Shown: piece after piece, positions 1 through 44,042 of the stretch
Position numbering within the stretch: the first letter of the stretch is position 1
How the letters are laid out: each line of letters starts with the position of its first letter
From: a virus
IMG/VR virus record: IMGVR_UViG_3300020470_000036
Coordinates: 1-44,042 of that record
DNA: 44,042 nucleotides
Direction: 5' to 3' (one strand)
The notes under the pieces: generated by a model
What the model was told of the DNA's origin: nothing
The model's database searches: none
The model's input: only the letters and a program-made list of their open reading frames with translations
Translations under genes and position numbers: made by a program

Positions 1-285
1 GGGATTGCAAAAGAGTGTGCGAGATTTGTGCTCCCCTTGGCTACTAGTACTCGTATCTATATGTCTGGTTCTGTAAGATCATGGATGCATTACATACAGT
101 TACGCACTGCTAACGGTACACAGAAGGAGCACATGGACATAGCAAACCTATGTCGTGACCACTTCATCTGCAACTTCCCAATCACATCCAAGGCACTAGG
201 ATGGTGTCCTGATGTAGATGAAGACTGTGATTGTCGTTATGATAATGATTGGGGTGATACACAACCATGCTTACGGATAGACTAA
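1..285 (+). CDS. thyX: Flavin-dependent thymidylate synthase ThyX, C-terminal part (5' end outside window)
   Basis: ThyX methylates dUMP to dTMP using methylenetetrahydrofolate and FADH2, feeding phage DNA synthesis. The reading frame is open from base 1 ([13 protein letters not shown]), so the N-terminal part, including the family's RHR-type signature, lies upstream of the window. The 94 residues present hold the conserved C-terminal block: [14 protein letters not shown], then [15 protein letters not shown], which matches the substrate-binding helix of cyanophage ThyX proteins. The Cys-rich tail ([11 protein letters not shown]) is phage-specific and of unknown purpose. The stop overlaps the next start (TAATG), suggesting translational coupling with the small gene and phoH downstream. 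Family assignment is firm; the catalytic half cannot be inspected here. Confidence 0.88.
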
Positions 286-515
286 TGCCAACATACCCTG
301 TTATAAATAAATCCACAGGAGAGAAACAAGAACTCTCCATGTCCATGTCTGCTTACGATCAGTGGAGGAAGGACAATCCCGACTGGGATAAAGACTGGTC
401 TCAAGGGACTGGTGGAATAACATACGGAGATCCAAAACAATCAGATGGATTCAAAGAAGTAATGAGTAAAGTCCAAGAGAAACACCCACGTGCTAACCTT
501 TCGAGGTTTACTTAA
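285..515 (+). CDS. Small conserved phage protein with FmdB-like N-terminus, no cysteines
   Basis: A 76-residue protein starting [17 protein letters not shown]. The ATG at 285 is chosen because it overlaps the thyX stop by one base; an in-frame ATG at 267 would add six residues inside thyX. The MPTY start and the tail GFKEVMSKVQEKHPRANL resemble small marine-phage proteins often labelled FmdB-family regulators, but the zinc-ribbon cysteines of true FmdB proteins are absent. It is rich in Trp, Asp and Lys and has no membrane segment. It lies between thyX and phoH in one operon. The function is unknown; a regulatory label would not be justified from this sequence. Confidence 0.7.
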   Translation: MPTYPVINKSTGEKQELSMSMSAYDQWRKDNPDWDKDWSQGTGGITYGDPKQSDGFKEVMSKVQEKHPRANLSRFT

Positions 516-517
516 TT

Positions 518-1276
518 ATGCCAGCAAGGAAAAAGAAAAACGGTAATGGTAACGGAAACGGTACCGTATCAAGAGCGATGAAGAAGAAACCACCTATTAA
601 CCTTGAGCATCTCAGGGTCATCGAACCTCTGACACCTAATCAAGAGGAGGTATTCTCTGCGTTTAAAGAAGGTAAGAATCTAGTCCTACATGGTGCTGCT
701 GGTACTGGTAAGACATTTATCAGTCTCTACCTAGCATTACAGGCAGTATTGGAACCATCTTCACCATATAATAAGGTATACATGGTAAGATCTCTTGTCC
801 CTACAAGAGAGATTGGATTCCTACCAGGTGACGCAGAAGATAAGTCTGACTTGTATCAGACACCATACAGAAACATGGTGCGATACATGTTTAACATGCC
901 TGATGAAGGGGCATTTAAAATATTATATGACAACCTAAGAAACCAAGGATCAATAGACTTCTGGTCTACTTCTTTCTTGCGTGGTATAACACTTGACAGA
1001 GCCATTATAATAGTAGATGAGTTCTCTAACCTAAACTTCCACGAGTTAGATTCAATCACCACTCGTGTTGGTCAGGATAGTAGGATCATATTCTCTGGAG
1101 ATTACACACAGTCTGACTTAGTTAAAGCTAATGAGAGGACTGGTGTGCTAGACTTTATGAAGATCACTCAGGCAATGGAGTCATTCTCTTGCACTGAGTT
1201 TGGTATCAATGATATCGTGAGGTCTGGTTTCATTAGAGACTACCTCATCTGCAAACATGAAATGGGATTTGCTTAA
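518..1276 (+). CDS. phoH: PhoH-like P-loop ATPase
   Basis: PhoH-family ATPase of 252 residues, very common in marine phages. Residues 1-27 are a basic low-complexity leader with an NG repeat. LTPNQEEVFSAFKEG (about 38-52) is the typical entry to the PhoH core. Walker A is GAAGTGKT at 59-66, and a Walker B-like AIIIVDEF lies near residues 163-170. The motif VRSLVPTREIGFLPGD is characteristic of PhoH. The family belongs to the P-loop NTPases and has been linked to phosphate starvation and RNA metabolism, but its role in phages is unsettled. No RNA-binding KH domain or PIN domain is fused. It starts two bases after the preceding stop, and its stop overlaps the exonuclease start. Confidence 0.93.
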   Translation: MPARKKKNGNGNGNGTVSRAMKKKPPINLEHLRVIEPLTPNQEEVFSAFKEGKNLVLHGAAGTGKTFISLYLALQAVLEPSSPYNKVYMVRSLVPTREIGFLPGDAEDKSDLYQTPYRNMVRYMFNMPDEGAFKILYDNLRNQGSIDFWSTSFLRGITLDRAIIIVDEFSNLNFHELDSITTRVGQDSRIIFSGDYTQSDLVKANERTGVLDFMKITQAMESFSCTEFGINDIVRSGFIRDYLICKHEMGFA

Positions 1277-1941
1277 TGTTTAATTATGTTGGTCCTGCTA
1301 AGCCTCTTGAGGAGGTTACAAGTAGGACTCTTGACACTGGTCGTTTCTATAAGATAGATGACAAGTGGATGCCTAGTATTACAACAGTGGTTGGCAATGC
1401 TACAAAGCATGGTATACTAGCTTGGCAGAACCGAGTAGGTTTTGAGGCAGCAGAAAAGGTACGACGTGCAGCTGCATGGCGAGGCACACAGTATCATAAT
1501 TTAGTGGAGCATTATCTCAAGAATGAATTGGAAGAAATTAAGGAGAGCAAGGGTCTTCCCACGTACCTTTTTAGGTCTGCTCGTGAGACTCTTAATCGTA
1601 TTAATAATATTCACGCTATTGAGGCCCCTCTTTTTAGTAGGACTCTCGGTGTTGCTGGGAGGGTTGATTGTATTGCTGAGTTTGATAATGAGCTTGCTAT
1701 AATTGACTTCAAGACCACTAAGAATCTTAAGAAGGAGGAGCACCTAGAGAAATTCTTTGTGCAAGAGGCAGCATATGCTTACATGTACTATGAATTGACT
1801 GGTGTTGAGGTGGATAAACTTGTAACGTTATCTGTTGCTGAAGATGGAAGCATGCAAGTTGCTCAAAAATATGATAAGATACCTTACATAGACACTCTAA
1901 TTGATTGGATCAAAGAATACCATGAGGAGAAAGCCGCATGA
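1276..1941 (+). CDS. PD-(D/E)XK family exonuclease (MGME1/Cas4-like)
   Basis: A 221-residue nuclease of the PD-(D/E)XK superfamily, resembling cyanophage exonucleases related to the mitochondrial MGME1/RecB-like group. The catalytic core is visible: GRVDCIAEF with D131, then IIDFKTTK with D144 and K146. H74 and E78 in the helix before the core fit the RecB-nuclease pattern. No iron-sulphur cysteine cluster is seen, which argues against a true Cas4 or AddB. It lies between phoH and an oxygenase in a run of overlapping genes, consistent with degradation of host DNA or processing of replication and recombination ends. The exact substrate (single strand, flap or duplex end) cannot be inferred. 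Confidence 0.82.
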   Translation: MFNYVGPAKPLEEVTSRTLDTGRFYKIDDKWMPSITTVVGNATKHGILAWQNRVGFEAAEKVRRAAAWRGTQYHNLVEHYLKNELEEIKESKGLPTYLFRSARETLNRINNIHAIEAPLFSRTLGVAGRVDCIAEFDNELAIIDFKTTKNLKKEEHLEKFFVQEAAYAYMYYELTGVEVDKLVTLSVAEDGSMQVAQKYDKIPYIDTLIDWIKEYHEEKAA

Positions 1942-2627
1942 GTGAGTTTGTCAAACCAGATTATGAGGGAGGTCCACAAGATAGGTGGATGTTCCGTGAG
2001 GTTTTAGGCATACCATTCTATAGGTTTGATCTAGGTTACTCTAACAGGGATAAGGTTGAGGAGATCTTTAAGATACTTCAAGCATTACCTTGGAGAGAGA
2101 ATGATACCAATCAGATTTGGGAGGGTGTTAGCATCGATGGTGAAGGAGGAAGTGACCTCTACAATCACCCACCCCTACGTTATCTTTTCGACTGGATGCA
2201 GGACTGCATGGCCGAAGTTGCTGATCGTATGGGTATACCGAATAAATTGGTGTGTAATGCTGCATGGGCAAATCTAAATAAGAAAGGTGACTGGTTTTAT
2301 GACCACACCCATTCTAATTGTTTCCTTAGTAGCAACTACTATGCATCAGGTAAGACAGGAGTAACTAAATGGATCCATCCTAACCCTTACTATGATAAGA
2401 CCAACATATGGCCTTTTAATTCTAAGGACTGGGAGGATAAGTTTAACTTAACTCATGAAGAACCTACCGTACCTGGTAGATTCATAGTCTTTCCACCTAC
2501 TATCAGACATAGGGCTACCCCAAACGAGTCAGATTGTGATAGAATAACCATAGCAGCTAATTGGTTCCCCACAGGGATGATTAACTCCAGTGGTGTGTCC
2601 CATTTAAACGTGAATGTTATACAATGA
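1938..2627 (+). CDS. 2OG-Fe(II) oxygenase (TIGR02466-like)
   Basis: A 229-residue putative 2-oxoglutarate/Fe(II)-dependent oxygenase of the phage-rich TIGR02466 type. Visible features are the first metal-binding region with H123 and H125 (DHTHSNCFLS), a second-half FPPTIRHRATPN with H191, and R202 (DRITIAANW), which would bind the 2OG carboxylate. The AWANLNKKGDWF stretch before the first His is typical of the family. The substrate is unknown; members are proposed to hydroxylate proteins, nucleotides or small molecules. It lies within the replication/transcription block, away from the oxygenase cluster at the right end of the window, so it may have a distinct substrate. It overlaps both neighbours by 4 nt. 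Confidence 0.82.
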   Translation: MSEFVKPDYEGGPQDRWMFREVLGIPFYRFDLGYSNRDKVEEIFKILQALPWRENDTNQIWEGVSIDGEGGSDLYNHPPLRYLFDWMQDCMAEVADRMGIPNKLVCNAAWANLNKKGDWFYDHTHSNCFLSSNYYASGKTGVTKWIHPNPYYDKTNIWPFNSKDWEDKFNLTHEEPTVPGRFIVFPPTIRHRATPNESDCDRITIAANWFPTGMINSSGVSHLNVNVIQ

Positions 2628-2869
2628 AAGAAATTGAAGAAAAATTCATGACTCAGGGTAAATTTACTTCACTCGTTGAGCAAAGGGTAAAGGATAGTCA
2701 GGGTCTAATCAACTACATCGAAGCAGTCGCTTCAGTATGTGAAGAGTTTGAGATAGAAGTAGAGACAGTTGGAAAACTAATATCTAAACCACTTAAAGAT
2801 AAGATTAAGTGGGACGCACAACAATTAAACTACATTAAGAGGACTAGTAGAGGAGTGTTAAACTTATGA
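2624..2869 (+). CDS. gp33: Late-transcription coactivator gp33
   Basis: An 81-residue protein matching cyanophage gp33, the T4 late-transcription coactivator that bridges host RNA polymerase and the sliding clamp at late promoters. The supporting stretch is VGKLISKPLKDKIKWDAQ followed by LNYIKRTSRGVLNL, shared with cyanophage gp33 proteins. The hydrophobic C-terminal LNL is compatible with a clamp-contact tail as in T4 gp33 and gp55. T4 gp33 also lies close to gene 32, which supports the call. Met1 overlaps the oxygenase stop (ATGA); Met9 at 2648 is an alternative start with a better purine-rich leader. The presence of late promoters across the window fits. Confidence 0.75.
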   Translation: MKEIEEKFMTQGKFTSLVEQRVKDSQGLINYIEAVASVCEEFEIEVETVGKLISKPLKDKIKWDAQQLNYIKRTSRGVLNL

Positions 2870-3234
2870 CCAACAACAATTTTTTAAAATCAGAAGTAGT
2901 GCAAGAAGAATTAGAAGCAATACAAGAGTGCTATACTGAGTTGCTTAAGATGTCTGCTGGTCTCAAACAGTTTAATCCACAAGAGAGACTAGAGCATATT
3001 GAGAAGACACTGGAGTTGGTAGCAAAGCAGAAGGTATTCTATGCACGGTTACAACTAGCAGCAAATGAGTTACAGGATGATGACTCAGCAAAAGAAATCA
3101 AGAAGAAGATCGAGATGATGTCCACTGAATACAGTGGTGGTCTTAACCTCACTATGGTACTAGATCAGATGGAGAATAAACTGAGGGAGTGGAGGCAGGA
3201 ACTCAAACAAGATAAGGTTGACAAGCCTAAATAA
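2866..3234 (+). CDS. DUF1825 family protein
   Basis: A 122-residue, highly charged, mainly helical protein resembling DUF1825, a small family found in cyanobacteria and their myoviruses. The recognisable pattern is SEVVQEELEAIQECYTEL, then the phase with FNPQERLEHIEKTLELV and the YARLQLAANE region, as in host homologues. It probably forms coiled coils; there is no signal peptide or membrane segment. The function is unknown in phage and host. Its fixed place between gp33 and gp32 suggests a role linked to replication or transcription. The last codons contain a perfect TTGACA hexamer that may belong to the gp32 promoter. Confidence 0.7.
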   Translation: MTNNNFLKSEVVQEELEAIQECYTELLKMSAGLKQFNPQERLEHIEKTLELVAKQKVFYARLQLAANELQDDDSAKEIKKKIEMMSTEYSGGLNLTMVLDQMENKLREWRQELKQDKVDKPK

Positions 3235-3249
3235 CTATGCTACTATAAT
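3218..3249 (+). promoter_or_regulatory. Candidate sigma70-type promoter of gp32
   Basis: TTGACA (3218-3223) and TATAAT (3244-3249) are both exact consensus hexamers. The spacer is 20 nt, longer than the optimal 17. The pair lies just before gp32, whose product is needed early and in quantity. A CTAAATAA element (3227-3234) between them resembles a weak T4-type late site, so the region may act at two stages. Confidence 0.5.
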
Positions 3250-3290
3250 CCAGTAGCAATATCACAATACAAATTCGGAGACAAATACGA

Positions 3291-4208
3291 ATGTCATTTG
3301 CAAATCTAAAGAGTAAGTCTGGTAAGTTTTCAAAGCTTACACAACAGATTGAAAATATGTCCAAACCTCAGGGTAGAGGACCAGATGAAAGACTCTGGAA
3401 ACCAGAGGTAGATAAGAGTGGTAACGGTTATGCCGTTATTCGTTTCTTACCAGAGCCAGATGGAGAAGATCTTCCTTGGGCACAGGTTTGGAGTCATGCA
3501 TTTCAAGGACCAGGTGGTTGGTACATAGAGAATTCTCTCACCACACTTAACCAAAAGGATCCTGTAGGTGAATTAAATAGGACACTATGGAATAGTGGAC
3601 TAGATGCAGACAAAGATACTGCACGTAAGCAGAAGCGTAAGCTTTCTTATTACAGTAACATCTATGTCGTTAAGGATCAACTTCATCCAGAAAATGAAGG
3701 TAAAGTATTCTTATATAAGTATGGTAAGAAAATTCATGACAAGATTGCATCAGCAATGCAACCTCAATTTGAGGATGAAACACCAATAAATCCATTCGAT
3801 TTATGGAAGGGTGCTAACTTTAAGATCAAGATCCAGACCATTGGTGGATACTGGAACTATGATAAGAGTGAGTTTGATTCACCCTCTGTGCTAGGTGGAC
3901 TAGATGATGAAGCACTTGAGAAGGTCTGGAAGTCACAGTATTCTCTTAAAGAGTTTACTGATCTTAAAAACTTCAAGTCCTATGAAGATCTATCAGCACG
4001 TTTGAATCTAGTACTTAACAAGTCAACAAGACCTGTAGTACAATCAAATGAGGAGGATGAGAATATAGTGCCACTAGATAGTCCAGTTGTTAAAGCGGAC
4101 CCACCTACCCCCACAAAGTCTGGGTTTGGTGCTAAGATAGAAGAAATAGAAGAGTCGGGTGATTCACCAGATTTATCCTATTTTGCTGCCCTAGCTAACG
4201 AAGACTAA
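3291..4208 (+). CDS. gp32: Single-stranded DNA-binding protein gp32
   Basis: T4 gp32 homologue (305 residues; T4 has 301) that coats single-stranded DNA during replication, recombination and repair. The basic N-terminus (MSFANLKSKSGKFSKL) corresponds to the cooperativity domain. The core OB-fold region holds VIRFLPEPDGEDLPW, GGWYIEN, the KRKLSYYSNIYVVKD block and ENEGKVFLYKYGKKI, all close to T4. The C-terminal 60 residues are acidic, ending LSYFAALANED, the expected protein-interaction tail. T4 gp32 binds zinc through one His and three Cys; here the entire protein contains no cysteine, so that zinc site is lost, as in other cyanophage versions as far as I recall. Its stop overlaps the His-rich gene downstream. 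Confidence 0.93.
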   Translation: MSFANLKSKSGKFSKLTQQIENMSKPQGRGPDERLWKPEVDKSGNGYAVIRFLPEPDGEDLPWAQVWSHAFQGPGGWYIENSLTTLNQKDPVGELNRTLWNSGLDADKDTARKQKRKLSYYSNIYVVKDQLHPENEGKVFLYKYGKKIHDKIASAMQPQFEDETPINPFDLWKGANFKIKIQTIGGYWNYDKSEFDSPSVLGGLDDEALEKVWKSQYSLKEFTDLKNFKSYEDLSARLNLVLNKSTRPVVQSNEEDENIVPLDSPVVKADPPTPTKSGFGAKIEEIEESGDSPDLSYFAALANED

Positions 4209-4546
4209 TGAAGAAACTACTACTGCTCCCACTTCTCCTGATTGGTATCACAACACCAGTCAAGGCAGAAGCAATAACTTGGAAAGAGTTTTGGGAGCCG
4301 TTTGTAGAATCATATCATCATGGACACGATCATGGATCAGGACATTGGCATGATTGGAGGTATGACCACCATCATCCACATCCACATTATGGTCCACCGA
4401 GACGTAGGTGTGAAGTAACGATCACAAAGAAATACTGGGTACCAGGTCACTACCTAGGTGGTAGTAACACATATATTCCAGGATATTATGAGAGACGTGA
4501 CGTGATCGAGTGGGAAAGATGCGGAAGAAGAGTGAGACCACTTTGA
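4208..4546 (+). CDS. Secreted or envelope His-rich protein
   Basis: A 112-residue protein with a clear signal peptide: MKK, a Leu-rich core (LLLLPLLLIGI) and a probable cut after TTPVKA near residue 20. The mature part carries a His cluster (about 11 His between residues 36 and 60, including DHHHPHPHYG) followed by an Arg-rich segment and two cysteines. A tandem pattern is visible, with YWVPGHY and YIPGYYER each followed by charged residues. This composition suggests binding of a transition metal in the periplasm or outer membrane, but no known family was recognised. The gene is coupled to gp32 (ATG inside the gp32 stop) and is the last before a terminator, so it is likely made at gp32 levels. 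Confidence 0.75.
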   Translation: MKKLLLLPLLLIGITTPVKAEAITWKEFWEPFVESYHHGHDHGSGHWHDWRYDHHHPHPHYGPPRRRCEVTITKKYWVPGHYLGGSNTYIPGYYERRDVIEWERCGRRVRPL

Positions 4547-4576
4547 TATATTATTCGACTTTTTGAACAAGCAAAA

Positions 4577-4604
4577 CCCCCGAAAAAATCGGGGGTATTT
4601 TTTT
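4577..4604 (+). terminator. Rho-independent terminator between convergent operons
   Basis: A 7-bp perfect stem (CCCCCGA/TCGGGGG) with a five-A loop is followed by TATTTTTTTT. On the other strand the same stem is followed by TTTT, so it may also stop the gp53 transcript. It lies between the convergent His-rich gene and gp53. Confidence 0.9.
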
Positions 4605-4632
4605 GTCCTGTAGGGTCGATAAGTAAAAATAC

Positions 4633-5499
4633 CTATGCTGATCCATATTGGTTAATTGGATCCGAAGCAGACGTTATTCCTGCTGTGCTAGTTGTGACTA
4701 CTGTGGTACCATCCGCTAAAACGTCACCTTCGCTAATAGTGGCACCAGAGGTGTCAAACGTCCTAGATGAATAATCCGATTCTGACGCAAATTCGATAGA
4801 TGGGGTTTGACCGATATTTGTGCTATAAGTCGGTTTAGTGGTAACAAACTGCTCTTCGACTGTATCCCTAGATCTCTTAGATTGTGTTTCTGGGTCAGTT
4901 TCCTCATTTGGAAGATATTTGCATAATGACTTAAATTCTTGTATAAACCCAGTTAGGTATTGTTTCCTTAAAAGGTAAATATTGCGTTTATAGTCATTTT
5001 GCTCGGTTTCGTGGTCATAGACTGAAATCGGTCTAATTAGGTCTTCCTTAGGAACGACAGTTCCGTCAATTCTCTTATATGTGAAGTTTTCAGGCACTTC
5101 TCGACCTTCTTTCAATAATATACGACCTCTCTGATCTGTGATTCTTTGTGTAACCCAATGATGTACTGAATCTGCGTCTTCCTCATATTCACTGTCAATA
5201 TACCTTTCTAGCTCATCCTCGGACATGGGCCATTCATTATATACATTGATAATATTGTTACAGAGTAATACAACCCAATCTAACTTCATATCACCATAGG
5301 CATCCAAAGCAACCTCATCAGGACGTTGGTTGTTTTTCACAGTATATTGCTGGAAACCCAAAATAACGTCATCTAACTCTTCACGTATTTTGATCCTTCT
5401 AAAGATATTCTTTGCAAGACTATAGGGATCAACATTACTCTTTCTGTAACTAGATGTCCTAACATATACGTTAGGTAGGTAGGAAAAATACTTGCTCAT
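4633..5499 (-). CDS. gp53: Baseplate wedge subunit gp53
   Basis: T4 gp53 homologue, a wedge protein that joins neighbouring wedges when the baseplate closes. The N-terminal 100 residues match cyanophage gp53: YFSYLPNVYVRTSSY, then NIFRRIKIREELDD, then the signature DVALDAYGD-like stretch (EVALDAYGDMKLDWVVLLCNN) and INVYNEWPMSEDEL. At 288 residues it exceeds T4 gp53 (196). The C-terminal third, after about residue 200, is Ser/Thr-rich and low in complexity and has no T4 counterpart that I can see. It is the second gene of a two-gene minus-strand operon; its start overlaps the gp48 stop by 4 nt, so the two are probably translationally coupled. Confidence 0.88.
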   Translation of the reverse strand: MSKYFSYLPNVYVRTSSYRKSNVDPYSLAKNIFRRIKIREELDDVILGFQQYTVKNNQRPDEVALDAYGDMKLDWVVLLCNNIINVYNEWPMSEDELERYIDSEYEEDADSVHHWVTQRITDQRGRILLKEGREVPENFTYKRIDGTVVPKEDLIRPISVYDHETEQNDYKRNIYLLRKQYLTGFIQEFKSLCKYLPNEETDPETQSKRSRDTVEEQFVTTKPTYSTNIGQTPSIEFASESDYSSRTFDTSGATISEGDVLADGTTVVTTSTAGITSASDPINQYGSA

Positions 5500-6482
5500 C
5501 CTTCTAAGTCTCCGAAGTCAAATTCATCAGCAAGATCAGCACTTTCAAAGTTGAAGAAACCACCACCCCTGTCTTGAGGTTGTGTATATGTTTCCTTCGT
5601 AAGGTATGCAGTCTCCTTGAATTTTAGAGACACAGAATATGATACAGGACCCCAGTCTGCCAAATCTTTACCAGGTAATCTTGATTGTAAGGTTAAATTC
5701 TTTTCAGGTGTTACTGTCATATTCTCTAACACCATTTTAGTTGGATATTGCAATAATGCTGATAATACCCCTTGAGCACCACCTGTTTCAGGGTTGCTTA
5801 TTGTTTCTTGACCACCACCCTTATCGGTATACCGCACTATTTGTGCTCTGAAGAAGTTTGGTAGGGTTAACCACATATTAGCATCCTTACCAGGTAACAT
5901 TGCTAAACGTAGTTTGTGGATAATCTCGTATATACGTACCACATCAGCAGAATTCTTTGGTACCATGTGGAAGTCAAATTGATGTCCTCTGAAACTACCA
6001 CCTTTATACACTGCCTCTTCATATGGGTTGAATACCTTACCTGTTGTCATTTGAGCAAGTGTATTCGAGTCAATTCCACCACCGCCAGCAGCACCTGTTA
6101 AACCAACAACACCTTGAATTGCTGCTGCCCCTGCTTTAAATCCTAATCCTGGTTTTGCTGATTGAGCGAATTTTTTTAATTGCTCACTAAACCCTTCTCC
6201 AATACCACCTTCTCCAACTATACCTCTTGCTGCATTCATTGCTGCTGCACCTGCTGCACCCAGTTCAACACCTTCCCAGCGAGAAACATATTGCTCACTT
6301 AGCGTTTCTGGTAAATATAAGAAGATAGTATCTTCAGCAGTATTATCTTCGTGGTTAAATATATCTAACTTGAGATAATCAATTACTTTAGTAGGAAAGG
6401 CAGCCGCATCACGGATTGACTCTCTACTAGTAGTTGAATTTACACCTAAAGGTTTACTCTGAGGAAAAACAAAATTTGCCAT
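5496..6482 (-). CDS. gp48: Baseplate tail-tube cap gp48
   Basis: A 328-residue homologue of T4 gp48, which sits on the hub and with gp54 forms the platform for tail-tube polymerisation. Key stretches are TIFLYLPETLSEQY near residues 53-66, then after a Gly/Ala-rich insert (about 75-140) the tube-like fold with YKGGSFRGHQFDFHMVP, DVVRIYEIIHKLRLAMLP and LQSRLPGKDLADWGPVSYSV. The Gly/Ala-rich insert is typical of cyanophage versions. It is transcribed against gp4: the two ATG codons overlap as CATG (6480-6483), so promoter and ribosome-binding site must lie within gp4. A perfect late motif is found there. Confidence 0.85.
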   Translation of the reverse strand: MANFVFPQSKPLGVNSTTSRESIRDAAAFPTKVIDYLKLDIFNHEDNTAEDTIFLYLPETLSEQYVSRWEGVELGAAGAAAMNAARGIVGEGGIGEGFSEQLKKFAQSAKPGLGFKAGAAAIQGVVGLTGAAGGGGIDSNTLAQMTTGKVFNPYEEAVYKGGSFRGHQFDFHMVPKNSADVVRIYEIIHKLRLAMLPGKDANMWLTLPNFFRAQIVRYTDKGGGQETISNPETGGAQGVLSALLQYPTKMVLENMTVTPEKNLTLQSRLPGKDLADWGPVSYSVSLKFKETAYLTKETYTQPQDRGGGFFNFESADLADEFDFGDLEG

Positions 6483-6915
6483 GTCTTACAAAGGAATTTT
6501 CAGACCATCAAACAAACATAAGTACAAGGGTGACCATACACGTATTATTTATAGGAGTTTGTGGGAACGTAAATTTATGGTGTGGTGTGACAAGAATGTA
6601 AACGTATTAGAGTGGGGAAGTGAAGAAATTATTATTCCATATAAGTCTCCCTTGGATAATCGCATCCATCGGTATTACCCTGATTTTTATGTTAAAGCAA
6701 GAACAAGGGATGGGAGAATTGCCAAATCGATCATTGAAGTCAAACCAGCTGCTCAGACTAAACCCCCACGCAGGAAGAAGGTTAAGTCCAGGGCATTTTT
6801 GAGTGAAGTTAAGACTTGGAATGTAAATAGTGCTAAATGGAGAGCTGCTCGTGCTTACTGTGCAGATCGACGTATGAGTTTTATTATACTCACAGAGAAA
6901 CATTTAAACGTATGA
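6481..6915 (+). CDS. gp4: Head completion protein gp4 (TnsA-like nuclease fold)
   Basis: A 144-residue homologue of T4 gp4 (also called 50/65), needed to complete DNA-filled heads before tail joining. It has the TnsA-like PD-(D/E)XK layout: a helix with E29 (SLWERKFM), YYPDFYV with D68, and SIIEVKP with E86 and K88. The C-terminal FIILTEKHL is typical of this fold. The catalytic residues are intact, so nuclease activity is plausible though not shown for this family member. It is divergently placed with gp48, with overlapping start codons, and its stop overlaps the next gene start (ATGA). A GTTAAATA element at 6354-6361 is a possible weak late promoter. Confidence 0.88.
   Translation: MSYKGIFRPSNKHKYKGDHTRIIYRSLWERKFMVWCDKNVNVLEWGSEEIIIPYKSPLDNRIHRYYPDFYVKARTRDGRIAKSIIEVKPAAQTKPPRRKKVKSRAFLSEVKTWNVNSAKWRAARAYCADRRMSFIILTEKHLNV
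6546..6553 (-). promoter_or_regulatory. Late promoter for gp48-gp53, inside gp4
   Basis: The plus strand reads TATTTATA, which is TATAAATA on the minus strand, the T4 late -10 consensus. It is 63 nt upstream of the gp48 start and in the correct direction. It lies within the gp4 coding sequence because the two genes leave no intergenic space. Confidence 0.6.
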
Positions 6916-7391
6916 GCATTTTCACGGACGTAAAAGACCTCGCAGAAGGGGTAAAGCAGTCTAAATCTTGGTATAGAGAGCAACTCCAGTATGGATTGGA
7001 GGAATATCAAGGTGCTTTCACTGTGGGAGATATTGTATTTTTCAATTATTCAGCTCAGACACCAGATTTACAATTTTGGGATACATTCCCAATGGTACTT
7101 ATCACAGATGTAGATTTCCAGAAGAAGCAATTTTCTGGTGGTAATATGCACTATTTAAGACCTAATAGTAGAAGAAGTATGGCATCTACCTGGGCTGCGG
7201 GTTCTATTTCATATCCTATGCGTTGCCATCATAAATACTTTATGTCTAGTGTCACCAGAGCATATAATGTACCTCAAGAAGAGTTGCGAGACATGACACC
7301 ACTTCCAATTGAACAGTTTGTTATTAGACCTAAAGGTTTAGGTAGGGTAATGGAAGTACCCAGCAGCATTATATGGAGTAGACTCAAGTGA
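6912..7391 (+). CDS. Conserved cyanophage protein of unknown function between gp4 and gp54
   Basis: A 159-residue protein. The ATG at 6912 overlaps the gp4 stop as ATGA, so I chose it over an upstream in-frame ATG at 6837 that lies inside gp4. The segment FTVGDIVFFNYSAQTPD followed by FPMVLITDVD and FSGGNMHYLRP looks like a small beta-barrel of the SH3/KOW sort. No catalytic motif was found. The second half is Arg-, Met- and His-rich (SYPMRCHHKYFMSS), and the chain ends FVIRPKGLGRVMEVPSS. Its position among head-completion and baseplate genes makes a virion assembly role likely, but I do not recognise a T4 equivalent. Confidence 0.75.
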   Translation: MSIFTDVKDLAEGVKQSKSWYREQLQYGLEEYQGAFTVGDIVFFNYSAQTPDLQFWDTFPMVLITDVDFQKKQFSGGNMHYLRPNSRRSMASTWAAGSISYPMRCHHKYFMSSVTRAYNVPQEELRDMTPLPIEQFVIRPKGLGRVMEVPSSIIWSRLK

Positions 7392-8119
7392 CAAATAGTT
7401 TTGAGGATTTTAAACAATTACTCACCACCAGTTCAAGGGAACCTGCTAGGTCAAACCTTTATGGTGTAGATCTCTTTATGCCACCAGTGCTTCTCGCAAA
7501 TGACCCAGATCTCAGAAGGGACTTGCGAGGTGTTTATGATGCAATGAATTTCCTTGCTGACACTGTTACTGTTCCTGGAAGAAGAGTTACATCACAACCA
7601 TCAAAGACAAATGTTGGTGTCCAGTGGCATTATGCAACCAATCAGGCAAATACAGATTTAAGTATAGAATTTGTAACAACTAAAGATTTGATTCATCGTA
7701 AGTTTTTTGAGAATTGGATGAATTACACTGCATCTGATGCTCAGAATACTGCTACCTTCTATGATGAGTATATTACTAATATACAGATACTTAAGTGGGA
7801 ATTAGGATCTCCTGTTAATTGGGATGGTATAAATCTTAATAGAGAACGTTATACACAGAGACTTAATAGGACAACAGGTGTATGGCAATTCTTTGGAGCA
7901 TATCCAGTTGATCTAGGAGGATTGACATTTAATAATGGTCCAGCAGGTTTACTTAAGTTTAAAGTAGGATTTAAGTTTGAGAGATATAGGTTTGATACTA
8001 TTGCAGATGATGTATTAGGTGATAATACACCTGATAGATACATTAATGGATTCACCGATGCACAAGGTGCTCTAGGGGTAGACAATAACCAGAAAGCAGC
8101 AGCTAGATTTGGATTCTAG
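7388..8119 (+). CDS. gp54: Baseplate tail-tube initiator gp54
   Basis: A 243-residue protein matching cyanophage gp54, which starts tail-tube polymerisation on top of gp48. It uses GTG as start, overlapping the previous TGA (GTGA). Diagnostic parts are NLYGVDLFMPP, LADTVTVPGRRVTSQP, the NTDLSIEFVTTKDL strand pattern shared with tail-tube proteins, and the RKFFENWMNY helix. The C-terminal FKFERYRFDTIADD closes the tube-like barrel. T4 gp54 is 320 residues, so this is a shorter form. Confusion with the tube protein gp19 is possible because both share a fold, but the baseplate context favours gp54. Confidence 0.8.
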   Translation: MTNSFEDFKQLLTTSSREPARSNLYGVDLFMPPVLLANDPDLRRDLRGVYDAMNFLADTVTVPGRRVTSQPSKTNVGVQWHYATNQANTDLSIEFVTTKDLIHRKFFENWMNYTASDAQNTATFYDEYITNIQILKWELGSPVNWDGINLNRERYTQRLNRTTGVWQFFGAYPVDLGGLTFNNGPAGLLKFKVGFKFERYRFDTIADDVLGDNTPDRYINGFTDAQGALGVDNNQKAAARFGF

Positions 8120-8126
8120 TTTCCCC

Positions 8127-8134
8127 CCTAAATA
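8127..8134 (+). promoter_or_regulatory. Weak late promoter before gp26
   Basis: CCTAAATA followed by AAG lies 21 nt before the gp26 start, in the 36-nt gap after gp54. It differs from NATAAATA at the second base. The position matches that of the better late sites in this window. Confidence 0.4.
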
Positions 8135-8155
8135 AAGATAATATAATTAATCGTT

Positions 8156-8860
8156 ATGCCTTTACCTAAGTTAGCCATACCTGAGTATGAGATGAAACTG
8201 CCTATTACAGGGCAAAATATATCATACCGACCCTTCCTAGTGAAGGAAGAGAAATTGCTTTATCTCGCTATGGAGTCGCAAGACAACAAGCAGATGATTA
8301 AAGCAGTTAAGACTATTATTAAAAACTGCACAAACCTTAAGAGTAAGGTAGAAGATCTCGCTACTTTTGAGATTGAATATATCTTCCTTAAGATCAGATC
8401 TGTTGCTGTTGGTGAGACAAGTGAATTTAAAGTAACCTGTCCAGATGATGAGAAAACTACAGTGAATGTTACTATTCCTCTTGCTGATGTAGGTCTTGAA
8501 ATACCAGAAGGTCACAATGCTGAAATTGATCTTGATGGTAATGTCGGTGTGAAGATGAAATATCCTTCATTGGATGTATTCATTCAGCAAAACCTCTCTG
8601 ACAATCCTTCTATGGATGATGTTTTTGAATTAGCTGCTGGTTGTATTGACCAAGTATATGATTCAGAAGAAGTATATGATACCTTTAGTAAGAAGGAAGC
8701 ATTAGAGTTTCTTGAAAATCTTAATGCAGAGCAGTTTCAGAAGGTGCAAGCTTTCTTTGAGACAATGCCTAAACTATCATATAAGTTAGAGGTTGTTAAT
8801 CCAAATACTAAAGTTAAGAGTGAGATGGTGCTTGAGGGTCTTGCGGCTTTTTTCGAGTAG
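8156..8860 (+). CDS. gp26: Baseplate hub assembly protein gp26
   Basis: A 234-residue member of the T4 baseplate protein family that contains gp26 (T4 gp26 is 208 residues). The opening MPLPKLAIPEYEMKLP and GQNISYRPFLVKEEKLL are hallmark stretches, followed by a helical part (MIKAVKTIIKNCTN), IEYIFLKIRSVAVGE and a beta-rich core with TCPDDEKTTVNVTIPL. The C-terminal helices (EALEFLENLNAEQFQKVQAF) end in FFE. T4 gp26 is required for hub assembly, although its place in the mature particle is unclear. It is followed after five bases by gp51, the same functional pair as in T4. Confidence 0.87.
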   Translation: MPLPKLAIPEYEMKLPITGQNISYRPFLVKEEKLLYLAMESQDNKQMIKAVKTIIKNCTNLKSKVEDLATFEIEYIFLKIRSVAVGETSEFKVTCPDDEKTTVNVTIPLADVGLEIPEGHNAEIDLDGNVGVKMKYPSLDVFIQQNLSDNPSMDDVFELAAGCIDQVYDSEEVYDTFSKKEALEFLENLNAEQFQKVQAFFETMPKLSYKLEVVNPNTKVKSEMVLEGLAAFFE

Positions 8861-8865
8861 CGTTA

Positions 8866-9051
8866 ATGCATGACAGTCTTGAAAACTATTACAAGACTAA
8901 CTTCGCATTAATGCAACACCACAAATACTCATTAACTGAGTTGGAAGACATGATACCGTGGGAACGTGATGTTTATGTGAATCTCCTCATCGCTCATATA
9001 CAGGAAGAGGAAAGACGGCAAAAACAAGAAGAAAGTAAAATGTCTCTCTAA
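8866..9051 (+). CDS. gp51: Baseplate hub assembly catalyst gp51
   Basis: A 61-residue acidic, helical protein that fits the cyanophage gp51 family. TNFALMQHHKYSLTELEDM followed by IPWERDVYVNLLIAHI is the conserved core, and the tail is a Glu/Gln/Lys-rich helix (EEERRQKQEES). T4 gp51 acts catalytically in hub assembly and is not found in the virion. The stop overlaps the start of the first giant hydrophobic protein by one base. This fits an assembly chaperone for the following hub and tape-measure-like proteins, by analogy with small tail-assembly proteins encoded before tape measures in other phages; that last point is inference. Confidence 0.75.
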   Translation: MHDSLENYYKTNFALMQHHKYSLTELEDMIPWERDVYVNLLIAHIQEEERRQKQEESKMSL

Positions 9052-11405
9052 TGGCAATAAAGAGTTTCGTTAAAATTAGACCCATCAAGGATGATGGTGC
9101 ATTATCTGGATCCTTCAATGAGATTCGGAAGGGTATCAATCGTACTGGAGAAGTAACGGAGTCTATTGCCAGTAATATGGTGGAGACTCATAAACTCATT
9201 AAGTTTGAGAAAGAGTGGTTAGGAGATAGAAACGACGAAAGAGTAGAGAAGGTCCAGACTACAGAAAAGAAAGAAAAGGGTAAGTTTAAGACCTGGTTGG
9301 GTAACTGGATTAAGATGTTCAGGAGGAAGAAGAGGGATGCTGCTGAGAAGACTGCTGAGAAGGGGATAGAGAAAGGTAATAAGGAAAACGAAGGTTTAAA
9401 ATTAAAGGCAGGTAAGAAGGCATTAGGTTTCTTTGGTAGATTAGCAGCAATGCTAGGACCACTGTTCAACTTCTTCGTATTGTATGGTGCTTTTAATTGG
9501 TTAGAGAAGAACTCAGAGAAGGCAACGAAAGTCTTTAGATTAATATTTGCGTTAGGTAAGTTTGCATTTAAACTAGCAGGGTTTGGAGTAGACATGCTAT
9601 TTGGCGGTCTATCCAACATGTTTGGTAACTTTGGTGAAGGACCAATCAAGAGAGGATTTAGATTCTTATTTGGATTCCTTAGTTTTGTAGGTGGATTTGG
9701 TACCCTTAGGTATCTACTTAACCCTATGAAGATCTTTAGTGATGGTAGAAAACTTAGAAAGATATTTGGTGACCAGACTAATAGGGAGGTAGAGGCAAAG
9801 AATTATGAGATGTGGAGGAAGACAGGATATAGAGATAAAGAGACTGGTAAGATCTATACAGAGAAAGAATATAAGGCACAGAAGAAGTCAGTAGAGAGAC
9901 AGCAGAAAAAGTTAAAGGCACAAGGTAAGCATAACGAAGCAAGAAAGGTAGGTGCTGCACATAATAAGAGAGTAGGAGCCACTCACTTACAGAAAGGTAA
10001 GAATATTGGTGGTAAGTTGATGCAACCTGGCATGCAGAAGGGTATTGCTGCTGTTGGTGGTATAACTCGTGCTATGTCTGGTATTGCGAGTGGTGAAGAT
10101 GCTACTGAGGCAGTTGGAGCAGGTTTAGGTCAGGCAGCAGGTGGAATGATAGGATCTGCCTTGTTAACACCATTCTTAGGACCATTTGGACCTATAGTTG
10201 GTAATGCTTTAGGTGGTTTCTTAGGGGAATGGATAGGTAAGACATTTTTACCAGTAATTAAACCAATATTTGAACCTATTAAACAAACCTTTATGATGTT
10301 TAAGGATCTTATAGGTAGTATATTTGCAGATCTAGGTGTAGGTGACTTCCTAGGCACACTATTTCAGTTTATAGGTCAGTTGGGTGGTCTCTTAATGAAG
10401 GGATTGAAACCATTGTTGGATTTCGTTGGGTTTATATTAGGTGGTGCTATTAAGATTATAGGAGGTATAATAAGTTTTATTATAGGTGCTGCTAAGAATA
10501 TATTTGCATTTTTGAAGAATCCTATAGGATTTGCATGGGATGTTATATGGAAAAAGGATCCTGGTAGAGATGTAAAACTACCAGATGATATAGATTCAAA
10601 GTCAGAAGGTGGTAAGGTTTCTGGTGGTAATACTATTAATCTCTTCCAGCCAGCACCACCACCTATGTTCTTGGGTGGGATGATGATGCTTATGGGTAGG
10701 AAGAAGAGAGGACCATGGAAACCACCTAGGGGTTGGAAACCTAAGTATGAGATTACCGATGAGGTGCATGTTCCAGGATATATCAGAAGTATCGAGTATA
10801 AGATTACTAATGTACCTAAGCATATTGAAGGTACTGGAGAAAGGATATTTGAGACTGAAACATATGAGAATTTTACTGCTGAGGAGATTCTTGCTGGTAA
10901 GCATAAACCAAAGAAAGAAAAAGAGAAGAAAAAAGAAGGAGAGGAGAAAGAAGGTAAACGTGGGTTTAAGGGTGTCTTAGGTGGTATTGCTGATAGTTTA
11001 ACAGGTGGTATATTTGACTTTGATAAGAGAGGTAATAATAAAATTCAAAATGCACAACAAGGTCTTTTAAAAGGACTGGCATCTGGTGTACCAGTATTAG
11101 GTGGACTTGCAAAAGGTCTAGGTAAACTATTTGGTCGTAAGAAAGAAGAAGTTACAGAAGCACCAGCACCAAAGAAGAGAGAGACATGGCAAGCTATGTC
11201 TATAGATACGATGAGAGATATGTCTGATGTGAGAACGGAAACTTTAAAACAATTCCAATATAAAGCACAAAGGGATAAGGATAATGAGAAGTTTATGCCT
11301 GCTCCTAGGACTATAATCCGTAACATTAAACAACCTGTAATAAATAATAGCGGTAATACTCCTGTGCCTATATACGCACCAACCTCACCAATGTTTACTT
11401 GTTAA
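9051..11405 (+). CDS. Giant hydrophobic structural protein, tape-measure-like, paralogue A
   Basis: A 784-residue protein. The order is a charged helical N-terminus (about 1-120, with KKEKGKF and RRKKRDAAEK), a hydrophobic block (125-235) holding FNWLEKNSEKATKVFRLIF, a basic helical stretch (240-320), a Gly/Ala-rich hydrophobic zone (330-400, IGSALLTPFLGPFGP), more hydrophobic helices to about 500, then a Lys/Glu-rich segment and the motif LTGGIFDFDKRG. It is paralogous to the next gene. Long hydrophobic, Gly-rich helices are typical of tail tape measure and membrane-penetrating tail proteins, and the position after gp51 and before the gp27-like hub is where T4 encodes hub and gp29 tape-measure proteins. 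Clear identity with gp29 cannot be claimed. Confidence 0.7.
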   Translation: MAIKSFVKIRPIKDDGALSGSFNEIRKGINRTGEVTESIASNMVETHKLIKFEKEWLGDRNDERVEKVQTTEKKEKGKFKTWLGNWIKMFRRKKRDAAEKTAEKGIEKGNKENEGLKLKAGKKALGFFGRLAAMLGPLFNFFVLYGAFNWLEKNSEKATKVFRLIFALGKFAFKLAGFGVDMLFGGLSNMFGNFGEGPIKRGFRFLFGFLSFVGGFGTLRYLLNPMKIFSDGRKLRKIFGDQTNREVEAKNYEMWRKTGYRDKETGKIYTEKEYKAQKKSVERQQKKLKAQGKHNEARKVGAAHNKRVGATHLQKGKNIGGKLMQPGMQKGIAAVGGITRAMSGIASGEDATEAVGAGLGQAAGGMIGSALLTPFLGPFGPIVGNALGGFLGEWIGKTFLPVIKPIFEPIKQTFMMFKDLIGSIFADLGVGDFLGTLFQFIGQLGGLLMKGLKPLLDFVGFILGGAIKIIGGIISFIIGAAKNIFAFLKNPIGFAWDVIWKKDPGRDVKLPDDIDSKSEGGKVSGGNTINLFQPAPPPMFLGGMMMLMGRKKRGPWKPPRGWKPKYEITDEVHVPGYIRSIEYKITNVPKHIEGTGERIFETETYENFTAEEILAGKHKPKKEKEKKKEGEEKEGKRGFKGVLGGIADSLTGGIFDFDKRGNNKIQNAQQGLLKGLASGVPVLGGLAKGLGKLFGRKKEEVTEAPAPKKRETWQAMSIDTMRDMSDVRTETLKQFQYKAQRDKDNEKFMPAPRTIIRNIKQPVINNSGNTPVPIYAPTSPMFTC

Positions 11406-11408
11406 TAA

Positions 11409-13919
11409 ATGGCACCAACAGTTAAAGTAAATAAAGCAACCATGTATAAGATGATATCTTATAAGGGTGTTTCTGGTGGCAAAAATAATTACTCACCTCT
11501 TACAGCAGCACAGAGACTGCCTCAGATTGAGAAGAGTTTTGGTAAGGGAATGAGTGCTGTCACAGCAGGTATTAACTCACTTGGACAAACTCTTAATAGT
11601 ATTGCTAGGAGTACTGAATTTACATTATCAGGTTGGAAGTCATCTATTAAGTCACAGATAAGTGACAACAAATTACTTGTAAAGAAGGAAAAGATTGCAG
11701 AGAGAGGTAAGGTTAAGAGAGAGAAGAAGAGAGATAAAGAGGAGAAGGATAGAAGAAAGAAAGCTCAGAGAGATGAGGCAGAGAATAAAACTGAGAAGGA
11801 TCCACTACTAAAACGTATTGGATCAGCATTTGCTGAGAAGACCAAGGCAGTAGGTAAGGGTCTCTTTGGTACTATAATAAGTCTATTTGGTAATCTTATA
11901 GGGACGTTTATATCCTATAATATATTTGATTGGATATCAAAGAATCCTAAGAAGGTCACTGCTTTCTTTAAGGTTATAGAAGGTATTGGTAAGTTTGTAT
12001 TTAATGTTGTAGGATTCTTGTCTGGTATGTATCTTACTGGACTGACTAATTTCCTTGAGAATCCTATAAGTCTTAAAGGTTTCTTTGGTATATTCCAGTT
12101 CATACTGGGTGCGACACCTTTATTTGCAGCATTTGCATTCCTTAAGAATCCTCTTAAAGGGGTTAAGGTGCTTGGTAGTATCATTAGTAAGCTAGGTAAT
12201 GGACTGAAGAATCTCTTTGGTTTTGGTAGTAAGGAAGATAAGTTAAAACAATTTAAACTTAAGAAAGCCACTGGACATAGGTTCGGGAAGGTTGGTAAGT
12301 TTATGGAGGGTAAGGTAGGTAAGGGACTACTTGCTGGTGGTGCTGCTGTTGGTGCATTTGGATCAGTTAAAGCTGCTGGTGGTAGTACTTCTGAAGCTGG
12401 TGGTGCTGCCGTTGGTGCTGGTGCTGGTCAAATGGCAGGAGCAGCAATAGGTGCTGCAACTGGAATTCCTGGTGCTGGTGCACTGGGAGGTATGATTGGT
12501 AGTATGGCAGGTGGCACTGTTGGTAAGGCAGTTGGTGGGATGATAGAACCAATTGTTAAACCTATAGGTGACTTCTTCAAGATGATTGGTGATACCTTTG
12601 GTGGTGTGGTTGAAGAGATTAAGAAACCAATGGAAGAATTCTTCACTGTATTAGGTGAAGTATTGGGTGGTATTATTGAGGCAATTAAACCTCACATGCC
12701 TATCATTAGTAAGATAATCAGCACAGGTATTAAGGTACTATTCTGGCCCTTATTCTTAGGTATGAAAGCATTGACTGCGGTGCTTAAGTTATTTACTGGT
12801 GGTAAAGGAGATAAAGGTCAAGAAGGAGATAAAGGATCCAAACCTACAGATAAGATAAAGGAAACACCTGGTGACCCTGGTGGTGGTGATCAACCAAAGA
12901 CAACAAGTAAGAAATTTAAAGCTACGTTGGTTGCAGGTTTACCTGTAGGAGATAGATTACTACCTATACAGATGTCAATTATAGGTGCGAGTAAGGCGAT
13001 GTCTGAGAAGAATTTCCAGAATCTAGCACCTCATGTTCAGGAAATGTATCTCAAGCAATTAGCGGAAGAAGGTAATGGTAATCCTGTAGAGCCTGCACCT
13101 CAACCTGGTACTGAGAAAAAGGGTGATTCAAAGGGTGGATTTGATTTTGCTAAGGGTGGTCTATTCAAGTCTGGAGGATGGATATCTGGACCTCAATCAG
13201 GTTATCCTGTATCATTAGATGGTGGAAAAAGTACTTCATTCATAGGTCATGGTACTGAGTGGGTTGGAGCTAAGAAGGCAGCAGGTGGTCAAGCATTTGT
13301 AGTACCATTTGATACTCCTGCAACTAGACAGAGACCTGGATTAACTAAGACACGCCTAGGAGAAGCAAAGAGAGGAGGTTATGCATTACCACAGGCATAT
13401 GACCAGAGACTACGACCATATGCATGGGGTGGTAAGTGGTTAAAGAATACCTTTAATGCATTACCTCAGGTTAAAGCAGCTAAATGGGTAGGTGGTAAGG
13501 CATCTAATCTTATAGGTGGAGTAAAAGATACTCTTACTCAGAAGGATGATGAGGGTAAACCATCAGGTATAGCAAGGTGGTTAGCAGGTGCTGCTGATAC
13601 ATTAACTGGTAATAGATTTGATCTTGATAAGCGTGGATCCATGATGGATGGTGCTTCAAGACTGAAAGATAATATAGGTCAGAGACTTGAGGATGCTAAA
13701 CAAAGAGAGAATTCAGAGAAATTTAAACAACTACAAGAGGCATTAGATGGTCCTCAGGTAGTTGCTATGGAAGAGCAAGCTGAAGCTATAGGTACAGGTG
13801 GTGGTGATGATGTACCTTTCGTTATACCTAGTGACCATGAGTTAGCTGCTGATAAGTATATCAAACCTAAGTATGGTCTACTACCTGAGTTTATGACAGA
13901 TCCTGTGGAGTTTATGTAA
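11409..13919 (+). CDS. Giant hydrophobic structural protein, tape-measure-like, paralogue B
   Basis: An 836-residue paralogue of the preceding protein with the same layout. It has a charged coil (about 85-135, REKKRDKEEKDRRKK), then the matching hydrophobic block FDWISKNPKKVTAFFKVIE, a FLKNPLKGV element, a longer Ala/Gly zone (about 300-380, GAGAGQMAGAAIGAATG), PIVKPIGDFFKMIGDTF and a Lys/Gly-rich linker. The region about 570-690 (GGWISGPQSGYPVS, FIGHGTEWVG) has no counterpart in paralogue A and may be an extra folded domain. The shared LTGNRFDLDKRG motif lies near residue 735. It starts four bases after its paralogue and is followed at once by the gp27-like hub. Likely virion-internal, as tape measure or ejected pore former; this is inference from composition and location. 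Confidence 0.7.
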   Translation: MAPTVKVNKATMYKMISYKGVSGGKNNYSPLTAAQRLPQIEKSFGKGMSAVTAGINSLGQTLNSIARSTEFTLSGWKSSIKSQISDNKLLVKKEKIAERGKVKREKKRDKEEKDRRKKAQRDEAENKTEKDPLLKRIGSAFAEKTKAVGKGLFGTIISLFGNLIGTFISYNIFDWISKNPKKVTAFFKVIEGIGKFVFNVVGFLSGMYLTGLTNFLENPISLKGFFGIFQFILGATPLFAAFAFLKNPLKGVKVLGSIISKLGNGLKNLFGFGSKEDKLKQFKLKKATGHRFGKVGKFMEGKVGKGLLAGGAAVGAFGSVKAAGGSTSEAGGAAVGAGAGQMAGAAIGAATGIPGAGALGGMIGSMAGGTVGKAVGGMIEPIVKPIGDFFKMIGDTFGGVVEEIKKPMEEFFTVLGEVLGGIIEAIKPHMPIISKIISTGIKVLFWPLFLGMKALTAVLKLFTGGKGDKGQEGDKGSKPTDKIKETPGDPGGGDQPKTTSKKFKATLVAGLPVGDRLLPIQMSIIGASKAMSEKNFQNLAPHVQEMYLKQLAEEGNGNPVEPAPQPGTEKKGDSKGGFDFAKGGLFKSGGWISGPQSGYPVSLDGGKSTSFIGHGTEWVGAKKAAGGQAFVVPFDTPATRQRPGLTKTRLGEAKRGGYALPQAYDQRLRPYAWGGKWLKNTFNALPQVKAAKWVGGKASNLIGGVKDTLTQKDDEGKPSGIARWLAGAADTLTGNRFDLDKRGSMMDGASRLKDNIGQRLEDAKQRENSEKFKQLQEALDGPQVVAMEEQAEAIGTGGGDDVPFVIPSDHELAADKYIKPKYGLLPEFMTDPVEFM

Positions 13920-15398
13920 ATGGGTTTACCAGAAGTACTACAACAATTTCATAACAGTCTCACACAGATCACATATAATCCTGGTGAGGAGGTCTATGAC
14001 GATCCTAGAAAGTTTGAGCTTAAGAAGCTTGAGATGGAGATGGTTAGTGGAGATAAACTTGATATAGGTCAACTTGTAGTTGACTTTGAATATCATGAGT
14101 CCATCGAATCATCCTTTTTAAGGTGTGACTTTAGTATATTTGATGCTGTAGATTTCAATAAGAATCTACTTGGTGGTGAGTATATAGATGTTGAGTTAGT
14201 TACTGCTGCTGCATTAAAAGAAGAACCTCTTAAGTTTAGGATGCAGGTCTTTAAGATAGGCAGTATCATTAAGAGTGAGAGAGGACAGATGTATATTTTA
14301 CACTGTGTATCTCCTGAGATGTATATTGATGAGATGAATAAGGTATTCAAAGGATTTGGTCCAGGTGATGGTGCTGTAGATGAGGACTGTATACCCAAGT
14401 ATATCTGTGAGAACTATCTCAAGGCAAAGGGTGGAGATAAGATAAAGAAAAAGAATTTTGAGAATCATTCAAAATATACATTCCTAGCATGTAGTTGGAA
14501 ACCTAGTGATGCTATACATTTCCTATCAGATAAGGTAACTAGACTCAATAGTAGTAAGGGTGATAGTAAACAGTCAGGATTCTTATTCTGGGAGAATAGG
14601 AATGGATTCCAATTCAGATCAATAGACAGTATATGTGAGGGACATGCTCATAGAGAGAATGTATATACCTACAACTACATACAGAAATCACAGGAAGGTG
14701 TGGGTAACCTTGGTAGGTATTCTATAGAGAGTATTAAATATCCTGATAAAGCAAACCATCTATCTAATATGAGGATGGGTACTTATAAGACTGCTGCTAT
14801 TGGTATATCATTTGCTGCTGCTAGAAATAGTTTTGCACCTGTATCTGGTAAGAAAGAGGATACTGAGGTTGATACTGTCACTGCATCAGGAGGTAGTGGA
14901 TTATCACCAGCACCAGGTGGCACTGTAAATGAAGCAAGGGTATTAACCTTCGGTCAGATATTTAATAAGGCAACTACTTTAGAAGAAAGACCACCATATA
15001 AAGTACCAGACTTCTTTGATATTAAGAAGACACAACCTACTAGGATGAAGATCAGGGCATTGCCTGGTCTTAAGAATCAAACTAGTACTGCTAACCCTAA
15101 TAATGGTACAAATCCAGATATCGACACAATGGCAGTTGCACAATATGCAGCAGCAAGGTATAATTTACTTAAGTCGATTCAACTTATAATTGAGGTACCT
15201 GGAAACTCTGCTTTAACTGCTGGTAATTTAATTAATATTATTATACCTGCATCTATAGAGGATGGTGAAAATCTTAAGGTTGACCAGAGGTTTAGTGGTA
15301 AGTATATTATCGCTGGACTAACTCACATATACAAGAGAGAAGGTCTAACATCCAGACTATATCTTGTTAGGGACTCCGTACCTAAGACAGAAGACTAA
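13920..15398 (+). CDS. gp27: Baseplate hub protein, gp27-like
   Basis: A 492-residue protein resembling cyanophage gp27-type hubs, which form the trimeric torus linking the gp5 spike to the tail tube. The order is YNPGEEVYDDPRKF, ELEMEMVSGDKLDIGQL-like strands at about 35-55, DFEYHESIESSFLRCDFSIFD, and ILHCVSPEMYIDEMNKVF. Next comes a middle domain with WKPSDAIHFLSDKV and SGFLFWENRNGFQFRSID. A Gly/Pro-rich linker (about 305-325) precedes a C-terminal barrel with YNLLKSIQLIIEVPGN, NLINIIIPA and FSGKYIIAGLTHIY. The last part resembles hub proteins in contractile systems that handle spike binding. It begins one base after the previous stop. T4 gp27 is 391 residues, so this is longer. Confidence 0.8.
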   Translation: MGLPEVLQQFHNSLTQITYNPGEEVYDDPRKFELKKLEMEMVSGDKLDIGQLVVDFEYHESIESSFLRCDFSIFDAVDFNKNLLGGEYIDVELVTAAALKEEPLKFRMQVFKIGSIIKSERGQMYILHCVSPEMYIDEMNKVFKGFGPGDGAVDEDCIPKYICENYLKAKGGDKIKKKNFENHSKYTFLACSWKPSDAIHFLSDKVTRLNSSKGDSKQSGFLFWENRNGFQFRSIDSICEGHAHRENVYTYNYIQKSQEGVGNLGRYSIESIKYPDKANHLSNMRMGTYKTAAIGISFAAARNSFAPVSGKKEDTEVDTVTASGGSGLSPAPGGTVNEARVLTFGQIFNKATTLEERPPYKVPDFFDIKKTQPTRMKIRALPGLKNQTSTANPNNGTNPDIDTMAVAQYAAARYNLLKSIQLIIEVPGNSALTAGNLINIIIPASIEDGENLKVDQRFSGKYIIAGLTHIYKREGLTSRLYLVRDSVPKTED

Positions 15399-15404
15399 TA
15401 AATA
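15397..15404 (+). promoter_or_regulatory. Late promoter before cp12
   Basis: AATAAATA matches the cyanophage late consensus NATAAATA. It lies only 12 nt before the cp12 ATG and overlaps the hub gene stop. A transcript from it would have a very short leader. Confidence 0.5.
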
Positions 15405-15416
15405 ACTATACAGCTT

Positions 15417-15659
15417 ATGGACAGTAAACTAATGCAAACCATAGAACAGCACATACAGCATGATAGAGAGATCTTGGATGATCCTCAGACTAATCCTGCT
15501 GCACGTCGCCATTATAAAGAGGAGTTGCATGAACTAGAAGTTTATGCACATAATCATGCTTCAGAGATAGAAGCAGGTGATCATCACGATCCTAATTGCA
15601 TCGAATTATTCTGCGAGATGCATCCTGATGAACCAGAATGTCTCGTGTATGACGATTAA
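15417..15659 (+). CDS. cp12: CP12-like Calvin cycle inhibitor
   Basis: An 80-residue acidic protein with the C-terminal CP12 signature ELFCEMHPDEPECLVYDD, matching the host pattern C-x8-C-x-VYDD. C66 and C75 correspond to the pair that closes in the oxidised state and docks on GAPDH. ELHELEVYAHNHASE aligns loosely with the host helix containing the VEEL core. The N-terminal cysteine pair used by many host CP12 proteins to contact phosphoribulokinase is absent; C61 is an extra cysteine. Cyanophage CP12 is thought to hold GAPDH and PRK inactive, redirecting carbon into the pentose phosphate pathway. talC, the usual functional partner, lies 4.2 kb downstream. It directly follows a late promoter. 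Confidence 0.85.
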   Translation: MDSKLMQTIEQHIQHDREILDDPQTNPAARRHYKEELHELEVYAHNHASEIEAGDHHDPNCIELFCEMHPDEPECLVYDD

Positions 15660-15987
15660 AAAATTAACTAAGGAAGAGATAGGTTATAAACCCACCGATA
15701 AACTATCTCAGATGTGGCTATTGAACCCTCATGACCATCATTTCTTATATCAAAGGGATGATGGTTCTTATTATGGGTTTTCACACATCAAAGGAGAAGA
15801 TCCAGAAGAGTGGTTTTGGTTACCAGATGGTATACAACTAGAGTTATTTCCTAAGAAACCACCCAAGTCTAAACCACCAACTCAAGAGCAAATTGATCGT
15901 GCTCCACATCTTAATATTTTGGAGAAATATTATGGTAAGGGTTGGAAACCAGTAGAGAATAAAGATTTACCCCCTCATTTTGAATGA
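15649..15987 (+). CDS. Unknown protein between cp12 and cpeT
   Basis: A 112-residue protein beginning MTIKKLTKEEIGYKPTDK. The ATG at 15649 overlaps the end of cp12 by 11 nt; upstream in-frame starts lie deeper within cp12 and would add an unrelated Cys/Ile-rich leader, so they were rejected. The chain is rich in Trp, His and Pro: MWLLNPHDHHFLYQRDDGSY, then PEEWFWLPDGIQLELFP, then PPKSKPPTQEQIDRAPH. The first half looks like a small beta-sheet domain and the second is Pro/Lys-rich and probably flexible. I recognise no family. Overlap with both cp12 and cpeT implies coexpression with these photosynthesis-related genes. Confidence 0.7.
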   Translation: MTIKKLTKEEIGYKPTDKLSQMWLLNPHDHHFLYQRDDGSYYGFSHIKGEDPEEWFWLPDGIQLELFPKKPPKSKPPTQEQIDRAPHLNILEKYYGKGWKPVENKDLPPHFE

Positions 15988-16439
15988 ACTTTAATGATGT
16001 AGTGGGTCACTATAGGAATCAGAGACAAGCATACTCTAATCCTGCTAAGTGGCCCCAGATTGACATTAGAATAACTGAGCCCCAGTTTGGTACCTTAGAG
16101 GTTAAGTCATGGTACAAGTATAAAGGTGAGAAGGATCCTTATAATATAATCCAGTATCAATGGGAGGTGATGGATGAAAACATCATCTATAGTAAAAATA
16201 GGAATCTTATTACTGGTGACGATACTTGTAACTTCATCTGGCACTGGGATGGTAAATGGTGGAGTGGGAATCCTGATGGAGAGTGTATTCAAGGACCGAC
16301 ACGACTCGTATCGAAGATAAGATTTAATGGGCATGATTATAGGGCTATAGATACTGGGTATGACATAGAGACAGGAGCATTCCGTTGGGGTAAGCCTGAG
16401 GAGGATGGAGAATTTCTCTTTGTTCGCATTGATAAATAA
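15984..16439 (+). CDS. cpeT: CpeT-like phycobiliprotein lyase
   Basis: A 151-residue protein resembling CpeT/CpcT, the lyase family that attaches bilin chromophores to phycobiliprotein cysteines; cyanophages often carry a short version. Matching parts are the start VVGHYRNQRQAYSNP (family pattern of G-x-x-x-N-x-x-Q-A then Pro), ITEPQFGTLEVKSWYKYKG, the DPYNIIQYQWEV strand (family Pro-Tyr), CNFIWHWDGKWWSGNPDGEC, and the end DTGYDIETGAFRWGKPEEDGEFLF, like the host D-x-G-x-D…WG…G-F-x-F ending. Host enzymes are about 200 residues, so this form is reduced. Activity cannot be predicted. It overlaps the gene before it and precedes the gp5-like gene by 17 nt. Confidence 0.75.
   Translation: MNFNDVVGHYRNQRQAYSNPAKWPQIDIRITEPQFGTLEVKSWYKYKGEKDPYNIIQYQWEVMDENIIYSKNRNLITGDDTCNFIWHWDGKWWSGNPDGECIQGPTRLVSKIRFNGHDYRAIDTGYDIETGAFRWGKPEEDGEFLFVRIDK
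16431..16438 (+). promoter_or_regulatory. Late promoter before the gp5-like gene
   Basis: GATAAATA, matching NATAAATA, lies at the very end of cpeT and 18 nt before the next ATG. Its placement repeats that of the other late motifs in the window. Confidence 0.55.
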
Positions 16440-16456
16440 AAGAAAACTATATTACA

Positions 16457-19138
16457 ATGGCACAACGTACTGATTATCTCGGAAGAGACGGATATACATG
16501 GTGGGTCGGAGAGGTCGAGGATGTAGAAGACCCCTCACAGATCGGACGTGTTAAGGTGCGTATCCTTGGTTGGTATACAGGGATGAATGATGAGCAAGCA
16601 TATTTAAAAGAGATGCCTACGGAGATACTACCGTGGGCCACGGTGTTGTTACCATGTGACCAACCACAGACCAAAGCAACAGGTACTACAACAGAATTAC
16701 AACCAGGAGCATGGGTATTAGGTTTCTTCCTTGATGGTGAAGAAGCACAGTTACCTTGTGTACTAGGAGCATTCAGAGGATTCCAGCAGCAGAAATCAGA
16801 TGCATTCACTACCATTGCAGACGGTACTATTGCAGAGAAGAAGAAAACTAATACTAATCAACAGAAGTCATTAGCTGGGACACCTGCTAGAGATGGTAAC
16901 TCATATCCTAAAGTAAGTACTTCACCTTCTGATGAGAAGGCATCAAAACCAGAGGAAGCAAGAGGTGCTGGTGTTAACGTTGCTGAAGCAACTGTTGAAG
17001 GTAACCCAGTAACTAACCCTATTAAACCACCAACATTAGCACAAGGTATTGCTGATGGTGTTGCTGGTCCTGCTGGTAGTGGGTTTGAGAAAGATATGAA
17101 GAGGATGTTGACTGAGTTAGGTCAGATGGCATCATCTATGTCCTCAGGTCCAGGTGGATTTATCTCTGTCATCACAGGTAATAAGATGATGGGAGACAAG
17201 GTGAGGGAGCACCTTGGTAAGACAATGAACTTCCTATCCAGTGGTATATCTGGTATTCTTGCACCTCTGAAGGAGATGTTAGCGAAGTTAATCGCTGAGG
17301 TTGTGGGAATGTTGGTGAAGATTATATCTCAGTTTGTACCAGTTATAGTGGTGCAGATGTTAATGGCATTCCTAGAGCAGATCTTTGCTCTATTCTGTGC
17401 TAAGACACCAATGTGGTTAGGACTGGTGAAAGGGGCACTGAGTGATACGGCAAACTTTGCTAACCAAATGGCGAGCCTTGCTGTAGATAAGATAGCTACG
17501 TCTAAAATTGCTGGTAAGATTGACTCTGCTGTTAAAGGTTTAAGCAACCGTATCTTAGAAGGTATTACTAATGCAATGAATCGTGTAAGAGACGTTGCTG
17601 GTGATGTGATGTCTGCTATTAGTTCTGCTAAAGGTATGGCAGGGGCAGCGAAGTTAGGTGAGACTGTCAGTATGATTATGGAGTTTGACTTCACCTCATT
17701 AGATTGGGGTAGTCTTATTCAGATCCTTATGGCAATCTTAGGTGCACTATTCAAGAAGAGTTGTGGACGAAAGATAAAGAGACCAAGTAGTAAGTCATGG
17801 TTCCCTCTGTTAGGTACCACAAAGTGCGATAACATAGATGATGCTGTTAGAGGCACACCATACGAGAGCACTGACGCATTCTATAATCAAGGCACGAGTG
17901 TTGTTAACATGGCAACCTCTACAGATCAGGGTAGTTACATCGATAAGATGTTTACTGGTATTGATCCTTACTTAATGCAGACTTATAGTGCATTGAATGG
18001 TACTAGAATTATAGATGATGCTACTCCAGGTATAGAGAAGAGAATGCAGACTGGACCTGGAGGTGTGAGTATATTTGAGGACAGTTGGGGTAATAGACAT
18101 AGTAATGTCCCAAGTAATGATACAACTATTGTTGCTGGTGATAAGTGTCAGACTATTAAAGGTAACTATGCCCTAACAGTAGAGGGTGATTTCTATCTTA
18201 AGGTCATGGGTAACATGCACCAAGAGGTTGAAGGATCATGGAATGGTCACTACTCTCAGGGACCACAGGCAGAATCATCAGGATCCTCTAAGACACCTGA
18301 TACTTCAACCACTGGTGGATCTATGCAACAGGTTGATACTAATGTATCTCAAGGAAGGATCTCAGCAGATGTACAACAGCAGAGTAATACCTTAAACCAA
18401 TCAACAACAGAACTTAAGAAAGATTTAGAGACTCTAAATGTAGGTGGTTTCTATCCAGTAGATAAGATACCATATCCTATGGGTGCTGATACATGGGGAA
18501 GGACACAGCATGGTCCTAAACTAGCAGGTAGTTTATCAGATGATACAGAGCAGAAGTCTTCTGCTAGATTTGAGGGAGATCGTGATGTCTCTATCACTGG
18601 TGAATATAAATTCCAAGCAGCAAAGTTAAGTCTTGCTGCTATTGAGTCGATGCAGATTAACTCACAGAATACCAAGATAGAAGGTAATACTATTGAGATA
18701 ATGGCAGATGGAGAGATAGTCCAACAGGCAAACTGGATTACTTCCTTCTTAAATGCAGGTAGATTTGAGTTTATTGCTCTATTCAACCCAATGTCTGCAT
18801 CCTTGACAGGACAGTTTGCTATAGTTAAAGGATCTATCGTAGATATTACTGCTGACCTACCTTTCCCAGGCATGGCACCACCAACACAGATCAGGATATC
18901 TGTTGGTACTCAGATGCCTAGCAGTTTTGCTGACATCATGGTAGGATCACAAAACGCATTCCATGCTACCTTCATTGCTGCACCTACTGGTGTCATTGCA
19001 GAATTCGTGCCATCAGGAGCAATTATTAACCAATGTAACGCTGGTTTAGGGGCATATGTGGTCAACACTGGTTACCTGGCAGCAGGTTGTGCTATGGGAC
19101 CAACACAGATCTTCGGCTTGCCAGTCTTGCTGAACTAG
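16457..19138 (+). CDS. gp5: Baseplate hub and spike protein, gp5-like, without visible lysozyme domain
   Basis: An 893-residue gp5/VgrG-like protein. Residues 1-115 form the OB domain: WWVGEVEDVEDPSQIGRVKVRILGWY, then ILPWATVLLPCDQP and the GAWVLGFFLDGEEAQLPCVLGAF ending. After a Thr/Lys/Pro linker comes a long hydrophobic and helical section (about 210-440, IAEVVGMLVKIISQFVPV). From about residue 520 there are repeats like GNYALTVEGDFYLKVMGN and QINSQNTKIEGNTIEIMADG, typical of spike beta-helix and its flanks. In T4 the lysozyme domain follows the OB domain; here I see no glycosidase catalytic pattern (Glu-x8-Asp-x5-Thr), so the helical section replaces it. It follows a late promoter. Confidence 0.82.
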   Translation: MAQRTDYLGRDGYTWWVGEVEDVEDPSQIGRVKVRILGWYTGMNDEQAYLKEMPTEILPWATVLLPCDQPQTKATGTTTELQPGAWVLGFFLDGEEAQLPCVLGAFRGFQQQKSDAFTTIADGTIAEKKKTNTNQQKSLAGTPARDGNSYPKVSTSPSDEKASKPEEARGAGVNVAEATVEGNPVTNPIKPPTLAQGIADGVAGPAGSGFEKDMKRMLTELGQMASSMSSGPGGFISVITGNKMMGDKVREHLGKTMNFLSSGISGILAPLKEMLAKLIAEVVGMLVKIISQFVPVIVVQMLMAFLEQIFALFCAKTPMWLGLVKGALSDTANFANQMASLAVDKIATSKIAGKIDSAVKGLSNRILEGITNAMNRVRDVAGDVMSAISSAKGMAGAAKLGETVSMIMEFDFTSLDWGSLIQILMAILGALFKKSCGRKIKRPSSKSWFPLLGTTKCDNIDDAVRGTPYESTDAFYNQGTSVVNMATSTDQGSYIDKMFTGIDPYLMQTYSALNGTRIIDDATPGIEKRMQTGPGGVSIFEDSWGNRHSNVPSNDTTIVAGDKCQTIKGNYALTVEGDFYLKVMGNMHQEVEGSWNGHYSQGPQAESSGSSKTPDTSTTGGSMQQVDTNVSQGRISADVQQQSNTLNQSTTELKKDLETLNVGGFYPVDKIPYPMGADTWGRTQHGPKLAGSLSDDTEQKSSARFEGDRDVSITGEYKFQAAKLSLAAIESMQINSQNTKIEGNTIEIMADGEIVQQANWITSFLNAGRFEFIALFNPMSASLTGQFAIVKGSIVDITADLPFPGMAPPTQIRISVGTQMPSSFADIMVGSQNAFHATFIAAPTGVIAEFVPSGAIINQCNAGLGAYVVNTGYLAAGCAMGPTQIFGLPVLLN

Positions 19139-19146
19139 TGTATACT

Positions 19147-19371
19147 ATGAGCAGTGACCCATCTATCATGGCAGAGATAACAGGAGACAACGAGACTTAC
19201 CTAGAGCATATCTGGGTCAACGTTGCAAAGAGAGAAGTTAAAATTATGGATAATGAAGGATATGATGAGATAGTGACTTGGGAGTTTAGTCCAGACGGTG
19301 TTGATGGGTTCACTGAAACACTACAGCATTTCAAACGACTAGTCCCAGAGGACATGATTACATACCTATGA
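19147..19371 (+). CDS. Small acidic conserved phage protein
   Basis: A 74-residue protein starting MSSDPSIMAEITGDNETY, with the start at 19147 just after the spike gene stop; an upstream in-frame ATG at 19087 lies inside that gene and was rejected. The pattern LEHIWVNVAKREVKIMDNEGYDEIVTWEFSPDG suggests a small beta-sheet fold followed by a helix (DGFTETLQHFKRLV). It is strongly acidic. I recognise no family. It overlaps the next gene by 4 nt, and the run of three small genes before talC looks like one translational unit. Confidence 0.65.
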   Translation: MSSDPSIMAEITGDNETYLEHIWVNVAKREVKIMDNEGYDEIVTWEFSPDGVDGFTETLQHFKRLVPEDMITYL

Positions 19372-19625
19372 ACATTATTTCACTAACTCAAAAAGAGTTT
19401 ACAGAGAATGTAGATTTTGCTTTTACCTTAGCAAAGAAAGGACATTCACTTAAGATTAAAACCGATGATAACATTGTATTATTGGTTACAGCAGTGGCTT
19501 CAGAGGTTAACGACCCTGAAAATCCAGAGCTAAATATTCCAAGTCCTGATGAATTTGTGCCAGATCCAGTGGCAACACAAGCGTATGTGACACAAGCATT
19601 GGGGGAAATGACGAAAGGGTTCTAA
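19368..19625 (+). CDS. Small protein with Phd/YefM-like N-terminus
   Basis: An 85-residue protein. MNIISLTQKEFTENVDFAFTLAKKG followed by HSLKIKTDDNIVLLVTAV has the shape of the Phd/YefM antitoxin DNA-binding fold: a strand, a helix with Asn near the middle, then a beta hairpin ending in hydrophobic residues. The C-terminal half (NPELNIPSPDEFVPDP) is acidic and Pro-rich and ends with a short helix. No toxin gene of the RelE or Doc type was recognised next to it. The resemblance is by pattern only, so the regulator idea is weak. It is coupled to the genes on both sides and lies upstream of talC. Confidence 0.6.
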   Translation: MNIISLTQKEFTENVDFAFTLAKKGHSLKIKTDDNIVLLVTAVASEVNDPENPELNIPSPDEFVPDPVATQAYVTQALGEMTKGF

Positions 19626-19626
19626 C

Positions 19627-19893
19627 ATGAAGGGACGTATCACACGCAAGTATTGCTACCTAAACGGATCAGTAGTTGACATGTGGTATATCCAAGGTAT
19701 TCCTTTTACATTTGAGGAATTACCACAAGCAATGCAAGAGCTTGATGAGGTCGAAGAGGAGGCAGCAGAAGCACAGGGATATAGTATGGATGACATGTAT
19801 AAATGGTCAAACTATCTTATACTTGAGCAGTGCCACCCACTACTCTTCACAGTAGAAGAGTTTATTGAAAATTATGAGGAAGTTCCTGAATGA
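19627..19893 (+). CDS. Small acidic protein of unknown function upstream of talC
   Basis: An 88-residue acidic protein. It starts MKGRITRKYCYLNGSVVD, a short beta-hairpin-like part, then GIPFTFEELPQAMQELDEVEEEAAEAQGY and a Tyr/Trp-rich helix (DMYKWSNYLILEQ), ending FIENYEEVPE. It starts one base after the previous stop, and its own stop overlaps the talC ATG by 4 nt, so translation is probably coupled to talC. No family or catalytic motif was recognised; the composition suggests a soluble protein-binding adaptor, but nothing more can be supported. Confidence 0.62.
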   Translation: MKGRITRKYCYLNGSVVDMWYIQGIPFTFEELPQAMQELDEVEEEAAEAQGYSMDDMYKWSNYLILEQCHPLLFTVEEFIENYEEVPE

Positions 19894-20594
19894 AGATTTT
19901 TTTAGATACTGCTGATGTCCCGACCATTCTCAAACATTGGGAGACTGGTTTGATTGATGGTGTCACAACTAACCCATCTCTTATTCGTAAGAGTGGTAGA
20001 GATCCAGAGGATGTCTATCGTGAGTTATCACTGGCAGGTATTCCAGACATTAGTATGGAAGTTGTAGAGGATATGATTGGAGAAGGTAGAAGACTCTCTA
20101 AAGAATTTCCTTACGTTAGTACAATTAAGGTGCCATGCACACCAGAAGGATTAAAAGCATGTAAAGTATTATCAGATGATGGAGTCAGAGTAAATGTTAC
20201 GCTTATCTTTAACGCAGCTCAGGCTATACTTGCATCAAAGGCAGGTGCTGCGTACGTCTCTCCTTTTATTGGGAGGTTGGATGACAATTCTGTTGCTGGA
20301 TTGGAGATTGTCAGGTCAATAAGTGAAGTATATAGAGTGCAAGGAGTCGATACAAAGATACTTGCAGCATCTATCCGTGATGTATATAAAGTCACTAGAT
20401 CATTCTGGAATGGTGCACATATAGTTACCATGCCACCCAAGATCTTTGAAGGAATGTATAACCATATCCTTACTGATAAAGGACTAGAGATATTTGATAA
20501 GGATTATCAAGCAACCATTAGGAGTTCTGCCTATGTACCACCAACTTCCATTAACCGTAGTGCTAGACCTGGCGGTGAGTTAGATGCTTTCTGA
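19890..20594 (+). CDS. talC: Transaldolase, TalC type
   Basis: A 234-residue short transaldolase of the TalC/fructose-6-phosphate aldolase group, as carried by many cyanophages to support the pentose phosphate pathway. Key residues are D6 (FLDTAD), the TTNPSL motif with N28, the Schiff-base lysine K80 (STIKVPCT), VNVTLIFNAAQAILASKAGA, and the phosphate-binding end SPFIGRLDD. ILAASIRDV and the GAHIVTMPP strand complete the barrel. It has about 20 residues more than bacterial TalC at its C-terminus, after the GLEIFDKDY helix. Overlaps on both sides place it in the late small-gene block, downstream of cp12 and cpeT. Transaldolase versus aldolase activity cannot be settled by eye. Confidence 0.93.
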   Translation: MKIFLDTADVPTILKHWETGLIDGVTTNPSLIRKSGRDPEDVYRELSLAGIPDISMEVVEDMIGEGRRLSKEFPYVSTIKVPCTPEGLKACKVLSDDGVRVNVTLIFNAAQAILASKAGAAYVSPFIGRLDDNSVAGLEIVRSISEVYRVQGVDTKILAASIRDVYKVTRSFWNGAHIVTMPPKIFEGMYNHILTDKGLEIFDKDYQATIRSSAYVPPTSINRSARPGGELDAF

Positions 20595-21051
20595 TGAGGG
20601 TGTAGAATATATAAAGCAATACTACCCCATTCCTGATGTGACATGGGAGGATGTCATCGAGAAACTCGATGAGGATGTATTAGATGGTGATTGGGGCTAT
20701 TCTAATACAAAATATCCAGATAAAATCCTTCCAGTTATTGTAGGTACTGGCCGATATGTGCCAGAGTCTATACTACCGATATGGGAAGCAGTTGTAGAGG
20801 ATGTAGGTATGAATTGTATGCATACCTATATTGGTTTTTCCAAGTTTTCTGCAACGTTAGGCCGACATAATGATGATATGGATGTCTTCATTGTGCAAGC
20901 AATAGGAGAAACATCATATAAGTTTGATTCTGGAGTATGTCATACATTAAAACCAGGTGATGCTATATTCATACCAGCGTATGTTTATCACCACCCTTTT
21001 AGTCATGGACCTAGAGTTTCACTAAGTTTTTCAAATGACGGAAGAAGTTAA
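20584..21051 (+). CDS. Cupin-fold protein, possible Fe(II) oxygenase
   Basis: A 155-residue protein whose second half is cupin-like: LGRHNDDMDVFIVQAIGET with H95 and D97, then LKPGDAIFIPAYVYHHPFSHG with H136/H137, and a closing strand RVSLSFS. An H-x-D…H set fits JmjC-like (Cupin_4-type) oxygenases, but the domain is small and lacks the usual helical N-terminal half, so a non-enzymatic cupin is possible. The N-terminal third (YIKQYYPIPDVTWEDVIEKL) is helical. It overlaps talC by 11 nt and the next small gene by 17 nt. Substrate unknown. A larger related-looking protein lies at 40771. Confidence 0.7.
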   Translation: MLSDEGVEYIKQYYPIPDVTWEDVIEKLDEDVLDGDWGYSNTKYPDKILPVIVGTGRYVPESILPIWEAVVEDVGMNCMHTYIGFSKFSATLGRHNDDMDVFIVQAIGETSYKFDSGVCHTLKPGDAIFIPAYVYHHPFSHGPRVSLSFSNDGRS

Positions 21052-21175
21052 CTGGAGTATAGAAGATCTCAGGAAGTCAATAGTTGACAGTGCTGAGAAC
21101 TATGATAGAATAATTCAAAGTATGAAGGAAAATGAGTCTAAAGACAGAAAAGAGAAGAGCACAGGTGAAGAGTAG
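21035..21175 (+). CDS. 46-residue charged protein, overlapping both neighbours
   Basis: An ATG at 21035 opens a 46-codon frame, MTEEVNWSIEDLRKSIVDS to a stop at 21175. It overlaps the cupin gene end by 17 nt and the next membrane protein start by 44 nt in another frame. The product is a predicted amphipathic helix rich in Glu, Lys and Ser, without a membrane segment. The region 21052-21131 would otherwise be the only non-coding gap in this tightly packed stretch, which favours a real gene. I recognise no family. Confidence 0.5.
   Translation: MTEEVNWSIEDLRKSIVDSAENYDRIIQSMKENESKDRKEKSTGEE
21084..21111 (+). promoter_or_regulatory. Possible sigma70-type promoter upstream of the 64-residue membrane protein
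   Basis: TTGACA (21084-21089) and TAGAAT (21106-21111) are separated by 16 nt. They lie about 20-48 nt before the next ATG. The site is inside the small 46-codon gene, so chance similarity is a real possibility. Confidence 0.3.
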
Positions 21176-21326
21176 ATTTTATTATCTCTTCTGGGGTGCT
21201 GCAACTGTATCAGTTTTATTTGGACAATTATATGTTGGATCAGGATATAGACAGTTTGCAGGTGCACTCAATAGATTGTTTGATACCATTGAAGTTCAAG
21301 TAAATGACTACAATAGATTTTATTGA
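21132..21326 (+). CDS. Small single-span membrane protein
   Basis: A 64-residue protein with a basic N-terminus (MSLKTEKRRAQVKSR) followed by one hydrophobic span, FYYLFWGAATVSVLFGQLY, and a short C-terminal tail (DTIEVQVNDYNRFY). By the positive-inside rule the N-terminus faces the cytoplasm. Small membrane proteins of this type recur in cyanomyoviruses near late genes; a role in lysis timing is possible but unsupported. A partly similar protein begins at the right end of the window (43948), sharing the Y-Y-x-F-W motif. Its end overlaps the next gene by 23 nt. Confidence 0.62.
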   Translation: MSLKTEKRRAQVKSRFYYLFWGAATVSVLFGQLYVGSGYRQFAGALNRLFDTIEVQVNDYNRFY

Positions 21327-21885
21327 AGAATATCCTGATCTATTAAGCCAAGTAGCTTGTGATGGTATTATTGAGCGTATGGATCATATTATTGATCATA
21401 GTATATCACCATACAAGACTAAGAATGATGTAGCAGATAGTAGAGTTGATGCTGCTTGTTTTGCTGAACATGACTACCCAGAAGCACATGAGTTAGTTAA
21501 TATTGCAGTAGGTAAGGCAATTGAACAGTATGTTGAAAAATATAATATTATAGACTTTAATAAGCATCGTATTGTGATGCCTTATACCTCTTGGACAGTT
21601 AAATTGCAGAGGACACCTAAAAATGGTGGGTATCATAAATGGCATGTTGAGAATAGTGGTCATTATAAGGATAACAATCGTATTCTTGCTTGGACACTAT
21701 ACTTAAGCACACATGAAGGTGAGGCAGAGACTGAGTTCTTAATGCAAGGTAAGAGAATATATCCTGTTGCTGGTACCGTAGCAATATGGCCAGCATGTTG
21801 GACACATGTCCATAGAGGTAATCCACCATACAGTAAAAACAAGTATATTGCTACTGGATGGTTTGCAACTAATGGTGAGGACTAG
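21304..21885 (+). CDS. 2OG-Fe(II) oxygenase, prolyl-hydroxylase-like
   Basis: A 193-residue oxygenase with the compact prolyl-4-hydroxylase layout. After a helical N-terminus, SWTVKLQRTPKNGGYHKWHVENSG gives the first metal ligands (H114 and E116; Glu in place of the common Asp). RILAWTLYLSTHEGEAETEF is the typical double-strand region, AGTVAIWPACWTHVHRGNPP gives the distal His (H168 or H170), and NKYIATGWF places K180 as 2OG-binding residue, where many relatives have Arg. The substrate could be protein, peptide or another molecule and cannot be read from sequence. It is the last gene before a late promoter and is not in the main oxygenase cluster. Confidence 0.8.
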   Translation: MTTIDFIEEYPDLLSQVACDGIIERMDHIIDHSISPYKTKNDVADSRVDAACFAEHDYPEAHELVNIAVGKAIEQYVEKYNIIDFNKHRIVMPYTSWTVKLQRTPKNGGYHKWHVENSGHYKDNNRILAWTLYLSTHEGEAETEFLMQGKRIYPVAGTVAIWPACWTHVHRGNPPYSKNKYIATGWFATNGED

Positions 21886-21929
21886 GCATAAATTTTTATT
21901 AAAAAGTCCTGGAATACGGACCTAAATCT

Positions 21930-21937
21930 TATAAATA
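21930..21937 (+). promoter_or_regulatory. Late promoter, perfect TATAAATA
   Basis: An exact T4 late -10 element in the 125-nt gap after the oxygenase gene. It would drive the 54-residue gene at 22011, leaving a leader of about 65 nt. That leader contains a strong GGAGGGG ribosome-binding sequence (21950-21956) followed by a two-codon frame. Confidence 0.65.
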
Positions 21938-22010
21938 GTAGCGAAGTTTGGAGGGGCAAGATGCACTGAAAACTCTCTATATTATGAGTCAAATTTCAAA
22001 CAGGAGTTAC

Positions 22011-22175
22011 ATGCACAATATTCGATCACAAAATCAATTAGCTGAGTGGAAGCACTTAAAAGAAGACTACTGCCTTAATACCCCTCAGGACGAACTAATC
22101 GACGATTATTTCAACTGTATAGTTAACGCAGATAGTCATGAGCAAGAGAAAATATGTCAAGAACTGCTCTGTTAA
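22011..22175 (+). CDS. 54-residue acidic protein of unknown function
   Basis: Starts MHNIRSQNQLAEWKHLKED and ends ICQELLC. The ATG at 22011 was chosen for its AGGAG ribosome-binding sequence (22002-22006). Other in-frame starts at 21984 (ATG) and 21948 (TTG) have no good ribosome-binding sequence, and the TTG would lie at the very start of the late transcript. The chain is mostly helical and acidic, with Cys residues in DYCLN, FNCIV and at the C-terminus. No family was recognised. It forms a single-gene unit: a perfect late promoter on one side and a strong terminator on the other, so it is probably made in large amounts and independently of its neighbours. Confidence 0.65.
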   Translation: MHNIRSQNQLAEWKHLKEDYCLNTPQDELIDDYFNCIVNADSHEQEKICQELLC

Positions 22176-22232
22176 TAAGTGTTTCAAACTTTTCCACTAG
22201 GAACAGTGACTTAGATTGTGCAGTAACTAAGG

Positions 22233-22255
22233 AACCCCCGATAAGGGGGTTTTTT
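22233..22255 (+). terminator. Rho-independent terminator
   Basis: AACCCCC and GGGGGTT flank a five-base loop (GATAA) and run into six T. It ends the unit of the 54-residue gene and separates it from the fibre block. The stem is similar in base content to the terminator at 4577. Confidence 0.9.
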
Positions 22256-22259
22256 GTCG

Positions 22260-22267
22260 TATAAATA
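22260..22267 (+). promoter_or_regulatory. Late promoter at the head of the fibre block
   Basis: A perfect TATAAATA starts four bases after the T-run of the terminator and lies 26 nt before the GTG start at 22294. The tight terminator-promoter pair marks an operon border. Confidence 0.7.
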
Positions 22268-22293
22268 AAGTTGTAGCAAATTGTGAAAACGCA

Positions 22294-23634
22294 GTGGCAA
22301 CTAAAAGAATATCCCAGTTAGAAACAATTTCCAATGATCTAGTAACTGGCGAAGCTATTCTTCCTATTGTTATCTCTGATCCACTAATACCTAATAGAAA
22401 AGCAAAGGTCAATCAACTTTTCCGTGGTCTTAGTGCAGGATCACAGGCAGCCCCAGGATTAGCTTTCGACCTTGATAGAGACACTGGAATATATCAGACT
22501 GCCATTGATGAGATTGGGCTCTCATTTGGTAGTGCCTCTCTCTATAATAGTCGAAGAGAAAATACAGATGGATCGAGCACTCTATTAATTAGAGCAATCG
22601 ATACTGCATCTGCATCTTCTAGTATAGAGATGACACCACAAGGTAGTGGTTTCTTCACAGTTAATGGATCTATAATTCAGACTGATGCTCAGTTCTACTT
22701 ACAAGGTGATCAAAACACTGGTAAGAGAGCACATTTTAATGTAGATACTATTTCTACACAGTCAGGGACACGTCGTTTTGATCTACCTAACGTTGGTACT
22801 AATACAAGTACAACTTTGGTTGCTAATGACACATTCCAAACATTAACTAATAAGACTATTCTTATTAAGGACTCTGAGTTACAAATCACAGGATCTACTG
22901 CTACTGACAAGATTGCTAAGTTTGAAACTGACGCATGGGAATCACCAGGTGCACACACCTATAAGTTACCTGACTTTGGTGCTGCACAGACTCAATCTAC
23001 ATTACTTGATGACATAACAAATCAGAATGTATTCAACAAGAATATGGTTAACCCCACATTCTCTAATACACCTTCTGATGATGAGAATAATCCTACTCGT
23101 TATGTTATATTTGATTCATCTGGATTAACTAATAACAGGACTGTTACATTCCCTGACCTCAACATCAAGATAGTTGGTGAAGCATCTTCACAGACTATTA
23201 CTAACAAGGTTTACAAGGGAGCAATATTCTGCGATACTGATCCTGCTGATGGTGAAGGAAGAAAGATACAGTTAGACTTATCTAATATAGAGGATAACCA
23301 GACTTATACGTTTGCATTCCCAGATGATGATCCAACTGCACCTCTTAATACTTCAGGTACAAACGTCCTAGTTAGTGAGTTAAAGACACAGTTCCTAAAG
23401 AATAAAACCTTAGAATTGTGTAAGCTAAATAATCCTAATAACGTCAACGGACTTATAACCTTTGACGCAAGCAATATTGACGATTCAGTTACTATACAAT
23501 TCCCCAACGCTGACGCAACCCTACTTTCTACTAATAACATTAGTGATGTTGCAATTAGTTTCGGTGGAGCACTCGCAGCACCTGTCTTAGGAGGACAGAT
23601 TAGACTACAACAACATTTCTTATCAGGTTGGTAA
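22294..23634 (+). CDS. Virion structural protein, fibre-like
   Basis: A 446-residue protein with GTG start, beginning MATKRISQLETISNDLVTGE, a common opening for cyanophage structural proteins. Residues 45-80 hold SAGSQAAPGLAFDLDRDTG followed by IYQTAIDEIGLSFGS, a short module often seen in phage tail-fibre and collar proteins. From about residue 150 three or so repeats follow, each with a variant of FDLPNVGTNTSTTLV and QTLTNKTI (another is NRTVTFPDLNIKIVGEASS then QTITNKVYKG). Such short beta repeats form elongated trimeric fibres. The protein has no enzyme motif. It starts a late-transcribed block of adhesion proteins; the exact place in the particle cannot be told. Confidence 0.75.
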   Translation: MATKRISQLETISNDLVTGEAILPIVISDPLIPNRKAKVNQLFRGLSAGSQAAPGLAFDLDRDTGIYQTAIDEIGLSFGSASLYNSRRENTDGSSTLLIRAIDTASASSSIEMTPQGSGFFTVNGSIIQTDAQFYLQGDQNTGKRAHFNVDTISTQSGTRRFDLPNVGTNTSTTLVANDTFQTLTNKTILIKDSELQITGSTATDKIAKFETDAWESPGAHTYKLPDFGAAQTQSTLLDDITNQNVFNKNMVNPTFSNTPSDDENNPTRYVIFDSSGLTNNRTVTFPDLNIKIVGEASSQTITNKVYKGAIFCDTDPADGEGRKIQLDLSNIEDNQTYTFAFPDDDPTAPLNTSGTNVLVSELKTQFLKNKTLELCKLNNPNNVNGLITFDASNIDDSVTIQFPNADATLLSTNNISDVAISFGGALAAPVLGGQIRLQQHFLSGW

Positions 23635-23640
23635 ATTAAA

Positions 23641-25824
23641 ATGACAGCAGGAAGATTAGCCGCTGATAAACCAGGGGCAACCACAAATACAGTTTTATAC
23701 AAGTGTAATACCACTAGGAGTGGTAGTACTGTTTTAAATGTGTGTAACCAAGGTAGTGGATCAGCATCTTACAGAGCTGCACTTCGTGACTATGACCAAG
23801 TGCTTCATTTAGATGGTACCAATACATCCACATATAAACTTGTTAAAGGTAATCCTATAACAGGATATAAACTGAAACTGAATCCAGGTTTCCAAGATGC
23901 TAATGCTATACCAGGATCTCAGATAACAACTACTAATGGTGCTGAAGCAAAAATTCTTGATGTATTTAAACCAACTGCTGACGTTGTATTATACACACAA
24001 GTAAAAGAAATTAGTTTAACCAACCTACAGGCAGATAGTCTTGCTGGTACTCTCCAAGGTGGTGAAACATTAACTGGTGCAACTTCTGGATTAACTGCAA
24101 AGTATAGAGGATCTCAAGGTACTTCTCAGTTATACATTGAGTATACAGATATTCCTGCTAATGGCACACAGGTGCAGATCTCACGTAACACTGGTCTTGC
24201 CGATGGTATGTATCTTACTATTGGATCAGACGCTAACATAGGTGGTGAGGTTTCAACCATTAATGCTAGTGGTATTAATACTACTACCAACCAATTAACT
24301 ATTACCAGAAACCAACTTGGTACCACATCTGCTGCTATTAAGGCAGGTAGTAGAATCAATGCTTGGTCAGAATCCGCAACAACTACAACCATTGACGAGG
24401 GTGCAACCTATGTCGCTGGTGATACTACACTAACAGTTGCTGACTCTACTGGATTTGTATCTGGTGGTATTATTAAGATTGATAATGAATTACTAGAGAT
24501 TACAGATGTTGCAGGTAATGACCTAACTGTACAACGTAACAGATTTGGTACTGCTGATGTTGACCATAATAATGGTGCTAACGTTACTCTTTTAACAGAT
24601 AATGGTGTTTATCTCTTAAATTATTGGACAGAAGGTGAGTCATTCACTGGATCAGCATCTAACGCTACTGCTACATTTGAATTTGCAGTTGATACTGCTG
24701 CTACCATTCTAACCAAGTATGTTGTAACTGAAACTGGTGTTGCTGCTACCGATCATATCTATGTTGCATCTCCACAGTATGATATAGGTAGGACTTACAA
24801 GTATGACCTAGTGGATGCTAGTAACAACAACTATCCACTTAAATTCTCAGCAGATGATGCTGAAGGTACTAATGGGTCAGGTACTGAATATACTGCTGGA
24901 GTCAGTAAGGTAGGTACCGCAGGTACAGCAGGTGCATATACATCTATTGAAATTACATCTGATACTCAGACAAACTTATTTGTCTATGCAGACGGCACAC
25001 CTACAGGTGATACTCAAGGAATAGGTTTTAACACTTCTGTTAATGCTAACCCAGCATATGTAGAGGTATTCATTTATGACGTTGCTGGTGAACCATTAGT
25101 TGGTGGTGATACTTTCACTCTTAACGAAGTTACACAGACTGTTGAGAATGTTGGTGGTGTTACTCCTGGTCCTTATGGATTTGTCCAGCACTTTGATCAT
25201 GATACCTGTCACCTCAAGGTTACTCTAGGTGTAGGGTCTGAAGCATTTGCTTCTGGAGATCAATTCTATGATACTCCTACACTAAACAATGGTACCAGAA
25301 CAATGGCAACCGTAGTTAGTGGGAAAGCAATAGCACTTGATAGTGTAGGTGGTGCTGATGCATCAAGGACAGCAGGTACTTATACAAATATCTCACCTAA
25401 TGCTACTACTGGTAGTGGAGATCTAACCACAACGAAAGTTACTGTGGTAGTTGATGGATCGGGTGCAGCGACTGTAACTCTACTTAACGGTGGATTTGGA
25501 CATGCAGCAGCAAATACTCTTACTGTTAATGATTCTCAATTAGGTGGTGGTGGAGCTGCTAACCTCACATTTAATGTCGCAACTATTGGTGCTGCCGATG
25601 GTTTAGAGGCAGACACAACAGAAATATACAATGGAGAAGATTATCTTTTCTATGATAATGCTCTTGCGGGTAATACGACTGATAAGAATACATCTATTAT
25701 AGTGGGTCCTGGTCAGAACCTACTTGTATATTCTTCAGCAGCAGATCTTAGTTATGTTGTCAATGGATTTGAAACACAATCTGATGACTTCGAGGTGATA
25801 AACATGACTAAAATAAGCTTCTAA
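23641..25824 (+). CDS. Large virion structural protein with beta repeats
   Basis: A 727-residue, Thr/Gly/Asn/Asp-rich protein typical of cyanophage particles. It opens MTAGRLAADKPGATTNTVLYKC, with ASYRAALRDYDQVLHL soon after, a signature seen in several cyanomyovirus structural proteins. Residues about 175-320 hold two copies of a repeat: a strand such as ISRNTGLADGMYLTIG with a closing TRNQLGTTSAAIKAG, then VADSTGFVSGGIIKIDNELLEI with VQRNRFGTADVDHNNG. Later parts are long beta-rich segments. It ends with IIVGPGQNLLVYSS, a stretch compatible with a trimerising cap. No catalytic motif is seen. Its place between the two other fibre-like genes suggests a baseplate-attached or proximal fibre component. 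Confidence 0.75.
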   Translation: MTAGRLAADKPGATTNTVLYKCNTTRSGSTVLNVCNQGSGSASYRAALRDYDQVLHLDGTNTSTYKLVKGNPITGYKLKLNPGFQDANAIPGSQITTTNGAEAKILDVFKPTADVVLYTQVKEISLTNLQADSLAGTLQGGETLTGATSGLTAKYRGSQGTSQLYIEYTDIPANGTQVQISRNTGLADGMYLTIGSDANIGGEVSTINASGINTTTNQLTITRNQLGTTSAAIKAGSRINAWSESATTTTIDEGATYVAGDTTLTVADSTGFVSGGIIKIDNELLEITDVAGNDLTVQRNRFGTADVDHNNGANVTLLTDNGVYLLNYWTEGESFTGSASNATATFEFAVDTAATILTKYVVTETGVAATDHIYVASPQYDIGRTYKYDLVDASNNNYPLKFSADDAEGTNGSGTEYTAGVSKVGTAGTAGAYTSIEITSDTQTNLFVYADGTPTGDTQGIGFNTSVNANPAYVEVFIYDVAGEPLVGGDTFTLNEVTQTVENVGGVTPGPYGFVQHFDHDTCHLKVTLGVGSEAFASGDQFYDTPTLNNGTRTMATVVSGKAIALDSVGGADASRTAGTYTNISPNATTGSGDLTTTKVTVVVDGSGAATVTLLNGGFGHAAANTLTVNDSQLGGGGAANLTFNVATIGAADGLEADTTEIYNGEDYLFYDNALAGNTTDKNTSIIVGPGQNLLVYSSAADLSYVVNGFETQSDDFEVINMTKISF

Positions 25825-25830
25825 GAAGCA

Positions 25831-25838
25831 AATAAATA
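25831..25838 (+). promoter_or_regulatory. Late promoter before the 1190-residue protein
   Basis: AATAAATA, matching NATAAATA, lies 21 nt before the ATG at 25860 in the short gap after the preceding structural gene. Confidence 0.5.
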
Positions 25839-25859
25839 TATCAGTAGGATCATCAGGTA

Positions 25860-28800
25860 ATGGCACTTACTCGTCTTAAAAATATCATCACGTCGAGGAC
25901 TGGACGTATTATATACGTTAACCCCGACGATTTTGATGCATCGGATGCTTATGATAACCGAGGTAACTCTGCATTGCGTCCATTTAAGACGTTACAACGT
26001 GCATTCCTTGAGGTAGCAAGATTTTCATATAGAGTTGGACTTAGTAATGACGAATTTGACGCATTTAGTATATACCTCTATCCATCTGAATATGTAATTG
26101 ATAATAGACCTGGTATATCTGACTATAATCAGATACAACCATTTAATGAGAATAGTAACTTTGACCTTACCTCAGCATCTAACGAACTTTATAAATTCAA
26201 TTCAACTCGTGGTGGCGTTATCGTACCCAGAGGTTGTTCAGTTGTGGGATCCGACCTCAGAAGAACTAAGATTGTACCTAAGTATGTACCGTATCCAACA
26301 GTACAAGGATCATTAGGTATTACTGCTGCAAACGAACCAGTCCCTGCTGGTATATTCAAACTAACTGGTGGATGTTACTTCTGGCAGCAATCATTCTTTG
26401 ATGGAGATAATACAGGTGTATACTATCGTGATGATCTATCACAGATAGCACCAAACTTCTCACACCACAAACTCACATGTTTTGAGTTTGCTAATGTAGA
26501 AGACTTAGAGTTATATTACCAAAAGATATCAAAAGGATATGCTGTTATCCCTGACACCTCTGGTATACCTGCACAAGACCAAATGCAGGCGAGGGTTGAG
26601 GAAAACAGAATTGTAGGTCCTATATCTGATGAATTTGCAGTATCACAGATTATAAGAAATGGACAAACTGCAACAGCATTTACAGTCGATGAACTCGGTA
26701 ATCCGAAGAACCATGGATTCTCCGTGGGTGTCGCTGTTAATATATCTGGGGTTACTGGTCCTACTGACCAAGATGCTCTCCTCTATAATGGATCATTCTT
26801 GGTAACCAGTGCACAAGGTAACCAATTTACTTACCAGATGTCCGCAGAGCCGTCTGGTAACGCACTAGGTAACAACGTACTAGTCAAGGTCGAGATTGAT
26901 ACAGTTGACTCTGCTTCACCATATGTCTTCAACTGCTCGTTAAGATCAGTATGGGGTATAAATGGTATGCATGCTGACGGTAGTCAAGCAACAGGTTTCA
27001 AGTCAATGGTTGTTGCCCAGTTTACTGGAATATCGCTACAGAAAGATGACCGAGCGTTCGTTCTTTACAACCAAACTACTGGAGCGTATGAACCCCAAGC
27101 TGCGGGATCAGGTGCTCACATTAATGGCCTCGCCAAGTACCGAAAGGGATGGAGACATCGACACATCAAAGCATCAAATGACGCTTTCATCCAAGTCGTC
27201 TCTGTGTTCGCAGTCGGATTCGGAGATCATTTCTTCTCTGACAGTGGAGGAGACCTCTCGATTACCAACTCGAACTCAAACTTTGGTAACACTTCTCTCC
27301 GATCTAAAGGCTTTAAGGCAGCAGCATTTACGAAAGATAAAGCAGGGCAAATTACACATGTAATACCACCTAAGTCTTTGAGTGATGTCGAAGAGATTTC
27401 TATTAACTGGGTGACAGTTGATATCACTAAGACGAAGAGTGTTGCAGACCCAACAAAACTATTTCTCTACGGTTATACGGTAGAGACAGGCCGACCACCA
27501 AGTAAGGTGCAAGGATATACTATAGGTGCTAGAAGGGATGACGTTAATACCCCTGACAGACTATATGTTCTCCTTATTGCTTCTGGTGCGTCTGAACCTA
27601 CTACTCATTATGCAGATATTAACCCAAGTGGTACTACTGTAACAGGTACTAGAGCAGGTGATGATGAATCACCAATCAGGTGGGACAGCACAAATAGCCA
27701 GTGGTATATACAGGTAGATGGAGCACAGAATACCATCTATACTACACTACAGGCAAACAGTCTATATCAAAACCTTGGATTTACACCTACTACCTTTATA
27801 AGGAGGGTACCCGATGCTAGAAACTTGGTTGATAGGATATACAGGTATCGCTATGTACTTGATAAGGACGCATTTCCCGTACCTAGAGTTCCCATTACAG
27901 GTTTTGTTCTCCAACCACGAAGTAGTGAAACCAATAGTCCAGCATACAGCAAAACATATTACATATATGCTGTAGAGACTCAAACAGTATTTGAAAGAGG
28001 TGTAACTGACGGTGTATACTATCTGACGCTATTAAATGCCAGTGTATCTCCATCTACATCTAACTTTAATGATTTCGCATTCTCACAGGCAACAGTTGAT
28101 CTCTATCCTGCATTTGACAGAGACAACCCAGTAGCAGACCCAGCAGCATCTGTATCAATAGCAAGTAACGAGACTCTTGGAGTTGTTACTACTACTGACG
28201 GTGCATCTCCTACTCCTAATGAGGACACACAAAGATCTATCACTAAGGAAACATCTCAGTACTTCCTATTAGAATCTGAGAATAACTTAGGATATAATAC
28301 TACTTCAAACGTATTGAATGGTATCTCAGTTACAGCACGACTGGGTGATGCAGAAGATCGTAAGATCGCACTCAAACTGAATGCTGATAACTCGGTGCAG
28401 TCTCAACTTATAGAGTTAAGACGATACTCAATTCTAAGAGCATCAGGTCACACGTTTGAATACCTAGGATTTGGTCCAGGTAACTACTCAACTGCATTCC
28501 CATCTACACAGGTAGAAGTACTAACGCCAGCAGCAGTCAGACTATCACAGTCACTGAAAGAAGCAGCAGGTGTTGCATACTACTCTGGTGTTAACAGTGA
28601 TGGTGAGTTGTTTGTTGGTAACCAGGTTATCAACCCAGTTACAGGTCAGATCACTAACGAAGATATTGCTCAACTTAATGTGTTGGGTGAGGAAGGTACC
28701 ACTATTGAAACCTTCTCAGAGATTGTGCTTACCGATAAACTAACGGTTATTGGTGGTGCATCTAACCAGTTGGAATCTGTATTCTCTGGTCCTGTTACAT

Positions 28801-29432
28801 TCCAAAAGAAAGTAACATCACAGGATACCTTACAGACTCTAAACTTTACCTTATCTAACGATGATGGTACTGTTTTGAGGAATACATTCCTTGCTGAGGA
28901 TGATGGTACTGGAATACCTGTTACTACAGCAGGTGCTGCTTATAATAGTGGCGATATAGCATATAACGTAGACTGGACTCCAGGTACTTTCTTAGGATGG
29001 ATATATGATTCAGGTACTTGGTATAAGTTTGGATTAAGTGATACTGCACCTATTCAATCGGGTAGGTTCTCTGGTGTCACTCACTATGGTATTGGTGAAG
29101 CACCTGATGCTTTAAATAGAATGAGAATTACAGGTAACGTCACAGTTACAGGTGATATTGATGTATCAGGTAAGTATGGTTGTGCAGATAAGTATACTCT
29201 GGCAACTGGTGTTAATAATGGTAATAATGGAGTTATGTATTCTGGTGATGGTACGACGAATACCTTCGCTATATCTCCAGGACACACAGCATATTCTGTA
29301 ATAGTATTCTTGAATGGTGTTTGCCAAAGACCAGGAATTGACTACACAGTGTCATCTAACGCAGTTGACTTCTCAGTTGGTACAGTCCCACAAACAGGTG
29401 ATAACATTCAAATTCGTGAACTTGTTATCTAA
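25860..29432 (+). CDS. Giant virion protein, beta-helix-like, probable tail fibre or spike
   Basis: The longest gene in the window, 1190 residues. The N-terminus MALTRLKNIITSRTGRIIYV is the standard opening of a large cyanophage structural protein family. The next part (NSALRPFKTLQRAFLEVARF, IYLYPSEYVIDNRP) resembles the start of pectate-lyase-type right-handed beta-helices, and RGCSVVGSDLRRTKIVPKYV fits rungs of that helix. Middle regions are long beta-rich repeats. The last 80 residues hold a typical fibre end: GDGTTNTFAISPGH, VIVFLNGVCQRPGIDYTV and GDNIQIRELVI. A polysaccharide-binding or -cleaving role is possible through the beta-helix, but no active-site residues can be assigned. It is the likely main long adhesion protein, followed by smaller tip candidates. 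Confidence 0.75.
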   Translation: MALTRLKNIITSRTGRIIYVNPDDFDASDAYDNRGNSALRPFKTLQRAFLEVARFSYRVGLSNDEFDAFSIYLYPSEYVIDNRPGISDYNQIQPFNENSNFDLTSASNELYKFNSTRGGVIVPRGCSVVGSDLRRTKIVPKYVPYPTVQGSLGITAANEPVPAGIFKLTGGCYFWQQSFFDGDNTGVYYRDDLSQIAPNFSHHKLTCFEFANVEDLELYYQKISKGYAVIPDTSGIPAQDQMQARVEENRIVGPISDEFAVSQIIRNGQTATAFTVDELGNPKNHGFSVGVAVNISGVTGPTDQDALLYNGSFLVTSAQGNQFTYQMSAEPSGNALGNNVLVKVEIDTVDSASPYVFNCSLRSVWGINGMHADGSQATGFKSMVVAQFTGISLQKDDRAFVLYNQTTGAYEPQAAGSGAHINGLAKYRKGWRHRHIKASNDAFIQVVSVFAVGFGDHFFSDSGGDLSITNSNSNFGNTSLRSKGFKAAAFTKDKAGQITHVIPPKSLSDVEEISINWVTVDITKTKSVADPTKLFLYGYTVETGRPPSKVQGYTIGARRDDVNTPDRLYVLLIASGASEPTTHYADINPSGTTVTGTRAGDDESPIRWDSTNSQWYIQVDGAQNTIYTTLQANSLYQNLGFTPTTFIRRVPDARNLVDRIYRYRYVLDKDAFPVPRVPITGFVLQPRSSETNSPAYSKTYYIYAVETQTVFERGVTDGVYYLTLLNASVSPSTSNFNDFAFSQATVDLYPAFDRDNPVADPAASVSIASNETLGVVTTTDGASPTPNEDTQRSITKETSQYFLLESENNLGYNTTSNVLNGISVTARLGDAEDRKIALKLNADNSVQSQLIELRRYSILRASGHTFEYLGFGPGNYSTAFPSTQVEVLTPAAVRLSQSLKEAAGVAYYSGVNSDGELFVGNQVINPVTGQITNEDIAQLNVLGEEGTTIETFSEIVLTDKLTVIGGASNQLESVFSGPVTFQKKVTSQDTLQTLNFTLSNDDGTVLRNTFLAEDDGTGIPVTTAGAAYNSGDIAYNVDWTPGTFLGWIYDSGTWYKFGLSDTAPIQSGRFSGVTHYGIGEAPDALNRMRITGNVTVTGDIDVSGKYGCADKYTLATGVNNGNNGVMYSGDGTTNTFAISPGHTAYSVIVFLNGVCQRPGIDYTVSSNAVDFSVGTVPQTGDNIQIRELVI

Positions 29433-29435
29433 ATA
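29428..29435 (+). promoter_or_regulatory. Weak late promoter before the 289-residue fibre protein
   Basis: TCTAAATA overlaps the preceding stop and lies 19 nt before the next ATG. The second base deviates from NATAAATA, so strength is uncertain. Confidence 0.35.
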
Positions 29436-29454
29436 GTATAAAAGAAGGATACCT

Positions 29455-30324
29455 ATGTCCACCAAAATTATAGGAAATCAGATTGATGCGACTACACGTG
29501 CCATAATGGAGGCACTACAGGTAACCGAGCAATTAAACCTTCCTAACCTTAACCAAACTCAAGTTACTGCCTTAGGCACACCTGCCTATGGTACTCTCGT
29601 GTACAATAGTACCGAGGACATGGCACAGATCTATAAACAAGATGCTGCTCAAGGTGTCCCAGGTTGGACAGACGTAGGTGGAGGAGGTCCATCAGTTGGT
29701 GAGAATAGTATAATCAGGACTAATGGTACTACTATTGCAGAAAATTTAACTATAGGTCCAGTTGCTAACGGTGGTGTGGAATTCACCAACGGTTTCAGTG
29801 CAGGTCCAATAACTATTGCGAACGGATATACTGTTACCATTGAGAATGGTGCTTCATGGAATATAATTGGTGGTGACGATCAGATGTCACTTGAAGTTGC
29901 CGATATTATGACCGTAGATGCCAAGGTCACTGGTTGGTTACACTTCTCAGAGACTAAGGAAGGAATAACATATTATAATACTACTGGTGGTATTACTCAC
30001 AACTGGAATAATAATAATACTATTTGGTTAACTAAAGAGGGTGGTGGTAACTTTACACTCAACTTAACCAATGTCCCTACAGGTGAAGGTTTAGGATTAG
30101 GATTTACAATAGTAATAGAAGATCAAGGTGGTACTGGAATACCTTCTACATTCCAAATAGATGGTGTCACCCATGATGTACAATGGGCTGGTGGATCACA
30201 ACCTAGTCATAGTAATAAGTATTGTGTAGTTTCATTTGCTATAATTGATAAGTCACCTAACCCAGGAACAAATCCACCGCAGAGTATGATCGTACTCGGA
30301 TCTGCGGGTAACTATGATCAATAG
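29455..30324 (+). CDS. Fibre-associated structural protein
   Basis: A 289-residue protein with an AAGGAT ribosome-binding sequence. It starts MSTKIIGNQIDATTRAIMEA, then LPNLNQTQVTALGTPAYGTL followed by VYNSTEDMAQIYKQ, a module frequent in phage fibre and receptor-binding proteins (a short strand pair that displays a Trp- and Gly-rich turn). Residues 85-140 are beta repeats (LTIGPVANGGVEFTNGF, ITIANGYTVTIENG), and the second half (WLHFSETKEGITYYNTTGG, NFTLNLTNVPTGEG) looks like a jelly-roll-like carbohydrate-binding domain. No enzyme residues were found. It lies between the giant fibre and the fibrinogen-like protein and is probably a distal fibre part. Confidence 0.7.
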   Translation: MSTKIIGNQIDATTRAIMEALQVTEQLNLPNLNQTQVTALGTPAYGTLVYNSTEDMAQIYKQDAAQGVPGWTDVGGGGPSVGENSIIRTNGTTIAENLTIGPVANGGVEFTNGFSAGPITIANGYTVTIENGASWNIIGGDDQMSLEVADIMTVDAKVTGWLHFSETKEGITYYNTTGGITHNWNNNNTIWLTKEGGGNFTLNLTNVPTGEGLGLGFTIVIEDQGGTGIPSTFQIDGVTHDVQWAGGSQPSHSNKYCVVSFAIIDKSPNPGTNPPQSMIVLGSAGNYDQ

Positions 30325-30334
30325 GAGGTGACCA

Positions 30335-31141
30335 GTGGCTACTAAATTTGGAATGTCAGGTAGAACAAATCCTCTTACTGCTGGACTAGGTGGCATGGGA
30401 TCTGGTGCTGGTGGCGGTGGAGGAGGCGGTGGTGTCCCTATAGGCACAACCCAAGGTAATCCTGCTTCCAATGCAGTACAGATAAGAGATTCAGGACAGA
30501 GTGCAGAAGGAGCATATTGGATTAGTTTACCTAATGTAGGTACAACACAGATATATTGTGCACCATCTAGTAGTTTTGCTGGTGGTGGGTGGATGCTTGC
30601 ATGGAAGTGTACAAGAGGTAGTAGATTCCCATTTGGATCTAGTTACTGGACATCGACTAATACATATAGGGAGACAGATATGTCTCGGAGTGATTCAGAT
30701 GCTAAGTATCACACCTATAACTATTACTCATGTTCAGATGTATTAGCAATTTTCCCTGACCTTAATAACGGTGGCCAAGCATCAGGATATGGTGGTGGTT
30801 GGAGTTGGTATCAACCAAATATTAATATGACAATGAGGTCAAGACTACAGTCACAGTATCAGATCAGTGGTAACCCACGTGGTCAGAATATGTGGCAAGG
30901 ATCTGGATTCTCATCACAAGGTGGTCATCAGTGGTATGGTTTCTACTATACATTTGGTGGACACTCTACTAATACTAGATGGGGATTTGGTTGGAATAAC
31001 GAGGGTGGTCCTGGATCTAATGATGTTATATCTGGTATAGGACTACAACGTAGTGGTACCTCAGCAGGTGACCATATATACTGTTGTCAAAACTATACTG
31101 GTGTCAACAGGACAATACGTGCGGAGATTTGGGTAAGATGA
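30335..31141 (+). CDS. Fibrinogen-like receptor-binding protein candidate
   Basis: A 268-residue protein with GTG start preceded by AGGAGGT. Residues 1-20 are an attachment segment, followed by an eight-Gly hinge (AGGGGGGGGVPIG). After this, GAYWISLPNVGTTQIYCAP and GGGWMLAWKCTRG reproduce the opening of a fibrinogen-related domain (G-x-Y-x-I…Q-x-Y-C…GGGW). The rest is rich in aromatic residues, Ser and Gly (SYWTSTNTYRETDMSRSDSD, GGWSWYQPNINM), with a C-terminal GDHIYCCQNYTGVNRTIRAEIWVR-like end containing a Cys pair. Fibrinogen-like domains usually bind sugars or acetyl groups, so it may recognise host lipopolysaccharide. The match is by pattern and would need a profile search. Confidence 0.65.
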   Translation: MATKFGMSGRTNPLTAGLGGMGSGAGGGGGGGGVPIGTTQGNPASNAVQIRDSGQSAEGAYWISLPNVGTTQIYCAPSSSFAGGGWMLAWKCTRGSRFPFGSSYWTSTNTYRETDMSRSDSDAKYHTYNYYSCSDVLAIFPDLNNGGQASGYGGGWSWYQPNINMTMRSRLQSQYQISGNPRGQNMWQGSGFSSQGGHQWYGFYYTFGGHSTNTRWGFGWNNEGGPGSNDVISGIGLQRSGTSAGDHIYCCQNYTGVNRTIRAEIWVR

Positions 31142-31398
31142 CTTATGAAAATTATGTCACATTTGCTAAACAATGGGAGACCAACTCAGCAGGTGCTCAC
31201 ATAAATGCTTATGCCAAATTGATTGGTGATGAAATAGCAAAGGTCAAGTCTGGACAACAGACTATTGAGCAATTTGCTGCTGCTGTTGATGAATTGCCAG
31301 ATGGTACGTATGGCACTGGAACTAATACAAATCCTAAGGGAGAAGCATCAGCATTAAATTATATTAGGGATAGAATTATACATTACTATCCTGATTAA
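31138..31398 (+). CDS. Small helical protein in the fibre cluster
   Basis: An 86-residue protein starting MTYENYVTFAKQWETNSAG at 31138, overlapping the preceding stop as ATGA; an in-frame ATG at 31084 lies within the preceding gene and was rejected. It is mainly helical (HINAYAKLIGDEIAKVKSG, TIEQFAAAVDELPDG) with a Gly/Thr-rich turn and a C-terminal helix (ASALNYIRDRIIHYYPD). No family was recognised. Its coupling to the fibrinogen-like gene and placement before the adhesins suggest a fibre chaperone or a structural partner, but this rests only on position. Confidence 0.65.
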   Translation: MTYENYVTFAKQWETNSAGAHINAYAKLIGDEIAKVKSGQQTIEQFAAAVDELPDGTYGTGTNTNPKGEASALNYIRDRIIHYYPD

Positions 31399-31401
31399 TA
31401 T

Positions 31402-31409
31402 TATAAATA
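31402..31409 (+). promoter_or_regulatory. Late promoter before adhesin 1
   Basis: A perfect TATAAATA lies 22 nt before the ATG, followed by a strong ribosome-binding sequence GGAGGT (31414-31419). Confidence 0.65.
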
Positions 31410-31431
31410 CTTTGGAGGTCTAAAGAATAAC

Positions 31432-32241
31432 ATGGCACAGTTAAATCTGGGAGCTATTAAAGATTTAGGAGGAGTTGGTGGATTCACCTTCGCTTCAGGA
31501 GGTATCACAGCTAACGGTAGTTTGACTGTAACTGACATTCAGATTGATGGTACCATTGCTGGATCTTCAGGATATGTACTTCCAAACCCTTCAGGTAATA
31601 CCGATCAATATATTTCTAACAACGGATCTGCTCTAACATGGGGTAGTATTTCAGTTGCATCAGGAGTCAGATCTATGCAGGTCTGGACTTCTAATGGTAC
31701 GTGGTATAAACCATCTGGTGTTGGTACTATAATGGTAACCGTAACAGGTGCAGGTGGAGGAGGTTCAGGATATAGTGAAGGTGGCGGTTCTGGGGGTACT
31801 GCTCAGAGACAGATTGATGTTACTAATGTTTCGTCAGTATCAGTCACAGTAGGTAATCCAGGTGGTGGAACAAATTATAGTGGATGTGGTGGTGGAGGTA
31901 ATTCTTCTTCATTCGGATCATATTGTTCAGCATCGGGAGGATATGGTGCCAACTGTCGTCAGGGACGTGCAGGTGGTATCGGAGGCAACGGTTCAGGTGG
32001 ATCGTTAAATGTCTATGGAGGTGGTGGTGAAGGTCACGGATCACACTACATGTATGGTTCTCATTCATGTGGTTCTAGTTACTGGGGTGGTAGTCAACCA
32101 TCAAGTCACCAGCAAAACAACTACGCTCACAGACATCAATCACACTGTGCTTGGGGTGCAGGTGGAAATGGATGCCAGTTCTATGGTCGAGGTGCTAGAG
32201 GACGTGAAGGTGTCGTCGTAGTCCATGAGTTCTACGGATAA
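31432..32241 (+). CDS. Glycine-rich tail-tip adhesin, copy 1
   Basis: A 269-residue protein in two parts. Residues 1-80 are a virion-attachment domain with short strands (LNLGAIKDLGGVGGF, SLTVTDIQIDGTIAGS) shared with the next two genes. After RSMQVWTSNGTWYKP begins a glycine-rich domain: TGAGGGGSGYSEGGGSGG, NPGGGTNYSGCGGGGN, GGYGANCRQGRAGGIGGNG and a C-terminal GARGREGVVVVHEFYG. Such motifs resemble the polyglycine-helix adhesins at T-even fibre tips (gp38 type), where loops between Gly runs set receptor specificity. The segment about 200-255 (YMYGSHSCGSSYWGG, CAWGAGGNGCQFYGR) is the part that differs most from the other copies. First of three tandem paralogues. Confidence 0.78.
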   Translation: MAQLNLGAIKDLGGVGGFTFASGGITANGSLTVTDIQIDGTIAGSSGYVLPNPSGNTDQYISNNGSALTWGSISVASGVRSMQVWTSNGTWYKPSGVGTIMVTVTGAGGGGSGYSEGGGSGGTAQRQIDVTNVSSVSVTVGNPGGGTNYSGCGGGGNSSSFGSYCSASGGYGANCRQGRAGGIGGNGSGGSLNVYGGGGEGHGSHYMYGSHSCGSSYWGGSQPSSHQQNNYAHRHQSHCAWGAGGNGCQFYGRGARGREGVVVVHEFYG

Positions 32242-32244
32242 ATA
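32237..32244 (+). promoter_or_regulatory. Late promoter before adhesin 2
   Basis: GATAAATA overlaps the adhesin 1 stop and lies 19 nt before the next ATG. Confidence 0.55.
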
Positions 32245-32263
32245 AAACAGGATTAGTTGACCT

Positions 32264-33073
32264 ATGTCAAAACTTAAAGTATCTGCTATTAAAGATTTAA
32301 CTGGGGCTAATGGATTCATGCTTGCTGGTGGTACAATCACTGCAACCACGACTCTATCAGTCTCAGATATTACTATTAATGGCACCATTACAGGAGGATC
32401 AACATACATTGTCCCTGCTCAAGGGGGTAATGAAGGTAAAGCACTGAGATCTACTGGTAGTGGATTTGCTTGGTCGTCAGTCTCTGCTGGGTCAGGAATA
32501 AGATCCATGCAAGTCTGGACATCAAATGGTACTTGGAATAAACCTGCTGATGTAGGATCTATCATCGTCACTGTTATAGGTGCTGGTGGTGGAGGATCAG
32601 GATATAATGAATCAGGTGGTTCAGGAGGAATGTCAGAAAGAGTTATTGACGTTTCTAATGTATCTTCGGTATCTGTCACGATAGGAAATCCAGGAGGTGG
32701 TACTAGTTACTCAGGATGTGGTGGTAATGGAAACTCATCATCATTCGGTAGTTATTGCAGTGCATCTGGAGGATACGGTGCAAACTGTCGTCAAGGTAGA
32801 GCAGGAGGTATAGGTGGTAATGGTTCAGGTGGTAACCTAAACGTCTACGGAGGTGGAGGTGCTGGTCATGGATCATATTGGGCATGGGGATGTCACCAAG
32901 GTGGTACCTCATTCATGGGTGGTTCACAACCTTCAAGTCACCAGCAATGTGATTATGCTCATAGACACCAATCCCACGCAGCGTGGGGTGCTGGCGGTAA
33001 CGGTGCTAGACACGGTTGTCGTGGAGCAAGAGGTCGTGAAGGTGTCGTTGTTGTTCAGGAGTTCTACGGATGA
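32264..33073 (+). CDS. Glycine-rich tail-tip adhesin, copy 2
   Basis: A 269-residue paralogue of adhesin 1 with the same attachment part (KLKVSAIKDLTGANGF, LSVSDITINGTITGG) and glycine-rich part (IGAGGGGSGYNESGGSGG, GGYGANCRQGRAGGIGGNG, GARGREGVVVVQEFYG). The variable segment here reads YWAWGCHQGGTSFMGG, QQCDYAHRHQSH and ARHGCRGARG, clearly changed from copy 1, while the Gly-rich core is almost identical in protein. The DNA of the shared core differs at many third codon positions, so the copies are not recent duplicates. It has its own late promoter and overlaps copy 3 by 4 nt. Possibly an alternative receptor binder or a partner in a mixed tip. Confidence 0.78.
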   Translation: MSKLKVSAIKDLTGANGFMLAGGTITATTTLSVSDITINGTITGGSTYIVPAQGGNEGKALRSTGSGFAWSSVSAGSGIRSMQVWTSNGTWNKPADVGSIIVTVIGAGGGGSGYNESGGSGGMSERVIDVSNVSSVSVTIGNPGGGTSYSGCGGNGNSSSFGSYCSASGGYGANCRQGRAGGIGGNGSGGNLNVYGGGGAGHGSYWAWGCHQGGTSFMGGSQPSSHQQCDYAHRHQSHAAWGAGGNGARHGCRGARGREGVVVVQEFYG

Positions 33074-33891
33074 GTGTTCTTAAAGTCACAGGTTGTACAG
33101 ATATATCTGGTCTTGGAGGATTTGATCTCTCCAGTGGATCAATTACCTGTAATGGAACCTTACGAGTACAAAATATAAACATTAACGGTAGTATATCAGG
33201 GTCATCTCCATATAATATACCGTCATTCTCTGGTCAGTCTGGTAAATTCTTAAGTACCAACGGAACCAACCTAGTCTGGTCAAGTGAAATACAATCAGGT
33301 GGAGGTGGTGCTGGTTTCAGATCTATGCAGGTCTGGACATCTAACGGCACATGGAATAAACCATCTGGTGTCGGATCCATTCAGGTACAAGTAGTTGGTG
33401 CTGGTGGCGGGGGATCAGGGTATGGTGAGTCAGGAGGAGCAGGTGGTTTCTCCCAACGAGTCATTGATGTAAGTAATATTTCATCTGTATCAGTCACTGT
33501 GGGTAACCCAGGTGGTGGTACAAACTATTCAGGATGTGGTGGTGGAGGTAATTCCTCATCATTTGGTAACTATTGTTCTGCTGGTGGTGGATATGGTGCA
33601 AACTGTAGACAAGGTAGAGCAGGTGGAATAGGTGGAAATGGTTCAGGTGGTAACCTCAATGTGTATGGAGGTGGAGGTAATGGATATGGAGACTGGTCAA
33701 CGTATGCTTCCCACTCAGGTGGTAGATCATACTTTGGAGGATCTCAACCAGCATCTCACCAGCAGAATGATTATGCACATAGACACCAGTCACACTGTGC
33801 TTGGGGTGCAGGTGGTAATGGATCTCAATTCTTCTCAAGAGGAGCAAGAGGTCGTGAAGGTGTGGTCGTAGTTTTTGAGTACTACGGTTAA
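33070..33891 (+). CDS. Glycine-rich tail-tip adhesin, copy 3
   Basis: A 273-residue third paralogue. Attachment part: VLKVTGCTDISGLGGFDLSS and LRVQNININGSISGSSPYN. A Gly-rich insert (SGGGGAGFRSMQVWTSNG) adds a few residues compared with copies 1 and 2. The core VGAGGGGSGYGESGGAGG, NPGGGTNYSGCGGGGN and GGYGANCRQGRAGGIGGNG is conserved. The variable segment is DWSTYASHSGGRSYFGG with QQNDYAHRHQSHCAWGA and SQFFSRGARG. The end is GREGVVVVFEYYG. It shares translation with copy 2 through an ATGA overlap and is followed by a perfect late promoter. Same proposed role, host receptor recognition at the fibre tip. Confidence 0.78.
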   Translation: MSVLKVTGCTDISGLGGFDLSSGSITCNGTLRVQNININGSISGSSPYNIPSFSGQSGKFLSTNGTNLVWSSEIQSGGGGAGFRSMQVWTSNGTWNKPSGVGSIQVQVVGAGGGGSGYGESGGAGGFSQRVIDVSNISSVSVTVGNPGGGTNYSGCGGGGNSSSFGNYCSAGGGYGANCRQGRAGGIGGNGSGGNLNVYGGGGNGYGDWSTYASHSGGRSYFGGSQPASHQQNDYAHRHQSHCAWGAGGNGSQFFSRGARGREGVVVVFEYYG

Positions 33892-33893
33892 CT

Positions 33894-33901
33894 TATAAAT
33901 A
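33894..33901 (+). promoter_or_regulatory. Late promoter after the adhesins
   Basis: A perfect TATAAATA, followed by CAAGGAG before the ATG at 33925. It may also feed the halogenase-oxygenase island downstream, since no other clear promoter was seen before 42778. Confidence 0.65.
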
Positions 33902-33924
33902 AATCAAGGAGTTAAATTACTATC

Positions 33925-34350
33925 ATGGCTAAATGGGCAATAGTTGATAAAGTTACAGGTGCTCTTACTGACATTATCGACGAAGCAGACAAATTTGAAA
34001 TTTATGAAGGTGCTGACGCTAACCATAAGTGGTGTGAAGTGCCAGATGATACTACCTATGAACATTCTATGATTAATGGTGTGGTAGTACACAGATCAGA
34101 TAATGAAGATTTAAGAGAAGATGCAGTAGTTGAAAGAATTATTGCTTACGGTAACGTAGGTGAGCAATTAGATATGATGTATAGAGATAATATCAATGGT
34201 ACTACTGAGTGGAAGGATCATGTTGCTTCTGTTAAGGCAGGTACAACTAAACCATCTACTATTCCTGCATTTGTCCAAGATCCTAAGAAGGTACAACTAG
34301 AGGGTAGAGCAGCGTGGGATCCCTGGGTTGACAACTGGACACCACCATAG
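33925..34350 (+). CDS. Probable fibre-assembly or small structural protein
   Basis: A 141-residue acidic protein. The diagnostic section is IIAYGNVGEQLDMMYRDNINGTTEWKDH split around residues 71-98, plus VASVKAGTTKP. This A-Y-x-x-x-x-Q-L-D-M-x-x-x-D pattern is widespread in phage proteins encoded next to tail fibres and is found in XkdW-like and tail-fibre-associated proteins. The N-terminal part (MAKWAIVDKVTGALTDIID) is a small beta domain and the C-terminus is Trp/Pro-rich (AWDPWVDNWTPP). No enzyme motif was found. It lies directly after the adhesins, behind a perfect late promoter, so a chaperone or accessory role in fibre assembly is likely, though unproven. Confidence 0.65.
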   Translation: MAKWAIVDKVTGALTDIIDEADKFEIYEGADANHKWCEVPDDTTYEHSMINGVVVHRSDNEDLREDAVVERIIAYGNVGEQLDMMYRDNINGTTEWKDHVASVKAGTTKPSTIPAFVQDPKKVQLEGRAAWDPWVDNWTPP

Positions 34351-34376
34351 TATTATACTGAGAGCAATACTTCGTT

Positions 34377-35822
34377 ATGAAAATCGTTATTGTTGGAGGT
34401 GGCAGTGCTGGATGGATGACTGCTGCCACATTGGTAAAAGCATATCCAGAATGGGACATAACTCTCTACGAAGACGAGAGAACACCGACTGTGGGAGTAG
34501 GGGAATCTACTACACAGTTTTTTGCTAAGTGGATACATTTCCTCGATGTTAAAGATGAGGAGTGGATGCCAGCGTGTGATGCAACATATAAAATTAGTGT
34601 AAGATTCTGTGATTTCCATAAGAAAGGGGATGATCCTTGGCAGTATCCATTTGCATTGCCAAGAGAGGTAGGTCTACCCGATCAGTGGTGGTATAATGCA
34701 GACAAGTATGGATGGAAATATGGACAGTTTGCTAGAGATTTCTTTATAGCAGCAGAATGTGCTGAACAGAATAAACTACCAGTAAATAGACCAGAGTTTG
34801 ATTTAAAGGTACACTCAGGGTATCAGATGGATGCTGTTAAGTTTGCAGCATGGTTAAGAGATGACTACTGTAAACCTAGAGGTGTCAAGCATAAGATTGA
34901 GAGAGTTGATCCAGATAAGTTACCAGAAGCAGATTTATATTTCGATTGCACAGGGTTTGCATGTCTATTAGATAAGAGTGAGTGGTTAGATTACAGTGAC
35001 TTCTTACCTAACAACCACGCCTGGGTGACTAGGATAGGGTATCAGGATATGGAGAACCAGATGGTACCATATACCAACTGCACTGCATTAAATAATGGTT
35101 GGGTGTGGAATGTCCCATTGATTCATAGAATGGGTACAGGTTATGTGTTCTCTGATAAGTTTACTACACCAGAGGAAGCAAGAGATGAGTTTAGAAATTA
35201 CCTAGCAGATAATGTAGAGTCAGATGTAGGAGCATACACTGATAATATGTTCCGTCTGTTAAAGTATAAGTGTGGAAGGAAGAAGGAACCTTGGAATGGT
35301 AAGGTTATATCTATTGGACTATCCTCTGGTTTTATTGAACCAGTAGAGTCTAATGGTTTACTATCAGTCCATCAGATGCTATTATTATTCCTCAGAGTAA
35401 TGAAGGATAGGACTGTAATCACTCAATTTATGAGAGATACATTTAATAATAGATCTAATAATGCATTCGATGGTTTCACATCATTTGTTGCATTACATTA
35501 TGCTATGACACAACGTGATGATAGTGATTACTGGAAGCATGTGGGTACTATTAGATATCCATATGAGCAGTTGACTGCTACCGTTCAAGAAACATATCTT
35601 TCAGAGTCTGCTAACTTCAGTAACTGGACATGGGATGAGCAAGCGATGTGGTGTGTAATGGCAGGTCATGGATGGAATCCATTTAATAAGGTTATACATT
35701 CAGAGATTGATTACTTTGGAGGACTAGATGGTGATGAACCACCAAAACCACCTGAGTGGGAAGGACTAGATAAGTTACCAAGTCCATATGAATATTATAA
35801 GAGAGGTATGTATGCAAATTGA
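34377..35822 (+). CDS. Flavin-dependent halogenase 1 (tryptophan halogenase family)
   Basis: A 481-residue FAD-dependent halogenase related to PrnA and to cyanophage enzymes such as VirX1. FAD-binding GGGSAGWM lies near residues 7-14 and GVGESTTQFF at 40-49. The catalytic lysine, which carries the hypohalous intermediate in this family, is K72 (DATYKISVRFCDF). The signature W-x-W-x-I-P appears as GWVWNVPL, with Val for Ile. SSGFIEPVESNG supplies the Glu-containing active-site segment. The C-terminal part is helical with WTWDEQAMWCVMAGHGW. All key residues appear intact. It needs reduced flavin; no flavin reductase gene was seen, so a host reductase is presumed. The substrate is unknown. It overlaps halogenase 2 by 11 nt. 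Confidence 0.88.
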   Translation: MKIVIVGGGSAGWMTAATLVKAYPEWDITLYEDERTPTVGVGESTTQFFAKWIHFLDVKDEEWMPACDATYKISVRFCDFHKKGDDPWQYPFALPREVGLPDQWWYNADKYGWKYGQFARDFFIAAECAEQNKLPVNRPEFDLKVHSGYQMDAVKFAAWLRDDYCKPRGVKHKIERVDPDKLPEADLYFDCTGFACLLDKSEWLDYSDFLPNNHAWVTRIGYQDMENQMVPYTNCTALNNGWVWNVPLIHRMGTGYVFSDKFTTPEEARDEFRNYLADNVESDVGAYTDNMFRLLKYKCGRKKEPWNGKVISIGLSSGFIEPVESNGLLSVHQMLLLFLRVMKDRTVITQFMRDTFNNRSNNAFDGFTSFVALHYAMTQRDDSDYWKHVGTIRYPYEQLTATVQETYLSESANFSNWTWDEQAMWCVMAGHGWNPFNKVIHSEIDYFGGLDGDEPPKPPEWEGLDKLPSPYEYYKRGMYAN

Positions 35823-37416
35823 ATCCATTGTTATAGTTGGTGGTGGTACTAGTGGATGGATGACTGCTGCATTACTATCAAAAGAGCATCCAGATATGGA
35901 GATAGCATTGATAGAATCAGAGAAGGTACCCACCATAGGTGTTGGTGAGTCTACTATCTCACAGTTTAATAGATTCACAAAGAGATTAGAGTTAAAGGAT
36001 GAGGACTGGATGCCTTATTGTAATGCCACTTACAAAACATCCATTGCCTTTAAAAATTTTCGGGAAGGAAAAGGAGAGAGGTTTCAATATCCATTTGGTA
36101 GGTTTGATAGTGATTCAAATATTGATTTCCATGATGATATAAGGAGATTCTTTGAGTTACAGGCAGCGTATGGTGAAGAGTTATATCCACCAGAGCAGTT
36201 TGCTAGATTTAATAATAAGAATACATACACAGCAGACTATGGTAGGATACCTGAAGGTGATATACCTGGATCAAACTGGGATTTTGCTGATGATACTGCA
36301 TATCATTTTAATGCTGATCTCTTTGGTAACTATCTAAGAGATAATATTGCTGTACCTAATGGAGTACATCATCTTAAGGGTGATGTAGAAAATGTAATTA
36401 AGAGACCTGATGGTAGTATTGAGCAGATATGTACCACTCAGGGTGCTACTATTGGTGCTGATATATTCATTGATTGCACAGGTTTTAGATCACTACTATT
36501 AGAGCAACACATGGGTAGTGAGTTTGTATCCTATGCACCTATGTTGTTTAATGATAGAGCATTAACAACACACATACCATACATTGATAAAGAGAAACAG
36601 TTGGTACCTTATACTGATTGTGTTGCTATGGATTGTGGGTGGTCATATCATATACCACTGTGGAATAATATAGGGTCAGGTTATGTTTACTCTAGTAAAT
36701 ATATTTCTGATGAGGATGCAGAGGCAGAGTATCGTGCTCTATTAAGTGATACATATAGTCCTGAAATTGCTCAGGAATGCCAGTTGATGCCTATAAAGAT
36801 AAAGCATGGTAAACATAAACAAGCATGGGTTAAGAATGTTATAGGTATTGGTCTAGCATTTGGATTCTTAGAACCATTAGAGTCTACTGGTTTAATGACT
36901 ACACATGCTAATATATTAGTATTGTCTGAGTTATTCTCACAACGTAAGGGATTAGCAACTAAGTTTGATAGAGATACATATAATTTTGCTGCTGATAAAA
37001 TCATAGAGTCTATGAAAAACTTCATAGCAATGCACTATGCTCTATCATCACGACAAGATACACCATACTGGGTAGATTGTACTGAGACTATTGAATTTGA
37101 TATCCCCTTGTGCTCTAATCCAAAATCAACTATAATGTCATTAAATGATTACATTACATTCATTGACCAATTAGAGCAAGATATGTATAATACAGAGGTG
37201 ATAGGTGCTGGCGTATGTTATATTGCTGCTGGTATGAATATACAACCTATTAGTCCACATCTATTCAAGGAGAAATCATCTCCTGATAGAGATGAATTAA
37301 TTAAAGAGATGCATGGAATGTATCAACAAGAGAGAGAATCTATGGAGAAATGGATACTAACTCAACCAACACATTACCAATACTTGAGGGATAATATACA
37401 TGTGGAATCCGTTTAA
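35812..37416 (+). CDS. Flavin-dependent halogenase 2 (tryptophan halogenase family)
   Basis: A 534-residue paralogue of the preceding halogenase. The ATG at 35812 follows GAGAGGT and overlaps the end of halogenase 1; a start at 35788 would only add eight residues. Motifs are VGGGTSGWM (9-17), TIGVGESTISQF (41-52), catalytic K75 (NATYKTSIAFKNF) and AFGFLEPLESTG. The W-x-W-x-I-P site reads GWSYHIPL, so the second Trp is Tyr. A roughly 60-residue insert near 105-155 (YGEELYPPEQFARFNNKN) is absent or shorter in halogenase 1, which may change substrate access. The changed signature could mean altered chemistry, for instance different suppression of mono-oxygenation, or another substrate. Its stop lies 17 nt inside the next gene. 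Confidence 0.86.
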   Translation: MQIESIVIVGGGTSGWMTAALLSKEHPDMEIALIESEKVPTIGVGESTISQFNRFTKRLELKDEDWMPYCNATYKTSIAFKNFREGKGERFQYPFGRFDSDSNIDFHDDIRRFFELQAAYGEELYPPEQFARFNNKNTYTADYGRIPEGDIPGSNWDFADDTAYHFNADLFGNYLRDNIAVPNGVHHLKGDVENVIKRPDGSIEQICTTQGATIGADIFIDCTGFRSLLLEQHMGSEFVSYAPMLFNDRALTTHIPYIDKEKQLVPYTDCVAMDCGWSYHIPLWNNIGSGYVYSSKYISDEDAEAEYRALLSDTYSPEIAQECQLMPIKIKHGKHKQAWVKNVIGIGLAFGFLEPLESTGLMTTHANILVLSELFSQRKGLATKFDRDTYNFAADKIIESMKNFIAMHYALSSRQDTPYWVDCTETIEFDIPLCSNPKSTIMSLNDYITFIDQLEQDMYNTEVIGAGVCYIAAGMNIQPISPHLFKEKSSPDRDELIKEMHGMYQQERESMEKWILTQPTHYQYLRDNIHVESV

Positions 37417-38278
37417 AAAGAAAAAACCTTGGGTAAGATGGTACTCAGTAGATAGAGGAGTAGCAGAATTATCACCATGGTTCCCTGCTAAACAACTTAA
37501 GAGACCTTGGAGAATGAATGCTCTTAAGGAGCAAGGTGGAAGGAATAGAGAAGAGAAGAAATGTCCTGCACTTAAAGCAGCACGAATGTGGGATAGATTA
37601 ACTCATGAGATGCTTGGTGAACGCATGGATACTCCAGAAGGATTTACTCATGCTGTTACATGTCCTGCTATGAGTACTGTTATGGACAGTGGATATATTT
37701 TGCCATGTCCTGCTGATGTATTAATACAGACTCATGGTGATGGACATAATTTTGAGTGGAGATCACAGACACTATTCAGTAGTATTGATGCTTTCATTAA
37801 AGCACATCCACCAGAGCAGACTACAGGAGTACGTGAGACATTCCAGAGTAAATCATTAGAATGGACTATTAAATTAGAATTACCTTGGAGGGTGCAAGCA
37901 CATCCTGATGTAGTATTTTTACAGATGCCTATTGCATATCATAAGGAGGATAGATTTAGTGTACCAACAGGTATAGTAGATCCAAAGTATTCTTATGAGA
38001 TCAACTTACAATTATTCTGGCATAAAATAGATAAGGGTGAGTATTTACTTGAGGCAGGTACACCATTATGTCAATGGATACCAATGCACAGAGATTTCGT
38101 TAGTATGCAAGGATGGGATATAGTTATTGAGACAGCAAATCAAGAAGACCAAAATAATAATGAGATAATGGATTATCAACGCAAGAAACAATTTCTTGAG
38201 TCATCTACATTAAATGAGAGAATTGAAAATCATGCTACTGTATTAGCAATGAATAAGAATAAGGAGAGATTTGAATAA
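37400..38278 (+). CDS. Unknown protein of the halogenase island, paralogue 1
   Basis: A 292-residue protein that begins MWNPFKKKKPWVRWYS and is paralogous to the next gene. Conserved features of the pair are HAVTCPAMSTVMDSGYILPCPAD (about 83-110, with two Cys-Pro steps), WTIKLELPWRVQAHPDVVF, GIVDPKYSYEINLQLFWH and AGTPLCQWIPM, followed by a charged helical tail. Strands and conserved Trp, Cys and His suggest a beta-sandwich or double-stranded beta-helix core that could bind an aromatic or metal-linked ligand. No signal peptide, no membrane span. I recognise no named family with confidence. It overlaps halogenase 2 by 17 nt and so is probably made with it; it may be substrate, carrier or partner of the halogenases. 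Confidence 0.8.
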   Translation: MWNPFKKKKPWVRWYSVDRGVAELSPWFPAKQLKRPWRMNALKEQGGRNREEKKCPALKAARMWDRLTHEMLGERMDTPEGFTHAVTCPAMSTVMDSGYILPCPADVLIQTHGDGHNFEWRSQTLFSSIDAFIKAHPPEQTTGVRETFQSKSLEWTIKLELPWRVQAHPDVVFLQMPIAYHKEDRFSVPTGIVDPKYSYEINLQLFWHKIDKGEYLLEAGTPLCQWIPMHRDFVSMQGWDIVIETANQEDQNNNEIMDYQRKKQFLESSTLNERIENHATVLAMNKNKERFE

Positions 38279-39156
38279 TGTGGAATCCATTCAAGAAGAA
38301 AAAACCTTGGGTTAGATTCTATTCTACACATCCTGGTGTTGCAGAATTATATCCTTGGTTACCTGCTAGTAAGATAGAGAGGAAGTGGAGAAGGGATGCT
38401 CTTAAGCAAGAGGGTAATAGGACAACTAAATGTCCTGCTGAAAAACTGAGGAGATTATGGGAGCACCAGAGTGCTCTATTAAATGGTAGAGAAGATGGTC
38501 TGGATGGCATGTGGAATCATGCTGTTACATGCCCTGCATTAACACAGTTAATGGATACAGGATGGGTACTACAATGTCCAGCAGATATTCTCATACATAT
38601 GGATGGTGAGGGTGATACCTTTGAATGGATATCACAGTTACAATTTGATGTAGGAGGTCCAACATATGTTAAAGGACATATAGAGGAGCAGACCAGAGGT
38701 ATGAGAGAGTTGGTAACACCTGGTAGACCTGTAATGAAACAGACTATCAAACTGGAGTTACCTTGGAGAGTCATGGCACATCCTGACTTAATCTTCATAC
38801 AAATACCATTACCATACTATGATGAAGATAGATATAGTATACCTATGGGTATAGTGGATCCTCAAATTACATTTGAGGTGAATATACAATTATTCTGGCA
38901 TGCACTTGATAATGGTGAGTATATGATTAAAGCAGGTACTCCATTTTGTCAGTGGATCCCCATGAGCAGGAAACTGTTGCAAAGAGGGGGATATGATGTT
39001 ATAATTGAGGATGCCAACCAGCATGACCTTGATAATAATAAGATCATGGACTACAATAGGTACAATAAGTTTACTGAGACAACTACCTTGAAAGATAGGA
39101 TAGAATATCAGGCACAGGTACTTAAACTAAATAAAAACAACGAGAGGTTTAATTAA
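38278..39156 (+). CDS. Unknown protein of the halogenase island, paralogue 2
   Basis: A 292-residue paralogue of the preceding gene and of identical length. The first 13 residues (MWNPFKKKKPWVR) are the same, and the motif order is kept: HAVTCPALTQLMDTGWVLQCPAD, TIKLELPWRVMAHPDLIF, GIVDPQITFEVNIQLFWH and AGTPFCQWIPM. Outside these blocks the two differ widely, for example around 40-80 (RRLWEHQSALLNGRE) and 120-150. The last codons end NKNNERFN, like NKNKERFE in the paralogue. The overlap (A of ATG shared with the TAA stop) indicates coupling. Two halogenases followed by two of these proteins suggests that each unknown protein works with one halogenase. This is inference from gene count and order. 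Confidence 0.8.
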   Translation: MWNPFKKKKPWVRFYSTHPGVAELYPWLPASKIERKWRRDALKQEGNRTTKCPAEKLRRLWEHQSALLNGREDGLDGMWNHAVTCPALTQLMDTGWVLQCPADILIHMDGEGDTFEWISQLQFDVGGPTYVKGHIEEQTRGMRELVTPGRPVMKQTIKLELPWRVMAHPDLIFIQIPLPYYDEDRYSIPMGIVDPQITFEVNIQLFWHALDNGEYMIKAGTPFCQWIPMSRKLLQRGGYDVIIEDANQHDLDNNKIMDYNRYNKFTETTTLKDRIEYQAQVLKLNKNNERFN

Positions 39157-39507
39157 ATGTCTGAAGAAGTATTAGAAGTAGATCTGGCGAAAGAGGCAGG
39201 TATACAGACTGAAGAAGAGAAGACCGAATCAATCCCTGAGATTGAAGGTCTTATTACTTTCGATCAGTTGGTAATGAACTTCCTACAACAACATGCTACT
39301 GCTAAAGAGGAGTACATGAAACTTCAAGAAGCATTAGATAATATGCACTATACTAGTACGATCACTAAGATCTCACTAGAAGAGTTGCAGACTAAAAAAG
39401 ATCTATTGAATAAACTCAGTGGTGCTGTTGAGGCACTAGCATTATATAAGAAGCACGTTGATCCCAACTGCACTGAAAGAGAGTTTGTATTCAATGACGA
39501 GGACTAA
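39157..39507 (+). CDS. Small acidic coiled-coil protein
   Basis: A 116-residue acidic protein beginning MSEEVLEVDLAKEAGIQTE. The first 40 residues look disordered and Glu-rich. The rest is helical with heptad-like spacing: LITFDQLVMNFLQQHATAKE, EYMKLQEALDNM, and LEELQTKKDLLNKLSGAVEA. It ends DPNCTEREFVFNDED, with one Cys. It begins right after the paralogue 2 stop and overlaps the next oxygenase by 14 nt. No family was recognised. As the only non-enzyme between the unknown pair and the oxygenase run, it could act as an adaptor or scaffold, but there is no direct evidence. Confidence 0.65.
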   Translation: MSEEVLEVDLAKEAGIQTEEEKTESIPEIEGLITFDQLVMNFLQQHATAKEEYMKLQEALDNMHYTSTITKISLEELQTKKDLLNKLSGAVEALALYKKHVDPNCTEREFVFNDED

Positions 39508-40168
39508 TTTATTTCCTACACCATTATGGGAGGAAGAGGATTGTGGAGTAGATCTACAACCTCTTGTTGACTTCTGTTATCATGTCAAGAAGGAAGATCC
39601 TGAAGGTAGGAGAGCATCAAATGGTGGTGGAGGATGGCAGTCTAGTGATTTTAGAGTACCATTTCTTTTAACTACACCATTAAAAGAATTACATGATAGA
39701 ATAATACAACAGGCATATATGTCTATGGATGACTGGGGGTTTAGTAATTATTCCCTGCATATGTCTAACATGTGGATTAATATCAATAATAAAAAACATT
39801 TTAACTATACTCACACACATCCAGGTTCATTATTGTCTGGAGTTTTTTATGCTAAGGTACCAGAGTGTTGCTGTGGTGATCTTAGAATCATAAGAGATTT
39901 GCATGAGCAGAATCTTAAGGAGTCAGGTATGGTTAATCAAAACTTAGATAGGTGGGAGAATCCTGCTAACAGTGATGAGCATTTTGTCACTCCTAAAGAA
40001 AATAAGTTAGCAATATTTCCAGCATGGTTAGCACATAGTGTTGACCCTAGTAGTAGTGATAATGATAGAATATCAATATCATTTAACATTTACGCATTCT
40101 CTGATTTTTTACGTGATGACCAGGTTTATCCAACGAGACAATCTACTAACACCCGCCTATCTCTCTAG
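39494..40168 (+). CDS. 2OG-Fe(II) oxygenase (TIGR02466-like), island copy 1
   Basis: A 224-residue oxygenase starting MTRTNLFPTPLWEEED, the F-P-T-P-L-W opening being common in the TIGR02466 group; an upstream start at 39458 lies in the preceding gene. Metal-binding residues are H107 and H109 (YTHTHPGSLLSGVFYAKVP, the family hallmark), distal H181 (FPAWLAHSVDPSSS) and R192 (DRISISFNIY). A Cys-rich turn (VPECCCGDLR) follows the first motif. It is the most canonical member of the run. Members of this group are found in many marine phages with unknown substrates; a role in nucleotide or protein modification has been suggested. It overlaps the next oxygenase by 53 nt, an unusually long overlap for this window. 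Confidence 0.85.
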   Translation: MTRTNLFPTPLWEEEDCGVDLQPLVDFCYHVKKEDPEGRRASNGGGGWQSSDFRVPFLLTTPLKELHDRIIQQAYMSMDDWGFSNYSLHMSNMWININNKKHFNYTHTHPGSLLSGVFYAKVPECCCGDLRIIRDLHEQNLKESGMVNQNLDRWENPANSDEHFVTPKENKLAIFPAWLAHSVDPSSSDNDRISISFNIYAFSDFLRDDQVYPTRQSTNTRLSL

Positions 40169-40829
40169 GTTACAAGATATGGTATCAGGGATGAATGGAT
40201 TCCCTTGGTATTTTATATCAACAGATGTTAGTTACCCACCAGGTGATAATTTTATATTTGGTGATGTAGCATTAATGGATTGCCCTGTAGAGGAGGCAAC
40301 AACAGGATTTACTCATGTATTATTAGATCAGAATGGTCAAGAGAGTCCTTGGTGTCATCATTTTAATGCACTAATAGATCATGTTAAAGATCAGTTCCCA
40401 TTCCCTGTTAAGATGTTGAGGGTGAGACTATCATTACTATTGAATAATGGTAAGGATCATCATAATGCAGCACACACTGACCATGAGGATCCACATACTA
40501 CTGGGTTATTCTATTTTGAAACTGCTACAGGATGTACACATCTATTTGAACAGTTTGATGATCCTGAATATGGTAGTGTTGATGAGAGATGGTTAAGAGG
40601 TAAGAATATGATGCTTAACAAACAATATACTGTAGATCGTTTAGTTGAACCAGTAGCAAATAAATTAATATTATTTCCAGGAAACCAATACCACGCATCA
40701 CAAACACCAACAGGTGATTGTAAGTTCCGTGTTACATGTAATTTTAATGTGATACCTCTTAACGAGAAACATGACATATTTGACCCCACTACTTACGAAG
40801 ATCTCGGCAACGAAGCAGTGGTTCATTGA
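40116..40829 (+). CDS. 2OG-Fe(II) oxygenase-like protein, island copy 2
   Basis: A 237-residue protein starting MTRFIQRDNLLTPAYLSRL at 40116; the start at 40038 would lie deep inside the preceding gene. Fe ligands are H120 and D122 (NAAHTDHEDPH), distal H193 (FPGNQYHASQTPTG) and R205 for 2OG (KFRVTCNFNV). The central GLFYFETATGCTHLFEQF is a typical beta-helix strand pair. An N-terminal element (GFPWYFISTDVSYPPG) gives a Trp-rich entrance. Sequence similarity to the other oxygenases in the run is low outside the motif, so it is not a simple duplicate. Similar proteins are common in cyanophages; the substrate is unknown. Overlaps the next gene by 59 nt. Confidence 0.78.
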   Translation: MTRFIQRDNLLTPAYLSRLQDMVSGMNGFPWYFISTDVSYPPGDNFIFGDVALMDCPVEEATTGFTHVLLDQNGQESPWCHHFNALIDHVKDQFPFPVKMLRVRLSLLLNNGKDHHNAAHTDHEDPHTTGLFYFETATGCTHLFEQFDDPEYGSVDERWLRGKNMMLNKQYTVDRLVEPVANKLILFPGNQYHASQTPTGDCKFRVTCNFNVIPLNEKHDIFDPTTYEDLGNEAVVH

Positions 40830-41499
40830 TGATACACCTCAACACTTTGAAGGTGTAGTTGAGGATCCACATCAATTTGCTACATGGGATGAGTTAGAAC
40901 AATGTATGAACTCACCAGAGTTATTTGATATCAAGTTAATTGATAAAGATAATGGTGACTTTATACATTTACCATTATATGAGAGATGTTGGTCAAGACC
41001 AACACCTAGTATACATGATATAATGGGAGCATTTGGTGATGGTCACACATGTATTATAGATAATTTTGATCTATTTAATCAAGAGAAGCAAGATATATTA
41101 TCACAGGTTGAAAAATATTTCACAGGTAAATGTGCACTGCATTTATATGCAGGATTAGAAGAGCATAGATCATTTAATATACATGAGGATCCTGCTAGTA
41201 ATTTTATTATACAAATAGAAGGAGAAACACCTTGGAAGGTGTATAATAATAGATGTAGTAATATAATAGATGACACTGAGCATAATATATCTCAATACCC
41301 TGAGTTAGATGTTGCTATTGATGTCATATTAAAACCAGGTGATATGCTATACATACCAGCAAGATCATATCATCAAGCACAACCAACTGGTAAGAGACTA
41401 TCATGTAGTATACCAATGCAGCACATGATACCACACTTAAAAACTATTGACAGAGAGTATGTCCCTATCCCCCGTACATCTAAAACCTCAAATACATAG
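40771..41499 (+). CDS. JmjC/Cupin_4-like oxygenase, island copy 3
   Basis: A 242-residue protein of JmjC-like cupin type (the Cupin_4 and ribosomal oxygenase branch). H138 and D140 lie in SFNIHEDPASNFIIQIEGE, followed by the typical TPWKVYNN strand. The distal ligand H201 is in LKPGDMLYIPARSYHQAQPTG. The N-terminal 110 residues contain a helix-rich part and CIIDNFDLFNQEKQDI, also usual for this class. JmjC-type enzymes of this branch mostly hydroxylate protein residues such as His or Arg, which favours a protein target, though this is family-level inference. The start at 40771 lies within the previous gene; the next ATG downstream is out of frame. Confidence 0.78.
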   Translation: MTYLTPLLTKISATKQWFIDDTPQHFEGVVEDPHQFATWDELEQCMNSPELFDIKLIDKDNGDFIHLPLYERCWSRPTPSIHDIMGAFGDGHTCIIDNFDLFNQEKQDILSQVEKYFTGKCALHLYAGLEEHRSFNIHEDPASNFIIQIEGETPWKVYNNRCSNIIDDTEHNISQYPELDVAIDVILKPGDMLYIPARSYHQAQPTGKRLSCSIPMQHMIPHLKTIDREYVPIPRTSKTSNT

Positions 41500-42073
41500 A
41501 GCACATTACGATTTTGACTTTGATAGTATGAGAAGTCATATTGATGAGCGTGTAGATGCTGCTGCACCTCAGATGGGAGACAATACACCAGAGAAAGGTG
41601 GTGGTGTAACAACTGTTGTACATTGTCTCACGGATCCACCACATAACTGGAAGATGTTTGACGAATTCAAACTTTGGTTGTATGATAGGATTGATGAAGT
41701 ATGGGAGGACTATCAACTCCAACCCATGATGAGACAGATAAGTGAGTCATGGATTAATAAACATCCACCAGGTGCATGGACATCAGAGCATCATCATCAA
41801 TGTATACAGGTTGCAGTAGCAGTCTATCTAAATGTACCAGAGAATAGTGGTAGGTTCTTAGTTAAAGATCCAACAGAGATCTATAAGAGACAAGAACCAT
41901 TAGACTATCATTATTATGAGAGAGGTGGAGAATGGGAACCAATAGAGATAACAACAGGTGATGTATTATTCTTTCCAGGATGGTTATATCATAAGACTGA
42001 GGTTAATAAATCTAAGGAAGATAGATATGTCATGTCATTGAATATAAGAGGGGCACACATGTACCATGATTAA
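41459..42073 (+). CDS. 2OG-Fe(II) oxygenase (TIGR02466-like), island copy 4
   Basis: A 204-residue oxygenase; the start at 41459 (MSLSPVHLKPQIHRAHYDF) has a purine-rich leader, while an alternative TTG at 41447 would add four residues. The metal region is TSEHHHQCIQVAVAVYLNVP with H111 and H113, distal H178 lies in FPGWLYHKTEVN, and R189 follows in EDRYVMSLNI. PENSGRFLVKDP is the usual strand after the first ligands. It has a longer acidic and aromatic middle part (DYHYYERGGEWEP). Overlap with the preceding gene is 41 nt and with the following gene 8 nt. Substrate unknown. Confidence 0.82.
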   Translation: MSLSPVHLKPQIHRAHYDFDFDSMRSHIDERVDAAAPQMGDNTPEKGGGVTTVVHCLTDPPHNWKMFDEFKLWLYDRIDEVWEDYQLQPMMRQISESWINKHPPGAWTSEHHHQCIQVAVAVYLNVPENSGRFLVKDPTEIYKRQEPLDYHYYERGGEWEPIEITTGDVLFFPGWLYHKTEVNKSKEDRYVMSLNIRGAHMYHD

Positions 42074-42758
42074 AGTATTTGATACTAAATTAATATCCCC
42101 TGAAATGTTTTGGGAGGTAGTATACCTACCATATAAATTCACTAGGACAGATGATGTTAACCCAGAAGGTAACCCATCAGATGCACAGGCAACAATGTAC
42201 TGGACACACCAGTTATATAATTTTTGTCCTGTTGAGGATCCAGACTATCATCAGAATGCAGGGTTAGAAGCAAGTAATAATAAAATATATCTTGATGTAT
42301 TAAATTATTTGGAAGCAGTTTGCCCTGATTTGCCACCTCGTGCCAATCTATACGCATCATATGTAAATACCCTTAAGTTTGGTGATATGCCAGGCATACA
42401 TGTTGATGCACCATATTTTGTTGAAGATAACATGACAGTATTAGTATATCTTAATGCTGAGTGGATGCCTAACTGGGGTGGTGAGACTATATTCTATGAC
42501 CACAACTTAGATGCAGCGAAGGTTGTATCATTAAAACCAGGTCGTGTTGTTATGTTTGATGGTCGCATACCACACACAGGCAGAGCACCTAATCGTGTAA
42601 CACCTTACAATCGCTACATCCTAGCATACAAGTATATGACACCAGAAACTAGACAGAAATTATTTGTCGATCATGAGATGAATGGGATGCCACCAGTCAT
42701 GGATCATGGCATCGTTGGTTTTGATCCCAACACAGTTAAGGAATTAGACTTGACATGA
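42066..42758 (+). CDS. 2OG-Fe(II) oxygenase, prolyl-4-hydroxylase type, island copy 5
   Basis: A 230-residue oxygenase with the textbook P4H pattern: H112 and D114 (GIHVDAPYFVEDN), MTVLVYLNAEWMPNWGGETIF-like strands, distal H170 (GRIPHTGRAPNR) and R183 (NRYILAYKYM). The G-G-E-T-x-F stretch is classical for P4H-like hydroxylases. Typical substrates of the wider family are proline residues in proteins, though phage members may act otherwise. It has a long helical N-terminus (YWTHQLYNFCPVEDPD). This is the most conventional hydroxylase of the island and the best candidate for protein modification. Its stop overlaps the next start as ATGA. Confidence 0.87.
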   Translation: MIKVFDTKLISPEMFWEVVYLPYKFTRTDDVNPEGNPSDAQATMYWTHQLYNFCPVEDPDYHQNAGLEASNNKIYLDVLNYLEAVCPDLPPRANLYASYVNTLKFGDMPGIHVDAPYFVEDNMTVLVYLNAEWMPNWGGETIFYDHNLDAAKVVSLKPGRVVMFDGRIPHTGRAPNRVTPYNRYILAYKYMTPETRQKLFVDHEMNGMPPVMDHGIVGFDPNTVKELDLT

Positions 42759-42991
42759 GCAGAAACCTCGATATGCTAATAAATAGTTCTGCTTCAGATC
42801 TTTTAGGGGAAGGATCCAACATGTACATGTCACTTAAAACTGCTATTTTAAATCACGATCAAAAAGAATTACTTAAGAAAGCATTATTCTTTTATCAAAA
42901 AGATGCCTGTGAGCATCAAGGAGACTTATCAGAAAATGATAGAGGTTTAATTGAATCTATCATAGATACTTTGCACATGAAAAACATATGA
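42755..42991 (+). CDS. Small helical protein of unknown function
   Basis: A 78-residue protein starting MSRNLDMLINSSASDLLG if the ATGA overlap start at 42755 is used. A second in-frame ATG at 42821 has a better ribosome-binding sequence (AGGGGAAGGA) and lies downstream of a late promoter motif at 42778; a late transcript would give the shorter 56-residue form. The remainder is helical and charged: LKTAILNHDQKELLKKALFF, YQKDACEHQGDLSENDRG, LIESIIDTLHM. No family was recognised. It lies between two oxygenases and overlaps the second by 4 nt. Confidence 0.6.
   Translation: MSRNLDMLINSSASDLLGEGSNMYMSLKTAILNHDQKELLKKALFFYQKDACEHQGDLSENDRGLIESIIDTLHMKNI
42778..42785 (+). promoter_or_regulatory. 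Late promoter motif inside the oxygenase island
   Basis: AATAAATA matches NATAAATA and lies 35 nt before the ATG at 42821. A TTGACA (42750-42755) with TATGCT (42772-42777) at a 16-nt spacing lies directly upstream, so both promoter types may overlap here. It would drive the last three genes. Confidence 0.4.
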
Positions 42992-43623
42992 ATGAACCAC
43001 AGATTGTCGCTCTATTTTCACAACCACTCTATATTAATATGGAGAAACTGCCTCAATCAGTAATTGATGCAGTTGCTAATACTGAGCATGAAGTACTTGA
43101 ATGTAATGACTCATTATATGCTAAGAATGGGTTAATGTCTAAGGATAGACAATGGTTATCCACACAACAAGAAACAAGAGAAATAGTAGAGAGACATCTG
43201 GATCATTATGTGTATAATACACTAGGGATTGCACGTGAGCGATGTCAATTAACACATCAATCATCATGGTGCAATATGCACACGCCTGGTCATTGTGGTG
43301 CTGGTCACTGTCATACTAATAGTATGTTTAGTGGAGTATTATATACTCAAATACCAGAGAATAGTGGCACAATAAGATTTCATATACCTAATATGTTTCC
43401 AACATATGTAACACAAACTGTGTTACCAGATATAAGAGAATCTAACATCTATAATATGAGAGAAGCAGAGATTGTACCACAAGAGGGTATGATTATATGT
43501 TTCCCCTCTCATTTGAATCATACTATTGGTGTACATGAGGGAGTTGGTAAACGATTCTCTATGGCATTCAATTATTTCCTTAAGGGTGCGTTTGGTTATG
43601 ATGACAACGCATTAACATTATGA
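42988..43623 (+). CDS. 2OG-Fe(II) oxygenase (TIGR02466-like), island copy 6
   Basis: A 211-residue oxygenase. The first metal region is unusually rich in Cys and His: WCNMHTPGHCGAGHCHTNSM, with H107 and H109 the likely aligned positions, followed by the family strand SGVLYTQIPENSGTIRF. The distal region is CFPSHLNHTIGVHEG (H175 or H178) and the 2OG residue is R189 (GKRFSMAFNYF). The Cys/His cluster before the active site (C95, C103, C108) is not seen in the other copies and might bind a second metal. It overlaps both neighbours by 4 nt. Substrate unknown. Confidence 0.82.
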   Translation: MNEPQIVALFSQPLYINMEKLPQSVIDAVANTEHEVLECNDSLYAKNGLMSKDRQWLSTQQETREIVERHLDHYVYNTLGIARERCQLTHQSSWCNMHTPGHCGAGHCHTNSMFSGVLYTQIPENSGTIRFHIPNMFPTYVTQTVLPDIRESNIYNMREAEIVPQEGMIICFPSHLNHTIGVHEGVGKRFSMAFNYFLKGAFGYDDNALTL

Positions 43624-43964
43624 CAATTCCTATATTCTTAGCGGAGGCAATACCATTGGAAGTGAGAAACATTCTTAAATCATTAAAAAGAGGAATGCCA
43701 GTTAGGTTAAAGAGTGGAGAAGAAGGCACTATCAATTTTATTGGTAATGAATATATAACTGTTAGCATGAATAGGAGAGAAGATCCTAATTCAATGCATG
43801 GTTATAAAGAGACAAATGTTTTAGTATATCCCCATGAGTGGGATGATATGGAAATAGAGGATGAGCATTTTTATAATCATAAGAATTATAAAGGTGTGAT
43901 AAGAGATCATCCTGGAAATGAAGATTTGCCCTCTGATATTACTGGAAATGAGAACGCAGAATAA
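43620..43964 (+). CDS. Conserved small phage protein with SH3-like core
   Basis: A 114-residue acidic protein starting MTIPIFLAEAIPLEVRNIL. After a helix (RNILKSLKRGMPVRLKSG) comes a small barrel-like part: VRLKSGEEGTINFIGNEYIT and VSMNRREDPNSM, then TNVLVYPHEWDDMEIED. This resembles SH3-like folds in shape. The end is a flexible acidic tail (GNEDLPSDITGNENAE). I recognise it as a type often seen in cyanomyoviruses but cannot name a family. It overlaps the last oxygenase by 4 nt and the partial membrane gene by 17 nt. No catalytic residues were seen. Confidence 0.68.
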   Translation: MTIPIFLAEAIPLEVRNILKSLKRGMPVRLKSGEEGTINFIGNEYITVSMNRREDPNSMHGYKETNVLVYPHEWDDMEIEDEHFYNHKNYKGVIRDHPGNEDLPSDITGNENAE

Positions 43965-44042
43965 AGAAAACTACTACTATGTTTTTTGGGTAGTAGCAAT
44001 GGTGGCATTTATTATACCCCAAGTATTCACAGCATATGGTAT
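43948..44042 (+). CDS. Small membrane protein, 3' end outside window
   Basis: An ATG at 43948 opens a frame that runs to the window end: MRTQNKENYYYVFW followed by VVAMVAFIIPQVFTAYG, one clear hydrophobic span after a short polar start. It overlaps the preceding gene by 17 nt in another frame. The Y-Y-x-F-W start of the span and the aromatic end recall the 64-residue membrane protein at 21132. Length and function are unknown because the C-terminus is missing. Confidence 0.55.
   Translation, partial: MRTQNKENYYYVFWVVAMVAFIIPQVFTAYG

Follow-up and report, generated by a model that had tools for sequence, protein, structure and literature searches.

Gene content of the block

The window, a 44,042-nucleotide stretch of viral DNA (IMG/VR record IMGVR_UViG_3300020470_000036), contains an island at positions 34377–43623 that encodes two predicted flavin-dependent halogenases, two DUF6065-like proteins (U1 and U2), a small acidic protein, five 2OG-Fe(II) oxygenases and one JmjC protein (Table 1). 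The island is real, and its overlapping genes lie on one strand where the original prediction placed them, 3′ of three glycine-rich adhesin genes and a chaperone-like gene, although four starts have moved. Because corrected starts, taken from homologues, were adopted for halB, ox1, ox2 and ox3, the gene overlaps are 1–59 nt. The functional unit also starts earlier than predicted, since the adhesins and the chaperone-like gene (31432–34350) belong to it, and it probably extends to the phrog_8681 gene.

Table 1. Genes of the block; positions are those of the window
Feature	Position	Strand	Evidence
adhesin 1, Gly-rich tail-fibre tip, phrog_863 family	31432..32241	+	Pfam Gly_rich_2 above cut-off
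adhesin 2, Gly-rich tail-fibre tip, proposed substrate	32264..33073	+	AlphaFold pLDDT 84; Foldseek Pam3 7ypx
adhesin 3, Gly-rich tail-fibre tip	33070..33891	+	Gly_rich_2 4e-8; phrog_863 3.4e-57
xkdW (name used here), tail-fibre-chaperone-like small protein	33925..34350	+	phrog_1787 3.5e-19
halA, predicted flavin-dependent halogenase	34377..35822	+	PF04820 3.6e-86; motifs; best PDB match VirX1 5.5e-83
halB, predicted VirX1 orthologue, flavin-dependent halogenase	35812..37416 (ORF opens 35788)	+	6qgm 2.9e-146; PF04820 3.9e-106
U1, DUF6065-like, predicted dUTPase (beta-clip) fold	37400..38278	+	AlphaFold pLDDT 93.4; Foldseek dUTPase 3ecy
U2, tandem paralogue of U1	38278..39156	+	53.6% identity to U1
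small acidic protein, pI 4.4	39157..39507	+	position after U kept in most loci
ox1, 2OG-Fe(II) oxygenase	39494..40168	+	PF13759/phrog_81, 1.6e-22; HxH replaces HxD
ox2, 2OG-Fe(II) oxygenase	40116..40829	+	phrog_274 3.4e-29; PF13759 just under cut-off; HTD...H
JmjC_2 oxygenase, YcfD/NO66/MINA protein-hydroxylase type	40771..41499	+	PF08007 7.1e-20; NO66/MINA in PDB 4e-7; HED...H
ox3, 2OG-Fe(II) oxygenase	41459..42073	+	PF13759 5.7e-14
ox4, 2OG-Fe(II) oxygenase, P4H-like	42066..42758	+	PF13640 3e-8; HVD...H
small protein	42755..42991	+	phrog_712 2e-6; position conserved, recurs in close loci
ox5, 2OG-Fe(II) oxygenase	42988..43623	+	PF13759 1.2e-17
phrog_8681 protein, last of block	43620..43964	+	5.8e-40; terminal position kept in many loci

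The scan for terminators listed none on the plus strand between the adhesins and the halogenase, and read-through from one to the other is weakly supported. The T4-type late promoter motif CTAAATA gave 7 hits, below the shuffled mean and therefore uninformative, and the count in the promoter scan equaled the shuffled expectation.

Adhesins 2 and 3 each share 70% identity with adhesin 1. Although searching the PDB sequences with the adhesin profile returned nothing useful, fold comparison resolved the identity of these proteins, as the best Foldseek match of the adhesin 2 model was the cyanophage Pam3 fibre (7ypx, E 2.6e-8). Together with Gly_rich_2, the modeled fold identifies the adhesins as carrying a predicted Gly-rich domain like those of phage receptor-binding proteins, and they probably cap the long tail fibres. 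In Pam3, the Gly-rich receptor-binding fibre that is matched by the adhesin model is gp24, and a small chaperone-like gene adjoins it as in our locus (PMC9608196). The phrog_1787 protein, which has no Pfam match, is related to Pam3 gp25 by position and analogy only, and we call it chaperone-like. Pam3 gp24 was reported to resemble the distal adhesin gp38 (PMC9608196). In S16/T2-type phages, gp38 is likewise a tip adhesin rich in Gly, with its gene next to that of the fibre; however, no gp38 was among the listed Foldseek matches of the adhesin, and the loci described here contain 2–3 tandem adhesin paralogues.

Halogenases, U proteins and oxygenases

As originally predicted, both halogenases contain the catalytic Lys. 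HalA and halB share the motifs GGGxxGW, [ND]ATYK (which holds this Lys) and F[IL]EPxESxG, which together with the family matches assign both as putative flavin-dependent halogenases. The FAD-binding GxGxxG motif reads GGGSAGW in halA and GGGTSGW in halB. The Lys (K79 of VirX1) and the Glu of FxEPxES are present in both proteins, and their columns are invariant across the 20 halogenase sequences aligned. At the WxWxIP site, where the pair follows the looser pattern W-x-[WY]-x-[IV]P, halA reads WVWNVP and halB reads WSYHIP, in which the second Trp is replaced. No flavin reductase was recognised in the block.

Judged by sequence, halB is the orthologue of VirX1, the iodinating halogenase of cyanophage Syn10 (PDB 6QGM). 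Its identity to the Syn9 copy, whose sequence is that of 6QGM, is 46%; the alignment runs end to end, and the catalytic Lys and FxEPxES are common to both, but halB carries W-x-Y-x-IP where VirX1 has W-x-W-x-IP. VirX1, the one member of this orthologue group assayed for halogenating activity, accepts large substrates in an accessible, wide open active site (PMC8407142). We found no natural substrate of VirX1 reported in the literature searched. Work on VirX1 treated it as a lone biocatalyst, whereas halB is a member of a conserved block of 10–15 genes that is tied to adhesins. The ‘PrnA’ halogenases of T4-GC 212 (S-PM2, P-SSM2 and Syn1) are also cyanomyovirus proteins of the Trp_halogenase family and are sometimes encoded near a 2OG oxygenase. 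However, they are only ∼26–30% identical to halB, and each is a single gene in another context, without an adhesin of the phrog_863 family beside it.

U1 and U2 form the predicted paralogue pair, being 53.6% identical across 295 columns (phrog_7084). The other cyanophage-type loci that we mapped contain one copy, compared with two in the window. Searching the PDB with the U sequence alone yielded nothing, and the family profile gave weak dUTPase matches only, which were later resolved by the fold: the top Foldseek matches of the U1 AlphaFold model were dUTPases (prob 1.0), including 3ecy (E 1.1e-4, TM 0.64 by target), consistent with a dUTPase (beta-clip) fold. True dUTPases have five catalytic motifs, one of them a phosphate-binding motif at the C-terminus; conserved within the U family are GxxDP, with D in 70 of 74 members, and an AGTPL-x-Q stretch. 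DUF6065 (Pfam PF19541) is matched by 10 of the 74 members, with a best value of 2e-6; U1 of the window did not match this profile. Cellular relatives were found on three contigs; of these, at least two seem to be cyanophage sequence within assemblies of bacteria or archaea. Among 292 genomes from the sampled phylum, one contained DUF6065. For the family name FlmC, no paper was found. An ordinary dUTPase was rejected as the first choice for U, which is probably an oligomeric scaffold or adaptor and not a nucleotidase.

The six oxygenases expected from the original prediction comprise five 2OG-Fe(II) proteins and one JmjC_2 protein. Three (ox1, ox3 and ox5) match PF13759 and ox4 matches PF13640 above cut-off, whereas ox2 belongs to phrog_274 and falls slightly below the PF13759 cut-off. 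(The PHROG label of ox2, ‘DNA endonuclease V’, is misleading.) In a motif scan, the iron ligands HxD/E...H were found in ox2, ox4 and the JmjC protein but were absent from the PF13759 group, which instead contains HTH in ox1, HHH in ox3 and HCH in ox5. Although these three proteins match the profile, the replacement of HxD by HxH makes their oxygenase activity uncertain. The best PDB matches of the JmjC_2 protein are the protein hydroxylases NO66 and MINA. Roles ascribed to cyanomyovirus 2OG oxygenases so far are nitrogen sensing, DNA repair, general protein modification and lipid metabolism (PMC3037559; PMC9964418).

Recurrence of the block with one adhesin family

In a search that started from the adhesin, the best 80 of 248 loci were taken; as these are related by descent, the counts are not independent. 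Among them, all 68 with enough downstream sequence contained a halogenase. After dereplication, each of 49 loci from this set encoded, all on the same strand, adhesin, chaperone-like protein, a halogenase within <1 kb and, after it, oxygenases, with the chaperone-like gene always between the adhesins and the halogenase. JmjC was present in 46 and U in 38 of the 49; roughly every second distinct locus had halA. The adhesin family occurs in 20 of 50,697 phage records, and all 20 carry the halogenase cassette. The conservation of order, strand and co-occurrence across genera strongly supports the predicted single system; the genes occur neither in random order nor independently of one another. 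Chance clustering was rejected, as 49 distinct phage loci show this gene order, and so was independent shuffling of the genes.

Cyanophages were described in the original prediction as having single halogenases and scattered oxygenases. Such cases exist, but the description is incomplete, since the whole cassette is already present in Syn9/Syn10 (in which the adhesins are gp38/gp39), P-TIM40, S-CREM1 and S-RIM44. We found no remark on it in the literature searched. In the main text of the S-CREM1 virion proteomics, neither the adhesin nor the halogenase is named among 14 proteins. Sets of halogenase, U and oxygenases also accompany other fibre-tip families (three loci). Some VirX1-like halogenases are encoded at a distance from tip genes, in S-H35 and three of our loci; such lone halogenases show that not every phage halogenase has the tip-tailoring role proposed below.

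Even inside a single species, tip and cassette come and go as one. Isolates of S-RIM44 are ∼96–98% identical in nucleotide sequence up to one edge of a block and 96.6% identical from the other edge. Between these edges, a 25.6-kb block containing fibre, adhesins and cassette is exchanged for a 17.5-kb block that encodes a homologous fibre (51–58% identity), another tip and one oxygenase.

Candidate targets of the enzymes

If the enzymes form one system, what do they modify? Of the targets originally proposed, virion proteins, specifically the Gly-rich tip adhesins, are favoured, because the cassette is inherited or lost with the tip. We think it more likely than not that the block is a tail-tip tailoring operon, in which adhesin side chains are halogenated and hydroxylated before or during assembly. 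In line with this are the match of the adhesin model to a receptor-binding fibre, the capacity of VirX1 for large substrates, the protein-hydroxylase matches of the JmjC_2 protein and the halogenase, U and oxygenase sets found with other fibre-tip families. Several Gly-rich adhesins would be made, and the chaperone-like protein, two halogenases and six Fe(II) oxygenases would come from what appears to be the same transcription unit. The 2OG-Fe(II) and JmjC_2 oxygenases would hydroxylate side chains, and the VirX1-like halogenases would place Br, I or Cl on the aromatic residues Tyr, Trp or His while the adhesins fold or assemble, probably with U as a scaffold or adaptor. A tip finished in this way might gain in receptor binding or in resistance to proteases and salt. 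Gene adjacency does not prove an enzyme's substrate, and across 28 loci, no aromatic or His position of the adhesin covaried with the presence of halA at p<0.002.

Halogenases are classically natural-product enzymes, and the cassette could make or decorate a diffusible compound (antibiotic-like, signalling or anti-grazer), with the adhesin side serving as an insertion hot spot. Such a role has been proposed for phage PrnA, as pyrrolnitrin-like antibiotic protection (PMC2984593; PMC9964418); VirX1 acts on small aromatic substrates in vitro (PMC8407142), and cyanomyoviruses have known hyperplastic regions (PMC2984593). However, a diffusible compound is disfavoured because no gene for scaffold making, ligation or export was recognised in the block: searches of Pfam, PHROGs and NCBIfam recognised no NRPS, PKS, ligase or Trp oxidase, and no carrier family was found. 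In addition, local alignments of halB to the free-tryptophan halogenases 8fov and 5lv9 end near residue 425, whereas VirX1 aligns to the end, at residue 530; the weaker alignments to PrnA and 6ul2 continue past 425. Perfect pairing with one adhesin family would also be unexpected for a hot-spot passenger. We regard this explanation as unlikely, and a free-tryptophan pyrrolnitrin pathway was rejected as the first choice.

Modification of a host protein, surface polymer or receptor, with the fibre match arising through a common host receptor, would likewise give co-inheritance with the adsorption module. A receptor might be altered, for example, to prevent superinfection or to keep debris from trapping progeny. 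In other organisms, JmjC_2 enzymes act as hydroxylases of ribosomal proteins, and the NO66/MINA matches fit such a target. Yet the enzymes probably reside in the cytoplasm, no gene for a signal or for export was recognised, and Sf-phages on the single host strain WH8102 show three different arrangements of tip and enzymes, leaving a host target decidedly unlikely.

Another virion component could be the substrate in place of the adhesins. The swapped block of S-RIM44 includes fibre genes, among them a giant fibre, and oxygenases, though few, also accompany other tip types (Syn1 and Sf-CH11). As the two S-RIM44 fibres are still homologous and the presence of the adhesin family tracks the cassette exactly, we consider this the least probable of the alternatives.

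A fixed enzyme block that lies behind the tip genes and travels with one tip type suggests that these viruses, whose marine hosts are photosynthetic bacteria, chemically finish the part that contacts the host. For the halogenase, so far ascribed in phages to antibiotic protection (PMC2984593), and for the 2OG oxygenases, linkage to one adhesin family supplies a concrete, testable target, and a comparison is provided by nature in matched pairs of S-RIM44 isolates that have the cassette (KX349291 type) or lack it (KX349295 type). There is perhaps an even chance that cyanophages, and phages with other fibre families, exchange modules of a tip plus its finishing enzymes, making halogenation and hydroxylation of receptor-binding proteins a step of virion maturation. 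If so, VirX1 would gain a natural role, the chemistry of virus-receptor contact would reach beyond the twenty amino acids, modified side chains would be among the means of cell recognition in abundant ocean viruses, and predicting host range only from adhesin sequences would overlook this chemistry.

Halogenation and hydroxylation of one ribosomal product are also seen in the tailoring of marine peptides such as styelin D, which carries bromo-Trp, DOPA, hydroxy-Lys and dihydroxy-Arg (PMC8659048), and in RiPP tailoring more broadly. Unlike in RiPP systems, no families for a precursor with leader, a protease or an exporter were recognised among the genes at 34377–43964, although the small acidic protein might still be a RiPP precursor. 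Styelin D is of animal origin, whereas the proposed phage substrate is a virion adhesin.

Gene content of the block

The window, a virus record of 44,042 bases, belongs to a T4-like cyanophage with P-TIM40, P-RSM6 and S-WAM1 among its relatives, and profile matches to the listed genes bore out the island inventory of the original prediction. With starts set by homologues, four genes become shorter and overlaps fall to at most 59 nt.

Tip and enzyme genes and related features (positions in the window)
Feature	Position	Strand
phrog_1325 protein, just upstream of adhesins	30335-31141	
Block of 17 genes	31432-43964	+
Block order, first part: three Gly-rich adhesins (probable tail-fibre tip proteins), small chaperone-like protein (phrog_1787), halogenases halA and halB, paralogues U1 and U2		+
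Block order, second part: acidic protein, oxygenases ox1 and ox2, JmjC, ox3, ox4, small protein, ox5, phrog_8681 protein		+
PF13759/TIGR02466 oxygenases	39494-40168; 41459-42073; 42988-43623	
Other 2OG oxygenases	40116-40829; 42066-42758	
Further PF13759 oxygenase and small JmjC_2 protein, outside island	1938-2627 and 20584-21051	

Both halogenases match PF04820 strongly and contain the flavin motif, the catalytic Lys and an FxEPxES motif. halB aligns over its full length with VirX1 (PDB 6QGM; E 2.9e-146), whose sequence is that of Syn9 gp42; in Syn9 and Syn10, the VirX1 gene is the second halogenase of this same block. VirX1 prefers iodide and accepts a wide range of aromatic substrates in a large, accessible active site (reviewed in PMC8407142). 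Local alignments of halB with its nearest tryptophan halogenases end near residue 425, a hint that its substrate may differ from theirs. In loci L079, L081, L094, L102, L104 and L106, another pair of halogenases is encoded several kb downstream of the tip cassette, on the other strand.

The closest solved relatives of the JmjC_2 protein (PF08007) are NO66 and MINA. The predicted PF13759/TIGR02466 oxygenases, a phage-rich family, have HxH or HHH in place of the expected HxD/E. The other 2OG oxygenases and proteins of their type in many phage records bear PHROGs-derived labels ("DNA endonuclease V", "minor coat protein", "ferrochelatase"), and these labels look wrong.

The predicted U model (pLDDT 93.4) has a dUTPase fold. 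Two conserved features, the Asp of a GxxDP motif and a stretch reading AGTPLxQ, are reminiscent of dUTPase motifs; 10 of 74 family members match DUF6065. U, which we infer to be a scaffold or adaptor, also occurs as two or three tandem copies together with halogenases and oxygenases next to fibres of other families (L236, L243, L250 and likewise L238).

Co-inheritance of tip and enzymes

The original prediction had treated the island as one system whose order could be checked in other cyanophages. The order recurs in Syn9, P-TIM40, S-CREM1, S-RIM44 and Sf-FP1; S-WAM1 and P-RSM6 have a version that lacks U. IMG/VR was searched with U, adhesin and halogenase as queries, and loci were mapped by family profiles. 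The adhesin-first loci are the best 80 of 248, which favors close relatives; among these, all 68 with at least 4 kb downstream encode a halogenase, 66 an oxygenase, 60 JmjC and 53 U. After dereplication, 49/49 loci of this best-80 set have, on a single strand, the adhesins, the chaperone-like gene, a halogenase within 1 kb of the last adhesin and then oxygenases. Of 58 halogenase-first loci that extend far enough upstream, 43 contain the adhesin.

The adhesin family was detected in 20 of 50,697 phage records, all with the cassette, and a VirX1-type halogenase occurs without the adhesin in six more. S-H35 and S-B64 have a lone halogenase of this type, which in S-H35 adjoins replication genes; in Sf-CH11 and Sf-CH1a it accompanies another tip and oxygenases. 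Comparing 20/20 with 26 of at least 438 cyanophage records (gp32 match) would give 1e-29 only if records were independent; since they are not, the value shows scale only.

Two S-RIM44 isolates, KX349291 and KX349295, are 95–98% identical over nearly all of 50–87 kb (one stretch, 91.6%) and 96.6% identical from gp13 on. Between those edges, KX349291 has a 25.6-kb block of fibre, three adhesins, chaperone-like gene, both halogenases, U, oxygenases and JmjC. In KX349295, a 17.5-kb block takes this place: its fibre is homologous (51–58% protein identity), its tip protein is of another kind, and it also encodes one oxygenase and a small protein. Syn1 carries the KX349295-type block, and Sf-CH1b, from the same host strain as Sf-FP1, carries a third type with no halogenase within the locus. 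Thus, tip and enzymes change together.

Loci L236, L238, L243 and L250 have the same enzymes with another tip: their halogenases and many oxygenases adjoin tail-fibre genes of another family (phrog_18345/28766), and the window's adhesin is absent. The phrog_1325 protein, which has no Pfam match, is also matched in L236 by a fibre-like protein that neighbors the enzymes. The cassette also appears in a Euryarchaeota MAG contig (L107, NHGE01000052.1), and a P-TIM40-like cyanophage block in a 188-kb contig of a Nonlabens xiamenensis assembly (L108, NZ_RMVE01000006.1); both look like cyanophage sequence placed in the wrong assemblies.

Possible targets of the enzymes

We propose that the adhesins acquire hydroxyl and halogen groups as they fold or assemble. 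Co-inheritance of tip and enzymes, a layout suggestive of co-transcription and enzyme types that take proteins or large substrates, as do the JmjC_2 relatives NO66 and MINA, favor this role, as does the lack of recognizable scaffold-building enzymes in the block. It is also possible that a fibre or host target that co-varies with the tip is modified instead, and the presence of clade members of these halogenases away from such tips argues against adhesin modification.

The best solved match to the adhesin 2 model (pLDDT 84) is the fibre of cyanophage Pam3, followed by the mycobacteriophage Bxb1 tail tip and the ALK/LTK Gly-rich domain. In Pam3, receptor binding has been proposed for the Gly-rich domain, which chaperone gp25 folds (PMC9608196). 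Y149, F161, Y164, N174, H179 and H202, conserved in at least 85% of 48 adhesins, are chemically modifiable, although their conservation may be structural alone. Across 28 loci, no aromatic or His position of the adhesins tracked halA presence at p<0.002.

In the mostly open-access literature searched, the cyanophage halogenase figures either as a stand-alone biocatalyst or as a PrnA giving antibiotic protection, the oxygenases are classed under 2OG, DNA repair or protein modification, and no paper connects cyanophage dioxygenases with fibre modification. Adhesin tailoring would belong to a known kind, virion-protein tailoring by neighboring genes. A ribosomal product that is both brominated and hydroxylated is the marine peptide styelin D; its modifications reportedly improve activity at high salt, the share of bromination being unclear (PMC8659048).
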